DNA of 64,000 bases. Source: Pseudooceanicola marinus (GTDB taxonomy: Bacteria > Pseudomonadota > Alphaproteobacteria > Rhodobacterales > Rhodobacteraceae). Below are positions 1-64,000 of the stretch, piece after piece (the stretch's first letter is position 1; the number at the start of each line of letters is the position of its first letter). A program made the position numbers and the translations under genes. The notes beneath the pieces are model-generated. The model searched no databases. It was not told the origin of the DNA and saw only the letters and a list, made by a program, of their open reading frames with translations. Location: positions 62,001 to 126,000 of the forward strand of contig NZ_JAIVMC010000010.1 in NCBI RefSeq assembly GCF_020177265.1. Direction: 5' to 3'.

Positions 1-1
1 C

Positions 2-769
2 GACGCCAAGGGACTGAACTTCGTCAAGCTGGCGCCCTGGATCTACACCGCCGCGCTGTTCGCCATCTGGGAAGCGGCCGTCTGGATCTTCAACCTCCCC
101 GTCACCTTCCTGCCCGCGCCGTCGCGCATCGCCGCGGCCATCGTGCAGTACTGGGGGCCGATCTGGTCGAACTCGATCCAGACCCTCTACACCACCCTGC
201 TGGGCTTCGTCCTGGCGATGGTGGGCGGTCTGGCCATAGGGTTGCTGATCGGCTGGTCGCGGTCGATCTACGCGGGGCTTTACCCGCTGATGATCGGCTT
301 TAACGCCATTCCCAAGGTCGCCGTGGTGCCGATCCTGATCATCTGGTTCGGCATCGGCTCGATCCCGGCGATCATCACCGCCTTCCTGATCTCCTTCTTC
401 CCGATCGTGGTGAACGTGGCCACGGGCCTCGCCACCATCGAGCCGGAAACCGAGGACATCCTGCGCGCCCTGGGCGCGAAGAAGATGGACATCATGATCA
501 AGGTCGGCATCCCGCGCTCGATGCCCTATTTCTTCGCCTCGCTGAAGGTGGCGATCACGCTGGCCTTTGTGGGGTCGGTCCTGTCGGAAACCGTGGGCTC
601 GAACACCGGCCTCGGCAACATGATGGCCGCCGCGCAAAGCCGGTTCAACGTGCCGCTGGTCTTCGCAGGCCTTGTGATGCTGGCGATCGAGGGGATCGTG
701 ATGTACGCGATCATGGCCTGGATCGAACGCCGCATGACCGGCTGGGCACATCGGTCCAGCATGGGGTGA
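2..769 (+). CDS. ABC transporter permease, nitrate/sulfonate/taurine type (5'-partial)
   Basis: Inner-membrane permease subunit of an ABC importer of the SsuC/TauC/NrtB class. The frame is open from base 2 and the true start lies off the left edge; a GTG at 143 is internal, because the upstream residues continue the family (a membrane segment near the window edge, then a PAPSRI stretch). Several hydrophobic segments are visible. The cytoplasmic coupling loop (ILRALGAKK followed by VGIPRSMPYF) is the EAA-type motif that contacts the ATPase. At least 255 residues are present, close to full length for this family (250-270). Its ATPase and binding protein are presumably upstream. Substrate cannot be told from this fragment. 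Confidence 0.9.
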   Translation, partial: DAKGLNFVKLAPWIYTAALFAIWEAAVWIFNLPVTFLPAPSRIAAAIVQYWGPIWSNSIQTLYTTLLGFVLAMVGGLAIGLLIGWSRSIYAGLYPLMIGFNAIPKVAVVPILIIWFGIGSIPAIITAFLISFFPIVVNVATGLATIEPETEDILRALGAKKMDIMIKVGIPRSMPYFFASLKVAITLAFVGSVLSETVGSNTGLGNMMAAAQSRFNVPLVFAGLVMLAIEGIVMYAIMAWIERRMTGWAHRSSMG

Positions 770-773
770 GGCC

Positions 774-892
774 CGTCTCGGAAACGCTCCGGGGGAGCGT
801 TTCAGGGCCGAACGGGCGGAGCCCAGGGGTCGAGCGGCGTCTCGGAAACGCTCCGGGGGAGCGTTTCAGGGCCGAACGGGCGGAGCCCAGGG
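774..892. repeat. Tandem 55-bp direct repeat, each copy with a perfect 10-bp hairpin
   Basis: Bases 774-828 and 838-892 are identical 55-mers separated by 9 bases. Each begins with an inverted repeat (GAAACGCTCC, loop GGG, GGAGCGTTTC; 781-803 and 845-867), followed by a GC-rich tail. The unit looks like a REP/ERIC-type extragenic palindrome present twice. It lies just after the permease stop codon, so it may also affect 3'-end stability of that mRNA. It shares a CTCCGGGGGAG core with the single element near 49980. Confidence 0.85.
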
Positions 893-930
893 CAGGTGCC
901 TTTGCCCACGTCGAGTACCAGGATGCGAGT

Positions 931-957
931 AAAGGGGCCTCCACGCGGGGCCCTTTC
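931..957 (+). terminator. Terminator-like hairpin after the permease operon
   Basis: AAAGGGGCC and GGGCCCTTT arms (one mismatch) flank an 8-base loop, and the right arm ends in a short T run. It sits between the permease gene and the next start and is the most likely end of the upstream transcript. The rest of the 770-1073 gap holds only the tandem repeat and a Shine-Dalgarno stretch near 1062-1068. Confidence 0.5.
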
Positions 958-1073
958 CTTCGTTCTGCCGGACCGCAAAGAAAGCTGTTGGACGATCCCG
1001 CAGGCAAACCCTACGGTCGAGGCGGGTTCGGCGCCTCTGCGTGCGGGGCCAACAGGATCGAAGGGAGGCCGTT

Positions 1074-2309
1074 TTGTCAGATGTGATCGTTCTGGGGGCC
1101 GGCATGGTCGGCACCACCACCGCCCTGGCGCTGCAGGCGCGGGGGCTGGACGTGGTGCTGGCCGACCGGCGGGAGCCGGGCCGCGAGACCAGTTATGGCA
1201 ACGCAGGCATCATCCAGGGCGAGGCGATGGAGCCCTATGCCCTGCCCACCAATCCCGTGGAGCTGATCCGGCTGGGGCTGGGGGCCGACAACGCCGTCCG
1301 CTGGACCCTGGGCGGCGTGCTGGGGCAGGCGGGGGCGCTGATGCGCTATCTGGGCAATTCCCGGCCCGCGCGGCACGCGGCGATCTCCGCCATCTATGCC
1401 CAGCTGGTGCGCGACGCCGTGGCGCGGCACGAACCGCTGGTCGAGGCCGCGGGAGCCGGCAACCTGATGCGCCCCAGGGGCTTCCGCCAGGGCTGGCGCG
1501 GGCAGCACAGCTTTGACGCGGCGCTGGCGGATGCGGAGCGTATCGTGAAGACCTATGGGATCGAGATCGAGGCGCTGGATGGCGATGCGCTGGCGCGGGC
1601 CGAGCCGGGGCTGACGGCGCGCTACGCGGGCGCCATCGACTGGAAGGATTGCTGGGCCTGTGCCGATCCGGGTGGGCTGGTGGCGTCCTACGCCGCGCTG
1701 TTCGAGGCGCGCGGCGGCACGGTGCTGCGCGCCGATGCCACCACATTGACCCGCGCCGGCGCCGGCTGGCGCGTCACCGGAGAGACCGGCCCGACCGAGG
1801 CCGCCCGCGTGGTGCTGGCCCTGGGCCCCTGGACGCCGGCCGCATTGAAACCCTTCGGCGCGCGGGTGCCCATGGTGGGCAAGCGCGGCTACCACCTGCA
1901 TTTCAAGGGCGAGCGGACGCTGAACCTGCCCTTCATGGACACCGAGGTTTCGGCCGTCATGTCGCCCATGCGCGACGGGCTGCGTGTGGCCACGGGGGCG
2001 GAGCTGGTGCCGATGGACGCGCCGGTGAACCGCAGCCAGCTGATCAAGGCCGAGGCCCGGGCACGCGAGATGTTCGAGCTGGGCGATGCGGTGGAGGCCG
2101 AGCCGTGGTTCGGCACACGCCCCTGCCTGCCCGGCATGCTGCCGGTGCTGGGCGAGGTCCCGGATCAGCCCGGTCTCTGGGCGCATTTCGGCCATGGCCA
2201 CCAGGGCTTCACCCTCGGTCCCGTCACCGCCGAAATCCTGGCCGCCGCCATGGGCGGCGAGCGCAGCGAGATGATCGCCGCGCTGGATCTGCGCCACGCC
2301 CTCGCCTGA
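1074..2309 (+). CDS. FAD-dependent amino-acid oxidase/dehydrogenase, DadA-like
   Basis: Flavoprotein of the DAO/DadA family, expected to oxidise an amino acid or secondary amine to an imino or oxo acid. From the chosen TTG start, residues 8-13 read GAGMVG, the Rossmann FAD-binding loop, followed by a basic stretch (ADRREPGRE). The C-terminus carries the family GHGHQGFTLGP segment that closes over FAD. Length 411 aa fits DadA (about 410-430). The TTG at 1074 is preferred over the upstream in-frame GTG at 1041 because AGGGAGG lies five to six bases before it and the protein then begins right at the beta strand. It stands alone and converges on the next gene with a 6-bp gap. The substrate is unknown. 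Confidence 0.85.
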   Translation: MSDVIVLGAGMVGTTTALALQARGLDVVLADRREPGRETSYGNAGIIQGEAMEPYALPTNPVELIRLGLGADNAVRWTLGGVLGQAGALMRYLGNSRPARHAAISAIYAQLVRDAVARHEPLVEAAGAGNLMRPRGFRQGWRGQHSFDAALADAERIVKTYGIEIEALDGDALARAEPGLTARYAGAIDWKDCWACADPGGLVASYAALFEARGGTVLRADATTLTRAGAGWRVTGETGPTEAARVVLALGPWTPAALKPFGARVPMVGKRGYHLHFKGERTLNLPFMDTEVSAVMSPMRDGLRVATGAELVPMDAPVNRSQLIKAEARAREMFELGDAVEAEPWFGTRPCLPGMLPVLGEVPDQPGLWAHFGHGHQGFTLGPVTAEILAAAMGGERSEMIAALDLRHALA

Positions 2310-2315
2310 GGCAGT

Positions 2316-3392
2316 TCAGACCGGGTCGCTGATCCCGCGCAGGTATTCGTTGGAATAGTCCACCTCCAGCTCGATCCAGACCGGCAGGTGGTCCGACATC
2401 TCATGGGTGCGCCAGGAGGAATAGCTGCGCGCCCAGTTGGCATAGGGCTCGCCCCCGTCCGGATCCTCTACCAGCAGGCGCGCGACCTCAGCCTGGTCTT
2501 CCACTCCGCGCATCAGCCGGGCGATCTGTTCGTAGTCCCCGACCTCCTCGTCGCGAAAGACCGCATCGGGCCAGCGCAGCACGCCGCGTTCCAGCATCCG
2601 CGTCTTCTGATCCGGCCCGACGAAGGCGATCTGATCGTAGTACTTGTCGCCCGACAGAGAGGTCGGCCCCAGATCCGGCACGTCGAAGCCCGCGTCCAGC
2701 AGCGCCCGCATGCCGGGGGCGGCGCGGTCGTCGATGTTCATGTCGCCGAGGAAGACATGCACCTCGTCCTGCGCCCTGGCTCGTTTCGCCATCTCCTCGG
2801 CGATCACCCGGATTTCGTCCTCCCGCAGGGGGCGGCCTGCCACTTCCTTGAAGATGATATGGGCCGAGCAGAGGGTGAAGCGGAACCAGCCGGCCTGGAA
2901 GGCGGCGAAGAAGGGCGTGCGGGCGATCTGTTCGCCGCCCGGCAGCGCGTCGCGCGGCAGAACCAGCTCCCCCACCAGGTGGCGAAAGGACACGCGATTG
3001 CGGTTGTAGAGGAACGCCATGCGTTCGTGGTTGCCCCGGCCCGCGCCCGAACTGTCGTTGATGAAATAGGTCCAGTTCGGGCCCAGCAGGCGCATCAGCC
3101 GGTCCACCGCCTCGATGTTCTTCACCTCCTGCACGGCGCAGATGTCGAAATGGTCGATGATCTCGGCGATGTAGTGGAAACTTTCATGCAGGCGCGGGCG
3201 GCCACCGTCGAAATGGCGGATGTTCCACGACCCGATGATCAGGCTGTCGGGGCGGCGGCGCGCGGTGATCTGCCCGTTCAGCAGCGCGCGCAGGCGCAGC
3301 AGCCGGTCGGCGATCCACCCGGCCTGGCCGGGCGCGGCACGGCCCGGGGGATAGGTTCTGCGGTCGTGTTTCAGGGATTGGTAGAAGGCCAT
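2316..3392 (-). CDS. Endonuclease/exonuclease/phosphatase-family protein
   Basis: A 358-aa protein with the DNase I/sphingomyelinase fold. Visible active-site elements are GSWNIRHF (Asn57), AVQEVKN (Glu89, metal ligand), GDMNIDD (Asp/Asn pair) and a C-terminal SDHLPVW (catalytic His). It should hydrolyse phosphodiester bonds using a divalent metal. The start at 3392 has GAGGAG about 9 bases upstream; an in-frame extension further upstream has no such site. No signal peptide is evident, so it is probably cytoplasmic. It is divergent from the first ugp operon, and the shared region carries a Pho-box-like array, so a role in phosphodiester or nucleic-acid phosphorus scavenging is plausible but inferred. 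Confidence 0.85.
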   Translation of the reverse strand: MAFYQSLKHDRRTYPPGRAAPGQAGWIADRLLRLRALLNGQITARRRPDSLIIGSWNIRHFDGGRPRLHESFHYIAEIIDHFDICAVQEVKNIEAVDRLMRLLGPNWTYFINDSSGAGRGNHERMAFLYNRNRVSFRHLVGELVLPRDALPGGEQIARTPFFAAFQAGWFRFTLCSAHIIFKEVAGRPLREDEIRVIAEEMAKRARAQDEVHVFLGDMNIDDRAAPGMRALLDAGFDVPDLGPTSLSGDKYYDQIAFVGPDQKTRMLERGVLRWPDAVFRDEEVGDYEQIARLMRGVEDQAEVARLLVEDPDGGEPYANWARSYSSWRTHEMSDHLPVWIELEVDYSNEYLRGISDPV

Positions 3393-3647
3393 GGAGCAGG
3401 CTCCTCGGATGAAAAGGCAGGGTAAGGGCAATGAGTAGGCAGCGCCGAAATTCTGGCGCGTGAGGCCATCATAGCACGGGTGACGTCCTGTCCGGCGGGT
3501 GGAATGGAGGGTCTTGGGAGGAAGGCTTGCCGGATGGTTTGCAATCAGTGTTGCAGTTTTGGGGCGTCGCAAAAGTGATGCCGTGTGGCGTCTGAAATGC
3601 CATCTGTGACCATTTAAATAAGGAAGTATGGCGCCCATGTTGTAAAA

Positions 3648-3687
3648 GGTTCACGCGGCTTTCGGCGGGGCGTCACATTCGCCGCCT
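3648..3687 (+). promoter_or_regulatory. Candidate tandem Pho box upstream of ugpB (first operon)
   Basis: Four 7-mers start exactly 11 bp apart: GGTTCAC (3648), CTTTCGG (3659), GCGTCAC (3670), GCCGCCT (3681). The 11-bp phasing matches PhoB direct-repeat sites (consensus CTGTCAT with 4-bp spacers), although individual units are degenerate. The last unit plus AGG aligns with the equivalent position in front of the second ugp operon. The 343-bp divergent gap also contains the palindrome at 3708. Confidence 0.45.
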
Positions 3688-3707
3688 AGGTCTCGGGGTG
3701 AAGATAG

Positions 3708-3723
3708 TGCAATCCAAATTGCA
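3708..3723. promoter_or_regulatory. 16-bp perfect palindrome, candidate operator of ugp operon 1
   Basis: TGCAAT-CCAA-ATTGCA lies directly before the AAAGGA ribosome-binding site of ugpB. A related half site, TTTGCAATC, is at 3538-3546. A repressor bound here would block early elongation. The RpiR-family regulator at the end of the operon is the obvious candidate, by inference only. Confidence 0.45.
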
Positions 3724-3735
3724 AAGGACCCTGAC

Positions 3736-4995
3736 ATGGTTGCGAAACTTCCCAAACTCACCGGCCTGGGCCTGGTCGCCCTGCTGGGCTCCACCTCGAT
3801 GACGCTGGCGGATGTCTCCGTGGAATTCTGGCACAGCTTCTCCAAGAACGCGGGCGAGGCGCTGGACCAGATCATCGACAACTTCGAGGCCGAGAACCCC
3901 GGCATCACCATCGATGCCCAGCACATCGGCAACTACAACGATATCGTGGCCAAGCTGCAGGCCTCGATCCCGGCAGGCCGCGAACCCGACGCGGTGATCA
4001 TGGAGGTGACCCGCTACGGCCTCTTCGCCGATCGTGGCGTGCTGATGGACCTGACCGACTACGTGGAAAACGACCCGCTGAAGGACGACCTGTTCGACTT
4101 CGCCCGCGAGGTCGGCGTGTTCGACGGCAAGAATTACATCGTGCCCTTCAACTCCTCCACGCCGGTTCTCTACTACAACAAGGCCATCCTGGAGCAGGCC
4201 GGCGTGCCCGAAGAGCCGAAGCTGGAAACCTATGCCGACGTCCTGGCCGTGGCGCAGCAGGTCCAGGCGGAGCTCGGCGACGAGGGCATCAGCGGCATCG
4301 CGGCGCCGGGTCAGTTCGCCCGCTGGGGCCTGATCATGGACAACGACAGCGATATGATCGACAGCGTCTCGGGCGAGATCCTGCTGGATGCGCCCAACAC
4401 CGTGGAAGCCTACGAATGGATGGCCTCGCTGGTGCATGAACATGGCGTGGCCTCGGCTGATGGCGTGACCACCGAGAACCAGGGGCGTGACGCCTTCCTG
4501 GCCGGCAAGGTCGGCATGATGATGAACTCGACCGGCAACTACGGCCGTTCCGTCGCCGCCCTGGGCGACGACCTGGTCGTGGCTCCCATGCCCTGCAACA
4601 AGGTCTGCCGCGTGCCGATCGGCGGCGCGGGTATCGGCATCCTGTCCTCCGCCGAGGACGAGGTGAAGGACGCCGCGTGGAAGTTCATTTCCTACGCCGC
4701 CTCCGCCGAATCCAACGCCATCTGGTTCTCCACCACCGGCTACATGCCGATCAACAAGCACACCGCCGAGCAGCCCCTGGCCGCCGAGGCGCTGGAGACG
4801 AAGCCGGGCATCCGTGTCGCCATCGACCAGCTGGGCTTCGCCAAGGGCCGCCCGCGTCCCCCGGTCGTCACCTGGATGCGCGCCACCGAATACGACATGT
4901 GGCAGGCCATGGCCCTGGGCCAGCGCGACGTGACCGAAACGCTGGACGACTTCGCCGCGCGCACCCGCGCCGAGGCCGAACGCCTGGCCAAGTAA
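3736..4995 (+). CDS. ugpB: Periplasmic binding protein of a glycerol-3-phosphate-type ABC importer
   Basis: Solute-binding protein (family 1, UgpB-like), 419 aa. Residues 1-25 form a Sec signal peptide ending near LADVSVEFWHSF. The mature protein begins with the WHSF segment and contains FNSSTPVLYYNK, both shared with UgpB-type proteins. It delivers ligand to the two permeases encoded after it. The gene next to last in the operon is a glycerophosphodiester phosphodiesterase, so sn-glycerol-3-phosphate or glycerophosphodiesters are the likely ligands. AAAGGA precedes the ATG. A 12-bp GC-rich hairpin follows the stop codon, so this gene is probably expressed more strongly than the rest of the operon. 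Confidence 0.85.
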   Translation: MVAKLPKLTGLGLVALLGSTSMTLADVSVEFWHSFSKNAGEALDQIIDNFEAENPGITIDAQHIGNYNDIVAKLQASIPAGREPDAVIMEVTRYGLFADRGVLMDLTDYVENDPLKDDLFDFAREVGVFDGKNYIVPFNSSTPVLYYNKAILEQAGVPEEPKLETYADVLAVAQQVQAELGDEGISGIAAPGQFARWGLIMDNDSDMIDSVSGEILLDAPNTVEAYEWMASLVHEHGVASADGVTTENQGRDAFLAGKVGMMMNSTGNYGRSVAALGDDLVVAPMPCNKVCRVPIGGAGIGILSSAEDEVKDAAWKFISYAASAESNAIWFSTTGYMPINKHTAEQPLAAEALETKPGIRVAIDQLGFAKGRPRPPVVTWMRATEYDMWQAMALGQRDVTETLDDFAARTRAEAERLAK

Positions 4996-5011
4996 GCCGC
5001 CCAGACCATCG

Positions 5012-5041
5012 AAAGGGGCCCGGCCGGACCGGGCCCCTTTT
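5012..5041 (+). terminator. Intra-operon hairpin between ugpB and ugpA
   Basis: Perfect 12-bp stem: AAAGGGGCCCGG (5012-5023), loop CCGGA, CCGGGCCCCTTT (5029-5040), followed by T. It has the form of an intrinsic terminator but lies inside the operon. It most likely terminates part of the transcripts or protects the ugpB 3' end. Confidence 0.75.
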
Positions 5042-5073
5042 GTCCCGTGACCCTTCCCCCGAGGTCCGCCCGA

Positions 5074-5943
5074 ATGCTGCGCAAACTGACCCCCTATCTT
5101 TTCATCCTGCCGCTGATGGCCTTCCTCGCGGTCTTCACCTACGTGCCCATCCTGCAAAGCGTGAACCTGTCGTTCCGCGAGTGGGACTTCATGTCGCCGA
5201 CGAAACTCTGGGTCGGGCTGGAGAACTACCAGCTGCTGCTGAGCTCGCGCGATTTCTGGAACGCGGTGAAGGTGACGACGATCTTCGCCGTCATCTCGGT
5301 GCCGCTGCGGCTGGCGCTGGCGCTGGCGATCGCCAGCTACCTGGTGCGCGAAACCATCGTGTCGCGGCTGATGCGCGGGGCGCTGTTCCTGCCTTCGGTC
5401 ACCTCGACCGTCTCCATCGCCGTGGTCTTTTCCTGGGTCTTCTCGACCGACTACGGGATGATCAACGCGGGCCTCGCCTGGTTGGGGTTCGAGCGGGTGC
5501 AATGGATGCAGGACCCGCAGCTGGCGCTATACGTCATCATCTTCGTCAACACCTGGAAACAGCTGGGCTACGACATCATCATCTACATCGCCGGCCTCCA
5601 GGCCGTGCCGACCGAGCTCTATGATGCCGCCTCGGTCGATGGCGGGCGGCGGCTCCACGTCTTCCGACGGGTGACCCTGCCGCTGGTCATGCCCACCACC
5701 TATTTCCTGCTGGTGGTCTCGGTCATCGACGCCTTCCAGGTCTTCACCATCGTCAACGTCATGACCAAGGGCGGCCCGGCGGGGGCCACCGACATGATCG
5801 TCAACATGCTTTACCGCGTGGGGTTCACGCTGTTCGACATCGGGCAGGGTTCGGCGCTGGCGGTCATCCTCTTCGTCTTCCTGATCGCCCTGGCGGTCCT
5901 CAAGGCCCGCGTGATCGGCCGTAAGGTGCACTATGAAGCCTGA
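5074..5943 (+). CDS. ugpA: ABC transporter permease UgpA-type
   Basis: First of two inner-membrane permeases, 289 aa from the ATG at 5074 (GAGG lies about 9 bases upstream; an in-frame GTG at 5047 is less likely because it falls just after the hairpin). Six hydrophobic segments are visible, beginning at YLFILPLMAFLAVF. The coupling helix DAASVDGGRRLHVFRRVTLP is the EAA motif. It pairs with the following gene, which overlaps its end by 11 bp, showing translational coupling. Confidence 0.88.
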   Translation: MLRKLTPYLFILPLMAFLAVFTYVPILQSVNLSFREWDFMSPTKLWVGLENYQLLLSSRDFWNAVKVTTIFAVISVPLRLALALAIASYLVRETIVSRLMRGALFLPSVTSTVSIAVVFSWVFSTDYGMINAGLAWLGFERVQWMQDPQLALYVIIFVNTWKQLGYDIIIYIAGLQAVPTELYDAASVDGGRRLHVFRRVTLPLVMPTTYFLLVVSVIDAFQVFTIVNVMTKGGPAGATDMIVNMLYRVGFTLFDIGQGSALAVILFVFLIALAVLKARVIGRKVHYEA

Positions 5944-6760
5944 CCTGACCTCCTCCCGCGGCATGTGGGTGATGAACGCCCTCGTGCTGGCCGCCGGCCT
6001 GATGTTCCTGTCGCCCGTCCTCTATTCCATCTGGATGAGCTTCCAGACGGCGGATGCCTATTACGCCGGGCACCTCGATTTCACCCTGTCGAACTACGAA
6101 CTGGCGGTGGCCGAATACAACTTCGCCCGCTACCTGCTGAATTCGCTGATCGTGTCGGGGGTGGTGACCCTTGCGGGGATCGCCGTGGCGACCATGGCCG
6201 CCTATGCCTTCGCGCGCTACCGCTTTCCGGGCGGCAACCTGGCCTTTGCTGCCGTGGTGGCGACGCTGATGATCCCCAGCCACATCACCCTGATCCCCAA
6301 CTACCTGACCTTGGCGAAGGCCGGGCTGTTGGACAGTTACGCCGGGCTGATCCTGCCCGCCATCTCCTCGGGCTTCGCCGCCTTCTTCCTGCGCCAGTAC
6401 ATCCGGGGCATTCCGCGCGCGCTGGACGAGGCCGCCTATATGGACGGCGCCAACGCGTTCCAGGTGCTGTGGCGGGTGATCGTGCCGATCTCGAAACCGG
6501 CGATCTTCTCCATGGGGCTGCACCTCTTCATCAGCGAATGGAACAACTACATCTGGCCGCTGGTCGCCATCGGCAAGGAGGATCTCTACACCCTCCAGGT
6601 CGGGCTGGCGCGGCTCTACCGGATCAACCCGGGTGAAGACGTGATCGACTGGCCGCTGGTAATGGCCGCCTCGACGATCACCATCCTGCCCGTCCTGCTG
6701 GGCTTCGTACTGGTGGAACGCCACCTGGTGCGCGGCATCACCATGGGGGCGGTGAAATGA
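5933..6760 (+). CDS. ugpE: ABC transporter permease UgpE-type
   Basis: Second permease of the importer, 275 aa, with six hydrophobic segments and the EAA coupling motif EAAYMDGANAFQVLWRVIVP. Its ATG lies inside the end of ugpA and its stop overlaps the next start (ATGA), so the three genes are translationally coupled. The MalG/UgpE family label follows from the order binding protein, permease, permease, ATPase. Confidence 0.88.
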   Translation: MKPDLTSSRGMWVMNALVLAAGLMFLSPVLYSIWMSFQTADAYYAGHLDFTLSNYELAVAEYNFARYLLNSLIVSGVVTLAGIAVATMAAYAFARYRFPGGNLAFAAVVATLMIPSHITLIPNYLTLAKAGLLDSYAGLILPAISSGFAAFFLRQYIRGIPRALDEAAYMDGANAFQVLWRVIVPISKPAIFSMGLHLFISEWNNYIWPLVAIGKEDLYTLQVGLARLYRINPGEDVIDWPLVMAASTITILPVLLGFVLVERHLVRGITMGAVK

Positions 6761-7571
6761 CCGGCATACCCTCCGACGACAAGACCAAGAAGAAGATGAC
6801 CATGACCTATGATGTGACCCGCATCGCCTCGCACCGGGGCGGCACGTTGGAGTTCGGCGACAGCACCCCGCAGGGGTTCCGCGCCACGGCCGCGATGGCG
6901 CTGGAGGAGGTCGAGTTCGACGTCCACCCTACGGCGGACGGCGCCATCATGGTGCACCACGACGCCACGCTGGACCGCACCACCGATGCCACCGGCGCGA
7001 TCCGCGACCTGACCGAGGCCCAGGTGCGCGCCGCCACCATCGACTATGGCGCGGGCGGCCACCCCATCTCGCTCGCCGAGCTGTGCGAGATCTTCCGGGA
7101 GAGTGCGGTTACCTTCCGCTGCGAGCTGAAGCCTGGGCCGGGCGGCCTGGCCTATCCCGGCTTCGCGCCGAAGGTCGTGGCCGAGCTGACCCGCTGCGGG
7201 ATGTTGCATCGCACCGGCTTCTCCTCTTTCCTGATCGAGACGGTGGACGCGCTGCAGGCGGCCTCCGACCGGCCCTGCGTGTGGCTGGTCAGCCCGCCCG
7301 TGCTGACCCAGCTGGGCGCCGCCGGGGTGCTGGAGGTCTGCGCGGCCCATGGCATCGCCGAGATCGGCATGAACATCGACAGCGCCACGGCGGAATTGAT
7401 GACCCAGGTGCGCGCCGCCGGGATCCACTTCGGCTGCTGGGGGGCGCATGACGCCGCCCGGATCGACCGCGCGCTGGAGATGGGGGTGAAGGTCTTCACC
7501 ACAGATCGTCCCAGCCTGGCCATCGCCCGCCGCACCGCCCACCAGACCGCCCGCCAGATGGAGGCCGCGCA

Positions 7572-7575
<4 letters not shown>
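6757..7575 (+). CDS. ugpQ: Glycerophosphodiester phosphodiesterase
   Basis: Cytoplasmic GDPD-family enzyme, 272 aa, that hydrolyses glycerophosphodiesters (for example glycerophosphocholine) to glycerol-3-phosphate plus an alcohol. The N-terminal HRGG motif supplies the catalytic His. It is followed by EFDVHPTADGAIMVHHD, containing the metal ligands and second catalytic His of the family, and later by CELKP. There is no signal peptide, so hydrolysis follows uptake. ATGA overlaps link it to the gene before and the ATPase after. Its place inside the transporter operon is the best evidence for the substrate class. The start could instead be the ATG at 6796. Confidence 0.9.
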
Positions 7576-8579
<1,004 letters not shown>

Positions 8580-8594
<15 letters not shown>

Positions 8595-8679
8595 AGGCGC
8601 GCGCCCATGGACCGGGCCGCGCGTCTGGTTTAGGCCTGTGAGGGACAGCGGGCGCCGCGCGCAGGCGCGCGCGCGCCCC
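8580..8679 (+). other. Two strong GC-only hairpins between ugpC and the regulator
   Basis: GGCGCGC (8580-8586) pairs with GCGCGCC (8599-8605) across the ugpC stop codon. A second, longer GGGCGC...GCGCCC structure spans 8650-8679 and includes an alternating GC run. Neither has a T tail. They could limit readthrough into the regulator gene or form non-B DNA. Confidence 0.45.
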
Positions 8680-8691
8680 GGGGGACAGGAC

Positions 8692-9558
8692 ATGACCGAC
8701 ACGCCGCCCTTCCTGGGCGATCTGATCTCGCGCCATTCGGCGAAGCTGACCGAGGCGGACACCCGCCTTTTGGACGTGATGGTGCGCGACCCGATCCGCG
8801 CGGCGATGGAGAACGGCAAGGAGGTGTCGTTCCGCGCCGGCGTCCACCCGGCCTCCGCCGTCCGCCTGGCGCGGCGGCTGGGGTTCAAGGGCTACCCCGA
8901 GTTCCGCGCCTTCCTGCAATCCAACCTGGTGGAGGGGCAGGGGGAGTTCGAGGCCCCCGGTGCCCGTATCGCCGCGCGGCTGGCGCGGGCGGAGGAAGGG
9001 CAGCTGCTGTCCACCGTGCTGGACAGCGAGATCGCGGCGCTGGAGGGTCTTCGCGCCAGCCTGACCGATGCCGGCATCCGCGCCTTTTCCGAGGCTCTGC
9101 TGGGCGCGCGGCGCATCTTCGTCTTCGGCACATCGCACGGGGCGGCCCTGTCGCACCTGGTCACCATGCGCCTGCGCCGCTCGGGCTATGACGCGGTGGA
9201 CCTGGGCGCGGAACAGGCGCGGATCTGGGAGCAGCTGGCCTTCCTCGACGCGGGCGACGTGGTCTGGCTGATCTCGCTGCGCAAGACCGGCGACAAGATG
9301 CACGCGCTGCGCGCCCTGGCCGCCGAGCGGGGCGCCAAGGTGCTGGCCCTGCGCGACCCGCGCGGCGCCCCGTTCGAGCCTGCGCCCGAGGCGGAGATCT
9401 GCGCCTCGCGCGGGGGCGCGGGGGAGAGCCAGTCGCTGGTGGTGCCGATGACCATCGCCAACACGGTGATCCTCGACCTGGCCTCCATCGACGAGGGGCG
9501 CACCATGCGTGCGCTGGAACGCTTCCGCAGCCTGCGCGACGGTTCGGACGCCTTCTGA
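8692..9558 (+). CDS. MurR/RpiR-family transcriptional regulator
   Basis: A 288-aa regulator with an N-terminal RpiR helix-turn-helix (about residues 15-90, containing FRAGVHPASAVRLARRLGFKGYPEFR) and a C-terminal SIS sugar-phosphate-binding domain (about 130-270, RRIFVFGTSHGAALS). SIS domains usually bind phosphorylated sugars, so a glycerol-phosphate-like effector would fit its position as last gene of the ugp operon. The ATG at 8692 follows a GGGGGAC stretch; the frame is open further upstream but runs through the GC hairpin. The palindrome at 3708 is a candidate target, by inference. Confidence 0.88.
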   Translation: MTDTPPFLGDLISRHSAKLTEADTRLLDVMVRDPIRAAMENGKEVSFRAGVHPASAVRLARRLGFKGYPEFRAFLQSNLVEGQGEFEAPGARIAARLARAEEGQLLSTVLDSEIAALEGLRASLTDAGIRAFSEALLGARRIFVFGTSHGAALSHLVTMRLRRSGYDAVDLGAEQARIWEQLAFLDAGDVVWLISLRKTGDKMHALRALAAERGAKVLALRDPRGAPFEPAPEAEICASRGGAGESQSLVVPMTIANTVILDLASIDEGRTMRALERFRSLRDGSDAF

Positions 9559-9570
9559 TCCCGCGCCGCC

Positions 9571-10608
9571 CTAGCGCCCCTGCCGCCGCCGCGACGGGGC
9601 CTCGCCCGTCCACCCCTGGTAGGCGCGCCAGAACACGGTGCCGTCGGAATAGCCCAGGGCCTGCGCCACCTGTTTCAGGCTGAGGCGCGGATCGGCCAGG
9701 TAGGTTTCCGCGATCTGCCGGCGGTGGCCCTGCACGATGGCGCGCAGCGAGGTCCCCTCGGCGGCCAACCCCCGTTGCAGGGACCGCGGCGCCATCCCCA
9801 GCTCGCCCGCGATGCCCGGCAGGTCCACGGCGCGCTGGCCCAGGTTGCGCACCACCACGGACAGCACCCGGTCGGCCAGCGCCTGGTCCGCGTCCTGTTC
9901 CAGGCCGAGGTCGGCCACATGCCGTTCGATCACCCGGATCAGCCCCGCATCCTCCGCCCGGTGCTGATGGTCCAGACCCTCGGGGGCGAAGACCAGCCGG
10001 GCCGAGCTTTGGCCGAAGCGCACCGGCGCGCGGAAGATCCGTTCCAGCAGGTCGGCGCGACGCGAGGGCGCATGTTCGAAATGCACCTCCAGCGGCTGCC
10101 AGCGCGGATCGAAGGCGATTCGGATCATCCGCGCCAGCGTCGAGAGGGAAAACTCGCTGTCCTGGGGCAGGGGACGCACGCGGGGCGCGCGGATGTGATA
10201 GCTGATCGACAGCAGCGCGCCCGTTCGGGTGATCTGCATGTCGGTGGCGCTTTGCAGCGCCGACAGGGCCCCGGCGAACCGTTCCAGCCCGCGCCGGATC
10301 GTGCCCGATTGCAGCAGCAGCAGCCCGGTGGGGCCCAGATCGGCGGGCTGGATGCGCTGACCCAGGCGCGCGCCCAGCACCGGATCGCCCGCCAGCTCCG
10401 CGGCATCCTCGAAGACCTGGAGGTAGGCGGGCAGGGGAATCACCTCGTAGGGATCGCGCACCCGGGCCGGGTCGAGGCCGTGGCGGTGCAGCACCGTTTC
10501 AATCCTGCCTGTCTCTTCGGCAAAATGCGCCAGAACCGGCGCGAGAGCAGACGCCCGCAGGGACGGGATTTCCGGCAGGGGCCGCGTGCGCGGCGGCAAA
10601 TCCGACAT
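9571..10608 (-). CDS. AraC-family transcriptional regulator
   Basis: A 345-aa regulator: N-terminal arabinose-binding-like region (about 30-210) and a C-terminal double helix-turn-helix (about 245-340; IAGELGMAPRSLQRGL and VAQALGYSDGTVFWRAYQGWTG). This is the OruR/GbdR-like layout common in regulators of amine and amino-acid catabolism. It is divergent from the copper amine oxidase gene, its likely target. Two direct repeats 21 bp apart lie in the shared gap. It converges with the RpiR gene with a 12-bp gap. Confidence 0.9.
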   Translation of the reverse strand: MSDLPPRTRPLPEIPSLRASALAPVLAHFAEETGRIETVLHRHGLDPARVRDPYEVIPLPAYLQVFEDAAELAGDPVLGARLGQRIQPADLGPTGLLLLQSGTIRRGLERFAGALSALQSATDMQITRTGALLSISYHIRAPRVRPLPQDSEFSLSTLARMIRIAFDPRWQPLEVHFEHAPSRRADLLERIFRAPVRFGQSSARLVFAPEGLDHQHRAEDAGLIRVIERHVADLGLEQDADQALADRVLSVVVRNLGQRAVDLPGIAGELGMAPRSLQRGLAAEGTSLRAIVQGHRRQIAETYLADPRLSLKQVAQALGYSDGTVFWRAYQGWTGEAPSRRRQGR

Positions 10609-10627
10609 TTCCGACCCTCCTTTGCCG

Positions 10628-10665
10628 TTTGGCGCAGATTATCGAATTTTTGGCGTTGATCGCAA
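10628..10665 (+). promoter_or_regulatory. Direct-repeat operator, candidate AraC-family site
   Basis: TTTGGCGCAGAT starts at 10628 and TTTGGCGTTGAT at 10649: 10 of 12 bases match and the spacing is exactly 21 bp. Paired direct sites two helical turns apart are the classical binding layout of AraC-family dimers. The site lies between the regulator and the amine oxidase it faces. Confidence 0.55.
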
Positions 10666-10730
10666 TAGGTGCAGCTGAGGCGCTTCTTACCCTGATCGCA
10701 AAAGGACATGCGACAGGAGGGACCCCCGCC

Positions 10731-12710
10731 ATGACAGAACCCGTTGCCGAGACCCCGATCACCCATCCGCTGGACCCGATCAGCGCCGCCGAGGTGGTGC
10801 GCCTGAAGCAGATCTTGGCCGAGGCCGGCGTCGCGGGGGAAACCCTGCGGTTCAGCTACGTCATGCTGCGCGAACCCGCCCGCGAGGTGCTGGCCGCCTG
10901 GTCCCCCGGCCAGCCGGTCCCGCGGGAAATCGGCGTGCTGGTGATGGACATCGTGGCGCAAACCTTGCGCGAGATGGTCGTCGACATCCCTGCCGGCGCC
11001 ATCGTCGTTGACAAGGCGCTGGATCCGGCAAGGGACGGCTGGGGCCCGGTCCTGGACGAGGACTACGTGGCCGCCGAAGAGATTTCCAAGGCCGACCCGC
11101 GCTTTGTCGCGGCGCTGGCCGAGCGGGGGATCACCGACCTCGATCAGGTCTTCTGCTGCCCGCTGTCCGCCGGTGTCTACGGCTGGGACGGCGAAGAGGG
11201 GCGGCGCATGCTGCGCGTCCTCAGCTTCCACGCGCCCAACCCCGATGCCATTCATGAGCTCTGGGCCCATCCGATCGAGGGGGTGGTCTGTCACGTCGAC
11301 CTGCTGACCCGTGAGGTGATCCGCTTCGTCGATACCGGCTACACCGACATCCCCCAGACTAGCGGCGACTACATGGACCGCGACCTGGGCGGGCCGCTGC
11401 GCGAGGACATGAAGCCGCTGAACATCACCCAGCCGCAGGGCGGGTCCTTCACCATGGAGGACAATATCCTGCGCTGGCAGAACTGGGAGATCCGGGTCGG
11501 GTTCAACGGGCGTGAGGGGCTGACCCTGCACGACATCAGCTTCAACGACCGGGGGCGCAAGCGGCCGATCATGAACCGGGCCTCGGTCAGCGAGATGGTG
11601 GTGCCCTACGGCGAGCCGCAGCCGACCCACGAATGGCAGAACTACTTCGATGCGGGCGAATACCAGTTCGGGCGCCTGGCCAATTCGCTGGTGCTGGGCT
11701 GCGACTGCCTGGGCGAGATCCACTATGTCGACGCCACCGTCGTCGATGACTTCTGCAACCCGATGGAGATCAAGAACGCGATCTGCATCCACGAGGAGGA
11801 CTTCGGCACCCTGTGGAAGCACACCTGCGTCTTCTCGGGCCGCTCCGACGTGCGGCGGCAGCGGCGGCTCGTCGTCAGCTTCTTCGTGACCGTGGGCAAC
11901 TACGATTACGGCTTCTACTGGTATTTCTACCTCGACGGGAAGATCGAGCTGGAGTGCAAGGCGACTGGCATCGTCTTCACCTCCGGCCGGCCCGAAGGGG
12001 ACTACGAATGGGCGACCGAGATGGCGCCGCGCCTGGGTGCGCCGCAGCACCAGCACCTGTTTTCGGCCCGCCTCGACATGGCGGTGGACGGGCAGAAGAA
12101 CTTCGTCGACGAGATCGACGTGGCCCGCGTGCCGAAAGGGCCGGGCAACCCGCTGGGCAATGCCTTCACCCGCCAGATCACCCGGCTGGAACGCGAAAGC
12201 GACGCGCAGCGGGTGGCGAAGAACGAGGTGTTGCGGACCTGGCGCATCTCCTCGGCCGAGACGACCAACCACGTGGGCGAACCGCCGGCCTTCCTGCTGA
12301 TGCCTGAAGGGCTGCCGCTGCTGCTGGCCGACGACGACGCCTCGATCACCAGGCGGGCGGGCTTTGCCACGAAGAGCCTCTGGGTGACGCAGTTCGACCG
12401 CGATGAGCTGTGGGCGGCGGGATATACCCCGAACCAGCACCCGGGCGGCGCGGGCCTGCCCAGCTACGCGGCGGCGGATCGCGGGGTGGATGGCGAGGAC
12501 ATCGTCGTCTGGCACACCTTCGGCCTGACCCATTTCCCCCGCACCGAGGACTGGCCGGTGATGCCGGTGGACTATGCCGGGTTCAAGCTGCGGCCCGAGA
12601 ACTTCTTCGACCGCAACCCGACGCTGGACGTGCCCGAGGATCCGAACGGGAAGGAATGCTGCCAGTCCAACAAGACCCGCGCCGCCGAGGGCGGCTGCGG
12701 CAGCTGCTGA
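10731..12710 (+). CDS. Copper-containing primary-amine oxidase (TPQ)
   Basis: Oxidises primary amines to aldehydes, releasing ammonia and hydrogen peroxide. The protein is 659 aa from the ATG at 10731 (AGGAGGG upstream). It aligns by eye with Arthrobacter globiformis amine oxidase: catalytic base Asp307 in NYFDAGEYQFG, cofactor tyrosine Tyr391 in VGNYDYGFYW (self-processed to topaquinone), and copper ligands His440 and His442 (HQHLFSARLDM) and His601 (LTHFPRTEDW). All keep the same mutual spacing as in that enzyme. No signal peptide is visible. The last 16 or so residues are unusual, with four cysteines (ECC ... GGCGSC). A membrane-protein gene follows after 3 bases. Confidence 0.95.
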   Translation: MTEPVAETPITHPLDPISAAEVVRLKQILAEAGVAGETLRFSYVMLREPAREVLAAWSPGQPVPREIGVLVMDIVAQTLREMVVDIPAGAIVVDKALDPARDGWGPVLDEDYVAAEEISKADPRFVAALAERGITDLDQVFCCPLSAGVYGWDGEEGRRMLRVLSFHAPNPDAIHELWAHPIEGVVCHVDLLTREVIRFVDTGYTDIPQTSGDYMDRDLGGPLREDMKPLNITQPQGGSFTMEDNILRWQNWEIRVGFNGREGLTLHDISFNDRGRKRPIMNRASVSEMVVPYGEPQPTHEWQNYFDAGEYQFGRLANSLVLGCDCLGEIHYVDATVVDDFCNPMEIKNAICIHEEDFGTLWKHTCVFSGRSDVRRQRRLVVSFFVTVGNYDYGFYWYFYLDGKIELECKATGIVFTSGRPEGDYEWATEMAPRLGAPQHQHLFSARLDMAVDGQKNFVDEIDVARVPKGPGNPLGNAFTRQITRLERESDAQRVAKNEVLRTWRISSAETTNHVGEPPAFLLMPEGLPLLLADDDASITRRAGFATKSLWVTQFDRDELWAAGYTPNQHPGGAGLPSYAAADRGVDGEDIVVWHTFGLTHFPRTEDWPVMPVDYAGFKLRPENFFDRNPTLDVPEDPNGKECCQSNKTRAAEGGCGSC

Positions 12711-12713
12711 ACG

Positions 12714-13247
12714 ATGACGGCCTATCACTGGGCCCTGCTGGGCGTCGCGGCCCTTGGCACCCTGGCCTGCGTCACCGCCACCCGCGGCCCTGACCGGGTC
12801 GAGGCGGTGGTGGGTTTGGGCGCCATGGGGCTTGCGATGACCGGCGTGCCGGCGCTGCTTTACGGCGGCGTCACGGTGCTGGCCCTGCTGGCGCTGCCGC
12901 CGCTTCTGTGGTCCGCGACCGGACGGCAGGGGCGGGCGATGTGCTTGCACCGGGCGGCCTCCAACCTGGTGATGGCCGCGGTGCTGCTGGCGCTCTACGC
13001 GCTGAACGGCCCGGCCCTGTGCGGCGATGCGGCGCTGCCGCTTCTGACGGCAGAGGGGGTGACCCTGCTGCCCATGTCGCGGGCATCGGCCCTTTTCGTG
13101 CAGGGCACCGCGCTGGCGCTGATGCTCTATGCCCTTCTCAGCCTCAGGATTTCCTGGGGCGTGCTGGAGCGGGGCCGGGCCGCCGCACTGATGGAAATCC
13201 TGCCGATGAGCCTCGCGACCATCGGCATGGCGGTGCGGATCACCTGA
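12714..13247 (+). CDS. Small membrane protein coupled to the amine oxidase gene
   Basis: Unrecognised 177-aa hydrophobic protein with about five or six membrane segments (residues about 5-22, 32-45, 50-67, 85-102, 130-147 and 155-172). A cytosolic or periplasmic CLHRAASN segment contains a Cys and a His. It starts 3 bases after the amine oxidase stop, so the two are almost certainly co-translated. A link to copper delivery or export of an amine-oxidation product is possible, but there is no direct sequence evidence. It resembles small DUF-type multi-pass proteins; no family is assigned. Confidence 0.7.
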   Translation: MTAYHWALLGVAALGTLACVTATRGPDRVEAVVGLGAMGLAMTGVPALLYGGVTVLALLALPPLLWSATGRQGRAMCLHRAASNLVMAAVLLALYALNGPALCGDAALPLLTAEGVTLLPMSRASALFVQGTALALMLYALLSLRISWGVLERGRAAALMEILPMSLATIGMAVRIT

Positions 13248-13371
13248 GACCCGCACCGCCCCGACCCCGCCGCAGGCCGTGGTGCGGCGGGCCGGGCCGA
13301 CCAAGTCTACCACGGCCAAGGACATGACCCCGAAACCGGCGTTCAGACCGGACCCAACAGGAGACGCACCC

Positions 13372-14322
13372 ATGAAGACCCTCACCCTCTTCCCCCTTGC
13401 CGCGGCGGCTGCGCTGAGCGTGCCGCTGATCGCTCCGACCGCCGCCCTGGCCGAATGGCCGGAACAGCCGGTCGAGTTTGTCGTGCCCTTCCCCCCGGGC
13501 GACCTGGAGGACATCCTGACCCGGATGATCGCCGATGAATTCCAGAAGGAATACGGCGTCCCGGCGGCGGTGGTGAACAAGCCCGGCGGCGGCGGCGGAC
13601 CCTTCCCCGGCGCGGTCGAGGTCGCCAATGCCGAGGCCGATGGCTACACCGTGGGCTCCTTCGTGTCGGACGTGGTGCTGACCGGGCCGCAGATCGGCAT
13701 CCCGGCGCTGTCGCCCAACCCCTTCGAGCCGATCGGCGTCTTCGTCACCTATCCCTTCGTCATCGCCGCCGGTGGTGACGCCCCCTACGACAGCATCGAC
13801 GAACTGGCCGCCTACGCGCAGGAGAACGAGGTCGCCCTGGGCCACTTCGGCGCCATGCTGACCCCCACCCAGATCACCTTTGCCCTGGCCAAGGCCAAGG
13901 GGTTCGATTTCGCCTATGAGGCGGCCTTCGACGCGCTGGATTGCAACACGCTGGCCTCGGGCGACGTGGACGTGATGAACACCACCCTGCAACAGATCTT
14001 CCCCTGCCTCGACGAGGTGAAGGTGCTGGCCTCTATTGGGGCCGAGCGCATCCCCGTCACGCCCGAGGTGCCCACCGTGGCAGAGGTGCAGCCGGATCTG
14101 AACATGGCGCTGTGGAACGGTCTGTTCGTCAAGGCCGACGTGCCGCAGGAGGCGCGCGACAAGATCGCGGCGGTGGCGCAGACGGTCATCGCCTCCGACG
14201 CGGCCAAGACGCTGGCGGCGGACACCGGTGCGCTGATCTACTGGCAGGACACGGCAGAGGCGGAGGCCCAGATCGAGGCCGACATGGAAACGCTCGGCAC
14301 CATCTCCGGGCTGCTGGAATGA
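13372..14322 (+). CDS. tctC: Tripartite tricarboxylate transporter binding protein TctC
   Basis: Periplasmic binding protein (Bug/TctC family), 316 aa. The signal peptide covers about residues 1-25 (ending TAALAEWPEQPV) and is followed by the family-typical VEFVVPFPPGDLEDILTRM and KPGGGGG segments. It captures a carboxylate and hands it to TctA/B. The ATG at 13372 follows ACAGGAG; an in-frame ATG at 13324 lacks a ribosome-binding site. Its last codons overlap the tctB start. The ligand could be citrate, another carboxylate or an aromatic acid; sequence alone does not decide. Confidence 0.9.
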   Translation: MKTLTLFPLAAAAALSVPLIAPTAALAEWPEQPVEFVVPFPPGDLEDILTRMIADEFQKEYGVPAAVVNKPGGGGGPFPGAVEVANAEADGYTVGSFVSDVVLTGPQIGIPALSPNPFEPIGVFVTYPFVIAAGGDAPYDSIDELAAYAQENEVALGHFGAMLTPTQITFALAKAKGFDFAYEAAFDALDCNTLASGDVDVMNTTLQQIFPCLDEVKVLASIGAERIPVTPEVPTVAEVQPDLNMALWNGLFVKADVPQEARDKIAAVAQTVIASDAAKTLAADTGALIYWQDTAEAEAQIEADMETLGTISGLLE

Positions 14323-14927
14323 CCCCAGCCCCTGAAAACGGCCGGCGCGCGGAGAAACTGCCGCGCGCCGGCAGCCGGTTCCGGAACGTCATCCGCATCC
14401 GCAACTTCCAGGCGCTGTTCGGGCGGTTCGGGCGGCCCGGGGACCTGATTTTCGCCAGCGGCTTCATGGTTCTGGCTCTGGCGCTGCTGCTGGCCCTGCC
14501 CTGGCAGGTCGTATGGGCGCCGCGCACCAGGCTCTACATGCAGCCGGGGTTCTGGCCGGGGGTGGCGATTGCCTGCATGGTCCTGTTCGGCGCCGGTCAC
14601 CTGCTGGGCGCGCTGCTGTCGGACCGCCGCCCGGGCTGGCAGGCGGAACTGCTGGGCTGGGCGCGCAGCCTGGAATTCGCGGGCTGGTTCCTGGTCTACG
14701 TCTGGCTGGTGCCCCTGGGCGGCTACCTGCCCGTCACCATCCTCTTCACCTGCGCGCTGGCCTTCCGCATGGGCTATCGCAGCTGGCGCTGGATGGGGCT
14801 GTCGGGGCTTTTCGCCCTGGGAGTCGTCGTGGGGTTCAAATCCTTCCTGCAGGTGAAGATCCCGGCAGGGGCGGTCTATGCCTACCTGCCCGACGGGATC
14901 CGCACCTTCGCCATGGTCAATTTCTGA
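14319..14927 (+). CDS. tctB: Tripartite tricarboxylate transporter small membrane subunit TctB
   Basis: Small integral membrane subunit, 202 aa from an ATG overlapping the tctC stop (ATGA). A basic N-terminal tail of about 45 residues precedes four hydrophobic segments, as in TctB (usually 140-180 aa; this one has a longer tail). It stabilises or assists TctA. tctA follows 7 bases after the stop. Confidence 0.85.
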   Translation: MTPAPENGRRAEKLPRAGSRFRNVIRIRNFQALFGRFGRPGDLIFASGFMVLALALLLALPWQVVWAPRTRLYMQPGFWPGVAIACMVLFGAGHLLGALLSDRRPGWQAELLGWARSLEFAGWFLVYVWLVPLGGYLPVTILFTCALAFRMGYRSWRWMGLSGLFALGVVVGFKSFLQVKIPAGAVYAYLPDGIRTFAMVNF

Positions 14928-14934
14928 GGTCTGC

Positions 14935-16416
14935 ATGGATATGCTGATGTCCGGCATCGGGATGCTGATGCACTGGGACGTGTTGCTGGCGCTGCTGGTG
15001 GGATCCGTGGGCGGCGTGGTGATCGGCGCCATCCCCGGGGTCGGCCCGGCGGTGGCCATCGCCATCCTGCTGCCCGCCACCTTCGCGATGGAGCCGCTGG
15101 TGGGCCTGGTGATGCTGCTGGGGATCTACGGGTCCTCGATGTTCGGCGGCGCGCTGCCGGCGATCCTGATCAATACGCCCGGCACCGCCGTCAACGCGCT
15201 GACCACCTATGACGGCCACCCGATGACGAAGCGCGGCGAGGCGCTGCGGGCGCTCGGCCTGGCCTATGGGGCCTCCTTTACCGGCGGCGTCCTGTCGATC
15301 CTGGCGCTGATCCTCTTCTCGCCGGTGCTGGCCAAGGTGGCGCCGATGTTCGGTTCGCGCGAGATCTTCCTGGCCGCACTGCTGGGGCTGGTTCTGGTGG
15401 TGCTGGCGCATCGCGGACAGACCTTCGCCGCGGGTGCCCTGGCGGGCTTGGGCATCTTCCTGGGCACCGTCGGGTTGGAGCCGGTCAAATACACGCAACG
15501 GTTTACCTTCGGGCAAGATTGGCTGGGATCTGGCTTCGACCTGATCGTGGTGGTGCTGGGCCTCTTCGCGCTGAGCCAGGCCTTCGACTTGCTTTCCAGC
15601 CCCGAAAGCGCCCCGGACGCCCAGCCGATCCGTGGCCGCATGGGCCGCGCCATGACAGAGGTCCTGGGGTTCAAGCGCATCGCGGGCGTCGGCGCGGGTT
15701 TCGGGGTGTTGATGGGGATGATCCCCGGCGTGGGAGAGTTCACCGCCCAGTTCCTCAGCTATACCTACGCGCAGAAGACCTCGAAGGACCCGGACGCCTT
15801 CGGCAAGGGCAGCCCCGAGGGGCTGGTCGCCAGCGAGGCGGCCAACAACGCGGTGCCGGCGGCAGCGATGATCCCGCTTCTGGCGCTCGGCATCCCGGGC
15901 GAGGCGCTGACGGCGATGATGCTGTCGGTCTTCTACGTGCACAACGTGATCCCCGGCCCGCAGCTCTTCCAGGGGCAGATCGATTTCGTCTATGCGCTCT
16001 ACGCGGCGATGCTGCTGCTCAACGTGATCGTGGTGGCCTTCCTGCTGGTGGCCTCGAACGGGCTTCTGCGGATCATCCGCATCCCCACGCGGTTCCTCGG
16101 CGTGATGATCCTGGTCCTCAGCTTCGTCGGGGTCTACTCGCTGCGCAACTCCACGGTGGATTGCGCCCTGGCGGCGGGCTTCGGCGTGCTGGGGCTGGTG
16201 CTGAAGCGGCAGAACCTGCCGGTGGTGCCGATCGTGCTGGGTATGGTGCTGGGCGGGATCATGGAGGTGAAGCTGCGCTCGGGCATGGCCCGCGTCCGGA
16301 CCTTCGCGGATTTCTTTGACCGGCCGATTGCGGCGATCCTCGGGCTGGCGATCCTGGCCCTCCTGACGCTGCATTTCGTCGGCCTCTACCGGGAGAACCG
16401 CAACCGCGAGACCTGA
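14935..16416 (+). CDS. tctA: Tripartite tricarboxylate transporter large membrane subunit TctA
   Basis: Large permease, 493 aa, about 11-12 hydrophobic segments. Typical TctA signatures are GGVVIGAIPGVGPA near the N-terminus and the internally repeated GMIPGVGEFTAQFLSY, the two re-entrant glycine-rich loops that form the transport site. The ATG at 14935 has TGAGG upstream, inside the end of tctB. Last gene of the tctCBA operon, with only a weak 6-bp hairpin (16417-16432) before the convergent amidase. Confidence 0.93.
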   Translation: MDMLMSGIGMLMHWDVLLALLVGSVGGVVIGAIPGVGPAVAIAILLPATFAMEPLVGLVMLLGIYGSSMFGGALPAILINTPGTAVNALTTYDGHPMTKRGEALRALGLAYGASFTGGVLSILALILFSPVLAKVAPMFGSREIFLAALLGLVLVVLAHRGQTFAAGALAGLGIFLGTVGLEPVKYTQRFTFGQDWLGSGFDLIVVVLGLFALSQAFDLLSSPESAPDAQPIRGRMGRAMTEVLGFKRIAGVGAGFGVLMGMIPGVGEFTAQFLSYTYAQKTSKDPDAFGKGSPEGLVASEAANNAVPAAAMIPLLALGIPGEALTAMMLSVFYVHNVIPGPQLFQGQIDFVYALYAAMLLLNVIVVAFLLVASNGLLRIIRIPTRFLGVMILVLSFVGVYSLRNSTVDCALAAGFGVLGLVLKRQNLPVVPIVLGMVLGGIMEVKLRSGMARVRTFADFFDRPIAAILGLAILALLTLHFVGLYRENRNRET

Positions 16417-16452
16417 CGGGCCTGTCGGCCCGCGCCGCGCCCCCCTGCGCGT

Positions 16453-17925
16453 TCAGCCGCCCGGCGTCACCGGGTCGATGGGGCCAAGCGGCCCGCCGCA
16501 GGCCATCTCCACCGCGCGGGCGGCCGCCAGCAGCGCCGCCTCGCCACGCGGCTGGCCGATCAGTTGCAGGCCCACGGGCAGGCCTTCGGGCGACAGGCCG
16601 ACGGGCACCGAGACGGAGGGCAGGCCGGTCACCGGCGAGAGGTAGGAAAAGCGCAGCCAGGCGATGTAGTCGGTCAGCGGCAGCCCGTCGATCTCGCGCG
16701 GGTATTCCTCCTCCACCGGGCCGGGCATCAGCCCGACCACCGGGCAGGCCAGCACGTCGAAGCCGGTCATGAACCCCTGCACGATGTCGAAAAGCCGCGA
16801 CCGCGCCTGCTGTGCGTCCAGTACGTCGGTGATCGTCAGGGCACGGCCATAGTCGATGTTCTCGCGCAGGGTCTGCTTGAAGTTGCGCTGCAGCTTCGGG
16901 TCGGCGCGCCCGGGGCCGGAGGCCCAGAGCATGCCGCGCAGGGTGCGATAGGTCCGGTCGAGATCCGGCAGCGGCGGCCAGGTTTCCTCCACCGTGGCGC
17001 CCGCCGCCTCGATCCGCGACAGCGCCGCGCGCAGATGCGCTTCCATCTCCTGCGACACCGGCGCCAGCCCGTCGAGATCGGGGGAGAAGGCGATGCGGAT
17101 GCGACCGTCGGCGCGGGCCACTGCCTCTTGATAGGGCGCGTCGGGGGCGGGGTAGGACAGCGGCTCGGCGGGGTCGAACCCGGCCATGGCATCGAGGAAG
17201 AGGGCGCAATCAAGGACCGAACGGGCCATGGGGCCCTGCACCGCCTCGGTGTGGAACCGCGAATGGGCCGGTGCGCCCGGCACCACACCGGGGGAGGGGC
17301 GGAACCCCACGACGCCGCAATAGGCCGCCGGGGTGCGCAGCGACCCCGCCAGGTCCGATCCATGGGCCAGCCAGACCTCGCCCGTGGCCAGCGCCGCCGC
17401 CGCCCCGCCCGAGGAGCCGCCGGCGTTGCGGGTCGTGTCCCAGGGGTTGCGGGTGAAGCCGAAGACATCGTTGAACGTATTGGCCCCGGCGCCGAATTCG
17501 GGCGTGTTGCTCTTGGCCAGGACGATCCCGCCGCGCGCCTCGATCCGGCTGACGATGGGCGAGGAGGTGTCGGGCACATGGGCCGTCATGCCACGCGTGC
17601 CGAAGGTCGACCGCACGCCGGAGACCTCCGCCAGGTCCTTGATGGCCAGCGGCAGACCTGCCAGCCAGCCGGGATGCTCGCGCGGCCCGTCCAGCGCGGC
17701 GGCGGTCGCCTCGGCCCGGGCGCGGCAGAGGGTGGGCAGGGCGTTGACCGCCGGTTCCACCTGGTCGATCCGTGTCATCGCCGCATCGATCAGCGCGTCG
17801 GGGGCGATCTCTCCACGGCGCAGAAGCGACACCGCCTCATGCGCGGAGAGGGCGCAGAGATCCGGGCCGCTGAACGTCGGGGAGGCCTTGGCGTCGGGGC
17901 TGGGAGTGGAAATGGTCTCGGTCAT
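16453..17925 (-). CDS. Amidase (amidase-signature family)
   Basis: A 490-aa hydrolase of the GatA/AtzF/aryl-acylamidase superfamily, cleaving C-N amide bonds. The Ser-cisSer-Lys triad is visible: Lys96 (LAIKDLAEV), Ser171 (GGSSGGAAAALATG) and nucleophile Ser195 (GSDLAGSLRTPA). The usual GSDxGGS reads GSDLAGS here. No GatB or GatC lies nearby, so it is a catabolic amidase rather than a tRNA amidotransferase subunit. It converges on the tctCBA operon; the amide's acid product could be related to the Tct substrate, by inference. Confidence 0.9.
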   Translation of the reverse strand: MTETISTPSPDAKASPTFSGPDLCALSAHEAVSLLRRGEIAPDALIDAAMTRIDQVEPAVNALPTLCRARAEATAAALDGPREHPGWLAGLPLAIKDLAEVSGVRSTFGTRGMTAHVPDTSSPIVSRIEARGGIVLAKSNTPEFGAGANTFNDVFGFTRNPWDTTRNAGGSSGGAAAALATGEVWLAHGSDLAGSLRTPAAYCGVVGFRPSPGVVPGAPAHSRFHTEAVQGPMARSVLDCALFLDAMAGFDPAEPLSYPAPDAPYQEAVARADGRIRIAFSPDLDGLAPVSQEMEAHLRAALSRIEAAGATVEETWPPLPDLDRTYRTLRGMLWASGPGRADPKLQRNFKQTLRENIDYGRALTITDVLDAQQARSRLFDIVQGFMTGFDVLACPVVGLMPGPVEEEYPREIDGLPLTDYIAWLRFSYLSPVTGLPSVSVPVGLSPEGLPVGLQLIGQPRGEAALLAAARAVEMACGGPLGPIDPVTPGG

Positions 17926-18042
17926 GTGGTCGGCCCTGAGCGGTGGCGGAGGGGGCCAGTGTCGGGCGGACGCGAGGCGATGTCAAAGGCGGCCCCTCCG
18001 GGCCGCGCCTGGTGCGTCCGCTCGGGCGGTCGCAGCCGGGGA

Positions 18043-19251
18043 TCAGGAACTGAAGAGGGTGCGGGCCATCGACTTCGGCAACAGCAGGTTCACCAGGGCA
18101 GCGGTCAGGACCTTCAGGCCGCTGCGGCGGTCGGCGAACCAGCCTGCGGGGCTGGCCCACAGCCCCCGCAGGGCAAGCCCGAGGGCCTGGCGCCGCGGCG
18201 CACCGGCGCGCAGGGCGCGGCGGGCCAGCCGGCGAAGGCGGGTCGCCTTGTCCCGGGCCGTGGGCGCACGGGTGTAGCGGGCCGCCGTGACCAGTGCCGC
18301 CAGTCGCCCGCTGCAGATCGCCGCCAGGCTCGGCGGGGTCTCGCCCGAGGCGCCCGGCGCGGCGTCGCCCCGGGGGTAGAGAACCAGTGGCTGGTCGAGG
18401 GGCGCCAGTCGGTAGCCTTCGCCGACCAGCCGCACCAGCCATTCCAGGTCATCGCCATGGGGCAACCGACTGTCGAAGGTGCCCACGGTATTCACCAGCT
18501 CGGCGCGCAGGGCGAGGTTCGACAGCCGCTGCACCGGGTTCTCGGCCATCAGCCGGGCGACAGTGAGGTCCCCCGAGGGCTGCGGGCCGGGGGCGGCGTC
18601 CGCTTCCGATCCCACCTCGGCACCGGGGGCATAGCAGGCATCAAGCGTCACGTCGGTGAAGGCGGCGGTGATCCGGTCGAGCTTGTCGGGCATCCACAGG
18701 GCCCCCGGTTCGCAGAAAGCCAGGATCTCGCCGCGCGCCTCGGCCAGGCCGATATTGCGCGCGCAGGCGAAGGGCGCGCCGCCGTCCCCGCGCCGTGCCC
18801 CGCGCAGCAGGCGGAACCGACGGTCGAGCGCGGCATACTGCGCTGCCACCTGGGGGCTGTCGTCGCGCGCCCCGGTGTCGATCAGCAGGGCTTCCCAATC
18901 GGTCTCCGTTTGGCTCAGGAGGGCCTCCAGCGTGATCGCGAGGCTGGCGCTGGCATCGCCGTAGGGCAACAGGATCGAGAACCGGGGCTCCAGACCTTCG
19001 ACGGCGCTGCCGGCCAGTGCGCCCCAGCCCGCAGTGCTGTCCCGGGGTCTGATGAGCGGTTCGGCTACGGCGGAGATCGTACCGGCGCAGGCCGGCGCCG
19101 GATCCGTCGTGCCTGGGACAAAGGGCCACCGTGGATGCCCGCTGGCATCGACATCGCCGGGGTGCCAGCCCGGCGGCAAGGGGGGGCGCGCGGTCAGGCG
19201 TCCACTCCCTGCGTGTCGAGGGCGTCCAGTTCCGCCCGGCTGGCCTTCCAC
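18043..19251 (-). CDS. Family-2 glycosyltransferase-like protein with altered DXD site
   Basis: About 380-402 aa. The GT-A core begins at FSILLPYGDASASLAITLEALL and continues to ACARNIGLAEARGEILAF and later GDDLEWLVRL, as in GT2 enzymes. Where the family has a D-x-D-D metal site before WxPDKL, this protein reads CEPGALWMPDKL (residues 180-190), so the metal-binding aspartates are missing. Start uncertain: the GTG at 19251 overlaps the end of the kinase gene by 58 bp, and a TTG at 19179 would give 378 aa; neither has a strong ribosome-binding site. It follows the kinase gene on the same strand. Acceptor unknown. Confidence 0.75.
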   Translation of the reverse strand: MEGQPGGTGRPRHAGSGRLTARPPLPPGWHPGDVDASGHPRWPFVPGTTDPAPACAGTISAVAEPLIRPRDSTAGWGALAGSAVEGLEPRFSILLPYGDASASLAITLEALLSQTETDWEALLIDTGARDDSPQVAAQYAALDRRFRLLRGARRGDGGAPFACARNIGLAEARGEILAFCEPGALWMPDKLDRITAAFTDVTLDACYAPGAEVGSEADAAPGPQPSGDLTVARLMAENPVQRLSNLALRAELVNTVGTFDSRLPHGDDLEWLVRLVGEGYRLAPLDQPLVLYPRGDAAPGASGETPPSLAAICSGRLAALVTAARYTRAPTARDKATRLRRLARRALRAGAPRRQALGLALRGLWASPAGWFADRRSGLKVLTAALVNLLLPKSMARTLFSS

Positions 19252-21794
19252 AGCGGTTCCAGCGCCTGCAGCTCGGCGGCCTCGATCTCCTGGCCGCGCT
19301 TGGCCTTGGTCTCGATCGCGGCCAGCGCCTCGCGCAGGGCGGTCAGGCCGAAGGTGCCGCAGGTGCCGGCGCAGGCGTGGGTGAGGCGGGCGATCTCCTG
19401 CTTGCTGCCGGGGAAGGCGGCCAGGGCGGCGATGCAGCCGTCGGTTTCGGCGCAGAACCGGTCGAGCAGCTTGCGCGCGGTCTCGGTGCCGGTGCCGGAG
19501 AACAGGGTCTCGATCTGGGTGGCGTCGATCAGCTCGGACGGGGCCGCGCGGTCACGGCTGTCCTGTGCGGCCAGCGGCAGCGCGCCGTTGGCCAGGTCCT
19601 GCAGCAGGCGGCTCAGGACCTTGCGGTCGATGGGCTTGGACAGGCAGTGATCCATGCCGATGCTGCGGAACTTCTTCAGCTCCTCGGGCAGGGCATGGGC
19701 GGTCAGCGCGACAATCGGCACGTCCGCCGAGGCACCATGGCCGGAGCGGATGCGCAAGGCGGCCTCGGTGCCATCCATCACGGGCATGGAGATGTCCATC
19801 AGGATCAGGTCGAAGCGTTGCGCATCGGCCCAGTCGACCCCGGCCTGGCCATCGACCGCCTCGGTCACGTAGTGGCCTTCGCTTTCCAGCATCTCGCGGG
19901 CGATGAAACGGTTGATCTCGTTGTCCTCGACCAGCAGGACTTCCATCGGCGGGGTGGTGCCTTTGGTCGTACTGTCCGTCTCGGCGTCGGGCAGGGTTTC
20001 CTCTCCGGCGGCCTGGGCGACGGGGATGCGCACCCAGAACAGGCTGCCGTCCCCGGGCACGCTTTCGGCGCCGATCTCGCCCTCCATCAGCTGCACCAGC
20101 CGTCGGGCGATGCCGAGGCCTAGCCCGGTCCCCGAGGCCTGGCGCGCGTAGGAGCTGTCAAGCGTCTCGAAATCGTTGAAGATCCGGTCCAGGTCGTCCT
20201 CTTCGATGCCGATCCCGCTGTCGATCACCCGGAATTCGAGCTGGCTGCGTTGCGGACCGACAAGTTCCACCTCGATCTCGACGTCCCCCCCGCGGGTGAA
20301 CTTCACCGCGTTGGTCACCAGGTTCAACAGCACCTGCCGCAGGCGCCGGGCGTCGGCCACCAGCGGGCCGGACGGGGTGCCGACCCAGTTCCAGGTCAGG
20401 TCGTTGCCATTGGTCGAGGCAAGGGTGGCCGAGGTCTCCACCACACCGTCCAGAAGGCGAGGCACCGAGAAGGTCCGCGCCTCGGGCTTCATCTTGCCGG
20501 CTTCGAATTTCGCCAGGTCCAGCACGTCGTTCACGAGGTTCAGCAACAGCTGGGCCGAACTGTCCATCAGTGTGAGAAGTTCGCTCTGCTCTTCGGAGAG
20601 GGAGTGATCGCGCAGCAGCTGCATCGAGCCGATCAGCCCGTTCAGCGGCGTGCGCATCTCGTGGCTCATCACCGCCAGGAACTCGGACTTCGACCGCTCA
20701 CCGGCCAGCGCGCGGTCACGCGCCTGGGTCAGCATCTCTTCCTGCGCCTTGCGCAGGGAAATGTCGCGGACGAAGGAGACGAAGAGGTGCTCGTTGTCGG
20801 CGGCCCGGTCGAAGGAGACCTCGGCAGGGAAGCGACGGCCCGATCGGTCGCGGGCGGTGAACTCGAACGGATGCAGGAAGCTGTCGCCGCGTTCTCGGGC
20901 CTCCAGCACGCTGTCGCCCATCCGGCGCAATTCCTCGGCTTCGGTTTCGGGGATCAGCAGATGCCGCACGCGCCTACCCACGACCTCGGCCCGGCTATAG
21001 CCGAACATGCGTTCGGCCGCGCTGTTGAACTCGTGGATGAACCCGTCGGAATCGGTCACCACCACCGCATCCAGTGAGGTTTCGACGATGGTGTGCATCC
21101 GCGCGGCATGGGCCTCGGCCCGCCTGGCGCTGTTGCGCGACTGACGCGCCATGCGCACCAGCACCAGCGCCAGCAGCGACAGCCCGGCGATGAACAGGAA
21201 CATCACCGTGGCGATCAGGCCGAGGGTGCGGATCAGGCTGGCCTGGCGGGCATCGGTGATCTGCGCAAAGCCATCGAGGCCCGACAGCGAGAAGGACCGC
21301 ACGTCCTGGTGGATGCGGTCGGCGGTCTCTCTCAGGTCCGGCAGGGCCGCCAGCAGATCAGGCTCGCTGCCGTCGATCAGCGGCACCGTCTCCTGCAGGA
21401 AGGCATCGACACGCAGGCGCGGGGCGTTGAAATCCTGGTTGTCCTGCATGGCACGGAAGGCCGGAGCGTCCTCGATCAGGGCCATGCGGCTGTAGAAGAT
21501 ATCGAAGGCGCGACGCAGTTCGACGATCGCGGGGCCAGTGGTCTCGGCGTCGCCGTCGTCGATGCTTGCCTCGGCCTGTGCCAGGGCCGCCTCGTACCGC
21601 AGGAAATCGACCTCGGCCTGGGCCAAGCTCCATTGCAGGTTGTCCGAATTGGAGGAGGTGAGGGTCTCGATTTCATGCAATACGAGCCAGGCCAGGCCGA
21701 CCACCAGTGTCACGCAGAGGATCAGGATCGTCAGGGCGGCGATTGGCTGCCGCCAGAGAGGGGACCGCCCGCTGTTACGGGATACGCTCAACAT
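19194..21794 (-). CDS. Hybrid sensor histidine kinase with receiver and HPt domains
   Basis: Multi-domain phosphorelay kinase, 866 aa. Order: TM1 (about 18-38), periplasmic helical domain (40-187), TM2 (188-214), PAS domain (233-350), HisKA with His378 in SHEMRTPLNG, HATPase with N box NLVTNAVKF and G boxes DSGIGI and GTGLGL, receiver with Asp667 in LILMDISMP, and C-terminal HPt with His806 in THACAGTCG. All phosphotransfer residues are present. The chain His-Asp-His would end on a separate regulator, most simply the divergent NarL-type protein at 22663. The periplasmic domain probably senses through the small protein encoded just upstream at 21826. Confidence 0.93.
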   Translation of the reverse strand: MLSVSRNSGRSPLWRQPIAALTILILCVTLVVGLAWLVLHEIETLTSSNSDNLQWSLAQAEVDFLRYEAALAQAEASIDDGDAETTGPAIVELRRAFDIFYSRMALIEDAPAFRAMQDNQDFNAPRLRVDAFLQETVPLIDGSEPDLLAALPDLRETADRIHQDVRSFSLSGLDGFAQITDARQASLIRTLGLIATVMFLFIAGLSLLALVLVRMARQSRNSARRAEAHAARMHTIVETSLDAVVVTDSDGFIHEFNSAAERMFGYSRAEVVGRRVRHLLIPETEAEELRRMGDSVLEARERGDSFLHPFEFTARDRSGRRFPAEVSFDRAADNEHLFVSFVRDISLRKAQEEMLTQARDRALAGERSKSEFLAVMSHEMRTPLNGLIGSMQLLRDHSLSEEQSELLTLMDSSAQLLLNLVNDVLDLAKFEAGKMKPEARTFSVPRLLDGVVETSATLASTNGNDLTWNWVGTPSGPLVADARRLRQVLLNLVTNAVKFTRGGDVEIEVELVGPQRSQLEFRVIDSGIGIEEDDLDRIFNDFETLDSSYARQASGTGLGLGIARRLVQLMEGEIGAESVPGDGSLFWVRIPVAQAAGEETLPDAETDSTTKGTTPPMEVLLVEDNEINRFIAREMLESEGHYVTEAVDGQAGVDWADAQRFDLILMDISMPVMDGTEAALRIRSGHGASADVPIVALTAHALPEELKKFRSIGMDHCLSKPIDRKVLSRLLQDLANGALPLAAQDSRDRAAPSELIDATQIETLFSGTGTETARKLLDRFCAETDGCIAALAAFPGSKQEIARLTHACAGTCGTFGLTALREALAAIETKAKRGQEIEAAELQALEPLWKASRAELDALDTQGVDA

Positions 21795-21825
21795 CGTCGT
21801 GTCTCTCCTGAGGGCACCGGCCGGT

Positions 21826-22335
21826 CTATTCGAACGCGGTGATGCGGTCGAGCTGCCAGATGCTGCGTGCGTAGATCACCTCCTGGCGGAAGGCGGGGTC
21901 GGCATCGAAGGGGTAGACGATCCACAGCGGCCCCTTGTCCCGCAGGGACATCTCTTCGCCATGGTTCAGGTAGGCCACGATCGGGGCGCCGTCTTCCCAG
22001 CCGGAGCGGGGCATCTCGATCTCGTAGTCGTTGATCGCCTTGGCCGAGATGCGCTGCGCGTCCGGGGCCACTTCGCTGATCAGGTCCGCCAGGGAAACGC
22101 CGGTGAATTCCTGCACCCCGTCGGTCCAGATGGTGGTCGTTTCATAGACCTGCGACGGCATTTCCTGCAGGGCTTCGAGGTCGAGCTCCGCCAGGACCTC
22201 TCCGGTTTCGGAGGTCACCGTCAACAGGGTTGCCCCCCGCGCATCCGTGGCGGCGGCCGGGGCGGCCAGCAGCGCGGCGGTCGCGGCCGCGAGCAGGGCG
22301 GGCACCAGGGATAGACGGAGACGGAACGGGAGCAT
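21826..22335 (-). CDS. Periplasmic sulfite-oxidase-fold protein without cysteine
   Basis: A 169-aa protein with a Sec signal peptide (about 1-29, ending APAAATDARG) and a mature part resembling the molybdopterin-binding fold of sulfite oxidases (ELDLEALQEMP, FTGVSLADLI, GPLWIVYPFD). The mature sequence contains no cysteine, so the usual molybdenum ligand is absent and catalysis is unlikely. Its gene lies 31 bp upstream of the hybrid kinase on the same strand, suggesting a ligand-binding accessory of the kinase. The ATG at 22335 is chosen because the signal peptide begins there; the ribosome-binding site is poor and the frame extends upstream. Confidence 0.75.
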   Translation of the reverse strand: MLPFRLRLSLVPALLAAATAALLAAPAAATDARGATLLTVTSETGEVLAELDLEALQEMPSQVYETTTIWTDGVQEFTGVSLADLISEVAPDAQRISAKAINDYEIEMPRSGWEDGAPIVAYLNHGEEMSLRDKGPLWIVYPFDADPAFRQEVIYARSIWQLDRITAFE

Positions 22336-22420
22336 CTGCAAGGGCCGAATCTGATTGTTATCGATTTTAACCTTCGCACAGAACTCGCCCTGCGCGGGAG
22401 TGACGCATCGGACCACCGCC

Positions 22421-22438
22421 CCTATCCGAATGGATAGG
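22421..22438. promoter_or_regulatory. 18-bp perfect palindrome in the divergent gap
   Basis: CCTATCC-GAAT-GGATAGG lies between the cysteine-free periplasmic protein gene and the NarL-type regulator gene, with a smaller palindrome GTCATATGAC at 22526-22535. The gap of about 330 bp holds nothing else recognisable. The position suits a binding site for the response regulator controlling one or both divergent units. Confidence 0.45.
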
Positions 22439-22662
22439 ACGCCGCTGCAGGGCGGGGCCGGACGGAGGGCCCGCGCAACCACGGGAAATGACTCGCAAGT
22501 TACTGGACCTACTAATGGTTTAAGGGTCATATGACGGGATAGCGGCCGATCCTCCCCGATTTGGTCACATTTTTAGGTTCATCCTTACGAAACGGAATGA
22601 ACTTGATTCGCAGGCGGGACAAAGCGGTGATTACTGCTCGGACTCTTCATGATGAACGCGAC

Positions 22663-23304
22663 ATGGGCGGTGTGTCCGCCGGGGCGATGCGTGTCCTCAT
22701 CGCCGATGACCATGATTTGCTGCGGGATACGCTTCAGGCGTTCCTGAACGCCGAGGGCGGCTTCGATGCCGGCACGGTCGCGTCCTTCGACGAGGCCGTG
22801 GCGCAGGTCGAAGCCGGGGCGCATTATGATCTGATCCTGCTGGACTATTCGATGCCGGGCATGCGCGGTCTCGACGGGCTGAAGCGGATGATGGAGCTGG
22901 CGGGGCACAACCGCGTCGCCATCATCTCGGGCACTGCCAGCCGCGAGATCGCCGAAGAGGCCCTGGCCGTGGGCGCCGCGGGCTTCGTGCCGAAGACTCT
23001 CTCGGCCAAGTCGCTGATCAATGCGGTGCGCTTCATGGCCATGGGGGAGCAGTATGCGCCCCTCGAATTCATGCGCGCGCCCGCCGAGGAAGAGGATGCG
23101 AACCCGCTGGCCGAGATGCTGTCGGAGCGCGAGTTGCAGGTGCTGGAGGGGCTGACCCAGGGCAAGGCGAACAAGGAAATCGCCCGGGATCTGGATATCC
23201 GCGAACCCACGGTGAAACTGCACGTGAAGACGCTGTATCGCAAGATCGGCGCCTCGAACCGCACCCAGGCGGCGATGATCGCCAAGGAAGCCGGTCTGTT
23301 CTGA
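22663..23304 (+). CDS. NarL/LuxR-type response regulator
   Basis: About 213 aa: an N-terminal receiver (VLIADDHDLLRD acidic pair; phospho-acceptor Asp in LILLDYSMPGM; conserved Lys in FVPKTLS) and a C-terminal LuxR helix-turn-helix (LSERELQVLEGLTQGKANKEIARDL...VKLHVKTLYRKIGASNR). It is the natural output of the phosphorelay kinase encoded divergently. Start uncertain: in-frame ATGs at 22597, 22663 and 22687 are all possible and none has a clear ribosome-binding site. Confidence 0.9.
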   Translation: MGGVSAGAMRVLIADDHDLLRDTLQAFLNAEGGFDAGTVASFDEAVAQVEAGAHYDLILLDYSMPGMRGLDGLKRMMELAGHNRVAIISGTASREIAEEALAVGAAGFVPKTLSAKSLINAVRFMAMGEQYAPLEFMRAPAEEEDANPLAEMLSERELQVLEGLTQGKANKEIARDLDIREPTVKLHVKTLYRKIGASNRTQAAMIAKEAGLF

Positions 23305-23336
23305 CCCTTTCGGGGCGGGACGCCCGCTGACCAGGA

Positions 23337-24728
23337 TCAGCCCAGGACGCGGCCCGCGTTCAGCAGCTCCGCGGGATCCATGGCCGCCTTCAACCGGGTC
23401 ATCACCAGCCGTTCCTGCTCGCTGCGTACCATCGACAGGTAGGGCGCCTTGTCCTGACCGACCCCGTGTTCGGCGGTGATCGAGCCGCCAAGACGCGCCG
23501 CCAGCCCGTTCAGCGCCGCCGAGACCTCGGTGCGGGCCTCGGTCTTCACGATGTAATGCAGGTTGCCGTCGCCCAGGTGGCCGTAGATGTAGACGCCGGC
23601 CTGCGGATCGACCTCGGCCAGCCGGGTGCGGGCCTCGGCCAGGAAGGCGGGCAGGGCGCGGGCGGGCAGTGACAGGTCATGCGGCAGCAGGTTGCCCAGG
23701 GAGAAGGTGAAATCCACGCAGGCCTCCCGCAGGGCCCAGAGCCGGTCATGATCCCGCGCTGATTGCGACACCACCACGTCGCGGCACAGCCCGGCCTCGT
23801 AGGCCTCGATCAGCGCGGCTTCGAAGGCGTCTTCCTGCAGGATCTCCCGCATTCCCTGGATCTCGGTCAGCACGTAGAGACCGGCGCCCGTGGGCAGCGG
23901 CGGGTTGCAGGTCAGGGCGCAGGCGCCCTCGTAGACCTCGGGCCAGATGCCCTCGTAGGCCGACAGCAGCGGGCCCAACCGGGCGCGCAGGTGGCGCAGC
24001 AGGGCCTGGGCCGCCTCGACGCTGTCCACGGCACAGAGCGCATTGGTTTCCACCGTCGGCGCCGGGTGCAGGCGCAGCAGGGCGCGGGTGACCACGCCCA
24101 GCGTGCCTTCCGATCCGATGAAGAGCTGGCGCAGGTCCGGCCCGGCGTTGTCCTTTTCCAGGCCCTTCATGGCGGTGATCACGGTGCCGTCGGCCAGCAC
24201 CGCCTCGATCCCCGCGACCTGGGCGCGCATCATGCCGTAGCGCAGCACGCGGATGCCGCCGGCATTGGTGGCGATCATCCCGCCGATGGTGGCGGATCCG
24301 CGCGCGCCAAGATCGACGCCGAAGATCAGGCCACTGGCAGCTGCCGCCTCCTGCACCTGTTGCAGGGTCGCGCCGGCGCCCACCTCGATCTGGGCGGCCA
24401 GATCGTCGACGGGGCCGATGGCGGTCATCCGCTCCAGCGACAGGACGACCTCTCCCGGCTGCACCCTGGCGCCCCCCGACAGGCCCGTCAGCCCGCCCTG
24501 GAGCACGACCCGGCGCCCCGCCTCCTGGCAGAGACGCAGCGCGGCAGAGACCCCGGCGGTGTCGGCCGGGCGGATCACCAGGCTGGGCGTGGCCGCCACG
24601 CGGCGTGTCGCGTCGGTGGTGAAGCGCGCCAGCTGGTCAGGATCCGTCACCAGCCCGAGATCCAGCCCGGTGGCCGCCAGGGCGGTCTGCAACGGATCGC
24701 TGGTGGCAGGGGCGAGGGCCTCAGCCAT
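23337..24728 (-). CDS. GlcD-like FAD-linked 2-hydroxyacid oxidase/dehydrogenase
   Basis: A 463-aa flavoprotein of the VAO/PCMH fold (glycolate oxidase GlcD, D-lactate and D-2-hydroxyglutarate dehydrogenase family). The FAD-binding half has QGGLTGLSGGA and GARGSATIGGMIATNAGG. The C-terminal half has YIYGHLGDGNLHY and ITAEHGVGQDKAPYL, supplying the metal and substrate histidines. Expected reaction: a D-2-hydroxy acid to a 2-oxo acid. The ATG at 24728 overlaps the RidA stop by 8 bp. Last gene of the ten-gene minus-strand run. Confidence 0.88.
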   Translation of the reverse strand: MAEALAPATSDPLQTALAATGLDLGLVTDPDQLARFTTDATRRVAATPSLVIRPADTAGVSAALRLCQEAGRRVVLQGGLTGLSGGARVQPGEVVLSLERMTAIGPVDDLAAQIEVGAGATLQQVQEAAAASGLIFGVDLGARGSATIGGMIATNAGGIRVLRYGMMRAQVAGIEAVLADGTVITAMKGLEKDNAGPDLRQLFIGSEGTLGVVTRALLRLHPAPTVETNALCAVDSVEAAQALLRHLRARLGPLLSAYEGIWPEVYEGACALTCNPPLPTGAGLYVLTEIQGMREILQEDAFEAALIEAYEAGLCRDVVVSQSARDHDRLWALREACVDFTFSLGNLLPHDLSLPARALPAFLAEARTRLAEVDPQAGVYIYGHLGDGNLHYIVKTEARTEVSAALNGLAARLGGSITAEHGVGQDKAPYLSMVRSEQERLVMTRLKAAMDPAELLNAGRVLG

Positions 24729-25101
24729 CGGTGGGATCGGGCACGGCACAGATCATGATCATCTCGACCTTCAGATCGGGGTTGGCCATGTTCGCCTCGA
24801 AACAGGCGCGGGCGGGCGGGGCGATGTCGGCAACCCACTCGTCCCAGACGGCATTGAAGGCGGCCACGTCGCCCACATCCTTCAGGATGATTGCGCAGAA
24901 CAGAAGCCCTGCCTTGGTCGAACCGATCTCGGTCAGCCGGGCCTCAGCCTTCTCCAGCAGCTGCGCGGCCTGCTCGGCGGTCGACAGGCTGCCGTCGTAG
25001 GGCGCCTTGGGGGTCACGGCGAAGTAGCCTGTGCCATTTGCCACCGTGGCGATGGAGGCGCGGGCGCCGGTCCCGAAACGGGTGATGATGTCGTCGAACA
25101 T
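24721..25101 (-). CDS. RidA-family enamine/imine deaminase
   Basis: A 126-aa RidA/YjgF/UK114 protein. The conserved Arg is at 98 (APPARACFEAN), with Cys100 and the late Glu113 (KVEMIMICAV), consistent with an active imine deaminase. Such proteins hydrolyse reactive 2-aminoacrylate-type enamines released during amine or amino-acid breakdown. It overlaps the flavin oxidase gene by 8 bp and follows the ABC ATPase gene by 10 bp. Its presence suggests that the imported compound is an amino-acid-like nitrogen compound. Confidence 0.88.
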   Translation of the reverse strand: MFDDIITRFGTGARASIATVANGTGYFAVTPKAPYDGSLSTAEQAAQLLEKAEARLTEIGSTKAGLLFCAIILKDVGDVAAFNAVWDEWVADIAPPARACFEANMANPDLKVEMIMICAVPDPTDG

Positions 25102-25111
25102 GGGGCCTCGC

Positions 25112-26182
25112 TTACTCGGTCAGGACGAAGACGGCGTCTTCGGTCCAGCTGAAATGACAGGTGTCGCCTTCCTTCAGGATCACCACGTCGGCGCCAGGCA
25201 CCCGCACGCGGATCTGCTGGTCGCTGGCATGACCGATGACCACGGCATTGTCGCCGTAGTTGACGATCGTCTCGATCTGCATCTGCGCATTCTGGCGGCC
25301 CTCCTTGGGGTCGCGCGACAGCTTCAGGTGCTCGGGCCGGATCAGCAGGTCGACGGTCTGGCCGTCGCTGACCTGCGGACAGCCCTCGGCGCCGAAGGTC
25401 ACGTCGCCCAGCACCGGGCTGGTGGCGCGGCGGGTGCCGGCATCGGTGATGGTCGCGGGCAGCAGGTTGCTCTCGCCGATGAAGTCGGCGACGAAGCGGG
25501 TGGCGGGGCGGTGGTAGATCTCCAGCGGCGCATCGGCCTGTTCGATGGCCCCGTCGGAGAAGACGACGATCCGGTCGGACATCGACATCGCCTCGGTCTG
25601 GTCATGGGTGACGAAGATCGTGGTCACGCCCAGGCGCTTCTGGATTCGCTTGATCTCGATCTGCATCTGTTCACGCAGGTTCTTGTCCAGCGCACCCAGC
25701 GGTTCGTCGAGCAGCAGCAGGTCGGGCTCGAACACCAGCGCGCGGGCCAGGGCCACGCGCTGCTGCTGGCCGCCCGACAGCTCTTTCGGCAGACGATGGG
25801 CAAAGCCCGAGAGGCCGACCAGTTCCAGCATTTCCTCGGCCTTCTTCAGACCGGCCTTCTTGCCCACCTTGCGCATCTGCAGCGGAAAATAGACGTTTTC
25901 GGCCGCGGTCTTGTGCGGGAAGAGGGCATAGTTCTGGAAGACGATGCCGATGTTGCGTTCCTGGGGCGCCAGGTGCGACAGCGACTGGCCGTCCACCGTG
26001 ATCTCGCCCCGGGTGGCATCCTCGAAGCCCGCGATGACCATCAGCGTGGTGGTCTTGCCCGACCCGGACGGCCCGAGGAAGGTGACGAACTCGCCCTTCT
26101 CGATCTCCAGGTCGATATGGCCGAGGGCGGTGAAGTTTCCGAAGGTCTTGTTGACGCCGGACAGCTGCAGATAGGAGCTCAT
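25112..26182 (-). CDS. Spermidine/putrescine-type ABC transporter ATPase
   Basis: ATP-binding subunit, 356 aa, PotA/FbpC type. Walker A GPSGSGKT is at 37-44, then LSGGQQQRVALARAL, LLDEPLGALD and VTHDQTEAM. A C-terminal TOBE domain contains LLIRPEHLKLSRD. The ATG follows an appropriately placed GGAG (on the minus strand). It is co-transcribed after the two permeases (15-bp gap). Confidence 0.92.
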   Translation of the reverse strand: MSSYLQLSGVNKTFGNFTALGHIDLEIEKGEFVTFLGPSGSGKTTTLMVIAGFEDATRGEITVDGQSLSHLAPQERNIGIVFQNYALFPHKTAAENVYFPLQMRKVGKKAGLKKAEEMLELVGLSGFAHRLPKELSGGQQQRVALARALVFEPDLLLLDEPLGALDKNLREQMQIEIKRIQKRLGVTTIFVTHDQTEAMSMSDRIVVFSDGAIEQADAPLEIYHRPATRFVADFIGESNLLPATITDAGTRRATSPVLGDVTFGAEGCPQVSDGQTVDLLIRPEHLKLSRDPKEGRQNAQMQIETIVNYGDNAVVIGHASDQQIRVRVPGADVVILKEGDTCHFSWTEDAVFVLTE

Positions 26183-26197
26183 GGTTTCTCCCGAAGG

Positions 26198-26992
26198 TTA
26201 TCGTTGTTGGGCCGTCTTGGCCGTCATGCGGCGGATCAGCTTGATCACGGAGGGGGCGATCAGGCCGGCGAAGACGATGGCGAAGAGCAGAGTCGAGATG
26301 ACGGCGATGACCGGGTCGGCCTCTTCGCGGATCGAGTCGAACATCTTGCGCGGCAGGGTTTCCGCGTTGCGACCCGAGATGAAGATGGCGACGACGGTTT
26401 CGTCGAAGGACTGGATGAAGGCGAAGAGCGCCGAGATCAGCAGGCCGGGGCGCAGGATCGGCAGGGTGATGTGCAGAAAGACCTGCCGCGGTGTGGCACC
26501 GAGCGAGCGCGCGGCGCGTTCCAGGGTCCGGTCGAACCCCTTCAGGTTGGCCGACAGCACCAGGAAGGTGATCGGCACCGACAGGCAGGTGTGCGCCAGG
26601 ATCACGCCCAGCTTGGAGTGCACCAGCTTCAGCTCGCCGAAGTAGGAGTAGTAGCCGATCGCCATGACGATATGGGGCACCGCCATGGGCATCATCATCA
26701 TCAGGTTGGCCGCCGACTTGCCCCAGAACTTGTGCCGTACCAGGGCGAAGGTGGCCGGGACCACCAGCGCCATGGTCAGCAGCGTGTTCATCGCGGCGAT
26801 GAAGACCGAGTTCCAGGTGGGCCGCAGCCAGGAGGGATCGGAGAAGTAGGCCTGGTAGTACTGCCAACCCCAGCCCGGCGGCGGGAACTGCAGGGAGGCG
26901 GCGGTGGAGAAGGACATCGGCACGACGATCAGCAGGGGCGCAGCGATGAAGGCGACGACGGCGATGCCGATCCAGCGGATGAAGGTGTTCAT
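26198..26992 (-). CDS. Spermidine/putrescine-type ABC permease (PotC-like)
   Basis: A 264-aa inner-membrane permease with six hydrophobic segments and the coupling motif ERAARSLGATPRQVFLHITLP. The start at 26992 (MNTFIRWIGIAVVAF) has AAGGA about 8 bases upstream. It forms a heterodimer with the PotB-like gene, 11 bp upstream. Confidence 0.9.
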   Translation of the reverse strand: MNTFIRWIGIAVVAFIAAPLLIVVPMSFSTAASLQFPPPGWGWQYYQAYFSDPSWLRPTWNSVFIAAMNTLLTMALVVPATFALVRHKFWGKSAANLMMMMPMAVPHIVMAIGYYSYFGELKLVHSKLGVILAHTCLSVPITFLVLSANLKGFDRTLERAARSLGATPRQVFLHITLPILRPGLLISALFAFIQSFDETVVAIFISGRNAETLPRKMFDSIREEADPVIAVISTLLFAIVFAGLIAPSVIKLIRRMTAKTAQQR

Positions 26993-27003
26993 GGCGGGCG
27001 TCC

Positions 27004-27852
27004 TTATCCGTAGAGTTTGTCGAGGCCGAAACGGCGGTGGTAGAGCCCTAGGATGATCAGCGTCACCACCAGCAGCACGATGGCCATGGCCGAGCCCAGG
27101 CCGAAGGCCAGGAACTGTTCGATCTGGTTGCCGATCAGGCCCGCGGCCATCTGTTCGCGCGGGGATCCCAGCAGGACGGGTGTCACGTAGAAGCCCAGGC
27201 AGATGACGAAGACCAGGACCGAGCCATTGGCGATGCCCGGCGCGGTCAGCGGCAGGTAGACATGGCGGAACAGCGACCGGCCGTAGGCCCCCATGCTTTC
27301 CGCCGAGCGGATCAGCGAGGGGTCGATCTTCTGCATGACCGTGTAAATGTTCATGATCATGTAGGGCGCCAGGATATGCACCATGGCCAGGGTCGAGCTG
27401 AACCGGGTGAACAGCAGCGGCGGCGGATCCTGGATGCCCAGCGTCTGCATCAGCCAGATCACCGGGCCGTTGTTGCCCAGAAGGACCATCCAGGCATAGG
27501 TGCGCACAAGGAAGGAGGTCCAGAAGCTCATGGTGATGAGCAACAGGATCGCCATGGCGGCGCGTTTGCTGACCGTCGACATCAGGTAGGCCAGCGGGTA
27601 GCCGACCAGAAGGCAGCAGACAGTCACCAGCAGGGCGGTGCCGAAGGTGTTGAGAAAGACCTTGCGGTAGAGGGAGCCGGTCAGCACCCGTTCGTAGTTG
27701 GCCAGGCCCGGGGGCGGTTCGGTGACGGACATGATGCCCACCTCGACCAACGGCACGAGGAAGAAGAGCGCCAGGTAGATCGCCAGCGGGGCCAGCAGCA
27801 GCCATGGCCAGATGTTCTGCCGGTCCGGCAGGGTCGAAAGCTTGAACCCCAT
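27004..27852 (-). CDS. Spermidine/putrescine-type ABC permease (PotB-like)
   Basis: A 282-aa permease with six hydrophobic segments, starting WPWLLLAPLAIYLALFF. The coupling motif reads RSAESMGAYGRSLFRHVYLP. It is separated from the binding-protein gene by 147 bases containing two hairpins, unlike the tight spacing elsewhere in this operon. Confidence 0.9.
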   Translation of the reverse strand: MGFKLSTLPDRQNIWPWLLLAPLAIYLALFFLVPLVEVGIMSVTEPPPGLANYERVLTGSLYRKVFLNTFGTALLVTVCCLLVGYPLAYLMSTVSKRAAMAILLLITMSFWTSFLVRTYAWMVLLGNNGPVIWLMQTLGIQDPPPLLFTRFSSTLAMVHILAPYMIMNIYTVMQKIDPSLIRSAESMGAYGRSLFRHVYLPLTAPGIANGSVLVFVICLGFYVTPVLLGSPREQMAAGLIGNQIEQFLAFGLGSAMAIVLLVVTLIILGLYHRRFGLDKLYG

Positions 27853-27920
27853 GGGATGTCGCTCCCTTGATGGTGCGGAAAGTCGATGGTGCCCGCAGGT
27901 GCAGGCACACGGGTGAGGGT

Positions 27921-27983
27921 CGGGGCGGCAGGGGACATGCCGCCCCGAGAGGGGACGCGGACGGGGGAAAGCGTCACGCGTCC
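27921..27983 (-). other. Hairpins between binding-protein and permease genes
   Basis: A perfect 10-bp stem (CGGGGCGGCA, 27921-27930, with TGCCGCCCCG, 27938-27947) and a second GGACGCG/CGCGTCC pair (27953-27959/27977-27983) sit in the 147-bp gap. There is no T tail in the direction of transcription. They probably stabilise the binding-protein message or attenuate expression of the permeases. Confidence 0.6.
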
Positions 27984-27999
27984 GTCGCTGTGGTCGGGA

Positions 28000-29058
28000 T
28001 CAGGAGGCCAGCCACTCGTCGAAGCGCATGGCAACTTCCTGCGGGTCGCCGCCCCAGTTCAGCATGTCCTGGCCGAAGGTCTGTTCGACATTGCCGGGCG
28101 CCGTGGGCATGCGGGGCTTGGCCGCGTCGGGGACGAAGGCGTCCGCCGCCGGGTTCAGCGCGCCATAGTTCGCCTGGCTGACGAAACCGGCCAGCGGTTC
28201 GGCAGAGGTGGCGAATTCGACGAACATCTTGGCCGCTTCCATGTTGGGCGTCTCCTTGGCGACGACCCAGTAGGCATTGTCCAGCTCCGCCTGGTTCCAG
28301 GTGAAATCGACCGGCGCGCCGGCGTCTTCCGCCTCGAAGTAGCGACCGTGCCAGATGCCGATCATGTCGACCTCACCGTCGCGCAGGATCTGCGTCGACT
28401 GCGCGCCGCCGGTCCACCAGACACGGACATGCTCCTTGATCTCGTCCAGCTTGGCGAAGGCCCGGTCGATGTCCAGCGGGTAGAGATCCTCGGGCGCCAC
28501 GCCGTCGGCCAGCAGGGCCAGGGGCAGGACGCGGGCGGGGTAGCGTTGCAGCGACCGGCCGCCCGGGAAGCGTTCGACATCCCAGAAGTCGGCCCAGCTT
28601 TGCGGGGTCTCGTCCCAGCCGGCATCGGTGCGCCAGGCCATCATGGTGGCGAAGGCATGGCTGCCGACGCCGTTCTGGAACAGGCCGCCGGGGTAGGACT
28701 CTTCGATCGGCTCCAGCAGGCCGGCGTTGTTGGCGGCCACGATGTCACCGCCGCCCAGGGTGGTCACGTCGAATTCGTAGACGCCGGTGCGGACCTGGGC
28801 CGCCAGCTTGGCGAAGGACACCGGGGAGACGGTGCGGATCTCGATTCCCGTCGCCTCGGTGAAGGGGGTGAACAGGTTCTCTGTCGCGGCTTCCAGCCAG
28901 GGGCCGCCCCAGGAGTTGATGTAGAGTTCTTTCGATTGGGCCCGGCCGATGGAGGGCGCGGCCAGGGCCGACGCGCCGGCCAGCGCCGCGGTGCCCTGCA
29001 GGAACAGGCGGCGATTGGGGCGGATCAGCGACGTCTTCTTCTTGTTGTTGATGGTCAT
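28000..29058 (-). CDS. Spermidine/putrescine-type periplasmic binding protein
   Basis: A 352-aa PotD/FbpA-like binding protein. The N-terminus has a twin-arginine-like leader (NRRLFLQGTAALAG, cleavage near GRAQ), so export may be by Tat. The mature chain starts KELYINSWGGPW and contains the family-typical VRTGVYEFDVTTLGGGD and FAKLDEIKEHVRVWW segments. Start at 29058 with TGAGG upstream; the frame remains open far upstream over the dipeptidase gene, which is an antisense-type artefact. It lies 7 bp after the M19-like gene. The ligand is unknown; the family takes polyamines, but also opines, amino-acid derivatives and iron. Confidence 0.88.
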   Translation of the reverse strand: MTINNKKKTSLIRPNRRLFLQGTAALAGASALAAPSIGRAQSKELYINSWGGPWLEAATENLFTPFTEATGIEIRTVSPVSFAKLAAQVRTGVYEFDVTTLGGGDIVAANNAGLLEPIEESYPGGLFQNGVGSHAFATMMAWRTDAGWDETPQSWADFWDVERFPGGRSLQRYPARVLPLALLADGVAPEDLYPLDIDRAFAKLDEIKEHVRVWWTGGAQSTQILRDGEVDMIGIWHGRYFEAEDAGAPVDFTWNQAELDNAYWVVAKETPNMEAAKMFVEFATSAEPLAGFVSQANYGALNPAADAFVPDAAKPRMPTAPGNVEQTFGQDMLNWGGDPQEVAMRFDEWLAS

Positions 29059-29065
29059 GGGAACC

Positions 29066-30055
29066 TCAGCTGTTGGAGTTGGGGAAGGTCTCGCCGTAAA
29101 GACGCAACCAGTTGCCGTGGGTGATTTTTGCGACCTCTTCTTCCGAGAAGCCCACGTTGCGGAGGCCGTTTGGGATGACCGCCATGTCCTCCAGCGCCTG
29201 GAACCAGTCCGGGGGCGGGGCCTTTCCCGGACGGGCGGCGGAGGCTGCGCCGTAGTCGACGCCACGGGTCCAGCGACCCATGCGCATCCAGGCGTAGTCG
29301 GGGGCGGTAAAGTTGTGGCTGCGGTCGGTGCCGATGGCCACGCTGTCGATGCCGGCGATGTCGACGGTCTTCGCCACCATCTCGCACCATTGCTCGATGG
29401 GGCCGGAATAGTAGTCGCCGGTGATGTTGCGATAGGCGGCGCAGCCGATGACACCGCCGGTTTCCTTCAGCGCGCGCAGCACGTCGTCGGTCTTGTTGCG
29501 CTTGTGCGGAAACAGGCTGTCGGCATTGGCATGGGTCACCGCGATGGGTTTCTCCGACGCCTCGATGGCCTGCAGGGTCGAGAGGTTGCCGACGTGGGAG
29601 CAATCCACCAGGATCCCCGCGCGGTTCATCTCCTTGATGACTTCCTTGCCGTAGCGCGCCAGGCCCGAGTCCTCGGCCTCATAGCAGGAACCGGCCAACT
29701 CGTTCTGATTGTTGTAGGTCAGCTGCACCACGCGCACGCCCAGTTCGGCCCACATCTCGACCAGGCGAATGCGGCCCTCGAAGAGGTTCGAGTTCTGGTA
29801 GCCCAGGATCGCGGCGACCTTGCCCTCGGCGGCGGCCTTTTCGATATCGGCGGGGGTATAGGCGAAGGCGGCCACGTCGTCGTTTTCGCGGATCAGGTCG
29901 CGCCAGCGGCCGAGGCTGTCGAGGCTTTCCAGCGTGCCTTCCCAGAAGCCGCAGGTGACCACGACGCCGTGCACCTTGGCGGCCTGCAGCCGGACGAAAC
30001 TGTCGCGGTCGAAATGGCCGCATTGCAGGCCGTCGATGATCATGTCAGGGGTCAT
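29066..30055 (-). CDS. M19 (membrane/renal) dipeptidase-like protein with altered metal site
   Basis: A 329-aa amidohydrolase-fold protein. Late family motifs are intact: DCSHVGN (His154), AVTHANADS (His175), KRNKTDDVL (Arg186) and IGTDRSHN (Asp244). The first metal ligands are not: the usual DGHxD near the N-terminus is DGLQCG here, and the bridging Glu segment reads GYQNSN (Gln87). So half of the di-zinc site is missing, and the enzyme may use one metal or act on a different substrate. It overlaps the 229-aa gene by 4 bp. No signal peptide; cytoplasmic. Confidence 0.85.
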   Translation of the reverse strand: MTPDMIIDGLQCGHFDRDSFVRLQAAKVHGVVVTCGFWEGTLESLDSLGRWRDLIRENDDVAAFAYTPADIEKAAAEGKVAAILGYQNSNLFEGRIRLVEMWAELGVRVVQLTYNNQNELAGSCYEAEDSGLARYGKEVIKEMNRAGILVDCSHVGNLSTLQAIEASEKPIAVTHANADSLFPHKRNKTDDVLRALKETGGVIGCAAYRNITGDYYSGPIEQWCEMVAKTVDIAGIDSVAIGTDRSHNFTAPDYAWMRMGRWTRGVDYGAASAARPGKAPPPDWFQALEDMAVIPNGLRNVGFSEEEVAKITHGNWLRLYGETFPNSNS

Positions 30056-30741
30056 TGGGTGGCTTCCTGGGTCTTGAGGCCGACCGAATTGATGAAGTTC
30101 GGGTCGGTGTCGTCGTCATTGTCGGTGCGGCCGATGATCTGGCCGTCTTCGGTCACGATGTTCACGCCCGCGTGGCGGCGCGAGACGACCGAATCCGGTG
30201 TCAGGGCGGTCTGGGCCAGCTCGTAGATGCGCCACCACTGCGCCGCCTCGATGCGGGCGCCGTCCTGCAGGACACGGGTGAGCACCGGATCGGCCACCGG
30301 GCCGCGCGTGGCGGTCAGCGTGGTGCCGGACAGCGACACTTCCAGCCCGTGCCGGGCGCCCAGGCCCTCCGCGATGGCCAGTTCCGCGGCGTCGGTGGCG
30401 CCGGTCACCTCGATCCGGGCGCTGTCATGCTGCGCCAGGGTCAGTTCCAGCAGGTCGAGGGCGGAGGGCAGGGCGATCCAGGCGTGCTGGCCGCCGGCGT
30501 CGAGGACCAGGCGGTCTCCCACCTCCGCCATCAGCGCCAGCGGGGTGGGGGTCGCCTCCATCAGGTCGGGCAGGCGCGCCTCCAGCAGGGGGAAGCCGCC
30601 CAGCCCCATGGCCTGGGAATACATCACCACGTCGGTGATCATCAGCGCGAAGCCCTTGGGCAGGGCGGTCAGCGACAGAATGCGTTCGCTCATCAGGCGC
30701 ATTTCGCGCGGCATCACGCGCAGGGTCTGGGAGGGGGTCAT
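30052..30741 (-). CDS. Conserved hypothetical protein (possibly DUF3726-like), 229 aa
   Basis: Soluble protein with no recognised enzyme motif. Visible features: an N-terminal helix pair (SERILSLTALPKGFALMITDVVMYSQ followed by GLGGFPLLEARLPDLM) and a C-terminal W-x-x-x-Y-x-L-A-x-x-A-L-x-P-x-S-x-x-SRRHAG...RTDND stretch. This pattern reminds me of DUF3726 proteins, which end in a Ser-Arg/AG/DND region; that is from memory and uncertain. Both ends overlap neighbours by 4 bp (ATGA), so it is translationally coupled to the 574-aa and M19-like genes and probably works with them. Confidence 0.7.
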   Translation of the reverse strand: MTPSQTLRVMPREMRLMSERILSLTALPKGFALMITDVVMYSQAMGLGGFPLLEARLPDLMEATPTPLALMAEVGDRLVLDAGGQHAWIALPSALDLLELTLAQHDSARIEVTGATDAAELAIAEGLGARHGLEVSLSGTTLTATRGPVADPVLTRVLQDGARIEAAQWWRIYELAQTALTPDSVVSRRHAGVNIVTEDGQIIGRTDNDDDTDPNFINSVGLKTQEATQ

Positions 30742-32462
30742 GCGCGGGGCTCCTCGGGGTAGAACCAGTCGCCGACCTGGCCCGCGGCGATGGCGTCGCG
30801 GGTCGGTGCGCCGTGGTAGAGCACACCGCGCAGGTTGCGTTGCAGGTAGTCGCGGGTCTTGTCGATGCCGTGCAGGCCGACGTTCATCAGCCGCACCAGG
30901 TCGATGGGCACGAAGGATCCGGCGTTGATGTTGGCGTGCGGCGTGTGGAAATGGCGCCCGGCCAGGGATTGCGCGCGGGCCACCATCAGCCGGTGTTCGG
31001 GATGGGCCAGCAGGAAGCGGGCGACGGCCGTGTCCGGGGCCACTTCGCCCAGGTCGGCGTGAAGCGCCTGAAGGTTGCCGGGGATGTCCAGGCCCAACTC
31101 GCGCGCCTCGGGGATCTCGTCCCGCAGGCCGCGGCGCGGTTCCTCGGCGGTCTCGGACTTGTACCAGACGTAGTCCTGGGCATCGGGCGCGGTCATGTCC
31201 ATCTCCAGCGCCCAGGCATAGTCCTCCTCCAGCAGCGCGCGCAGGGCGCCGGTGGTCATCACGGGATCGACCTCCAGCTCATCCGCGCCCGCGACGCCGG
31301 CGGCCAGCTCGTCGGCCAGGTCGGGGACCAGTTCCATGATGAGCGACAGGAAGGTCTCGTAGCTTTCGGGGGCCAGGGTCGCCTCGGCCCGGCGAGCCAG
31401 GACATCCAGCGGGAAGTCATGGGCCGTGCCGTCGATGGTTCCGGCGTCGAGCAGCTCCTCCAGGGCGGGGATCAGGCTGGCGACCTCCTCGGCCACGGTG
31501 GCGGAGGCGGCGAAGGTTTCGTACATCATCCGGTCCTGGGCGCGGAAGGTCTGCGCCCGACGGATCAGCGTGATCAGCCGCTCGATCCGCGCGTCGCCCC
31601 GGCCCAGGTCCAGCCCGAGGGCGGCGGCGATGGCGGTTTCGCGGGCCGTCAGCCAGCTGTCCAGAAGGCGCGGGTGCTTCTGTACGAAGAAGATCAGGCC
31701 GAGCGCCGAGCCGTTGCCGACGCCCAGGTAGCTGCGCAGGGCCGGGTCCAGTTTCACCGCCTTGTCCGAACGCAGTCTGGCCAAGTGTTCCACCAGGTCG
31801 CAGGCCAGTTCGCGCATCAGGTAGGCCAGCAGCAGCTGCGCCTCCAGCATGCCGCCCAGGTCGTGCGCCTCGGTGTTGATCGACGGGAAGGAGCGGGTGC
31901 CGAAGGTGCCGTTGCCGTCCAGCCCGGTGTTGCGCATCAGGTAGCAGACGGTGTTCAGATCCTCGACCGAGGGCTGGCGCCCGTCGGCGAGCGCCTCCAG
32001 CACCGTCTCGAAGACCCGCATGGACCGGTTCGACCGGCACCAGACCAGCGCGGTGTCGCTGGCGCGGCCGCGGTAGAGTTTCGGCAGCTCCTCGCGGGCA
32101 CTTTCGATGGCCTCCTCGGTGGCCGGGCCCTCGTTCAGGGTGCCCATCATGTCCCAGGCGCGGCCGATGATGCGGCCCGTGCGCCCCTCGCGTTTGGGCG
32201 TCAGCGAAAAGGCGATGAAGCTGAACTCTTGCCGGGGCGTCTTGATCGAATAGACGATCGTGCCGCGCGCCTCGTCATCCACGTCGAAGCGGTCGCAGGT
32301 GATCTGCCAGCGCTCGCGGCTCATCCGGTTCATCATCGCCCGCGTGCCGCTGAGGCGCGAGGGCTGCATCGCGGCCAGCCGCTCGGGTTTCATCAGCCCG
32401 CGCCAGTCGCGCAGGCCGGGGCGCCCGTCGGCGTCCCGGGTGTGAAGGGATGAAAGCGTCAC
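30738..32462 (-). CDS. Hypothetical 574-aa protein, first structural gene of the operon
   Basis: Unrecognised soluble protein. It starts with GTG overlapping the iclR stop (GTGA). Sequence features: a basic N-terminus, an antiparallel-looking segment (GTIVYSIKTPRQEFSFIAFSL), CYLMRNTGLDGNGTFG, long acidic helices from about 290 to 450, and a C-terminal AGRHFHTPHANINAGSFVP stretch with clustered His and Asn that might bind metal or ligand. There are no transmembrane segments and no nucleotide-binding loop. Its size and strict coupling to the regulator upstream and the 229-aa gene downstream argue for a real, abundant enzyme or complex subunit. No function assigned. Confidence 0.75.
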   Translation of the reverse strand: MTLSSLHTRDADGRPGLRDWRGLMKPERLAAMQPSRLSGTRAMMNRMSRERWQITCDRFDVDDEARGTIVYSIKTPRQEFSFIAFSLTPKREGRTGRIIGRAWDMMGTLNEGPATEEAIESAREELPKLYRGRASDTALVWCRSNRSMRVFETVLEALADGRQPSVEDLNTVCYLMRNTGLDGNGTFGTRSFPSINTEAHDLGGMLEAQLLLAYLMRELACDLVEHLARLRSDKAVKLDPALRSYLGVGNGSALGLIFFVQKHPRLLDSWLTARETAIAAALGLDLGRGDARIERLITLIRRAQTFRAQDRMMYETFAASATVAEEVASLIPALEELLDAGTIDGTAHDFPLDVLARRAEATLAPESYETFLSLIMELVPDLADELAAGVAGADELEVDPVMTTGALRALLEEDYAWALEMDMTAPDAQDYVWYKSETAEEPRRGLRDEIPEARELGLDIPGNLQALHADLGEVAPDTAVARFLLAHPEHRLMVARAQSLAGRHFHTPHANINAGSFVPIDLVRLMNVGLHGIDKTRDYLQRNLRGVLYHGAPTRDAIAAGQVGDWFYPEEPRA

Positions 32463-33232
32463 GAGGCGCCTCCTTGCAGGATTTGGGAGAGGTCCGCGGC
32501 CGCTTTCAGCAGCGGCGCGCGGAAGCGGGCCTCGTCGAAGCGGATTTCCGGCACGACGAGGGAAAGGGTGGCGGTGCAGCGGCCATGCAGATCGAAAACG
32601 GGCGCCGCGATGGCGCGCACGCCGCTTTGGGTATAGCCGCTGGACAGCGCATAGCCTGCCTCGCGGATCGCCGGCAACGTCGCCTCGTCGGGCAGCGGGT
32701 GGTCGCCCTTGCGCAGCCGGTCCAGCATCTGCGCATCGCCATAGGCCACCAGGATCCGCCCCGAGGCGGAGCCTTCCAGCGACATCATCGTGCCCAGCTT
32801 CTGTTCGGCGCGCAGCAGGGTGTCGGATTCCACGCGGGCCACGATGCAGGGCAGGCCGCGGTCGATGATCGACAGCGAGGCGGTTTCGCCGGTGTCGTCC
32901 ACCAGCGCGCGCAGCACCGGGTCGGCCCGGGTGCCCAGGTCCGCCTGGTCGAGCGAGGCCGAGGCCATGCGGGTGGTCAGCATCGACAGGCGATAGGCGC
33001 CGCCATCGTCCTGTTCCAGCCAGCCGGCGGCGACCAGGGTCAGCAGCCGCTGATAGGCGGTGGCGCGCGACAGGCCCAGCCCCTCGGCCACCTCGGCCAG
33101 CCGTTGCGGCCGGCGCTTGTCCCCGAAGAAGCGCAACACGTCCAGAACCTTGAGCGCGGTCGACAGCGGGCGGACGCCGCCATCCTTGGGCGCTGTTTCG
33201 GTCTGTATTCTATCTGAATATGAATGATCCAT
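32459..33232 (-). CDS. IclR-family transcriptional regulator
   Basis: A 257-aa regulator: N-terminal winged helix (about 20-80; RRPQRLAEVAEGLGLSRATAYQRLLTLVAAGWLEQ) and a C-terminal IclR effector domain (ARVESDTLLRAEQKLGTMMSLEGSASGRILVAYG...). Start at 33232, with AGGA 8 bases upstream; the open frame continues much further but through AT-richer non-coding DNA. Two ATATGAA repeats 13 bp apart (33218, 33231) overlap the first codons and could be an autoregulatory site. It is the first gene of the ten-gene run and divergent from the TPP enzyme. Confidence 0.9.
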   Translation of the reverse strand: MDHSYSDRIQTETAPKDGGVRPLSTALKVLDVLRFFGDKRRPQRLAEVAEGLGLSRATAYQRLLTLVAAGWLEQDDGGAYRLSMLTTRMASASLDQADLGTRADPVLRALVDDTGETASLSIIDRGLPCIVARVESDTLLRAEQKLGTMMSLEGSASGRILVAYGDAQMLDRLRKGDHPLPDEATLPAIREAGYALSSGYTQSGVRAIAAPVFDLHGRCTATLSLVVPEIRFDEARFRAPLLKAAADLSQILQGGAS

Positions 33233-33725
33233 ATGAAATATCCTGTGAAGCATTTCGCGTTCTGTCAAAGGAAATAGAGGCGTCTCAGGTGCAGGTTTTG
33301 GGGTGTCGCAGGTCAAGTCCTTGAAAATTCGCGAAGAAAATTTTGCGATTTCTGTATCAATTTTTGAGCAAGGCGGGGCAATTTCGCTGCTTTTGCCGGA
33401 ATTGGCTCTGTGCGCGGTCTCGGAGGGAGGTGGGGTGAAGGGCTGTTCCCGAGTCGGCGCACAGGCCTTCTGTATTGAAATTAAATACATTTCTTGCGCG
33501 CTGCGGGGTGCGAACGTCGTCGTCCCGGGGTGCTCGTTGGCGCCATGCTTGCCGATTTTCGCCGTCATGGCGATTTGTGGTGCTCATTATTATTGACACA
33601 TCTGCCGAGATCGGGAGGATCAGGCGAAACGCGGGTCCACGCATTCTGTGGGGCCGGGGCCCTGGGACGTGCGAAGGACGAACGTTCAGACGTCGGGGCC
33701 GGACACGTCAGGAAGGTAGAGAGTG
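33233..33725. promoter_or_regulatory. 493-bp divergent intergenic region
   Basis: Lower GC than its surroundings (for example AAAATTCGCGAAGAAAATTT around 33325-33343). It holds the promoters of the ten-gene minus-strand operon and the TPP enzyme gene. A TTGACA lies at 33593-33598 on the plus strand without a convincing -10 partner. AGGAAGG near 33710 is the ribosome-binding site of the TPP gene. No RNA gene is evident, but the length leaves room for a regulatory RNA or several operators. Confidence 0.4.
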
Positions 33726-35264
33726 ATGACAAGAAACGGTGCCGATCTGGTGGTGCAGACGCTGGCCGAAAACGGGGTGCGGATGTGTTTTGCCAATCCC
33801 GGAACGACGGAAATGCACATGCTTGCCGCCCTGGGGCGGGAGCCGCGGATGGACCTGTCGCTCTGCCTTTTCGAGGGGGTCGCGACCGGGGCCGCCGATG
33901 GCTACGCGCGGATGATGGGTACGCCGGCGGCGGTGCTGCTGCACCTGGGGCCGGGCTTTGCCAATGGCATGGCCAACCTGCACAATGCCCGCAAGGCCGA
34001 GACGCAGGTGTTCAATATCGTGGGCGAACACGCGACCTATCACCTGACCTATGACGCGCCGCTGACCGCCGACATCGCCGGCATGGCGCATACGGTCTCC
34101 GCCGCCGTCGCCACCCCCGACACGCCCGAGGCGGCCGCAGGGGCCACCGCGCATCTGCTGGCCGAGACGTCCCACGGCGGCGTCGCCACGCTGATCGTGC
34201 CCAATGACGTCGCCTGGGCGGAAACCGACGCCGAAACCGTCGCGGCCATCCACACGCCGCGCCCAGGCTTCGATGCCGATCTGCTGGCCGATGCCGCCGC
34301 GCGGCTGCGGGCGCCGGGGGCCGCGCTGATCGTCGGCGCCCCCTGCATCACCCGCCGCATGGCGGAACTGGCCGCGGCCATCGAGGCCAGCACCGGGGCC
34401 ATGGTACGGGCCGAGGCCGCCGTGGCGCGGATGGAGCGCGGCGGCGGCACTCCACCCATGACGCGCGTGCCCTTCCACGTCGATTTCGCCACCGAGGCGC
34501 TGAAGGACATCCGGACCGCCGTGCTGGTCGGCGCCCGCGAACCCGTGGCCTTCTTCGCCTATCCCGGTCGCCCCTCGCGCCTGCTGGCCGAAGGGGCGGA
34601 ATGCCTGCCGCTCTGTGCGCCCGGCGCCGATGCCGAGGCCGCGCTGGAGGCCCTGGCGGACTTGCTTGGCGCCCGGGTCACCGGCCACACCCAGACCCCC
34701 GCGACCCCGGCGGAGCCGGACGCGGCGATCAATGCCGAGGTGCTGGGCCGCACCGTTGCCCATGCCCTTCCCGAGGGCGCCATCGTGGTGGACGAAAGCA
34801 TCACCAACGGGCTGTCCCTCTTCCCGATGTGCGGCGAGGGGCCGGCGCATGACTGGCTGAACAACCGGGGCGGCTCCATCGGCTATTCCCTGCCCGTGGC
34901 GCTTGGCGCGGCGACGGCCTGCCCGGATCGGCCGGTCTTCTGCATCACCGGCGATGGCTCGGCCTTCTATACCCTTCAGGCGCTGTGGACGATGGCGCGG
35001 GATGCCCGCGACGTGACGGTGATGATCCTCGCGAACCGCTCCTACAAGATCTTGGCAAACGAGACGGCCAAGATCGGGGCGGGGGAGGCGACCGAGGCCA
35101 CCGGCCCGCTGATGTCGCTGGAGGATCCGGCGCCCGACTGGGTGAAACTGTCCGAAGGGCAGGGCGTGCCGGCCCGCCGCGCGGGCACCGCCGCCGAACT
35201 GACCGAGGCCTTGGCCTGGGCGCAGGGCGAGGCCGGCCCCCACCTGATCGAAGTGACGATGTGA
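33726..35264 (+). CDS. Thiamine-diphosphate-dependent enzyme (acetolactate synthase/benzoylformate decarboxylase-like)
   Basis: A 512-aa three-domain TPP enzyme. The N-terminal Pyr domain has Glu50 (LCLFEGVATGAADGYAR), which activates the cofactor. The PP domain has GDGS at 409-412 followed by ANRSYK, the magnesium/diphosphate motif. The middle domain is reduced and has no obvious FAD site. Proteins like this are often annotated as acetolactate synthase large subunits, but no small subunit is present, so a 2-oxoacid decarboxylase or lyase is more likely. The ATG at 33726 is preferred over an overlapping GTG at 33723. It faces the IclR operon, whose GlcD-like oxidase could supply a 2-oxo acid. 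Confidence 0.85.
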   Translation: MTRNGADLVVQTLAENGVRMCFANPGTTEMHMLAALGREPRMDLSLCLFEGVATGAADGYARMMGTPAAVLLHLGPGFANGMANLHNARKAETQVFNIVGEHATYHLTYDAPLTADIAGMAHTVSAAVATPDTPEAAAGATAHLLAETSHGGVATLIVPNDVAWAETDAETVAAIHTPRPGFDADLLADAAARLRAPGAALIVGAPCITRRMAELAAAIEASTGAMVRAEAAVARMERGGGTPPMTRVPFHVDFATEALKDIRTAVLVGAREPVAFFAYPGRPSRLLAEGAECLPLCAPGADAEAALEALADLLGARVTGHTQTPATPAEPDAAINAEVLGRTVAHALPEGAIVVDESITNGLSLFPMCGEGPAHDWLNNRGGSIGYSLPVALGAATACPDRPVFCITGDGSAFYTLQALWTMARDARDVTVMILANRSYKILANETAKIGAGEATEATGPLMSLEDPAPDWVKLSEGQGVPARRAGTAAELTEALAWAQGEAGPHLIEVTM

Positions 35265-35353
35265 CCGGCGACGTGGCGACAGGCACCGCAGGGCACTGGC
35301 GTGCCTTGCGGAAACACGGTACGTCTCGGGTCCTGTCAGGCAAGGGGGGCGTC

Positions 35354-35941
35354 ATGACCGACGCGGCTTTCGACATCGGTGCGCGGCTTCTGGCCATGCG
35401 CAAGGCGGCGCAGCTGTCGCAGCGGCAGCTGGCCGAACGCGCGGGCGTGCCCCATGCGCAGATCTCGATCATCGAGAAGAACAAGTCCTCGCCCTCCATC
35501 GCCACCCTGCGCAAGATCCTGTCGGGGCTGGGCATGACCATGGCCGACTTCTTCGAGAGCGAGCGGCAGGCGCCAGAAGGCCCGTTCTTCAGCCCCGAGG
35601 ACCTGCTGGACCTGACCTCGAAACTGCCCGTCACGGGGGTTTCGGACGTGGCCGGGCGCATCGCCTTCCGCCAGATCGGCGACGCGCATCGCCACAACCT
35701 GCAGATCCTGCATGAGGTCTATGAGCCCGGCGCCGACACCGGCGAGACGATGCTGGAGCATTTCTCCAACGAGGGCGGTTACGTCATCGAGGGGGAGCTG
35801 GAGCTGACGGTGGGCGGCGAGGTGCGGATCCTGAAGCCCGGGGACAGCTACCTGTTCGACAGCCGCATTCCGCATCGGTTCCGCAACCCCCACGAGGGCC
35901 GCACCGTCGTCATTTCCGCCTGCACGCCGCCCTACCTCTGA
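35354..35941 (+). CDS. XRE-family regulator with C-terminal cupin (PuuR-like)
   Basis: A 195-aa regulator: helix-turn-helix at about 9-66 (LSQRQLAERAGVPHAQISIIEKNKSSPSIATLRKIL) and a cupin at about 110-190 (SNEGGYVIEGELELTVG...PGDSYLFDSRIPHRFRN) that binds a small effector. This layout is typical of PuuR-type regulators of polyamine and amino-acid catabolism. It is 89 bp downstream of the TPP enzyme on the same strand. The ATG at 35354 begins the globular domain. A terminator follows. Confidence 0.9.
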   Translation: MTDAAFDIGARLLAMRKAAQLSQRQLAERAGVPHAQISIIEKNKSSPSIATLRKILSGLGMTMADFFESERQAPEGPFFSPEDLLDLTSKLPVTGVSDVAGRIAFRQIGDAHRHNLQILHEVYEPGADTGETMLEHFSNEGGYVIEGELELTVGGEVRILKPGDSYLFDSRIPHRFRNPHEGRTVVISACTPPYL

Positions 35942-35971
35942 GCCGTTCAACCCGCTTTGTCGGGTGATTTC

Positions 35972-36000
35972 GACCTGCGCGCCTTTGCGCAGGTCTTTCG
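35972..36000 (+). terminator. Rho-independent terminator after the XRE/cupin gene
   Basis: GACCTGCGC (35972-35980), loop GCCTTT, GCGCAGGTC (35987-35995), then TTT. A perfect 9-bp stem 30 bp after the stop codon. Confidence 0.65.
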
Positions 36001-36105
36001 CATTTGCGGGCCGGGGAGGCGCCTGATCCGCTCATTCGCGCAAATCGCCGTCCGTATCTGCTTCGATGCGCAGGGTGGGGCGGTTGAACGCGCAGTTTCA
36101 ATCGA

Positions 36106-36145
36106 TCTTCATCTGACTGACTCCGAACTGTCATGAAAGCTGCCT
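36106..36145 (+). promoter_or_regulatory. Tandem Pho box upstream of the second ugpB
   Basis: Four 7-mers start 11 bp apart: TCTTCAT (36106), CTGACTC (36117), CTGTCAT (36128), GCTGCCT (36139). The third is an exact match to the PhoB half-site CTGTCAT, and the spacing equals that of known tandem Pho boxes. It lies 41-80 bp before the ugpB start and supports phosphate-starvation control. Confidence 0.65.
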
Positions 36146-36185
36146 AGGCGAGGGGCATCCTTTTCTTCCTTTCACGGAGCATCCG

Positions 36186-37508
36186 ATGCAGCGCAACCTG
36201 ATCGCAGGCCTGGCCCTGACCACCGCCCTGGTGGCCCCGCTGGCCGCCTCGGCCCAGACCGAAATTTCCTGGTGGCACGCCATGGGCGGCGCCCTGGGCG
36301 AGAAGGTCGACGAGATCGTCGCCAACTACAACGCCTCTCAGGACGAGTATCACCTGACCGCCACCTACCGCGGCAGCTACACCGAGACGATGACCGCGGC
36401 CATCGCCGCCTTCCGCGCCGGTGAACAGCCGAACCTGGTGCAGGTCTTCGAAGTGGGCACCGGCACCATGATGGCCGCCGAAGGCGCCGTCTATCCGGTC
36501 TACCAGCTGATGGAAGATCACGGTCAGGACTTCGACCCCTCGGTCTACCTGCCCGCCGTGGCCGGCTACTACACCAACACCGACGGCCAGATGCTGTCGA
36601 TGCCCTTCAACTCCTCCACCCCGATCCTGTACTACAACAAGGACATCTTCGCCGAGGCCGGCCTGGACGCCGACGTGGCGCCGGAAACCTGGGCCGACGT
36701 GGAAGAGATGTCGCGCAAGATCGTCGACAGCGGCGCGGCCGAATGCGGCTTCACCACCGGCTGGATCTCCTGGGTGCAGCTGGAAAACCTGTCGGCCTGG
36801 CACAACCAGCCGATCGGCACGCATGAAAACGGCTTTGGCTCCATCGACAGCGAGATGACCGTCAACGGCCCGGTGCAGATCCGTCACTGGGAAAACCTGG
36901 CCAAGTGGGAAGACGAAGGCCTGTTCAAATACGGTGGCCCCGGTGGCGGTGCCGACAGCGCGCCGGCCTTCTACTCGGGTGAATGCGCCATCTACATGAA
37001 CTCCTCCGCCTCGCGCGCCGGCGTTCTGGCCAACACCGAATTCGACCTGGGCCTGGGCATGCTGCCCTACTACGCCGACGTCGAGGGTGCGCCGCAGAAC
37101 TCGATCATCGGCGGTGCCACCCTGTGGACCCTGGCCGGTGCGTCGGACGCCCAGTACGACGGTGTCGCCTCCTTCCTGACCTACCTGTCCTCCGCCGAGG
37201 TCCAGGCCGACTGGCACCAGTTCACTGGCTACCTGCCGATCACCAACGCCGCCTACGAGCTGAGCCAGAGCCAAGGCTACTACGACGAGAACCCCGGCGC
37301 CGACATCGCGATCAAGCAGATCACGCTGAACGAGCCGACCGCCAACTCCAAGGGCCTGCGCTTCGGCAACTACGTGCAGATCCGCGGCGTGATCGACGAA
37401 GAGTTCGAGAACCTGCTGTCGGGCGACAAGACCGCCGAAGAGGCGCTGAACGACCTGGTCGAGCGCGGCAACTCGCTGATCGCGGACTTCGTCGAAGCCA
37501 ACGGCTGA
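36186..37508 (+). CDS. ugpB: sn-Glycerol-3-phosphate ABC importer binding protein
   Basis: Periplasmic binding protein, 440 aa. Signal peptide 1-23 (ending AASAQTEISWWHAM). It contains ISWWHAMGG, GEQPNLVQVFEVGTGTMMAA, MPFNSSTPILYYNKD and a C-terminal RGVIDEEFENLLSG segment, closely matching classical UgpB, better than the first copy does. It binds glycerol-3-phosphate or glycerophosphocholine. A hairpin follows the stop. Codon use is more biased to C-ending codons than in neighbours, consistent with high expression. Confidence 0.93.
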   Translation: MQRNLIAGLALTTALVAPLAASAQTEISWWHAMGGALGEKVDEIVANYNASQDEYHLTATYRGSYTETMTAAIAAFRAGEQPNLVQVFEVGTGTMMAAEGAVYPVYQLMEDHGQDFDPSVYLPAVAGYYTNTDGQMLSMPFNSSTPILYYNKDIFAEAGLDADVAPETWADVEEMSRKIVDSGAAECGFTTGWISWVQLENLSAWHNQPIGTHENGFGSIDSEMTVNGPVQIRHWENLAKWEDEGLFKYGGPGGGADSAPAFYSGECAIYMNSSASRAGVLANTEFDLGLGMLPYYADVEGAPQNSIIGGATLWTLAGASDAQYDGVASFLTYLSSAEVQADWHQFTGYLPITNAAYELSQSQGYYDENPGADIAIKQITLNEPTANSKGLRFGNYVQIRGVIDEEFENLLSGDKTAEEALNDLVERGNSLIADFVEANG

Positions 37509-37524
37509 ACCTGATCCGATCTCG

Positions 37525-37561
37525 ACAGGCCCGCGCCCCCGCGCGGGCCTGTTCCCTTTTT
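37525..37561 (+). terminator. Intra-operon hairpin between ugpB and ugpA (second operon)
   Basis: Perfect 12-bp stem: ACAGGCCCGCGC (37525-37536), loop CCCC, GCGCGGGCCTGT (37541-37552), followed by TCCCTTTTT. It looks like an intrinsic terminator inside the operon, giving excess binding protein over membrane subunits. Confidence 0.75.
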
Positions 37562-37580
37562 CCGGCACCCCGGGTTTCCC

Positions 37581-38465
37581 ATGCAGACCAAACGCACGAC
37601 CTTCCGCAGCTGGTGGCTGCCCTACCTCCTGGTGGCGCCGCAGCTGGCGATCACCCTCGTCTTCTTCATCTGGCCCGCGGGCCAGGCCGTCTATCAGAGC
37701 TTCCTGCGCGAAGATCCCTTCGGCCTGTCGACCACCTGGGTCGGTCTGCGCAACTACATCCGCCTGTTCGACAGCGCCGAATACCTGGCGTCCTTCGAGA
37801 CCACGGTGATCTTCACGGTCTGCACCGCCACGCTGTCGATGGGTCTGTCGCTGCTGCTGGCCGTGGCCGTCGACCGGATGATCCGCACCGCCAGCGTCTA
37901 CACCACCCTGGTGGTCTGGCCCTATGCCGTGGCTCCGGCCATCGCCGGTATCCTGTGGTGGTTCATGTTCAACCCCTCCTTCGGCATCCTGACCTACGTG
38001 CTGGAGATGGTGGGCTATGACTGGAACCACCGGCTGAACGGCGAGGATGCCATGACCCTGGTCGTGCTGGCCTCGGCCTGGAAGCAGATCAGCTACAACT
38101 TCCTGTTCTTCGTCGCCGGGCTGCAATCCATCCCGATGTCGCTGCGCGAGGCGGCGGCGATCGACGGGGCGGGGCCGGTGAAACGCTTCTTCACCGTGGT
38201 CTTCCCGCTGCTGTCGCCGACCACCTTCTTCCTGCTGGTCGTCAACATCAACTACACGATGTTCGACACCTTCTCGACCATCGACGCCTCCACCGCGGGC
38301 GGGCCGGGCCAGGCCACGACGATCCTCGTCTACAAGGTCTACGAGGACGGGGTGAAGGGCCTCAACCTCGGCTCCTCCGCCGCGCAATCGGTGATCCTGA
38401 TGTCCATCGTGATCGCGCTGACCTTCATCCAGTTCCGCTTCATCGAGCGGCGCGTGCAGTATTGA
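37581..38465 (+). CDS. ugpA: sn-Glycerol-3-phosphate ABC permease UgpA
   Basis: A 294-aa permease with six membrane segments (first [18 protein letters not shown]). EAA motif [20 protein letters not shown]. The N-terminal [21 protein letters not shown] stretch is characteristic of UgpA. Starts 20 bp after the hairpin. Confidence 0.92.
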
Positions 38466-38477
38466 GGAGGCCGCACC

Positions 38478-39326
38478 ATGGTTGAAAACCGTCCCTTCCT
38501 GACTTTCCTGGCCCATGCGGTGCTGATCCTGGGCGTGGCCTTCGTGGCGCTGCCCGTGTGGATCGCCTTCGTCGCCTCCACCCATGACCAGTCGACCTTC
38601 CTGTCGGGGTCCATGCCGATGTGGCCGGGCGACAATATCTGGGAAACCTACGGCACCATCCTGGGCACCGGCGCGCCGGTGCCGGGGGCGCCGCCGCTGA
38701 CCCTGATGCTGAAGAACTCGCTGGTGATGGCGCTTATCATCACCGTGGGCAAGATCGCCATCTCGATCCTGTCGGCCTTCGCCATCGTCTACTTCCGCTT
38801 CCCCGGCCGGGTCCTGATCTTCTGCCTGATCTTCGTCACCTTGATGCTGCCGGTCGAGGTGCGCATCATGCCCACCTTCAAGGTGGTGGCGGATCTGGGG
38901 ATGCTGAACAGCTACGCCGGCCTGTCGATCCCGCTGATCGCCTCGGCCACGGCCACCTTCCTCTTCCGGCAGTTCTTCCTGACCATCCCGGAAGAGCTGG
39001 TGGAGGCGGCGCGCATTGACGGCGCGGGTCCGATGAAGTTCTTCCGCGACATGGTGCTGCCCCTGTCGCAGACCAACATCGCGGCGCTCTTCGTCATCCT
39101 CTTCATCTACGGCTGGAACCAGTACCTCTGGCCGATGCTGATCACCACCGACGAGAAATTCTACACCGTCGTCATGGGCATCAAGAGGATGTCCGACGTG
39201 GCCGACAGCGACCCCCAATGGAACTTCGTCATGGGCTCGGCCATGCTGGCCATGCTGCCGCCCGTGCTCGTCGTCATCTTCATGCAGAGGCTTTTCGTCA
39301 AAGGCCTCGTGGAACAGGAGAAGTAA
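38478..39326 (+). CDS. ugpE: sn-Glycerol-3-phosphate ABC permease UgpE
   Basis: A 282-aa permease with six membrane segments. EAA motif [20 protein letters not shown]. The segment [28 protein letters not shown] is characteristic of UgpE. GGAGG lies just upstream of the ATG. Spaced 12 bp after ugpA and 2 bp before ugpC. Confidence 0.92.
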
Positions 39327-39328
39327 TC

Positions 39329-40423
39329 ATGGCCGGTATCAAGCTTTCCGCCGTGAAGAAGATCTACCCCGGGGCCGCCGAACCGGCGGTGAAGGGTGTG
39401 GACCTGGACATCCAGGACGGCGAGTTCGTCGTGCTGGTCGGCCCCTCGGGCTGTGGCAAGTCGACCCTGCTGCGGATGATCGCGGGGCTGGAGACCGTCT
39501 CGGACGGGGAGATCGCCATCGGCGACAAGGTCGTGAACCAGATGGAACCGGCGGAGCGCGACATCGCCATGGTGTTCCAGAACTATGCGCTCTACCCCCA
39601 TATGTCCGTGCGGCAGAATATGTCCTACGGGCTGAAGAACCGGAAGATGCCGAAGGCGGAGATCGCCCGGCGCATCGACGAGGCCGCGGCGGTGCTGGAG
39701 ATCACCCCCTACCTCGACCGCAAGCCGCGCGCCCTGTCGGGCGGACAGCGTCAGCGGGTCGCCATGGGCCGCGCCATCGTGCGCGACCCGGCCGCCTTCC
39801 TCTTCGATGAACCGCTGTCGAACCTGGATGCGAAACTGCGCCTGCACATGCGCGGCGAGATCAAGCAGCTTCACCAGCGGCTGAAGACCACCAGCGTCTA
39901 CGTCACGCATGACCAGCTGGAGGCGATGACCCTGGCCGACCGGCTAGTGGTGCTGAACCATGGCCGCATCGAACAGGTGGGCCGCCCGCTGGATCTTTAC
40001 CGCCGCCCGGCCTCGACCTTCGTCGCGGGCTTCCTCGGGGCACCTGCGATGAACCTGATCGAGGCGGAGGTGTCCGGTGGCGCCCTGATGCTGGCCGGGA
40101 CCGCGCTGGCGCGCGGGCTGCAGGCAGAGGCGGGCCGCGTCACCGCCGGGATCCGCCCCGAGGCCCTGCGCCTGCGCCCCGCGCCGGGGGGCAACTTCCG
40201 CCTGGACTATGTCGAGGAACTGGGCGGTTCGCGCATCGTGCACGGTCATATCGGGGCACAGCGCATCATCGCCCAGACCGACCTCGCGCAGGAGCTGTCG
40301 GCGGAGATGCACGCCGAGTTGCCGCTGGAGGAGCTGCACCTCTTCCATGCGACCGAGGGCCATCGCTTGTCGATGGGCGTCAGCCAGCCCGCGGCCGCTG
40401 ATCCGCAGTTGGTCGGCGCCTGA
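39329..40423 (+). CDS. ugpC: sn-Glycerol-3-phosphate ABC ATPase UgpC
   Basis: A 364-aa ATPase. Walker [10 protein letters not shown] is at 39-47, with signature [15 protein letters not shown], Walker [12 protein letters not shown], and [14 protein letters not shown], where the usual Thr after Gln is Leu. The C-terminal regulatory domain ([10 protein letters not shown]) matches UgpC. The ATG at 39329 follows CAGGAG; the frame extends into ugpE but that is not used. No ugpQ occurs in this operon, unlike the first. Confidence 0.92.
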
Positions 40424-40450
40424 TCCACGGCTGGTTTGAGCCTGGTCCGG

Positions 40451-40478
40451 GCCCGGTCCGCCATGCAGCGGGCCGGGC
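40451..40478 (+). terminator. Hairpin after the second ugp operon
   Basis: GCCCGGTCCG (40451-40460) and CGGGCCGGGC (40469-40478) form a 10-bp stem with one G-T pair, 27 bp after the ugpC stop. It is not followed by a T run, but a T6 stretch occurs at about 40502-40507. Confidence 0.45.
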
Positions 40479-40666
40479 GCGCTCAATCTAGGAGCGAATC
40501 GCTTTTTTCGAAAATTTTATTGGTGGACAAGTTAATCAGGGGCTCTAAAGGGGCTATTCGCCTCAAAATTGTGGGCACCTGTTATTTTTGCATAGCCGGT
40601 CTTGCCGGGTGAAACTCGCGAAAAACCCCTGAATCGCGGGTCAATCCCGGCACGTATGCTTTGCAG

Positions 40667-40689
40667 AACGGTATCCAGTTGCTACCGTT
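40667..40689. promoter_or_regulatory. Inverted repeat upstream of the RTX-like gene
   Basis: AACGGTA (40667-40673) and TACCGTT (40683-40689) are perfect 7-bp arms separated by 9 bases, about 50 bp before the start codon at 40738. The surrounding 40500-40735 stretch is the most AT-rich in the neighbourhood and otherwise featureless, so it is a likely regulated promoter. Confidence 0.45.
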
Positions 40690-40737
40690 TCTAAGACGAA
40701 AGTCGTGTGTGTCTGAAGTTAATAAGTGGGGTGCTCC

Positions 40738-42453
40738 ATGGAGCTGGTGTGTGTCGCCGCCGTGTGTGTGTGTCTGTCCCTTGCCGTGATGGGACGGATT
40801 TCTGGAAATGGTCTGGCCTTGGCGGGCCTGGGTCACGGCAATCAGGATCGACGAAATGACGCGCGGAAACGCGCCTGGGAGGCGGCCACCGCCGTGCCGG
40901 ATCAACCGGCCCGGGTGCTCAGCCGCGTGGCAGACGACAGCCTGTCGGGTGCGCCCGACGAGATGGCCGTCGCCGAGACGGCGGATGACAGCGCCGGGAT
41001 GACCGCAGGCCGCGTTGAGGAGAGCGCTGCCGAGGATCGTGCCGCCGCACCCTCCGCCCGGGCCGCCGGCCCGGAGATGAAGCTCATCGTCGATGGTCTG
41101 TGCCTCGATACCCTGCGCTTTCCCGCCCACCTGGGCGACGGCGCGGCCGAGGAGGAAGGACGGTTCTGGCTGGACATCACCCGGCTTCGTCGCGCCGATG
41201 ATGGGGTCCCGCGCCTGCGCGAAGCGCTTCTCGTGGCGCTCGACTGGGCGCGCGACCCCGAAGGCAAGGGCCGGCCGGAGGCGCGTCAGCGCCTGACGCT
41301 GGTGCTGCCGGTCCGGCACCTGCCCTTCCAGGCCTTCCGCGCCTATGCCCGCGAGCTGGAGCTGTTCACCGCGCTGGTGCTGCGCCGCTACCCTGACGTC
41401 GTGGCGGCCTTCGAGATCGGCAACGAGGACTGGGATCTGGTCAGCCCGGATGAATATGCCGCCAAGGCGCGCATGGTCATCAGCGCCCTTGAAACCGGGA
41501 TGGACGCCCTGAACCTGCATCCCGCCCGACGTCCCGACATCATGGTGCAACGCCCCCTGCCGCCGACGCCGCCTTCGGGCCGTGACGATCGCGGCGCGGT
41601 CGCCCGTGTCAGCCAGAACGCCCTGCAGGCGGCCCTGGCCGCACGCAAGGCGCACAGCCTGCAGGGGCTTCGCGCGATCGACACCAGCTTCACCGCCGAG
41701 GATGGCGCGATCGAGATCACCGCCCATGAGGGCGAGGACCGCCTGGTCGCCTATGTCCGCTCGCGCCTGGATCATCCGATCCGGCTGGACGTGGATTTCG
41801 CGTCGCTGCTGCCCCGGGTTCCGGCCCGGGCAGAGGCCCTGCGCATCGGTGCCGCCCCCTCCGGCGCCGCGCACCCCTCCGTCTCCCGTTCGGTTCGGGT
41901 CGGGAATGCCCTGCGTCTGGCGCAGTCTGCTCCCGCTGCGCAGCCCTGGGCGCTCGATGTGGTCGAGATGGACGGACCCCTGCTGGATGTCGAGCTTGCC
42001 CCCTTCGAGGCGGTCGAGGTCACCTTCCTGCTGGGGGACGGAGGGGACATTCACCCCGACAAGGTTCGCCGGTCGATGCGCCTGCTGGACGGTGGCAATG
42101 CCGGTCACGGTCGGTCCCTGGCGCAGCAGGACCGTGTCCTGCGGGCCGAGACCGCGGAGGACGACCGTCTGGTCGGCGCCGCACAGCCTGACGAGATGAT
42201 CGGCTGGATCGGCACGGACAAGTTCGTCTTCGGCAAGACCGCAGGCACCGCGCCTGGTCCGGTCATCCGCAACTTCATTCCGGGTCAGGACGTGATCGAT
42301 CTCGTGCTGCCCGGTCTGTCCGCGCGCGACATCGCCCTGGCCGATCATGAGGACGGGGTCATGGTCCAGGCTGGCGATCACGCGCGGTTCCTGCTGGATG
42401 GTGTCCCTTCCGCCCGGCAGGTCGACGTGCAGCGGGATTTCCGGGTTTTCTGA
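40738..42453 (+). CDS. Orphan protein with glycosidase-like segment and RTX-type C-terminus
   Basis: A 571-aa protein. A hydrophobic N-terminus (about 1-20, MELVCVAAVCVCLSLAVMG) suggests a membrane anchor or signal. Residues 35-115 are low-complexity and acidic. Residues about 118-260 resemble a TIM-barrel glycoside-hydrolase fragment, with AFEIGNEDW at 224-232 (a Glu in the usual acid/base context) and DEYAAKA. The last 80 residues (GTDKFVFGK...IRNFIPGQDVIDLVLPG) match the terminal capping part of RTX/serralysin-like C-termini, but the Gly-Asp calcium nonapeptides are missing. It looks like a shortened relative of large secreted RTX glycosidases. The upstream ATG at 40726 is also in frame. 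Confidence 0.65.
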   Translation: MELVCVAAVCVCLSLAVMGRISGNGLALAGLGHGNQDRRNDARKRAWEAATAVPDQPARVLSRVADDSLSGAPDEMAVAETADDSAGMTAGRVEESAAEDRAAAPSARAAGPEMKLIVDGLCLDTLRFPAHLGDGAAEEEGRFWLDITRLRRADDGVPRLREALLVALDWARDPEGKGRPEARQRLTLVLPVRHLPFQAFRAYARELELFTALVLRRYPDVVAAFEIGNEDWDLVSPDEYAAKARMVISALETGMDALNLHPARRPDIMVQRPLPPTPPSGRDDRGAVARVSQNALQAALAARKAHSLQGLRAIDTSFTAEDGAIEITAHEGEDRLVAYVRSRLDHPIRLDVDFASLLPRVPARAEALRIGAAPSGAAHPSVSRSVRVGNALRLAQSAPAAQPWALDVVEMDGPLLDVELAPFEAVEVTFLLGDGGDIHPDKVRRSMRLLDGGNAGHGRSLAQQDRVLRAETAEDDRLVGAAQPDEMIGWIGTDKFVFGKTAGTAPGPVIRNFIPGQDVIDLVLPGLSARDIALADHEDGVMVQAGDHARFLLDGVPSARQVDVQRDFRVF

Positions 42454-42476
42454 CCCCCTCCGGTTGCCAGTGCAGT

Positions 42477-42505
42477 GGGCCCCGTGGCAACGCGGGGCCC
42501 TTTTT
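42477..42505 (+). terminator. Rho-independent terminator after the RTX-like gene
   Basis: GGGCCCCG (42477-42484) and CGGGGCCC (42493-42500) flank an 8-base loop and are followed by TTTTT. It lies 24 bp after the stop codon. Confidence 0.85.
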
Positions 42506-42547
42506 CATGTCCGGGTTCACGTCTTGCGCCGCCGCTTGCGGAGCGCG

Positions 42548-42907
42548 TCAGACCTTGCGGATCGCGCCGCGGTAGCGCCACAGGTGCACGCCCAGGGTCA
42601 CCGAGCCCAGCCACAGCACGGCGGCGATCATCACGAAGACCGCGGCATCGAGACTGCGCATCGGGATGCCGTGGCCCAGGGCAGCCAGGCCGGCGCCCAG
42701 CCCGGCAAAGAAGCCAAGCCAGGCCAGCACCCGCAGGCGCCGCAGCAGGGCCGTGGCCAGCACGCCCCAGAACACCGCCGCCAGCAGCATGGACCACAGG
42801 TATTCAGCCAGGCTCAGCGCGATGACCGCCAGGTGCAGAAGCGTCGCGACGTAGAAACACATCGCGGCGAGGAAGAAGCCGTCACTGGCGCTGCTGGCTC
42901 GGATCAT
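42548..42907 (-). CDS. Small four-helix membrane protein in the iorAB operon
   Basis: A 119-aa protein with four hydrophobic segments (about 10-32, 35-53, 58-80 and 88-108) and a basic C-terminus (LWRYRGAIRKV). No family recognised. GGAG about 8 bases before the start fixes it at 42907; an upstream open extension overlaps iorB. It starts 25 bp after the IorB stop on the same strand, so it is probably co-transcribed. It could anchor or link the hydroxylase to the membrane, but nothing in the sequence proves that. Confidence 0.7.
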   Translation of the reverse strand: MIRASSASDGFFLAAMCFYVATLLHLAVIALSLAEYLWSMLLAAVFWGVLATALLRRLRVLAWLGFFAGLGAGLAALGHGIPMRSLDAAVFVMIAAVLWLGSVTLGVHLWRYRGAIRKV

Positions 42908-42932
42908 CTGCGGTCTCCTGTCTCGTCCCGGC

Positions 42933-45167
42933 TCAGGCGAAATCGATGAAGTTGGCGAATGGCATCTCGCGCAGGCGCTGCCCGGTGGCGGCGAAGATGG
43001 CATTGGCCAGGGCCGGTGCGGCCGGGGGCACCGGCGGTTCGCCGATGCCGCGCACCTCCGCGCCGGTCTCCAATCCGCGCACGAAGATTTCGGGCGCCTG
43101 GGGCATGCGCAGGCCGGCGTGGGCATAGTAGTTCGTCGGCTCGGCGATGCCATCGGCATAGGTCACCTCGCAGTTCACCGCGTGGCCCAGCCCCCAGATC
43201 ACGCCGCCCTGCACCAGGTTCTCGAAGTTCACCGGGTCCAGCACCCGGCCCACGTCGGCGGCCACCCAGACCTTGGCGATGCGCAGCCCGGCGTCGGTCT
43301 GGTGCACCTCGACCACCTCGGCCACCGGCGTGCCGAAGGACAGCACCATGGCGACCCCGCGTCCGGTGCCTTCGGGCAGGGGGCTGCCCCAGTCGGACAT
43401 TTCCCCCACGGCCTCCAGGCAGGCACGGGCCGGGGCGTAGTCGCACAGGCGCAGACGTTCGGCCAAGGGGTCGGCGCCCGCCTCGTGGATCAGCTCGTCC
43501 AGCGCACTTTCGGCGAAGAACCCGGCAGTGGAGGCGCCGACCGACCGCCAGGAACTGACCGGTGCCAGATCCGCCACCGCGTGGCCCGCGACCCGAAGGG
43601 CGGGCAGGGCATAGGGCATCGACCAGGCGCCGGCGACGGTCTGGCTGTCGGCCCCGGCGGAGGCAAATCCGATCCGGCCCATCTGCGAGGCGGTGACCGA
43701 GGGCGCGGCGATCGCCAGGTCCAGCGCCTGCACCTGGCCGTCCGCCACCTGTCCGCTGGCGCGGGCCATGGCGATCTGGCGGGGGAAGTCATGGGCCATG
43801 TCTTCCTCCCGCGTGTAGGTCAGTTTGACGGGCGTGCCGCGCATGGCGGTGCCGATCTCGGCGGCGCGGATGATGTTCTCAAACTCCAGCCGGTGCCCGA
43901 AGGAGCCGCCACTGTACTGGTTGTGCAGATGCACAGCCTCGCGCGGCACGCCGGTTATCGCGGCGACCTTCTGTTCGGCCAGCCCGGGGAACTGGCTGGA
44001 GACCCAGATGTCACAGCGCGCCTCGGTCACATGGATCAGCGCCGACAGCGGCTCCAGCGGGGCATGGGCGAGATAGGGCGCGCGGTAGTCGCGCGGGGGC
44101 ATGCCGGGGCGGTCGGGCTGGGCGCCGGTGTCGCGCCAGACCTTCTCCGGCGGCCCCTCCAGCGCGGTGGCCAGCGCCGCCCAGTGATCCGCCTGCTCGG
44201 GCAGGAAGGGGGCGGGGCCCCAGTCGCAGACCAGCGCCTCGGCCCCCTTGAAGGCGGTCCAGGTGCTGTCGGCCACCACCGCCAGCCCGTTGGAGACCGG
44301 CAGGACGCGGGACACCCCCGGCACCGCCAGCGCCGCGCTGTCGTCATGGGACAGCACATCGCCGCCCGGACGCGGGTTCAGCTTCACCGTGGCATGGACC
44401 ATGCCCTCGCGCGTCAGGTCGATGCCATAGTCCAGCGTGCCGGTGGATTTCGCCAGGATGTCCAGCCGCTGCATCGGGCGGCCCAGCAGGCGCCATTGCG
44501 AGGGGGCCCGCAGGGCGATCTCACGCGGTGGCAACTCCCGCGCGGCGGCCTCGGCCAGTTCGGCGTAGGGCAGGGCGCGACCGTCGGGCAAAATCACCGT
44601 GCCGCGTTCGGTGCGCAGGTCGGTCATCGCCAGGTTCTCGCGGTAGGCGGCGGCGGCCTTCAGCATCTCGCGGGCCATGGCGCCGGCCTCGCGCAGCTTC
44701 ACGTAGCTGTCGGGGGTCGAGCTGGATCCCCCGGTGCCCTGCAGGCCAAGCGCCCCCATCAGGCGTGCGGAGGCCGCGCGGGCGATGGTGGCCACGGTCC
44801 CCTGGTCCTGTGACATGAAGGGCAGGCCCTCGGCCGCCAGGGCGCGGTTGGCATAGGCGGGCGCAGCGGGGCCGGGCTCCACCGTGACCTCCGGCTGGTC
44901 CAGGTCCACGTCCAGCTCCTCGGCGATCAGGGCGGCCTGCAGGTGGCGGATGCCCTGGCCCAGGTCGGTATGCGGCGCCATCAGGGTGATGCCCGCCTCC
45001 GAGATCAGGATCCACGGGTTGAAGGTGACCGCCCCCTCGGGCAGGTCCTCCTCCAGCGGGTTCGGCCAGTCGCGGTTCAGCGCGTAGATCCCCACGGCCA
45101 GCCCGCCGGTGACGGCCAGCGAACCGACGATGACCGCGCGGCGGGTCAGGCGGGTGGCTTTCGACAT
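42933..45167 (-). CDS. iorB: Molybdenum hydroxylase large subunit (isoquinoline 1-oxidoreductase beta-like)
   Basis: A 744-aa xanthine-oxidase-family molybdopterin subunit of the periplasmic, single-chain type. The N-terminus carries a twin-arginine-like leader (LTRRAVIVGSLAVTGG). It has the family segments HTDLGQGI and NQYSGGSFGHRLEFE, and near the C-terminus the active-site GIGEPPVPPAAPALANAI, with Glu710 as the catalytic base. It hydroxylates an N-heterocycle or aldehyde using water. The partner iron-sulfur subunit is encoded 3 bp upstream. The precise substrate is unknown; IorB-like proteins often act on aldehydes. Confidence 0.9.
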   Translation of the reverse strand: MSKATRLTRRAVIVGSLAVTGGLAVGIYALNRDWPNPLEEDLPEGAVTFNPWILISEAGITLMAPHTDLGQGIRHLQAALIAEELDVDLDQPEVTVEPGPAAPAYANRALAAEGLPFMSQDQGTVATIARAASARLMGALGLQGTGGSSSTPDSYVKLREAGAMAREMLKAAAAYRENLAMTDLRTERGTVILPDGRALPYAELAEAAARELPPREIALRAPSQWRLLGRPMQRLDILAKSTGTLDYGIDLTREGMVHATVKLNPRPGGDVLSHDDSAALAVPGVSRVLPVSNGLAVVADSTWTAFKGAEALVCDWGPAPFLPEQADHWAALATALEGPPEKVWRDTGAQPDRPGMPPRDYRAPYLAHAPLEPLSALIHVTEARCDIWVSSQFPGLAEQKVAAITGVPREAVHLHNQYSGGSFGHRLEFENIIRAAEIGTAMRGTPVKLTYTREEDMAHDFPRQIAMARASGQVADGQVQALDLAIAAPSVTASQMGRIGFASAGADSQTVAGAWSMPYALPALRVAGHAVADLAPVSSWRSVGASTAGFFAESALDELIHEAGADPLAERLRLCDYAPARACLEAVGEMSDWGSPLPEGTGRGVAMVLSFGTPVAEVVEVHQTDAGLRIAKVWVAADVGRVLDPVNFENLVQGGVIWGLGHAVNCEVTYADGIAEPTNYYAHAGLRMPQAPEIFVRGLETGAEVRGIGEPPVPPAAPALANAIFAATGQRLREMPFANFIDFA

Positions 45168-45170
45168 GGC

Positions 45171-45635
45171 TCAGCCCTCCAGCTTGGCGGCGGCGGCGTG
45201 GATCGCGGCGCGGATGCGGGGGTAGGTGCCGCAGCGGCAGAGGTTGCCCTCCATCGCCGCGTCGATCTCGGCGTCGCTGGGCGCGGGAGTCTCGGCCAGC
45301 AGGGCGGCGGCCTGCATGATCTGCCCCGACTGGCAGTAGCCGCATTGCGCCACCTGCTGCTCCACCCAGGCTTCCTGTACCGCGTGCAGGGCCTCGGGGC
45401 GGCCCAGCCCCTCGATCGTCACGACCTCGCGGCCTGCCACCTCCTCCGCCCAGACCTGGCAGGATCGCACGGCCTCTCCGTCCATATGCACCGTGCAGGC
45501 CCCGCAGAGCGCGGCCCCGCAGCCGTACTTCGTGCCGGTCAGCCCCAGCACATCGCGCAACACCCACAGCAGCGGCATGTCCGCTGCCACCTCGACCTCC
45601 TGCGGGGTGCCGTTGACCGTGAAGCCTATCTTCAT
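45171..45635 (-). CDS. iorA: Molybdenum hydroxylase [2Fe-2S] subunit (isoquinoline 1-oxidoreductase alpha-like)
   Basis: A 154-aa iron-sulfur protein with two [2Fe-2S] clusters: the plant-ferredoxin-type set Cys39, Cys44, Cys47 and Cys59 ([13 protein letters not shown] ... SCQ), and the second set Cys98, Cys101, Cys133 and Cys135 (CGYCQSGQ ... [10 protein letters not shown]). It passes electrons from the molybdenum centre in IorB. No FAD subunit is encoded nearby, as usual for IorAB-type enzymes. First gene of the operon, divergent from an AraC regulator. Confidence 0.95.
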
Positions 45636-45862
45636 TCCTTCGCCCTCGCTGACGGCGCCGGCCCAGGTGGCCGGTGCGCCTCCGAGCCTGTCCTTGGACC
45701 CAGCCTAACGTGTTTCCCGCCTGCGTTGTGCGTTTTTTCATCTGCCGATCCCGCCAATCCGCTATCGAAGCACGCCAGCACGCGCGCGGCCTCTGGCCGG
45801 GCTGGCTGATACACGGCAGGATTGCAGGGACACCGACGCCGGCCATCAGGGAGAGGTACGCC

Positions 45863-46870
45863 ATGAGTCACGGTCGCAAATATCCGGTCCGCGCGACGAT
45901 CCGCCAGGTTGCCGCCCTGTTGCAGCTGTCGGTGCCGCGGATCCTGGCGCGGGCCGGGCTGGATGCGGCCTTCTTCGAGGGAGCGGAGGTGCCGGTCGAC
46001 GGCGCGACCCTCTTCGCGCTGTGGCGGGCGATCGAGGCGGAGGTGCCGGGCACGGAAACGCTGCTGCTGGCTGCGCGGGAGGCCGCAAAGGGACCGTTCA
46101 CCCCGTCACTGTTTGCCTTCTCCTGTTCGCCCGACATTGCCACGGGGATCGAGCGGGTCGCGGTGTTCAAGCCCTTGATGGGGCCGTTCCGGATGGAAAC
46201 CCGGCTGGCCTCGGGGCGCTACACGATCACCTGCGAGACCGCCGATCCGAGAGAGCCGCTGCCGGACCTGCTGGCGGCGGTGGAGGCGGTTTTCCTGCTG
46301 GCCTGTGCGCGCACCTTCTCGGGCCAGCCGATCCGCCCGCTGGACCTGGTGCTGCCGGCGCCGGAAATGGTGACGCCCCACGTCGCCGCCGACATCGGCT
46401 GCGTGCCGCGCCCCGGCCCGGTGATGACCCTGGTGCTGTCGGAGACGGACGCGCGCCTGCCACTGATTTCCGAGGACACGGCCTTTGCCGCGGTGGTGGA
46501 ACGAGAGCTGCACAGCCGCCTGGCCGCCAGCGACGCGGCCGCCCGTGGCGCCACGACGACACAGCGGCTGGCGCGGGTGCTGGAGGATCTGCTGCCGGCG
46601 GGGCAGGTCTCCGTCGCGGCGGCTGCCGAACGGTTGGGCCTGTCGGATCGCTCGCTGCAGCGTCGCCTGCAGGCGGAAGAGACCTCGTTCCAGGCCGAAC
46701 TGGACCGCGTGCGCGCCCGGCTGGCGCGGCTCTACCTGGCGCGCGGGGACCTCAGCACCGAGGAGATCTCGCACCTGCTGGCCTATCGCGATCCCAATTC
46801 CTTCTACCGCGCGTTCCACGCCTGGACCGGCATGACCCCGTCCCAGGCCCGCGCGGCGCAGCCGGCCTGA
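45863..46870 (+). CDS. AraC-family transcriptional regulator
   Basis: A 335-aa regulator with an N-terminal arabinose-binding-like region and a C-terminal AraC helix-turn-helix (about 245-330; AAERLGLSDRSLQRRLQAE and ISHLLAYRDPNSFYRAFHAWTGMTPSQ). Same architecture as the regulator at 9571. AGGGAGAGG precedes the ATG at 45863. It is divergent from iorAB across 227 bp and probably activates it in response to the hydroxylase substrate. Confidence 0.9.
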   Translation: MSHGRKYPVRATIRQVAALLQLSVPRILARAGLDAAFFEGAEVPVDGATLFALWRAIEAEVPGTETLLLAAREAAKGPFTPSLFAFSCSPDIATGIERVAVFKPLMGPFRMETRLASGRYTITCETADPREPLPDLLAAVEAVFLLACARTFSGQPIRPLDLVLPAPEMVTPHVAADIGCVPRPGPVMTLVLSETDARLPLISEDTAFAAVVERELHSRLAASDAAARGATTTQRLARVLEDLLPAGQVSVAAAAERLGLSDRSLQRRLQAEETSFQAELDRVRARLARLYLARGDLSTEEISHLLAYRDPNSFYRAFHAWTGMTPSQARAAQPA

Positions 46871-47003
46871 TCAGGGCCGCCCGCCACGGCGGCGCAGCGG
46901 CGTTTTCGCGCAGGGACCTCGGGCGGGCGGGGGTATAGGCGCTGGAAAAGACGGCCCTCAGATGCCACTTTGGCCTGGGCGGAACGAGACGGGATCTGTG
47001 CGG

Positions 47004-47690
47004 ATGACAGTGGCCACCACAACCGAGAACTGGATCGACAACTTTGAAGGGCTGGGCAAGCTGCCGGCCGAGTTGAAGGAGGAGCTGGTCGCAGGCAGCA
47101 AGATCGTCGAGATGCCCGCCGGCGCCCAGGTCTTTGCTCCCGGGCAGTCGGCGGACAACCTGCTGCTGCTGCTGAAAGGCACGGTGCGGGTGCAGCAGAA
47201 ATCCGAAACCGGGCGTGAGGTGTTCCTCTATCGTGTCCACGCCGGGGACAGCTGCGTGCTGACCACCGCCTGCATGCTGGCTTTCGAGGATTACGCCGCC
47301 GACGGCATCGCCGAGACCGACATCCGAGCGGTGGCCATCCCGCGCCGCACCTTCGACGACCTGGTGGCGCGCTCGCCGATTTTCCGCTCCTTCGTGTTCA
47401 AGGCCTATTCCCGGCGGCTGACCGATCTGTTCACGCTGATCGACGACATCGTCTTCCAGCGGATGGACGTGCGCCTGGCCGCCCGGCTGTTGGAGCTGGC
47501 CGACGACAAGGGTGTCGTCCACGCTACCCATCAGGTTCTGGGCAACGAGCTGGGCACGGCGCGCGAGGTGATCTCGCGCACCTTGGCGGAGTTCCAGCGT
47601 CGTGGTTGGGTCGAACTGGCCCGTGGCGAGGTGCGCCTGACCGGCCGTTCGGGCCTCGAACGCCTGGCCCGCGCCTCCACGGCGGCCTGA
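47004..47690 (+). CDS. Crp/Fnr-family regulator with two cysteines
   Basis: A 228-aa protein: a cyclic-nucleotide-type beta barrel (about 15-125), dimer helix, and C-terminal winged helix with recognition region GNELGTAREVISRTLAEFQRRG. It has exactly two cysteines, Cys84 and Cys90, in GDSCVLTTACML inside the sensory domain; the N-terminal cysteine cluster of Fnr is absent. The position beside sulfur-oxidation genes suggests thiol or persulfide sensing. ATG at 47004 chosen; an ATG at 46962 adds 14 residues. A 21-bp palindrome upstream of the next operon is its likely target. Confidence 0.88.
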   Translation: MTVATTTENWIDNFEGLGKLPAELKEELVAGSKIVEMPAGAQVFAPGQSADNLLLLLKGTVRVQQKSETGREVFLYRVHAGDSCVLTTACMLAFEDYAADGIAETDIRAVAIPRRTFDDLVARSPIFRSFVFKAYSRRLTDLFTLIDDIVFQRMDVRLAARLLELADDKGVVHATHQVLGNELGTAREVISRTLAEFQRRGWVELARGEVRLTGRSGLERLARASTAA

Positions 47691-47864
47691 GCCGGGGATA
47701 CAATTCGACGCCGGTAGAGATGCGGCCCCGGACCACGAGCGACTCGCCCTGGCCGGCCCGGTCCTGTCTTTCAAGGGGCGTGGCGCGGCTCCCCGAGAAA
47801 ATTCGCATCTTAAAAAATCATTTAAATCAAAGTCCTGTATGCGGATGCGTGCAGTTTTTCCGAG

Positions 47865-47912
47865 TTCTGTGACCTAGTCACGGAAGTCGGCAACCCTCCT
47901 GTGGCATATACT
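47865..47912 (+). promoter_or_regulatory. Crp/Fnr-type operator and -10 element of the sulfur operon
   Basis: A 21-bp imperfect palindrome at 47865-47885 has the form TTC-N-GTGAC-CTA-GTCAC-N-GAA. A good -10 hexamer, TATACT, is at 47907-47912, and no -35 hexamer is visible. With a start site near 47919 the palindrome centre falls at about -44, close to the class II activator position of Crp-family proteins. An AT-rich patch (about 47803-47835) lies further upstream. The remainder of the 47691-47970 gap shows no gene. Confidence 0.6.
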
Positions 47913-47970
47913 TTCCTGTCCTTCAGACGGACGCCCTCAGATGACCCGCAAGACCCCGCAGGAGATCCCC

Positions 47971-48018
47971 ATGACCCGTTCCTCCGCTGCCCTCCGCTTC
48001 CCGGAGGTGCGCCAATGA
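47971..48018 (+). CDS. Possible 15-residue leader peptide overlapping the first YeeE gene
   Basis: ATG at 47971 with an excellent GCAGGAG ribosome-binding site; it encodes 15 residues (MTRSSAALRFPEVRQ) and its TGA overlaps the ATG of the next gene (48015). An in-frame ATG at 47941 would give 25 residues but lacks a binding site. It may simply couple translation. The peptide contains no cysteine, so sulfur-amino-acid attenuation is unlikely. Confidence 0.35.
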   Translation: MTRSSAALRFPEVRQ

Positions 48019-48446
48019 TCACTGAATTCACCCCCCTCACCTCCGCCTTCGGCGGGGCGCTCGTGGGCCTTTCCGCCGTCCTGCTGATGGCGCTGCATGG
48101 CCGTATCCTGGGCGCCACGGGCATCGTCGGCGGGCTGATGCGGTTCGACAATGCCTCCGACTGGGCGCTGCGTGCGGCGCTTCTGCTGGGCATGCTGGCC
48201 GCGCCTACGGCGCTGCTGCTGGTGACCGGCACCGGCCCGACCATCGACATCCCCGTGTCGACCCCGGCCATCCTGCTCAGCGGCGTGATCGTGGGCTTCG
48301 GCACCTTCTTCGGGGGCGGTTGCACCTCGGGCCACGGGATCTGCGGCAACGCTCGCTTCTCCCGCCGCTCGATCACCGCGACGATCAGCTTCATGATCGG
48401 CGCCTTCGTCACCGTCTTCGTCATTCGCCACGTCATCGGAGTCTGA
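48015..48446 (+). CDS. YeeE/YedE-family sulfur transporter, N-terminal half protein
   Basis: A 143-aa membrane protein with about four segments. Family motif GGGCTSGHGICGNARFS (Cys103 and Cys110) forms the thiol path for thiosulfate or sulfane sulfur in YeeE-type channels. It pairs with the next gene as the split PmpA/PmpB type found beside persulfide dioxygenases. CGGAGG precedes the ATG. First structural gene of the sulfur operon. Confidence 0.9.
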   Translation: MITEFTPLTSAFGGALVGLSAVLLMALHGRILGATGIVGGLMRFDNASDWALRAALLLGMLAAPTALLLVTGTGPTIDIPVSTPAILLSGVIVGFGTFFGGGCTSGHGICGNARFSRRSITATISFMIGAFVTVFVIRHVIGV

Positions 48447-48449
48447 GCC

Positions 48450-48893
48450 ATGAAACTGCTGACTGCCTTCCTCATCGGCCTGATCTTCGGCACGGGCATC
48501 CTGATCGCCGGCATGGGCAACCCCGCCAAGGTGTTGAACTTCTTCGACATCGCGGGCACTTGGGATCCGTCGCTGATCTTCGTCATGGGCGGCGCCCTGG
48601 CGGTGACCATCCCCGGCTACCTGCTGGTGCTGGGCCGCCCGAAGCCCCTGTTCGAAAACGGTTTCCAACTGCCCGCGACGAAGCTGATCGACAAGCGCCT
48701 GGTCCTCGGCTCGCTGACCTTCGGCGTCGGCTGGGGCATCGCCGGCTTCTGCCCGGGTGGCGCTCTGCCCGCCATGGGCACCGGCCGGACCGAGGTCCTG
48801 CTGTTCGGCGTCGCCCTCATCGCGGGCCTGCTGCTGGCCCGCCTTCTGAACCGGGCGATCACCCGCCCCGCCGGGGCGGCGCGCACCGCCTGA
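48450..48893 (+). CDS. YeeE/YedE-family sulfur transporter, C-terminal half protein
   Basis: A 147-aa membrane protein (DUF6691-like) with about four segments. Motif GIAGFCPGGALPAMGTG contains Cys101, the counterpart of the cysteine in the partner's GCTSGHG loop. Starts 3 bp after its partner's stop. Together they likely move sulfur compounds across the inner membrane. Confidence 0.9.
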   Translation: MKLLTAFLIGLIFGTGILIAGMGNPAKVLNFFDIAGTWDPSLIFVMGGALAVTIPGYLLVLGRPKPLFENGFQLPATKLIDKRLVLGSLTFGVGWGIAGFCPGGALPAMGTGRTEVLLFGVALIAGLLLARLLNRAITRPAGAARTA

Positions 48894-48983
48894 CCCATCG
48901 GGGCCGCCTGCATCAGGCTGGCGTCCCCCCACGTTTTCCGGCGCTCTGACCGCCGTGCATCGACCGGAAGAAAGGAGACTTCC

Positions 48984-49868
48984 ATGTCCTATACGACCCA
49001 CCCCGAGGTGAAACCCGAGGTCACCGGCTTCTTCGATGAAGCGACCAACACCATTTCCTACGTGGTGAAGGACCCGGCCTCCAATTCCGTCGCCATCGTC
49101 GATTCCGTCATGGACATCGACTATGCCGCCGGCCGCATTTCCTACCATGCCGCGGATGAGCTGATCGGCTTCGTCAAGGGCAATGGCTACAAGCTGGAAT
49201 GGCTGATCGAGACCCACGTCCACGCCGACCACCTCTCTGCCGCGCCCTACATCCAGTCGAAACTGGGCGGCAAGCTGGGCATCGGCCGCAACATCACCGT
49301 GGTGCAGGAGACCTTCGGCAAGGTCTTCAACGAAGGCACCGAGTTCCAGCGCGACGGCTCGCAGTTCGATCGTCTGTTTGACGACGGCGATACCTACAAG
49401 ATCGGCGAGCTGGAATGCCTGGCCATCCACACCCCCGGCCACACGCCGGCCTGCATGACCCATGTGATGGGCGACGCAGCCTTCGTCGGGGACACGCTCT
49501 TCATGCCCGATGGCGGCTCGGCCCGGGCCGACTTCCCCGGGGGCGATGCCGGTGTGCTCTACGACAGCATCCAGAAGGTGCTGGCCCTGCCGGACGAGAC
49601 GCGCCTCTTCATGTGCCACGACTACGGCCCCAACGGTCGCGAGATCAAATGGGAAACCACCGTGGCCGAGGAGAAGGCCCACAACATTCACGTGGGCGGC
49701 GGCAAGACGAAGGAGGAATTCGTCAAGTTCCGCACCGAGCGTGACGCGCAGCTGGACATGCCGCGCCTGATCATCCCCTCGCTGCAGGTGAACATGCGCG
49801 CCGGGGAACTGCCGCCGAAGGACGATGACGGCAAGACCTTCCTCAAGGTGCCGATCAACGCTCTCTGA
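48984..49868 (+). CDS. Metallo-beta-lactamase-fold persulfide dioxygenase-like enzyme
   Basis: A 294-aa MBL-fold protein related to ETHE1/Blh. Metal motif THVHADHLSA (His78, His80, Asp82, His83), then HTPGHTPACMTHVMGDAAFVGDTLF and FMCHDYGPNGR. ETHE1-type enzymes bind one iron through the first-site residues and oxidise glutathione persulfide to sulfite. AAAGGAG precedes the ATG. The genes before and after transport and produce sulfane sulfur, supporting the assignment. Confidence 0.88.
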   Translation: MSYTTHPEVKPEVTGFFDEATNTISYVVKDPASNSVAIVDSVMDIDYAAGRISYHAADELIGFVKGNGYKLEWLIETHVHADHLSAAPYIQSKLGGKLGIGRNITVVQETFGKVFNEGTEFQRDGSQFDRLFDDGDTYKIGELECLAIHTPGHTPACMTHVMGDAAFVGDTLFMPDGGSARADFPGGDAGVLYDSIQKVLALPDETRLFMCHDYGPNGREIKWETTVAEEKAHNIHVGGGKTKEEFVKFRTERDAQLDMPRLIIPSLQVNMRAGELPPKDDDGKTFLKVPINAL

Positions 49869-49973
49869 TCGCAGATTGCGCGCGCCGGTTGCGGCGCGCG
49901 CAGCATCCCCCGTCCGCCGGCACGACCGGCCGGGGTATCTCCGCCAGGGGGAGGGGCGCCTGCTCTTCACCTT

Positions 49974-50036
49974 GGTCGAAATACTCCGGGGGAGTCGCGG
50001 CCTGCCGCGACGGGGGCAGAGCCCCCCGGACCCCGC
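49974..50036. repeat. Rhodobacterales-type extragenic palindromic repeat
   Basis: The element reads GGTCGAAATACTCCGGGGGA and continues with inverted repeats GTCGCGG/CCGCGAC and GGGGGC/GCCCCC up to about 50036. It has the form of a REP sequence and shares its CTCCGGGGGAG core with the duplicated repeat at 774-892. Located between the dioxygenase and SQR-fusion genes. Confidence 0.6.
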
Positions 50037-50067
50037 AACCTCTGCACCGCCCTCAGGAGGAGACACC

Positions 50068-51747
50068 ATGGACATTCGCAAGATCGACGACGGGCTGTCC
50101 GTCAGTCCCCAGATCCAGCCAGATGAGCTGGCCGCCGCCAAGGCTGCCGGGTTCAAGTCCGTCATCTGCAACCGCCCCGACGGGGAGGCCGCCGATCAGC
50201 CCAGCCAGGAGGAGATGGCCCGAGCCGCGGCGGAACAGAGGATGGAATTCCGCTATCTGCCCGTCACCCCCGGCGTGGTGACGGAGGAGACCGCCACGGC
50301 CTTCCGTGCCGCGCTGACCGAACTGCCCGGACCGACGCTGGCCTATTGCCGGTCCGGCACGCGCAGCTCGACCCTCTGGGCCCTCGGCCAGGCGACCGAA
50401 CGCCCTGTGTCGGAGATCCTCGGCATGGCCAAGGCGGCGGGCTATGACCTGAACGGTGTGGCGCGGCGCATCGCCAATGGCGGCAGGACCCCGACCGATC
50501 AGGCCGATGCCAGCTACCATGTGGTGATCGTGGGCGCGGGCGCAGGCGGCATCTCCGTCGCCGCCTCGCTGAAATCGCGCGAGCCGGACCTGGAGATCGC
50601 GATCATCGACCCGGCCGACATCCACTACTACCAGCCCGGCTGGACCATGGTCGGCGGCGGCATCTTCGAGCCGCAGAAGACCGCCCGCACCATGGGCAGC
50701 GTGATCCCGCGCGGGGTCACCTGGATCAAGGCCGCCGTCGCGGCGTTCGAGCCCGAGGCCAATGCTGTCATCCTCGACGGCTGCCGGGTGGTGAAATACG
50801 ACCGCCTGGTGGTCTGCCCGGGGCTGAAGCTTGACTGGGAGGCGATCCCGGGCCTGGAAGAGACGCTGGGCCGTAATGGTGTCACCTCCAACTATCGTTA
50901 CGACCTGGCGCCTTACACCTGGGAATTGGTGCAGGGCATGGAGGCGGGCCGGGCGCTGTTCACCCAGCCGCCGATGCCGATCAAATGCGCCGGCGCCCCG
51001 CAGAAGGCGATGTATCTGTCGGGCGACCACTGGTTCCGCCAGGGCCGGCTGAAGGACATCGACATCCAGTTCATGAATGCCGGCGGCGTTCTCTTCGGGG
51101 TGAAGGATTACGTCCCCGCGCTGGAGCAATACGTGAAGAAATACGGCGCCACGCTGAACTTCTTCCATAACCTCGTGGCCATCGACGGCCCGGCGAAACA
51201 GGCGACCTTCGAGGTGAAGGCGCCCGACACCGAGGCCGAAAGGGTGACGGTCGATTTCGACATGATCCACGTCGTGCCGCCGCAGGTGGCGCCCGATTTC
51301 ATCCGTGTCTCGCCGCTGGCGGATGCGGCGGGCTGGGTCGATGTCGATCAGGTCACCCTGCAGCACAAGAGCTTTGCCAATGTCTGGTCTCTGGGCGACG
51401 TGATGAACGCGCCCAATGCCAAGACGGCGGCGGCGGCGCGTATGCAGGCGCCGGTGGTGGCCGAGAACATCGTGGCCGATCTGAAGGGGCAGGGCCCCCG
51501 CGCGGCCTACGACGGCTACGGCTCCTGCCCGCTGACGGTGGAGCGCGGCAAGATCGTGCTGGCCGAATTCGGCTACGGCGGGGTGCTGAAACCCTCCTTC
51601 CCGAAGATCCTGCTGGACGGCACCAAGCCCACGCGCGCCGCCTGGTGGCTGAAGGAACGGATGCTGCCGCCGATTTACTGGAAAGGCATGCTGCGCGGCC
51701 ATGAATGGATGGCCAAGCCTGCCGACGTGACGGTCAAGGCCGACTAG
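50068..51747 (+). CDS. Fusion of DUF442/rhodanese-loop domain and sulfide:quinone oxidoreductase
   Basis: A 559-aa two-domain protein. Residues 1-140 are a phosphatase-fold DUF442 (TIGR01244-type) domain whose loop C94-RSGT-R99 also fits the rhodanese consensus CRxGxR. Residues 150-559 are an SQR: FAD loop VIVGAGAGG (154-162), HYYQPGWTMVGGG, and cysteines 250 (VVCPG) and 307 (IKCAGAP) in SQR-typical positions, with a third at 487 (YGSCPL). It oxidises sulfide to sulfane sulfur and reduces quinone, and the N-terminal domain may accept the persulfide. CAGGAGGAG precedes the ATG. Confidence 0.9.
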   Translation: MDIRKIDDGLSVSPQIQPDELAAAKAAGFKSVICNRPDGEAADQPSQEEMARAAAEQRMEFRYLPVTPGVVTEETATAFRAALTELPGPTLAYCRSGTRSSTLWALGQATERPVSEILGMAKAAGYDLNGVARRIANGGRTPTDQADASYHVVIVGAGAGGISVAASLKSREPDLEIAIIDPADIHYYQPGWTMVGGGIFEPQKTARTMGSVIPRGVTWIKAAVAAFEPEANAVILDGCRVVKYDRLVVCPGLKLDWEAIPGLEETLGRNGVTSNYRYDLAPYTWELVQGMEAGRALFTQPPMPIKCAGAPQKAMYLSGDHWFRQGRLKDIDIQFMNAGGVLFGVKDYVPALEQYVKKYGATLNFFHNLVAIDGPAKQATFEVKAPDTEAERVTVDFDMIHVVPPQVAPDFIRVSPLADAAGWVDVDQVTLQHKSFANVWSLGDVMNAPNAKTAAAARMQAPVVAENIVADLKGQGPRAAYDGYGSCPLTVERGKIVLAEFGYGGVLKPSFPKILLDGTKPTRAAWWLKERMLPPIYWKGMLRGHEWMAKPADVTVKAD

Positions 51748-51826
51748 GCCGAGACCTGCCGGGGGTCCCCATCCCGGCGTCCGGGCTTCCCAGGACCCCA
51801 CCATGGGGCCCGGACATTCTCTCCCC

Positions 51827-51852
51827 GTTCCGGCCAGCGTCCCGGCCGGAAC
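51827..51852 (+). other. Hairpin between SQR fusion and SulP genes
   Basis: GTTCCGGCC (51827-51835) and GGCCGGAAC (51844-51852) form a 9-bp stem with no T tail. It lies within the 212-bp gap before sulP, which contains no other gene. Possible mRNA processing or partial termination signal. Confidence 0.4.
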
Positions 51853-51959
51853 CACCTCGCGGGCGGGGCCGGGTGTCCCGTCCGCTCTTTGCCCGGTTCC
51901 GTTCGGGCAACTGATGCCACCCCGGTGCGGTCCGCGCCGTGCCAGCCCAGGATAGACCC

Positions 51960-53708
51960 ATGTTGCAAAGTCTCCGCCACTATCTTCCCATTCTCGACTG
52001 GGGTCGCAGCTATTCCCGCGGCGCGCTGTCCAACGACCTGGTCGCGGCGGTGATCGTGACGATCATGCTGATCCCGCAGTCGCTGGCCTATGCGCTGCTG
52101 GCGGGGCTGCCGGCCGAGGCGGGGATCTATGCCTCGATCGTGCCGATCCTGCTCTACACGGTCTTCGGCACCTCGCGGGCGCTGGCCGTGGGGCCGGTCG
52201 CGGTGGTCTCGCTGCTGACGGCGGCGGCAATCTCGGAAGTGGCCGAGCAGGGGACCATGGGCTATGCCACCGCCGCGCTGACGCTGGCCTTCCTGTCGGG
52301 GGCGATGCTCTTTGCCATGGGCGTGCTGCGCCTGGGCTTCCTGGCGAACTTCCTGTCGCACCCGGTCATCGCGGGTTTCATCACCGCCTCGGGCATCCTG
52401 ATCGCAGCCTCGCAGCTGCGGCATATCTTCGGCATCACGGCGGGCGGGGATACGTTGGTGGAACTGGTCGAGTCGCTGGTGACGACGCTGGCCAACACCA
52501 ACCTCTACACCTTGGTCATCGGCGCCGCCGCCACCGCCTTCCTCTTCTGGGTGCGCAAGGGGCTGAAGCCGCTGCTGCGCCGCGCTGGCCTGTCGCCCAT
52601 GGCGGCTGATTTCGCCGCCAAGGCCGGCCCGGTGGCCGCGGTCGTGGTCACCACGGTCGCCACCTGGGGCCTGGGGCTGGCGGACCGGGGCGTGGCCATC
52701 GTGGGGGAGGTGCCGCAATCCCTGCCGCCCTTTACCCTGCCAGATTTCTCGCCCGCGCTGATTGGCCAGCTGGCGGTGCCCGCGCTGCTGATCTCGATCA
52801 TCGGCTTCGTCGAATCCATCTCGGTCGCCCAGACGCTGGCCGCGAAGAAGGGCCAGCGCATCGACCCGGACCAGGAACTGATCGGCCTGGGCGCGGCAAA
52901 CCTGGGCGCGGCCTTCACCGGCGGCTACCCGGTCACCGGGGGCTTCTCCCGCTCCGTCGTGAACTATGACGCAGGCGCCGAAACGCCTGCCGCCGGGGCC
53001 TTTACCGCCGTGGGCCTGGCGATTGCCGCGGCCTTCCTGACGCCGCTGGTGCATTTCCTGCCCAAAGCCACGCTGGCCGCGACCATCATCGTCGCGGTGT
53101 TGGGCCTGGTCGATTTCAAGATCCTGAAGAAGACCTGGGCCTATTCGCGGTCCGACTTCTGGGCCGTGGCCGCCACCATCCTGCTGACCCTGGCCTTCGG
53201 GGTGGAAACCGGTGTCTCGGCGGGGGTGCTGATTTCCGTCGTGCTGCACCTGCTGAAGACGTCGAAGCCCCATGTGGCCGAGGTCGGGCTGGTCCCGGGC
53301 ACGCACCACTTCCGCAACGTGAACCGCCACCAGGTCACCACGGACCCGGCGCTGCTGTCGCTGCGCGTCGATGAAAGCCTCTATTTCGTCAACGCCCGCT
53401 TCCTGGAGGATTGCGTGCAGGATCGCATCGCCGAGGACAGCCCGGTGAAGAACGTCGTGCTGATGTGCTCGGCGGTGAACGAGATCGACTTCTCGGCGCT
53501 GGAAAGCCTGGAGGCGCTGAACGAGGTGCTGACCTCACGCGGGATCGGCCTGCATCTGTCCGAGGTGAAGGGGCCGGTGATGGACCGGCTGAAGACCTCG
53601 CATTTCCTGGACGAGATGAACGGCGAGGTCTTCCTGTCACAATATGACGCCTGGCGGAAGCTGGCCCCCTGCGCGGTGGCCCAGGCCGAGACCCGCGCCG
53701 CAGAGTGA
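51960..53708 (+). CDS. SulP-family anion permease with STAS domain
   Basis: A 582-aa transporter. The N-terminal part begins with NDLVAAVIVTIMLIPQSLAYALLAGLP, the SulP hallmark, and has about 12 segments. The central FVESISVAQTLAAKKG and GGYPVTGGFSRSVVN are family motifs. Residues about 455-570 form a cytoplasmic STAS domain (VVLMCSAVNEIDFSALESL). SulP proteins carry sulfate, bicarbonate or other anions. As last gene of the sulfur locus it may export sulfate or sulfite or take it up. Confidence 0.92.
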   Translation: MLQSLRHYLPILDWGRSYSRGALSNDLVAAVIVTIMLIPQSLAYALLAGLPAEAGIYASIVPILLYTVFGTSRALAVGPVAVVSLLTAAAISEVAEQGTMGYATAALTLAFLSGAMLFAMGVLRLGFLANFLSHPVIAGFITASGILIAASQLRHIFGITAGGDTLVELVESLVTTLANTNLYTLVIGAAATAFLFWVRKGLKPLLRRAGLSPMAADFAAKAGPVAAVVVTTVATWGLGLADRGVAIVGEVPQSLPPFTLPDFSPALIGQLAVPALLISIIGFVESISVAQTLAAKKGQRIDPDQELIGLGAANLGAAFTGGYPVTGGFSRSVVNYDAGAETPAAGAFTAVGLAIAAAFLTPLVHFLPKATLAATIIVAVLGLVDFKILKKTWAYSRSDFWAVAATILLTLAFGVETGVSAGVLISVVLHLLKTSKPHVAEVGLVPGTHHFRNVNRHQVTTDPALLSLRVDESLYFVNARFLEDCVQDRIAEDSPVKNVVLMCSAVNEIDFSALESLEALNEVLTSRGIGLHLSEVKGPVMDRLKTSHFLDEMNGEVFLSQYDAWRKLAPCAVAQAETRAAE

Positions 53709-53748
53709 TCCTGCGCCAAGGGGCGGGCAGGGGGCGGCGGATCCGGCG

Positions 53749-55974
53749 TCAGGCCGGGTCGGGCCGTCCTGCCATGCTTTCGGTCAGGGTGCGCAGCAGC
53801 CGGTCGGGCGGGCAGGGCTTGCGCAGCACCGGCCCGGGCACCGAGGGGCGCATCGTCTCATCGCTTTCATCCCCGACATAGCCGGTCAGGTAGACCACGG
53901 GCAGGTCGGGGCGCATCTCGCGCGCTGCCTGCGCCAGGCCGAAGCCGCCCAGTTCCGGCATCATCACGTCGGTCAGCAGCAGGTCCAGGCTCTCTGCGCC
54001 GGCTTCCTGCAATCGGGTCAGGGCCACGGCGCCGTTTTCGGCTTCCAGCACCTCGTAGCCGGCGCTGCGCAGGGTTTCGCTCAGCATCAGGCGCAGACCG
54101 GACTCGTCCTCGGCCAGGAGCACCCGGCGGGCAGCGGTCCGGGCCGGTGTCTCGGTCCGTGTGGCATCTCGCGGGGCGGGGTCTTGCGGGGTGGGGACAT
54201 CAACGATGTCGCCTTGCGCGGGGGCGCCCGGCTTGGTGTCCGCGAGCGGCTTCGACGGTGCCTCCGCCGGGCTGGACGGCACCGAGATCGGGCGGGCAAC
54301 CTTCGGCAGCACGCTGGTCGAGGAGGAGGCCAGGGTTGCCGGTGCGTCCCTGCCCGATAGGTGGTCGGCGGCCAGGCCGTGGCGTCGCGGGTTGATCGGA
54401 CGGCTGCGGGCGGAGGGCGTCCGGCGCTCTGCCTGGAGGGGGCCGACGGGGCCACCGCGCACTGGCCCACGAGGCGCGGCCGACGTGTTCGGCGTCTCGG
54501 CCTCCGCCGCGTCCTGCGCAGGGTCGCGGGGCAGCAGGATCTGCACCACGGTCCCGGCCCCCGGGGCCGCGTCGAGACGCAGATCGCCCCCTGCGCCGCG
54601 GGCGAAGGAGAAGGCCGAGGACAGGCCCAGCCCGACGCCCGTGCCGTCGTCACTGGTGGTATAGAAGGGTTCCAGCGCATGCTGGCGGACCTCGGCGGTC
54701 ATCCCCGGGCCATCATCGCTGACCGACAGTTCCACGTAGCGGCGGGACGGATCGAGCGGCACACCTGCGCTGTCGGCGGCGGCGGCCAGCGTCATGTCAG
54801 GGGCGCGGGCGGTGCTGAGGCGGACGGCCTGGGCGCCGGCGCCGCGGGCTTCCACCCGGATCTGCCCGCCCTGGCCAGAGCGTTCGATCGCGGTGCGTGC
54901 GTTCAGGATCAGGTTCAGCAGGGCATCGATCAGCAGCCCGGGGTCGCAATGGACCATCAGCCCCGGTTCGGCGGCGTGAAAGTGCAGGTCGATCCCGCTG
55001 TCTTCGAGCTGCGGCGCGGCCAGGGCCTCCACCTCCAGGAACAGGGACGCAACGGCCCGGCTTTCGGGGGTGCCGCGGGTCGGGCGCGCGATGCTCAGCA
55101 GCCGTCCGGTCAGTTCCTTGCCGCGCGCCACGGCGCGGGTGGCGCTTTGCAGGTAGCGCTGTGCCGCCGGGGGCAGCTCCTGGTCCTGGCTGAGTTCCAG
55201 CGCGTAGTAGATCGTGGCCAGCAAGTTGTTCACGTCATGGGCCAGCCCGGCGGTCACCTGCCCCAGGGCGGCCAGCCGGTCGTTCAGCTCCTGCGCGCGG
55301 CGGTCGCGGTCGCGCTGCGCCGCGCTGCCGGTCAGGATCATCAGCGCCAGGCTGATCGCCAGCAGCAGGAACAGGCCGCTCAGCAGGATCCGTTCCTGGC
55401 TCGCGATGCTCGCCTCGCGCGTCTGCCAACTGGCGATGGCGGCAGTGATCTGCTCTTCCAGCGCAAGCAGGTTCAAGGTCGCATCGTCGTCCGAGATGCG
55501 CACCAGCATGTCCACATCCGCAATCGACATGCCCTCATCCGCCGCGGCGCGGGCCAGTTGCAGGCGGTTGTGGTATTCCGCCAGGGTCGCATGCAGCGCC
55601 GACATGGGCAGGTCGGTGCCGATGGTGATCCCCAGTTCATGGATCTGCCGTAGGGCCTGCACGGCCTCCTGGTAATCCTCTTCCGCCAGGGCGTAGTAGG
55701 CGGGCTCGTTCGGGCGCAGGACAGCGTTCTTGAAATGGTGGATGAAGCCGGAATAGCCGATGGCCCGTTCCAGGCGGTGCAGGGCCGAGGGCAGGTCGCG
55801 CGCGGCCTCGCGCTGTGCCCGGTCGCTGTCCTGGGTCAGAAGCCAGAGCGCGGGCACCGCGAGCACCGACAGCACCATCGCCGCCGCCAGGGCGATGCGG
55901 ACACGCGGCATGCGCAGGGCCGCCACGAGACGCCCACGCCATCCGCCTGCTCCACGCAGCTCTCTCGTCGGCAT
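53749..55974 (-). CDS. Hybrid histidine kinase with C-terminal receiver
   Basis: A 741-aa kinase. TM1 (about 25-47), periplasmic helical region (50-193), TM2 (194-217), HisKA with His246 in LAHDVNNLLATI (the NtrB-like HD-NN form), HATPase (N box LNLILNARTAIE; DDGPGM; GTGVGLGLS), a long Pro/Ala-rich linker (about 490-620), and a receiver with Asp669 in LLLTDVMMP. There is no HPt and no DNA-binding partner nearby, so its output is unknown. It converges with sulP and is upstream of nothing on its strand except sulP in opposite orientation. Confidence 0.92.
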   Translation of the reverse strand: MPTRELRGAGGWRGRLVAALRMPRVRIALAAAMVLSVLAVPALWLLTQDSDRAQREAARDLPSALHRLERAIGYSGFIHHFKNAVLRPNEPAYYALAEEDYQEAVQALRQIHELGITIGTDLPMSALHATLAEYHNRLQLARAAADEGMSIADVDMLVRISDDDATLNLLALEEQITAAIASWQTREASIASQERILLSGLFLLLAISLALMILTGSAAQRDRDRRAQELNDRLAALGQVTAGLAHDVNNLLATIYYALELSQDQELPPAAQRYLQSATRAVARGKELTGRLLSIARPTRGTPESRAVASLFLEVEALAAPQLEDSGIDLHFHAAEPGLMVHCDPGLLIDALLNLILNARTAIERSGQGGQIRVEARGAGAQAVRLSTARAPDMTLAAAADSAGVPLDPSRRYVELSVSDDGPGMTAEVRQHALEPFYTTSDDGTGVGLGLSSAFSFARGAGGDLRLDAAPGAGTVVQILLPRDPAQDAAEAETPNTSAAPRGPVRGGPVGPLQAERRTPSARSRPINPRRHGLAADHLSGRDAPATLASSSTSVLPKVARPISVPSSPAEAPSKPLADTKPGAPAQGDIVDVPTPQDPAPRDATRTETPARTAARRVLLAEDESGLRLMLSETLRSAGYEVLEAENGAVALTRLQEAGAESLDLLLTDVMMPELGGFGLAQAAREMRPDLPVVYLTGYVGDESDETMRPSVPGPVLRKPCPPDRLLRTLTESMAGRPDPA

Positions 55975-56092
55975 CGGGCGACCCCTTGACCCGCGTTACG
56001 TGCCGCCGACGCTTCTGCGTCAGCGATCCACTGTCGATAGCATGCCGGTCGCGAAAGGGAAGCTGAAACGCACAACCTTGAGGAAAGTTGAT

Positions 56093-56920
56093 CTAACTGC
56101 GTAGTTCTAGGTCACTGCTTTCATGAGGAATTTGTGCGGACTGTGGCAAAAGGAACAGCCCGCTGCCGGGGGCGACGCCCATGCGCAGGTCGCAGCCGTA
56201 GGCGCGGCTGAGCAGGCTGTCGGTCAGGACCTCCTCCGTCGGGCCGGCGCCGATGCAACGGCCCTGCTGCAGCAGGACGACCTTGCGGGCATACATCGCC
56301 GTCAGGTTCAGGTCGTGCATCACCGCGATCACCCCGCCACCGCGGCGGGCGAAATCCGCGGCGATCTCCATCACCTGCAGCTGGTGCGCGATGTCCAGCG
56401 CCGAGACGGGTTCGTCCAGGAACAGCCAGCGCGGGCCGTGCGGGCCCACGGGTTCGTCCAACTGCGCCAGCACGCGGGCCAGCTGCACCCGCTGCTGTTC
56501 ACCGCCCGACAGTTCCTGGTAGAGGCGCCCGCCGTAGTGCGCCAGGTCGACCCGCGCCAGCGCGGCCAGGGCGCGGGCGGCGCCACCGGGGCCCTCGGCG
56601 CCCAGGCGGACGACCTCCAGCACGGTGAAGGGAAAGCTCAGCGCGGTCTGCTGGGCCAGGACGGCGCGGCGGCGGGCCAGAACCCAGGGATCGGCATCCA
56701 CCACGTCCAGCCCGCCCATGCGCACCTGGCCGCCAGGCGCCATCTGGCCCGCGATCTCGCCGGTCAGCACGCGCAGCAGGGTTGTCTTGCCCGACCCGTT
56801 GGGACCGACGATGGCGGTCACCTCCCCCGGATCTGCCGTGAAATCCACTTGGTCGAGGATGGTGGTGCGGCGCAGGCGCAGGGTGATGTCGGTGGCGCTC
56901 AGGCTTGCAGACAGGGTCAC
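56093..56920 (-). CDS. hmuV: Heme ABC transporter ATP-binding protein
   Basis: A 275-aa ATPase of the FecE/HmuV type. Walker A GPNGSGKT is at 39-46, followed by LSGGEQQRVQLARVL, LFLDEPVSALD and VMHDLNLTAMYA. The GTG at 56920 overlaps the hmuU stop (GTGA), making it a better start than the further upstream GTG. It energises heme import with HmuU. It is the last gene of hmuSTUV. Confidence 0.93.
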   Translation of the reverse strand: MTLSASLSATDITLRLRRTTILDQVDFTADPGEVTAIVGPNGSGKTTLLRVLTGEIAGQMAPGGQVRMGGLDVVDADPWVLARRRAVLAQQTALSFPFTVLEVVRLGAEGPGGAARALAALARVDLAHYGGRLYQELSGGEQQRVQLARVLAQLDEPVGPHGPRWLFLDEPVSALDIAHQLQVMEIAADFARRGGGVIAVMHDLNLTAMYARKVVLLQQGRCIGAGPTEEVLTDSLLSRAYGCDLRMGVAPGSGLFLLPQSAQIPHESSDLELRS

Positions 56921-58032
56921 AGGTCCAGCACTCCTCTCTGCCGCAGCAGGATCCACAGGAAGAAGGGGCCGCCCAGGATGGCGGTGACGATGCCGATGGG
57001 CAGTTCCGAGGGCGCGATGACCACGCGGCTGATGATGTCCGCCAGCAGAAGCAGCGAGGCCCCCAGCAGGGCCGCATTGGGCAGCAGGTCGCGGTGATCG
57101 GGCCCGGAGGCCAGGCGCAGCAGGTGCGGCACCACGATCCCGATGAAGCCGATGCCGCCGGACATGGCGACGGCGGCGCCGGTGGCGGCGGCCACGGCCA
57201 GGATCGCCAGGTTCTTCACCCGCTGGATGCGGATCCCGAGGTGATAGGCGGCGGCCTCGCCCAGGGCGAGGGCGTTCAATCCGCGTGCCAGGAAGGGGGC
57301 GGCAATCAGCGCCGGCAGGATGATGGCCATGCCCGCTCCCACCTTGGTCCAGGTGGCGCCGGCCAGAGATCCCATGCCCCAGAAGGTGAGGTCGCGCAGC
57401 TGGTTGTCATCGGCCAGGTAGACCAGCACGCCCGAGGCCGCGCCGGTCAGCGCGCCCAGGGCGATGCCCGCCAGCAGCATCACCGCGACCGAGGTGCGTC
57501 CCGCCCGCGTGGCCACGCGGTAAAGCAGCATGGTGCTGGCCCAGCTCCCGACGAAGGCCGCGACCGGCACGGTGTAGATGCCCAGGGGCACCGCCAGCGC
57601 GGCGGGCAGGAGCCCGCCCAGGACGATGGCCGCAATGGCCCCCAGCCCCGCGCCGGCGCTGACGCCGACGATGCCGGGATCGGCCAGCGGGTTGCGGAAC
57701 AGCCCCTGCATCAGCGCCCCCGAGACGGCCAACGCGGCGCCCACGCCCATGCCCATCAGGGTGCGGGGCAGGCGGATCTGCCACAGCACGATCCGGTCCG
57801 ACAGGGCCACCTCCTGCCCGCGCAGACCGTCCCAGAGCGCGGCCCAGAGGCTTGTGCCCGCCGCGCCGGTGGCGAGGCTGGCCGCGATGCAGCACAGCAG
57901 GACGGCCACCAGAATCAGCCGCAGGCGCCGGGCGCGCTGGCGCCGGTCGCCGGCATGCAGCACCTCGCCGATGTCGGATCGCGCGTGCGACGGGGCGCCG
58001 GGGGCGCCCTCCGCGCTGGTCATCGCGGCCAT
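56917..58032 (-). CDS. hmuU: Heme ABC transporter permease
   Basis: A 371-aa FecCD-family permease with about ten hydrophobic segments. Typical motifs: RLPRTLMGMGVGAALAVSGALMQGLFRNPLADPGIVGVSAGA and a late IGFIGIVVPHLLRL. A cytoplasmic N-terminal tail of about 45 residues is longer than usual. It begins 3 bp after hmuT and overlaps hmuV by 4 bp. Confidence 0.93.
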   Translation of the reverse strand: MAAMTSAEGAPGAPSHARSDIGEVLHAGDRRQRARRLRLILVAVLLCCIAASLATGAAGTSLWAALWDGLRGQEVALSDRIVLWQIRLPRTLMGMGVGAALAVSGALMQGLFRNPLADPGIVGVSAGAGLGAIAAIVLGGLLPAALAVPLGIYTVPVAAFVGSWASTMLLYRVATRAGRTSVAVMLLAGIALGALTGAASGVLVYLADDNQLRDLTFWGMGSLAGATWTKVGAGMAIILPALIAAPFLARGLNALALGEAAAYHLGIRIQRVKNLAILAVAAATGAAVAMSGGIGFIGIVVPHLLRLASGPDHRDLLPNAALLGASLLLLADIISRVVIAPSELPIGIVTAILGGPFFLWILLRQRGVLDL

Positions 58033-58035
58033 GGC

Positions 58036-58950
58036 TTAGCCCTCCTCGGCGCTGTCGTCCGTGTCGTGGGACGCGGGCTGTGCCTCGCCCGCGGCGGCGG
58101 CGCGCAGGGCGGCGGCCAGGTCGTGCATCGCTTCCGGTGTCCGGATGGAGAAGCCCAGCATGTACATGCCGTCCATGGTGACGAAGGCATTGTCCTGCCC
58201 GGCAGGTGTCGCGGCCACCGCCGGGTTTTCCAGCAGGGTGTTGGGGCCGGTGCTGTGATCCGCGCCGCCGCCCGACATGCGCAGGATCACGTCCGGCGCC
58301 GCCTGGGTGATCGCCTCGTCGGTCAGGGGCTTGTAGCCCTCGAAGCCGCTGACGGCATTCTCGGCGCCCACCAGGCCGATCATGGCATCCGCCGCCGTGC
58401 CGGAGCCTGAGGCCATGACGCGCCCGCCCTGGGCCGACAGCACGAAGAGCACGCGGATCCCGTCGGCGCCGGCCTCGGCCCGGGCCTCCGCCATGCGTTG
58501 CCCCAGATCCTCGGCCAGGGCTTCCGCCTCAGCCTCGACACCCAGGGCGTGGCCCACTGTGCGGACCTTGGTCTTCAGCGCCTCGGTGTCGAACCCGTTG
58601 GGCACCACGGTGAAGGGCAGGCCGGCGTTTTCCAGCAGCGCCACCGCCTCGGGCGGGCCGGCGCCCTCCTCGGTCAGGATCATGTCGGGGCCGACCGACA
58701 GCACGCCTTCGGGCGACAGCTGGCGGATGTAGCCCACGTCAGGCAGCAGTTGTGCCTCTGCCGGAAAGACGGAGGTCGTGTCACGGGCCACCAGGCGGTG
58801 TTCCTGTCCCAGGGCGAAGACAATCTCGGTCACCGCGCCGCCGATGGAGACGATACGCTCTGCCGGCTGGGCTGTGGCGGTCAGGGGCAGGGCGGCGGCC
58901 ATCGGCAGGGCCAGGGCCGCGGCGATCAGGGTGCGGCGCGTCAGGGTCAT
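58036..58950 (-). CDS. hmuT: Periplasmic heme-binding protein
   Basis: A 304-aa class III binding protein. An RR-containing signal peptide (1-27, ending TATAQPAERIVS) is followed by the HmuT-typical IVSIGGAVTEIVFALGQEHRLVARDTTSVFP and VGYIRQLSPEGVLSVGPDMIL; the Tyr in GYIRQLS matches the heme-ligand position of family members. An acidic C-terminal tail (DTDDSAEEG) is unusual. Overlaps hmuS by 4 bp. Confidence 0.92.
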   Translation of the reverse strand: MTLTRRTLIAAALALPMAAALPLTATAQPAERIVSIGGAVTEIVFALGQEHRLVARDTTSVFPAEAQLLPDVGYIRQLSPEGVLSVGPDMILTEEGAGPPEAVALLENAGLPFTVVPNGFDTEALKTKVRTVGHALGVEAEAEALAEDLGQRMAEARAEAGADGIRVLFVLSAQGGRVMASGSGTAADAMIGLVGAENAVSGFEGYKPLTDEAITQAAPDVILRMSGGGADHSTGPNTLLENPAVAATPAGQDNAFVTMDGMYMLGFSIRTPEAMHDLAAALRAAAAGEAQPASHDTDDSAEEG

Positions 58951-60035
58951 GCCGGCACCTCATCTGCGCAGCGGGCAATCTCTTCCTCGACCAGCTCCAT
59001 CCAGGCGGCATTGTGATCCACCTCCGACGTGCGGTGCCCGAAGATCTGGGCGATCAGCCCGCCGCGCGCATCGAAGAAGTCGACCGAGACGGCGGGGCCG
59101 CGGCGCGAGGGCTTGTTGGCGACCCAGACCTCGGCGATGTGATCGCCGCGCAGGTGCAGGTTGAAATCATCGTCCAGCACGTTCAGCCAGGGGCCCATTT
59201 CCTTGATCGGCCCGATGGGGCCCGACACGATCTGGATGCAGCCGGCGTTGCCGACGAAGATCATCGACGGCGTGCCCGTTTCGGCCAGCCGGTTCAGGAT
59301 GCGTCCGACCGACGCGGGCTCCAGCTTGCGGGCGTGGGGGGCGCCGACGGTGCGGTAGGCGCCCAGGCGGTTCACGCCGAAGGTCCTGCACATTGCCGGA
59401 AACTTGTGCGTGTCGCCCAGCTCGGCCCAGGCGGCGCGCATGGCCTCGGCCTTCTCCGGCGCTTCCTGCGCGGGCTCCACGGTGTCGCGGGGGCCGACGG
59501 GCAGGTCCCGGCTCTGGTCCTCCAGCGCCAGCTTGTCACGCAGGGCGACCCAGGGGGCCGGATCGGCACCCTTGGCCAGGTAGATCTTGTGCACCGCGTC
59601 GCCGGCGGCATCGAAGACCTGGAAGCTGTGGCGCGGTCCGGCCTTGGTTTCGGCCACCACGGCAAAGCCATAGACCCAGTGGGAGGGGAAGAAGCGCAGG
59701 TCGATCCGCCCGTTCAGCACCAGCCCGGCCCGTTCGGACCGGCGATAACCGCCGTAGACGCCGTTGATCTCGCTGACCACGCTTTCGTTGCGGGTCAGGC
59801 CCATGACCTCGCCCAGCTCGGGGATCGCGGCCAGCAGGGTGTCCGGATCGGCGTCGATGCGGGTGACACGCTCGCCGTCGACCTGCGCGGCCAGCAGGCT
59901 GGCTTCGCCGATCCCGAGGCTTTCTGCCAGGTCGCGCGGACGCAGGGTGCTGTCGGCCAGGGCCTGGCGGATTGTTTCGGGGCTGGGCGGCGTGCCGGTT
60001 TCGGCGCGTGCGGGCGCGGCGGCGACTTCTGTCAT
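58947..60035 (-). CDS. hmuS: Hemin-degrading/heme-trafficking factor
   Basis: A 362-aa HemS/HmuS-family cytoplasmic protein made of two similar halves (MTRN/RRSERAGL region and the later GAPHARKLEPASVGRILNRL half). It receives imported heme and degrades it or passes it on. Start at 60035 (MTEVAAAPARA); an upstream in-frame extension runs into the regulatory gap. First gene of hmuSTUV, divergent from hmuR. Confidence 0.92.
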   Translation of the reverse strand: MTEVAAAPARAETGTPPSPETIRQALADSTLRPRDLAESLGIGEASLLAAQVDGERVTRIDADPDTLLAAIPELGEVMGLTRNESVVSEINGVYGGYRRSERAGLVLNGRIDLRFFPSHWVYGFAVVAETKAGPRHSFQVFDAAGDAVHKIYLAKGADPAPWVALRDKLALEDQSRDLPVGPRDTVEPAQEAPEKAEAMRAAWAELGDTHKFPAMCRTFGVNRLGAYRTVGAPHARKLEPASVGRILNRLAETGTPSMIFVGNAGCIQIVSGPIGPIKEMGPWLNVLDDDFNLHLRGDHIAEVWVANKPSRRGPAVSVDFFDARGGLIAQIFGHRTSEVDHNAAWMELVEEEIARCADEVPA

Positions 60036-60248
60036 GCGGTGTCCTCTCGGTGTCCCGGTGGGAAAGGTGAGGGGCTGGCGCATTGGCAACAGGGGCCGGC
60101 TGGCGTCTCTCAGGTTAGTTGACAGAATTAATAAGATATCCTAGGCGGCGCAAGAGCTCGTCGGAGGGGAGTCCGACGCAAGCCCGAAAAAAAGATCAGC
60201 CAGCCTCTTGGCCAGCCTCCCGTATTCACTCAGCCAAGGGGACACCCC
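60036..60248. promoter_or_regulatory. hmuS/hmuR divergent control region
   Basis: A short AT-rich patch (about 60114-60142, containing TTGACA at 60119-60124 and AATTAATAAG) marks the promoters. A hairpin CGTCGGA (60159-60165)/TCCGACG (60172-60178) lies in the hmuR leader. Iron control is expected from the gene content, but no exact Irr, RirA or Fur consensus stands out. Confidence 0.45.
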
Positions 60249-62246
60249 ATGCCCGCACGACCCTCCGTGCGCGCGCTGCTTCTGTGCAGTGCCGCGACCA
60301 CTCTGCTATCCACCCCGCTTCACGCCCAGACCGCCGATACCGGCATCGTCCTGGCGCCGATCACCGTCGACTCGAAACGTGAAGTGCAGACCGATACCGC
60401 CAATTCCGTGACCGTCGTCGATCAGGAAGAGATCCGCGACCGCCAGGCCTCCACCGTGGCCGAACTGGTGGAATCCGCCCCCGGCGTCAGCGTCTACGGC
60501 GCGCGCACGCCGCTCAGCTCGGGCATCAACATCCGCGGTTACGGGCCCAACGGATCCTACGGCGCCTCCAGCCATATCGGTGTCAGCATCGGCGGCTCCA
60601 CCAAGGGCGCGGATGAGCTTTACCGCATGGGCACCCAGTTGTTCACCGACCCCGCCCTCTTCCGCGAGGTTGCGGTGACCCGTGGCCTGGCCGGCACGCT
60701 GTCGTTCGGCTCCGGCCTCTTCGGTGGCTTGCTGGAAATGGAGCCGATCCAGGCCGCCGACATGACCGGCGGCGAACCCGGGTTCAAGGTCCGCCAGATG
60801 CTGGAGTTCTCCTCCAACGACTACTGGGCCTCCTCCACGACCCTGGCCTGGCAGCCGACCGAGAACATCGAGATCCTCGGCAACTATACCTACCGCGAGG
60901 TGGACATCATCGAGGACGGGGACGGTGAGCCGATCAACGACGAGGGCTACGAGGAACCGTCCTGGGTGATCAACGGGCGCCTGACCTTCGGTGACAGCGA
61001 TGAACACCAGGTCGGCGTGCTGCTGCAGCACACCGAGGCCTCGGAAAAGAACGTGCCTTTCAACCAGGTGGGCCAACAGTTCTTCGATTTCATCTTCGGC
61101 TATGTCGACCGCGACACCGAAGACGACACCATCGTCCTGTCCTATGACTACGACAGCCCGACCTCGGACCTGATCCACTTCGAGGCAGACCTGTCCTATT
61201 CCGAGCTCTACATCGACAACTATGCGCTGGCGCGTCCGGTGCCCGGCAACCTGGCCTTCACCGACACCGGCTACCGGACCCGGACCACCAAGCTGGTGCT
61301 GAAGAACACGGCGGAATTCGCCTCCGGCGGCGTGGATCATACGCTGCAGATGGGCGTTGAATACTCGCGTGCCCACCGGACCACCGATGATGTCGTGGAA
61401 TCTGCGCCCGAGGGCAAGGAAACCGTCGCGGCCCTGTTCCTGTCCGACGAGATGGAGATCGGCCGGCTGACCCTGACCCCGGAACTTCGGATCGAGACCC
61501 AGACCATCGACGGCAGCGAGGATCGTTTCACTGCCGGCGGCTACGGCGAGTACGACAACGTCTCCTACAGCGCCGGTATCGGGGCCCTCTACAGCTTCGA
61601 CAATGGCGTGTCGGTCTTCGGCTCGGCCTATTACGGCGAGGCCCTGCCCATCATCGACGACCTGGATGACGCGGATTACATCGTGCAGGAAGAGAAGGCG
61701 ACCGAGGTCCAGCTGGGCGTCAGCTACGACGGCTTCGACGTTTTTGCCCCGGGCGATGCGCTGGCGCTGAAGGCCACCGCCTACAACCAGCATTTCTGGG
61801 ACATGACCTCCTTCCTTGCCAGCAAGGTCGGCGGCGACACCTGGGGTCTGGAACTGGAAGCGGCCTATTCGATGGACAGCGGCTTCTACGTCGACGCCAA
61901 CGCCAACATGATGCGCTCTCGTTCGCAGTATGACGATGGCACGCGCGGCTGGTCGGACATGGCGCCGGCAGACGAGCTGCGCCTGACCCTCGGGCAGAAG
62001 TTCGGCGAGACGCTGGACATGTCGCTGGAAACCGTCTTCGTCGATGACATCGATCGTGGCACCGAGGCGGACGGCTACACGCTCTACAACCTGCGGGCCA
62101 CCTACAAGCCGCAGATGGGCGGTTTCGACGGCACCGAGGTGCGTTTCGGCGTGGAAAACCTGTCGGATGAAACCTACGGGCCCCGCCTGTCGGCCCGCAA
62201 CGCTGCCGGCCGCACCTTCAAGGTCACGCTGGCGAAGACCTTCTGA
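60249..62246 (+). CDS. hmuR: TonB-dependent heme receptor
   Basis: A 665-aa outer-membrane receptor. Signal peptide 1-27 (ending HAQTADTG), plug domain (about 40-160: TANSVTVVDQEEIRDRQASTVAELVESAPGVSVYG and INIRGYG), and a 22-strand barrel ending in Phe (FKVTLAKTF). Heme is assigned from the adjacent hmuSTUV. The FRAP and NPNL motifs that flank the heme-ligand His in many heme receptors are not recognisable: the region reads YYGEALPIIDDL and EEKATEVQLG. It could therefore use different ligands or a different heme source. Confidence 0.88.
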   Translation: MPARPSVRALLLCSAATTLLSTPLHAQTADTGIVLAPITVDSKREVQTDTANSVTVVDQEEIRDRQASTVAELVESAPGVSVYGARTPLSSGINIRGYGPNGSYGASSHIGVSIGGSTKGADELYRMGTQLFTDPALFREVAVTRGLAGTLSFGSGLFGGLLEMEPIQAADMTGGEPGFKVRQMLEFSSNDYWASSTTLAWQPTENIEILGNYTYREVDIIEDGDGEPINDEGYEEPSWVINGRLTFGDSDEHQVGVLLQHTEASEKNVPFNQVGQQFFDFIFGYVDRDTEDDTIVLSYDYDSPTSDLIHFEADLSYSELYIDNYALARPVPGNLAFTDTGYRTRTTKLVLKNTAEFASGGVDHTLQMGVEYSRAHRTTDDVVESAPEGKETVAALFLSDEMEIGRLTLTPELRIETQTIDGSEDRFTAGGYGEYDNVSYSAGIGALYSFDNGVSVFGSAYYGEALPIIDDLDDADYIVQEEKATEVQLGVSYDGFDVFAPGDALALKATAYNQHFWDMTSFLASKVGGDTWGLELEAAYSMDSGFYVDANANMMRSRSQYDDGTRGWSDMAPADELRLTLGQKFGETLDMSLETVFVDDIDRGTEADGYTLYNLRATYKPQMGGFDGTEVRFGVENLSDETYGPRLSARNAAGRTFKVTLAKTF

Positions 62247-62293
62247 TCGCCGCATCATCAGACCACATCGGCCCGAACCGTTCGGGCCAGCCT

Positions 62294-62322
62294 GGGCCCC
62301 GCCATCGCGCGGGGCCCTTTTC
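62294..62322 (+). terminator. Rho-independent terminator after hmuR
   Basis: GGGCCCCGC and GCGGGGCCC arms flank a short loop and are followed by TTTT. A smaller hairpin, GCCCGAAC/GTTCGGGC, precedes it (62271-62287). Confidence 0.85.
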
Positions 62323-62367
62323 GTACAGGGCGGGGGAAGGGGGCCGCACCGGCGTACGACAGAACGG

Positions 62368-62398
62368 TGACACTGATGTCATCTTGACATTCGTGTCA
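62368..62398. promoter_or_regulatory. 31-bp nested palindrome, candidate repressor operator of the RND operon
   Basis: Outer arms TGACAC/GTGTCA and inner arms ATGTCA/TGACAT are perfectly complementary (24 of 31 positions) and symmetric about one centre. A -35-like TTGACA (62384-62389) is embedded in it. Bound protein would block the promoter of the adaptor gene starting at 62447. TetR-family repressors commonly use such long palindromes in RND operons; the regulator gene is not in the window. Confidence 0.65.
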
Positions 62399-62446
62399 TT
62401 TCGGTGAATCCCTTCGCCTCGAACCGGCGCGTTTCAGGAGGCCTGC

Positions 62447-63559
62447 ATGACAGGAACACCGACCCGGCGCGGGGCACTGGCCCTGCTTGCCCTGCCTGCT
62501 CTCATCACCCTGGCCCTGCCGCCCGTCGCCCGCGCGGCGGAGGAGGCGACCCAGGCTTCGACCCCGGCCTCGGCCCTGCCGGTGACCGTCGTCGATGCCC
62601 GCATGACCGCGCCCGAACGCAGCATCCGCCTGACCGGCACCATCGAGGCGCTGGACAGCTATCCGGCCGGGTTCCGCGATGGCGGGCGGGTGATTTCCGT
62701 TGCCGTCGACGTGGGCGACGAGGTGCAGAAGGGGGATGAGATCGCCCGGGTCGACCCGACCCGCACCGAGGCGGCCCTGCGCGCCGCCCGCGCCTCCGTC
62801 GATGCCACGCAGGCCGCGCTGGACCAGGCAGATCAGGCCCGCACCCGCGCCGAAAGCCTGCTGGAGCGCGGCTCGGGCACCCAGGCGGACCTGGACAGCG
62901 CGACCGAGGCCTACCTGACCGCCCGCGCCGCCCGTGACCAGGCCGAGGCGCAACTGGCCACCGCGCGCCGCGCCTTCGAGGATACCATTCTGACCGCCGT
63001 GGACGATGCCATCGTCACCGACCGCAGCGCCGAACCCGGCCAGGTCGTGGGGGAGGGGCAGCCGATCGTCACCCTTGCTTCGCTGGAAGGGCGCGAGGCG
63101 GTGTTCCTGACGCCGGATGATCCGCGCCTGTCGGATATCCTCGGCCAGGAGGTCGCCATCCGCCCGCTTGAAGGCGAGGTGCGCCTGCGCGTGCCGGTGA
63201 CCGAGGTCTCCCCCGTGGTGGCCGAGACCGGCACGGTGACGGCCAAGGCCGCGATCACCGGCGAGGTGGCCCATGGATTCACCATCGGCGAGGCCGTCAT
63301 CGGAGAGCTGCGCCTGACCGGACGGCCCGTGATTTCGGTGCCCTGGACGGCGCTGACCTCCGCAGGGGGCGCGCCGGCCGTCTGGCGCTTGCCGGAGGGA
63401 TCGGACCAAGTGGCATTGCAACGGATCGAGATCGAGGGCTTCACCCGGGACCGGGTCGAGGTCGCCTCGGGGCTGACCGGCGGGGATCGCGTGGTGGCCG
63501 AAGGGTCGCATGCGCTGTTCCCCGGGCGCCAGGTGATCGTGCTGGAGGATGCGCAATGA
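62447..63559 (+). CDS. RND efflux periplasmic adaptor (membrane fusion protein)
   Basis: A 370-aa MFP of the AcrA/MexE type. The signal peptide (about 1-32, APVARAAEEATQ region) contains RR and may be Sec or Tat. Then: first lipoyl half (GGRVISVAVDVGDEVQKGDEIARVD), alpha-helical hairpin (about 105-165), second lipoyl half (TAVDDAIVTDRSAEPGQVVGEGQPIVTLAS), beta barrel and membrane-proximal domain. It connects an RND pump to an outer-membrane channel. AGGAGG precedes the ATG. It overlaps the next adaptor gene by 4 bp. Confidence 0.9.
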   Translation: MTGTPTRRGALALLALPALITLALPPVARAAEEATQASTPASALPVTVVDARMTAPERSIRLTGTIEALDSYPAGFRDGGRVISVAVDVGDEVQKGDEIARVDPTRTEAALRAARASVDATQAALDQADQARTRAESLLERGSGTQADLDSATEAYLTARAARDQAEAQLATARRAFEDTILTAVDDAIVTDRSAEPGQVVGEGQPIVTLASLEGREAVFLTPDDPRLSDILGQEVAIRPLEGEVRLRVPVTEVSPVVAETGTVTAKAAITGEVAHGFTIGEAVIGELRLTGRPVISVPWTALTSAGGAPAVWRLPEGSDQVALQRIEIEGFTRDRVEVASGLTGGDRVVAEGSHALFPGRQVIVLEDAQ

Positions 63560-64000
63560 CCCATCAAGCTAATGTCCGGCGCGCCCCGGTGGCCCTGCTG
63601 CTGGCGGCGCTGCTTCTGCTGATCGCCCCCCTGCCATCCCGCGCCGCCGAGGAGGCTGCCGATGGGGCGGCAGAGGCCCGTGCCCCGCGTCCGGTGGTGA
63701 CCGAAATCGTCTCCGCCGACCCGACCCGGCAGCGTGCCTTCCCCGGCACCATCGAGGCCAAGCACCAGGCCGAGTTGGCCTTCCAGACCATCGGGCGCAT
63801 CGCGCGGCTGGATGTGGCGCCGGGCGATGTCGTGGCCCGGGACGAGGTGCTGGCGGTGCTCGACCGGGTCAGCCTGCAGGAAGACCTGCGCGCCGCCGAG
63901 GCCGCCCTGTCCTCGGCGCAGGCCGAGGCCGATTTCGCCGAGCAGAGCTATTCCCGCGTCCGCGCCCTGGCGGATCGCGACATCGCCGCCCAGGCGCAGG
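63556..64000 (+). CDS. Second RND efflux periplasmic adaptor (3'-partial)
   Basis: Starts with ATG overlapping the previous stop (ATGA) and is open to the window end (148 residues visible). Signal peptide about 1-34 (VALLLAALLLLIAPLPSRAAEE), then PGTIEAKHQAELAFQTIGRI and RLDVAPGDVVARDEVLAVLD, the first lipoyl half, and the start of the coiled-coil hairpin (AAEAALSSAQAEADFAEQSYSR). Two different adaptors in a row usually precede one RND pump gene, which should follow outside the window. Confidence 0.88.
   Translation, partial: MTHQANVRRAPVALLLAALLLLIAPLPSRAAEEAADGAAEARAPRPVVTEIVSADPTRQRAFPGTIEAKHQAELAFQTIGRIARLDVAPGDVVARDEVLAVLDRVSLQEDLRAAEAALSSAQAEADFAEQSYSRVRALADRDIAAQAQ

Follow-up and report, generated by a model that had tools for sequence, protein, structure and literature searches.

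A stretch of 64,000 nucleotides from Pseudooceanicola marinus (hereafter the window) carries a minus-strand operon at positions 23337–33232, in which a module of wider occurrence, consisting of a 574-aa protein (P574), a DUF3726 protein and an M19-fold protein, is present in variant form. The operon is probably an inducible one for importing and degrading a small carboxylated nitrogen compound by way of P574, a 229-aa protein (P229) and the M19-fold protein. A nitrogen compound as the target of uptake and degradation had already been suggested in a preliminary description of this DNA and is still preferred. The first gene, iclR (32459–33232), encodes an IclR-family regulator (PF01614, E-value 2.1e-27; PF09339, 2.2e-15) and is followed by the genes for P574 (30738–32462), P229 (30052–30741) and an M19-fold hydrolase with a reduced metal site (29066–30055; PF01244, 1.6e-71, 241.5 bits against a cut-off of 26). 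The remaining genes encode a periplasmic binding protein (SBP) of the GABA/polyamine/opine type (28000–29058; PF13416, 4.7e-35), two ABC permeases, PotB/PotH-like (27004–27852) and PotC/PotI-like (26198–27007), a PotA/PhnT2-like ABC ATPase (25112–26182; PF00005 and TOBE_2), a RidA-family protein (24721–25101; PF01042, 2.9e-14, 53.6 bits against a cut-off of 27.3) and a GlcD-type FAD dehydrogenase (23337–24749; PF02913 and PF01565). According to the ORF coordinates, the three junctions from iclR to the M19 gene are 4-bp overlaps, and those from the M19 gene to the GlcD gene measure, in order, +7, +147, −4, +15, +10 and −29 bp. The span, ten ORFs, 4-bp overlaps and hairpin-bearing 147-bp gap that had been described are all borne out by coordinates and folding, and eight of the ten proteins match, in Pfam and NCBIfam, the families previously named for them.

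The genes iclR, P574, P229 and M19 were found together in all 27 close loci, with iclR first in every one, and the operon arrangement is therefore not a product of chance. The binding protein is present in 26 of these loci, the permeases in 25, the in-operon ATPase in 24, RidA in 20 and GlcD in five; three of the loci end early, and a few end too early for GlcD to be judged. Presence was counted by tblastn, since the ORF caller, a greedy one, overlooks some genes or assigns them the wrong orientation. RidA is absent from L009, L011, L021 and L025, where the contigs run on, and the SBP from L029. All ten ORFs are present in the window, but because GlcD is so rarely seen the earlier label 'ten-gene' overstates the conserved unit, which comprises nine genes or fewer. 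Past iclR, on the other hand, the unit extends further, since genes for a TPP enzyme, a PuuR-like regulator, GabT and an aldehyde dehydrogenase (ALDH) adjoin it in many relatives. In the window this neighbouring divergent unit, missed in the preliminary description, includes two plus-strand genes, one for a TPP enzyme of the PRK07586/benzoylformate-decarboxylase type (33723–35264; NF005760, 617.9 bits against a cut-off of 363), with benzoylformate decarboxylases as its nearest solved structures, and one for a PuuR-like XRE-cupin regulator (35318–35941; NF007408, 127.8 bits, under the cut-off of 211). Relatives of the TPP enzyme (41–75% identity) occur in 21 of the 27 close loci, the PuuR-like regulator in 17, GabT in 11 and ALDH in seven. 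The GabT of one relative locus passes its NCBIfam cut-off; the ALDH of the relatives is succinate-semialdehyde-dehydrogenase-like, with an NCBIfam match under the cut-off. The operon had been viewed as a complete pathway; as a single conserved operon it stands, but not as a complete one, GlcD being optional and the divergent genes lying next to it.

At E≤0.01 P574 matches nothing in either Pfam or NCBIfam, and Pfam gives no match even at E≤10. A 45-row profile searched against PDB sequences retrieved nothing usable (best 0.24), and its AlphaFold2 model (pLDDT 82.6, pTM 0.87) has no Foldseek match at E≤0.001 either in the PDB (best 0.097) or among viral models (best 0.48). P574 is thus a member of a new family without a recognised fold. 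It is not the orphan it had been taken for, and neither is P229, a divergent DUF3726 relative (see below): P574 homologues were found in 133 of the 295 sampled genomes of the host family, Rhodobacteraceae, and in 53 of the 385 sampled from the host class, Alphaproteobacteria, where the wider P574/DUF3726/M19 module occurs in both small and large genomes. The 295 family genomes hold 143 P574 places (omitting G528, the second fragment of one split gene). At least 126 of these have the start of an M19 relative within 5 kb, and 118 have a DUF3726 protein within the same distance; the 17 places without the former among the matches listed and the 25 without the latter include some contig-edge pieces. 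Conversely, 118 of the 120 DUF3726 matches in the same genomes adjoin P574. The homologues are therefore not usually found apart, and the proposal that the three proteins travel together holds in the wider family as well as in the close loci.

The window-type P574 proteins nevertheless form a group of their own. In the P574 tree, which carries a long-branch warning (L062 and L063 included), they fall in a clade separate from the wider family; the 23 window-type rows alone are grouped at 68/75 support and, together with L062, at 100/100. Alignment A3 comprises these 23 and 22 other P574 proteins, part of those found, and among its rows the window P574 is 27–38% identical to the wider clade. Around part of the class-level P574 matches, 40 regions were taken; in the wider family, Ldh_2 was found in 14 of the 40, ALDH in 14 (11 at ≥54% identity), BCCT in five and ProX/ProW in six. 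The wider module has the same three-protein core as the window, often adjoined by ALDH, Ldh_2, LysR and a betaine transporter, whereas the window version is accompanied by IclR, a GABA/opine-type ABC transporter, RidA and the TPP enzyme, lacks Ldh_2, and differs in gene order and in its divergent P229.

P229 is likewise unmatched in Pfam and NCBIfam at E≤0.01 (at E≤10 there is one Pfam match, 0.088). The DUF3726 model (PF12525) matches neither P229 nor any other protein of this genome. Profile–profile comparison with hhalign, however, aligned P229 to DUF3726 at 3.9e-7 (probability 92.8), as against 0.44, 0.66 and 0.078 in three unrelated control comparisons. By this similarity, and by its same position adjoining P574, P229 is recognised as a distant, divergent relative of DUF3726. 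Foldseek searches with the P229 model yielded 20 dehydrogenase (Ldh_2) matches at E≤0.001, partial ones of ∼140 columns with a TM of 0.41–0.53 of the query; in hhalign, DUF3726 aligned to Ldh_2 at 7.3e-4 and P229 at 0.0047 (probability 7), the latter weak by sequence. The partial model alignment suggests a likeness to the Ldh_2 family, which includes malate/lactate, ureidoglycolate and delta1-piperideine-2-carboxylate dehydrogenases, but P229 is ∼110 residues shorter and has no SHG motif. That motif, which we take to carry the catalytic histidine, is invariant in all ten Ldh_2 proteins found as module neighbours; no histidine at its position is invariant in alignments A1 (24 of 28 P229 proteins) or A2 (24 DUF3726 proteins as clustered). 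A search of the open-licence literature found no account of DUF3726.

The third partner is assigned by its matches to the M19 fold family and, within it, to the 2I5G-type subfamily. Its nearest solved structure is 2i5g (6e-48; next best 6e-26), with which its altered DGL... and FQN motifs align, Q replacing the bridging E. In alignment A5, His154, His175 and Asp244 are kept in all 12 rows, while the HxD motif and the bridging Glu survive in just two rows, the ordinary M19 proteins L002 and L004 of this genome, and are lost in the other ten. The window protein accordingly keeps three of the six usual metal ligands, the roles of the kept and lost residues being assumed, and the same loss is seen in all ten subfamily rows; the full ligand set of a binuclear dipeptidase is not present. 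The altered metal site noted earlier is hence real in the alignment, but it is not peculiar to this operon, being a feature of a known subfamily of which one member has been solved. 2I5G is presumably PA5396 of P. aeruginosa, encoded next to dgcAB. Proteins of this type have the altered N-terminal motif and the Q for bridging E in common with the window protein but differ in their neighbours, which, if that identity is right, are dgcAB and a hypothetical gene there and P574 and P229 in the window. In Vibrio natriegens and P. aeruginosa, according to PMC12093977, dgcAB is preceded by a gene predicted to encode a dipeptidase. The open-licence literature yielded no account of PA5396, PA5397 or DUF5943, and the matches listed in it contained nothing on an operon combining an M19 peptidase with RidA. 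That the M19 protein, scoring over the Pfam cut-off for its fold, is a true dipeptidase in an operon for peptide or dipeptide use is highly improbable given the ligands lost throughout its subfamily and a binding protein outside the peptide-binding families, and peptide utilisation was put aside.

The binding protein is nearest to the solved chains 4i1d, 6dgv (a GABA sensor), 4eq7 and MotA, and its matches to GABA, polyamine and opine chains range from 2e-51 to 8e-35. It resembles the corresponding components of GABA, polyamine and opine ABC transporters (the parent of the GABA sensor, Atu 4eq7, MotA, the agropine permease). Since the compounds bound by these proteins are GABA, polyamines and opines, a 'peptide-like' substrate, as once proposed, is not supported. 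Both permeases (PF00528; top NCBIfam matches PotB, 4.5e-42, and PotC, 4.8e-35, each under its cut-off) and the ATPase are of the Pot type, as in polyamine transporters, but none of the four transporter proteins reaches a Pot equivalog cut-off. Together with the PuuR-like regulator, GabT and succinate-semialdehyde-dehydrogenase-like ALDH of the relatives, these affinities would fit ordinary GABA, polyamine or opine catabolism, in which PuuR, GabT and ALDH do their known work and P574, P229 and M19 trim a side group or are accessory. We regard this as rather unlikely: the three proteins are the most constant part of the loci, far ahead of GabT and ALDH, the module elsewhere accompanies betaine transporters and Ldh_2 and not polyamine genes, and the PuuR-like and ALDH matches stay under the NCBIfam cut-offs.

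The wider module may be the homarine (hom) operon reportedly described by Ferrer-Gonzalez et al. 2026. That work is cited in the reference list of PMC13390433; no account of the hom genes was found in the open-licence literature. Having the P574/DUF3726/M19 core in common, the window operon could itself degrade homarine or another N-methylated betaine, the substrate being as in the wider family. This is improbable, however, as the transporter type and the regulator differ, Ldh_2 was not seen in any of the 27 close loci, the window P574 is distant and in its own clade, the genome lacks a DUF3726 Pfam match, and RidA suggests the release of ammonia and not of a methylated amine. With the differing transporter and no Ldh_2, the window operon was put aside as the homarine operon itself.

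For the preferred reading, in which a carboxylated nitrogen compound is taken up and degraded, the substrate class, each reaction and the order of the steps would, as we infer them, be the following. The IclR regulator would control the unit and the GABA/opine-type transporter would bring the compound in, whereupon P574, P229 and the M19-fold protein would perform the distinctive step, which may also be the opening one, as earlier proposed. P574 and P229 may act jointly, because DUF3726 proteins almost never occur without P574, with the M19-fold protein hydrolysing alongside. RidA, placed in the RidA/Rid family by its Pfam score and scoring 33.1 bits against the NCBIfam model TIGR00004 (under the cut-off of 106.25), would hydrolyse a reactive enamine or imine. 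GlcD, where present, could convert a D-2-hydroxy acid to a 2-oxo acid; it is nearest to D-2-hydroxyacid dehydrogenases (3pm9, 1.4e-79; human D-2-hydroxyglutarate dehydrogenase, 1.2e-65), scores 230.6 bits against glycolate oxidase TIGR00387 (cut-off 567.9), and no GlcE/GlcF partner is encoded among the ten genes. The divergent TPP enzyme would form an aldehyde by decarboxylating a 2-oxo acid, and GabT and ALDH, in relatives, would lead to succinate. With GlcD, GabT and ALDH each confined to a minority of the loci, the later steps may take another course or be encoded elsewhere.

A bolder and more doubtful proposal is that P574 and P229/DUF3726 constitute a new enzyme class, made of a protein without a recognised fold and a motif-less dehydrogenase-like subunit, which together with the metal-poor M19-fold hydrolase opens or dearomatises N-heterocycles such as pyridine carboxylates. 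On this proposal, N-methylated rings (homarine) would be the target of the wider family and an unmethylated relative that of the window version, the nitrogen passing to ammonia via RidA and the carbon via a 2-oxo acid and TPP-dependent decarboxylation to succinate semialdehyde. P574 represents a large conserved family, without recognised fold or function, whose members almost always have the same two partners as neighbours. Should it act in the degradation of nitrogen compounds abundant in the sea, its reaction would account for a widespread step in how dissolved organic nitrogen is turned over. With a transporter and downstream enzymes of its own, the window version is a second form of the module, so that comparison of the two forms should tell the core reaction apart from the steps specific to each substrate.

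The neighbourhood gave no hint of a mobile element or of defence, and both roles were put aside. No Rfam match was obtained across 22500–36500. The 147-bp gap at the SBP/permease junction (27853–27999, minus strand) contains strong stem-loops: folding of 27853–28010 gave −67.1 kcal/mol against a shuffle mean of −51.28 (z −4.17), and none of 200 shuffles was equally stable. An inverted repeat is present at 33408–33464, in the divergent intergenic region.

The ten-gene arrangement proposed for positions 23337–33232 of the minus strand (iclR, the 574-aa protein P574, the 229-aa protein P229, an M19-fold protein, a binding protein, two permeases, an ATPase, RidA and a GlcD-type enzyme) agrees with the ORF coordinates in strand, positions, overlaps and gaps. 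Overlaps of 4 bp connect the first four genes, and the 147-bp gap between the binding protein and permease genes (27853–27999) contains strong, very stable stem-loops (z −4.17); stem-loops of this kind often set binding-protein expression apart from permease expression. Several loci of the window type have gaps at a similar place. The families named for eight of the proteins were all recovered in Pfam and NCBIfam searches, which returned nothing usable for P574 (30738–32462) and P229 (30052–30741). The operon is borne out, but the preliminary description overlooked its divergent upstream neighbours: a TPP enzyme (33723–35264; NF005760, 617.9 bits versus a cut-off of 363), to which the closest solved proteins are benzoylformate decarboxylases, and, after it, a PuuR-like XRE-cupin regulator (127.8 bits, below the cut-off of 211). 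A 16-nt imperfect inverted repeat (88%), possibly a regulator site, lies between iclR and the TPP gene (33408–33464).

Searching the genome collection with P574 as query yielded 27 loci of the window type. iclR, P574, P229 and M19 occur in the same order in all of them; 26 have the binding protein, 25 the permeases, 24 the in-operon ATPase and 20 RidA. Relatives of the GlcD-type enzyme were found in five, one of these being two pieces at only 46–50% identity. Loci L010 and L023 stop inside the operon and L029 in the second permease, and RidA was not found in L009, L011, L021 and L025, although these loci run on. In L029, from a MAG, M19 is directly followed by a permease (6028–7858), and the operon showed no relative of the binding protein. 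The TPP enzyme has relatives (41–75% identity) at 21 of the 27 loci, the copy in L024 lying at the opposite end of the operon; PuuR-like regulators accompany 17 loci, GabT 11 and ALDH seven. The GabT of L013 exceeds the TIGR00700 cut-off; the ALDH of L019 is succinate-semialdehyde-dehydrogenase-like, scoring below the cut-off of that family. A class V aminotransferase-like gene, recognized by eye in the sequence, and a second binding protein are found near the operon in L018, L019 and L031; L020 has a second binding protein as well.

Rhodobacterales and Hyphomicrobiales relatives predominate among the hosts, and a single Vreelandella and a single gammaproteobacterial MAG also occur, a spread which suggests some transfer of the operon between lineages. 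The window type is rare in its own family: among the 133 P574-bearing of 295 sampled genomes it was seen only in the window's own genome and in G531 (69%), the next homologues being at 38% or less, and G574, of the same genus, gave no P574 match.

Among solved structures, the binding protein is closest to 4i1d (2.1e-51) and a GABA sensor (1.4e-46), followed by an Atu chain annotated for polyamines (2e-42) and by opine binders (1e-36 to 8e-35). For the GlcD-type enzyme, which missed the GlcD NCBIfam cut-off, D-2-hydroxyglutarate dehydrogenase (1.2e-65) is a closer match than glycolate oxidase (5.8e-41). RidA, a Rid-family member by Pfam, scores below the TIGR00004 cut-off. A carboxylated nitrogen compound would enter via the GABA/opine-type transporter and be acted on by the P574/P229/M19 module together with RidA; the resulting 2-oxo acid might then pass through the TPP enzyme towards succinate. 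This scheme fits the parts, and we infer each of its reactions. The earlier proposal of an operon for uptake and degradation of a nitrogen-containing compound, perhaps peptide-like or a hydroxy acid, is partly supported as to function, and confirmed as to the operon itself.

The altered metal site suspected in M19 (29066–30055) was evident when this protein and nine subfamily rows were aligned with L002 and L004, two M19 proteins of the ordinary kind from the same genome: one Asp and two His remain, and the HxD pair and bridging Glu are gone, all presumably metal ligands in M19 proteins. The closest solved chain, 2i5g (6e-48), carries the same changes, as does a second M19 protein of the window's own genome (contig C5, L001:1486–2454). 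Since the changes recur in all these proteins, the altered site is, judging from the alignments, a subfamily trait and not particular to the window operon. An FAD-dependent oxidoreductase ORF (L001:64–1395) adjoins the second protein. We take 2I5G to be P. aeruginosa PA5396, encoded beside dgcAB. According to PMC12093977, a predicted dipeptidase gene lies ahead of dgcAB in both P. aeruginosa and Vibrio natriegens.

The P574 model is fair (pLDDT 82.6, pTM 0.87) and had no match at E≤0.001 in the PDB (best 0.097) or among viral models (best 0.48). A 45-row alignment has 40 invariant columns, with many arginines and glycine-rich stretches, as might be expected if the protein bound an acidic ligand.

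P229 itself did not reach PF12525 in Pfam, and its alignment matched that of DUF3726 at 3.9e-7 (probability 92.8), against 0.66, 0.44 and 0.078 for three unrelated control comparisons. Its AlphaFold2 model (pLDDT 84.1, pTM 0.74) gave 20 Foldseek matches at E≤0.001 (best 1x0a, 2.9e-5), described as malate/lactate, ureidoglycolate, delta1-piperideine-2-carboxylate or unnamed dehydrogenases, which we take to be the Ldh_2 family. The structural match covers only part of the protein (about 140 columns, TM 0.41–0.53 of the query), and the sequence comparison with Ldh_2 is weak (7.3e-4 for DUF3726, 0.0047 for P229). The P229 and DUF3726 alignments have no counterpart of the SHG motif, which is invariant in all 10 Ldh_2 neighbours. 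From model and alignments we read P229 as a putative partner protein derived from Ldh_2 and lacking the usual catalytic residue.

Homologues of P574 are present at three sampling levels: in 53 of 385 genomes from the class, 133 of 295 from the family and 29 of 398 from the phylum, nine of the 29 lying outside the class. In the family sample, at least 126 of 143 P574 places have the start of an M19 relative within 5 kb, and 118 have a DUF3726 match as near; among the matches listed, 17 places are without M19 and 25 without DUF3726, some of them pieces at contig ends. As 118 of 120 DUF3726 matches fall within 5 kb of P574, and 114 of the 295 genomes have both, 19 P574 only and two DUF3726 only, DUF3726 is practically bound to P574. 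The 40 fetched regions, one of which (L062) is of the window type, contained M19 relatives in 35, DUF3726 in 28 (by tblastn), Ldh_2 in 14, ALDH in 14 (11 at 54% or more), ProX/ProW in six, LysR in six, BCCT in five and a SoxA-like subunit in five. The P574 tree places the window type and L062 together on one side (support 100/100, with long-branch warnings).

The homarine operon homABCDER reportedly encodes a regulator and five enzymes and is followed by N-methylglutamate dehydrogenase. The wider module appears to resemble it in being accompanied by betaine transporters, ALDH, Ldh_2 and SoxA-like subunits, and by this analogy the window operon may be a variant of a module already known. If the link is true, the operon would be of a known kind with another substrate; if false, the P574/DUF3726/M19 module would be of a wholly new kind. 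PMC13390433 cites a publication on the homarine operon and describes a part for Mgd in homarine catabolism.

In L083 (1933–8188), an apparent SoxBDAG-type set (about 421, 94, 985 and 195 aa) and an M24-like protein adjoin a P574/DUF3726 pair; of these, only the 985-aa protein served as a tblastn query against the fetched regions.
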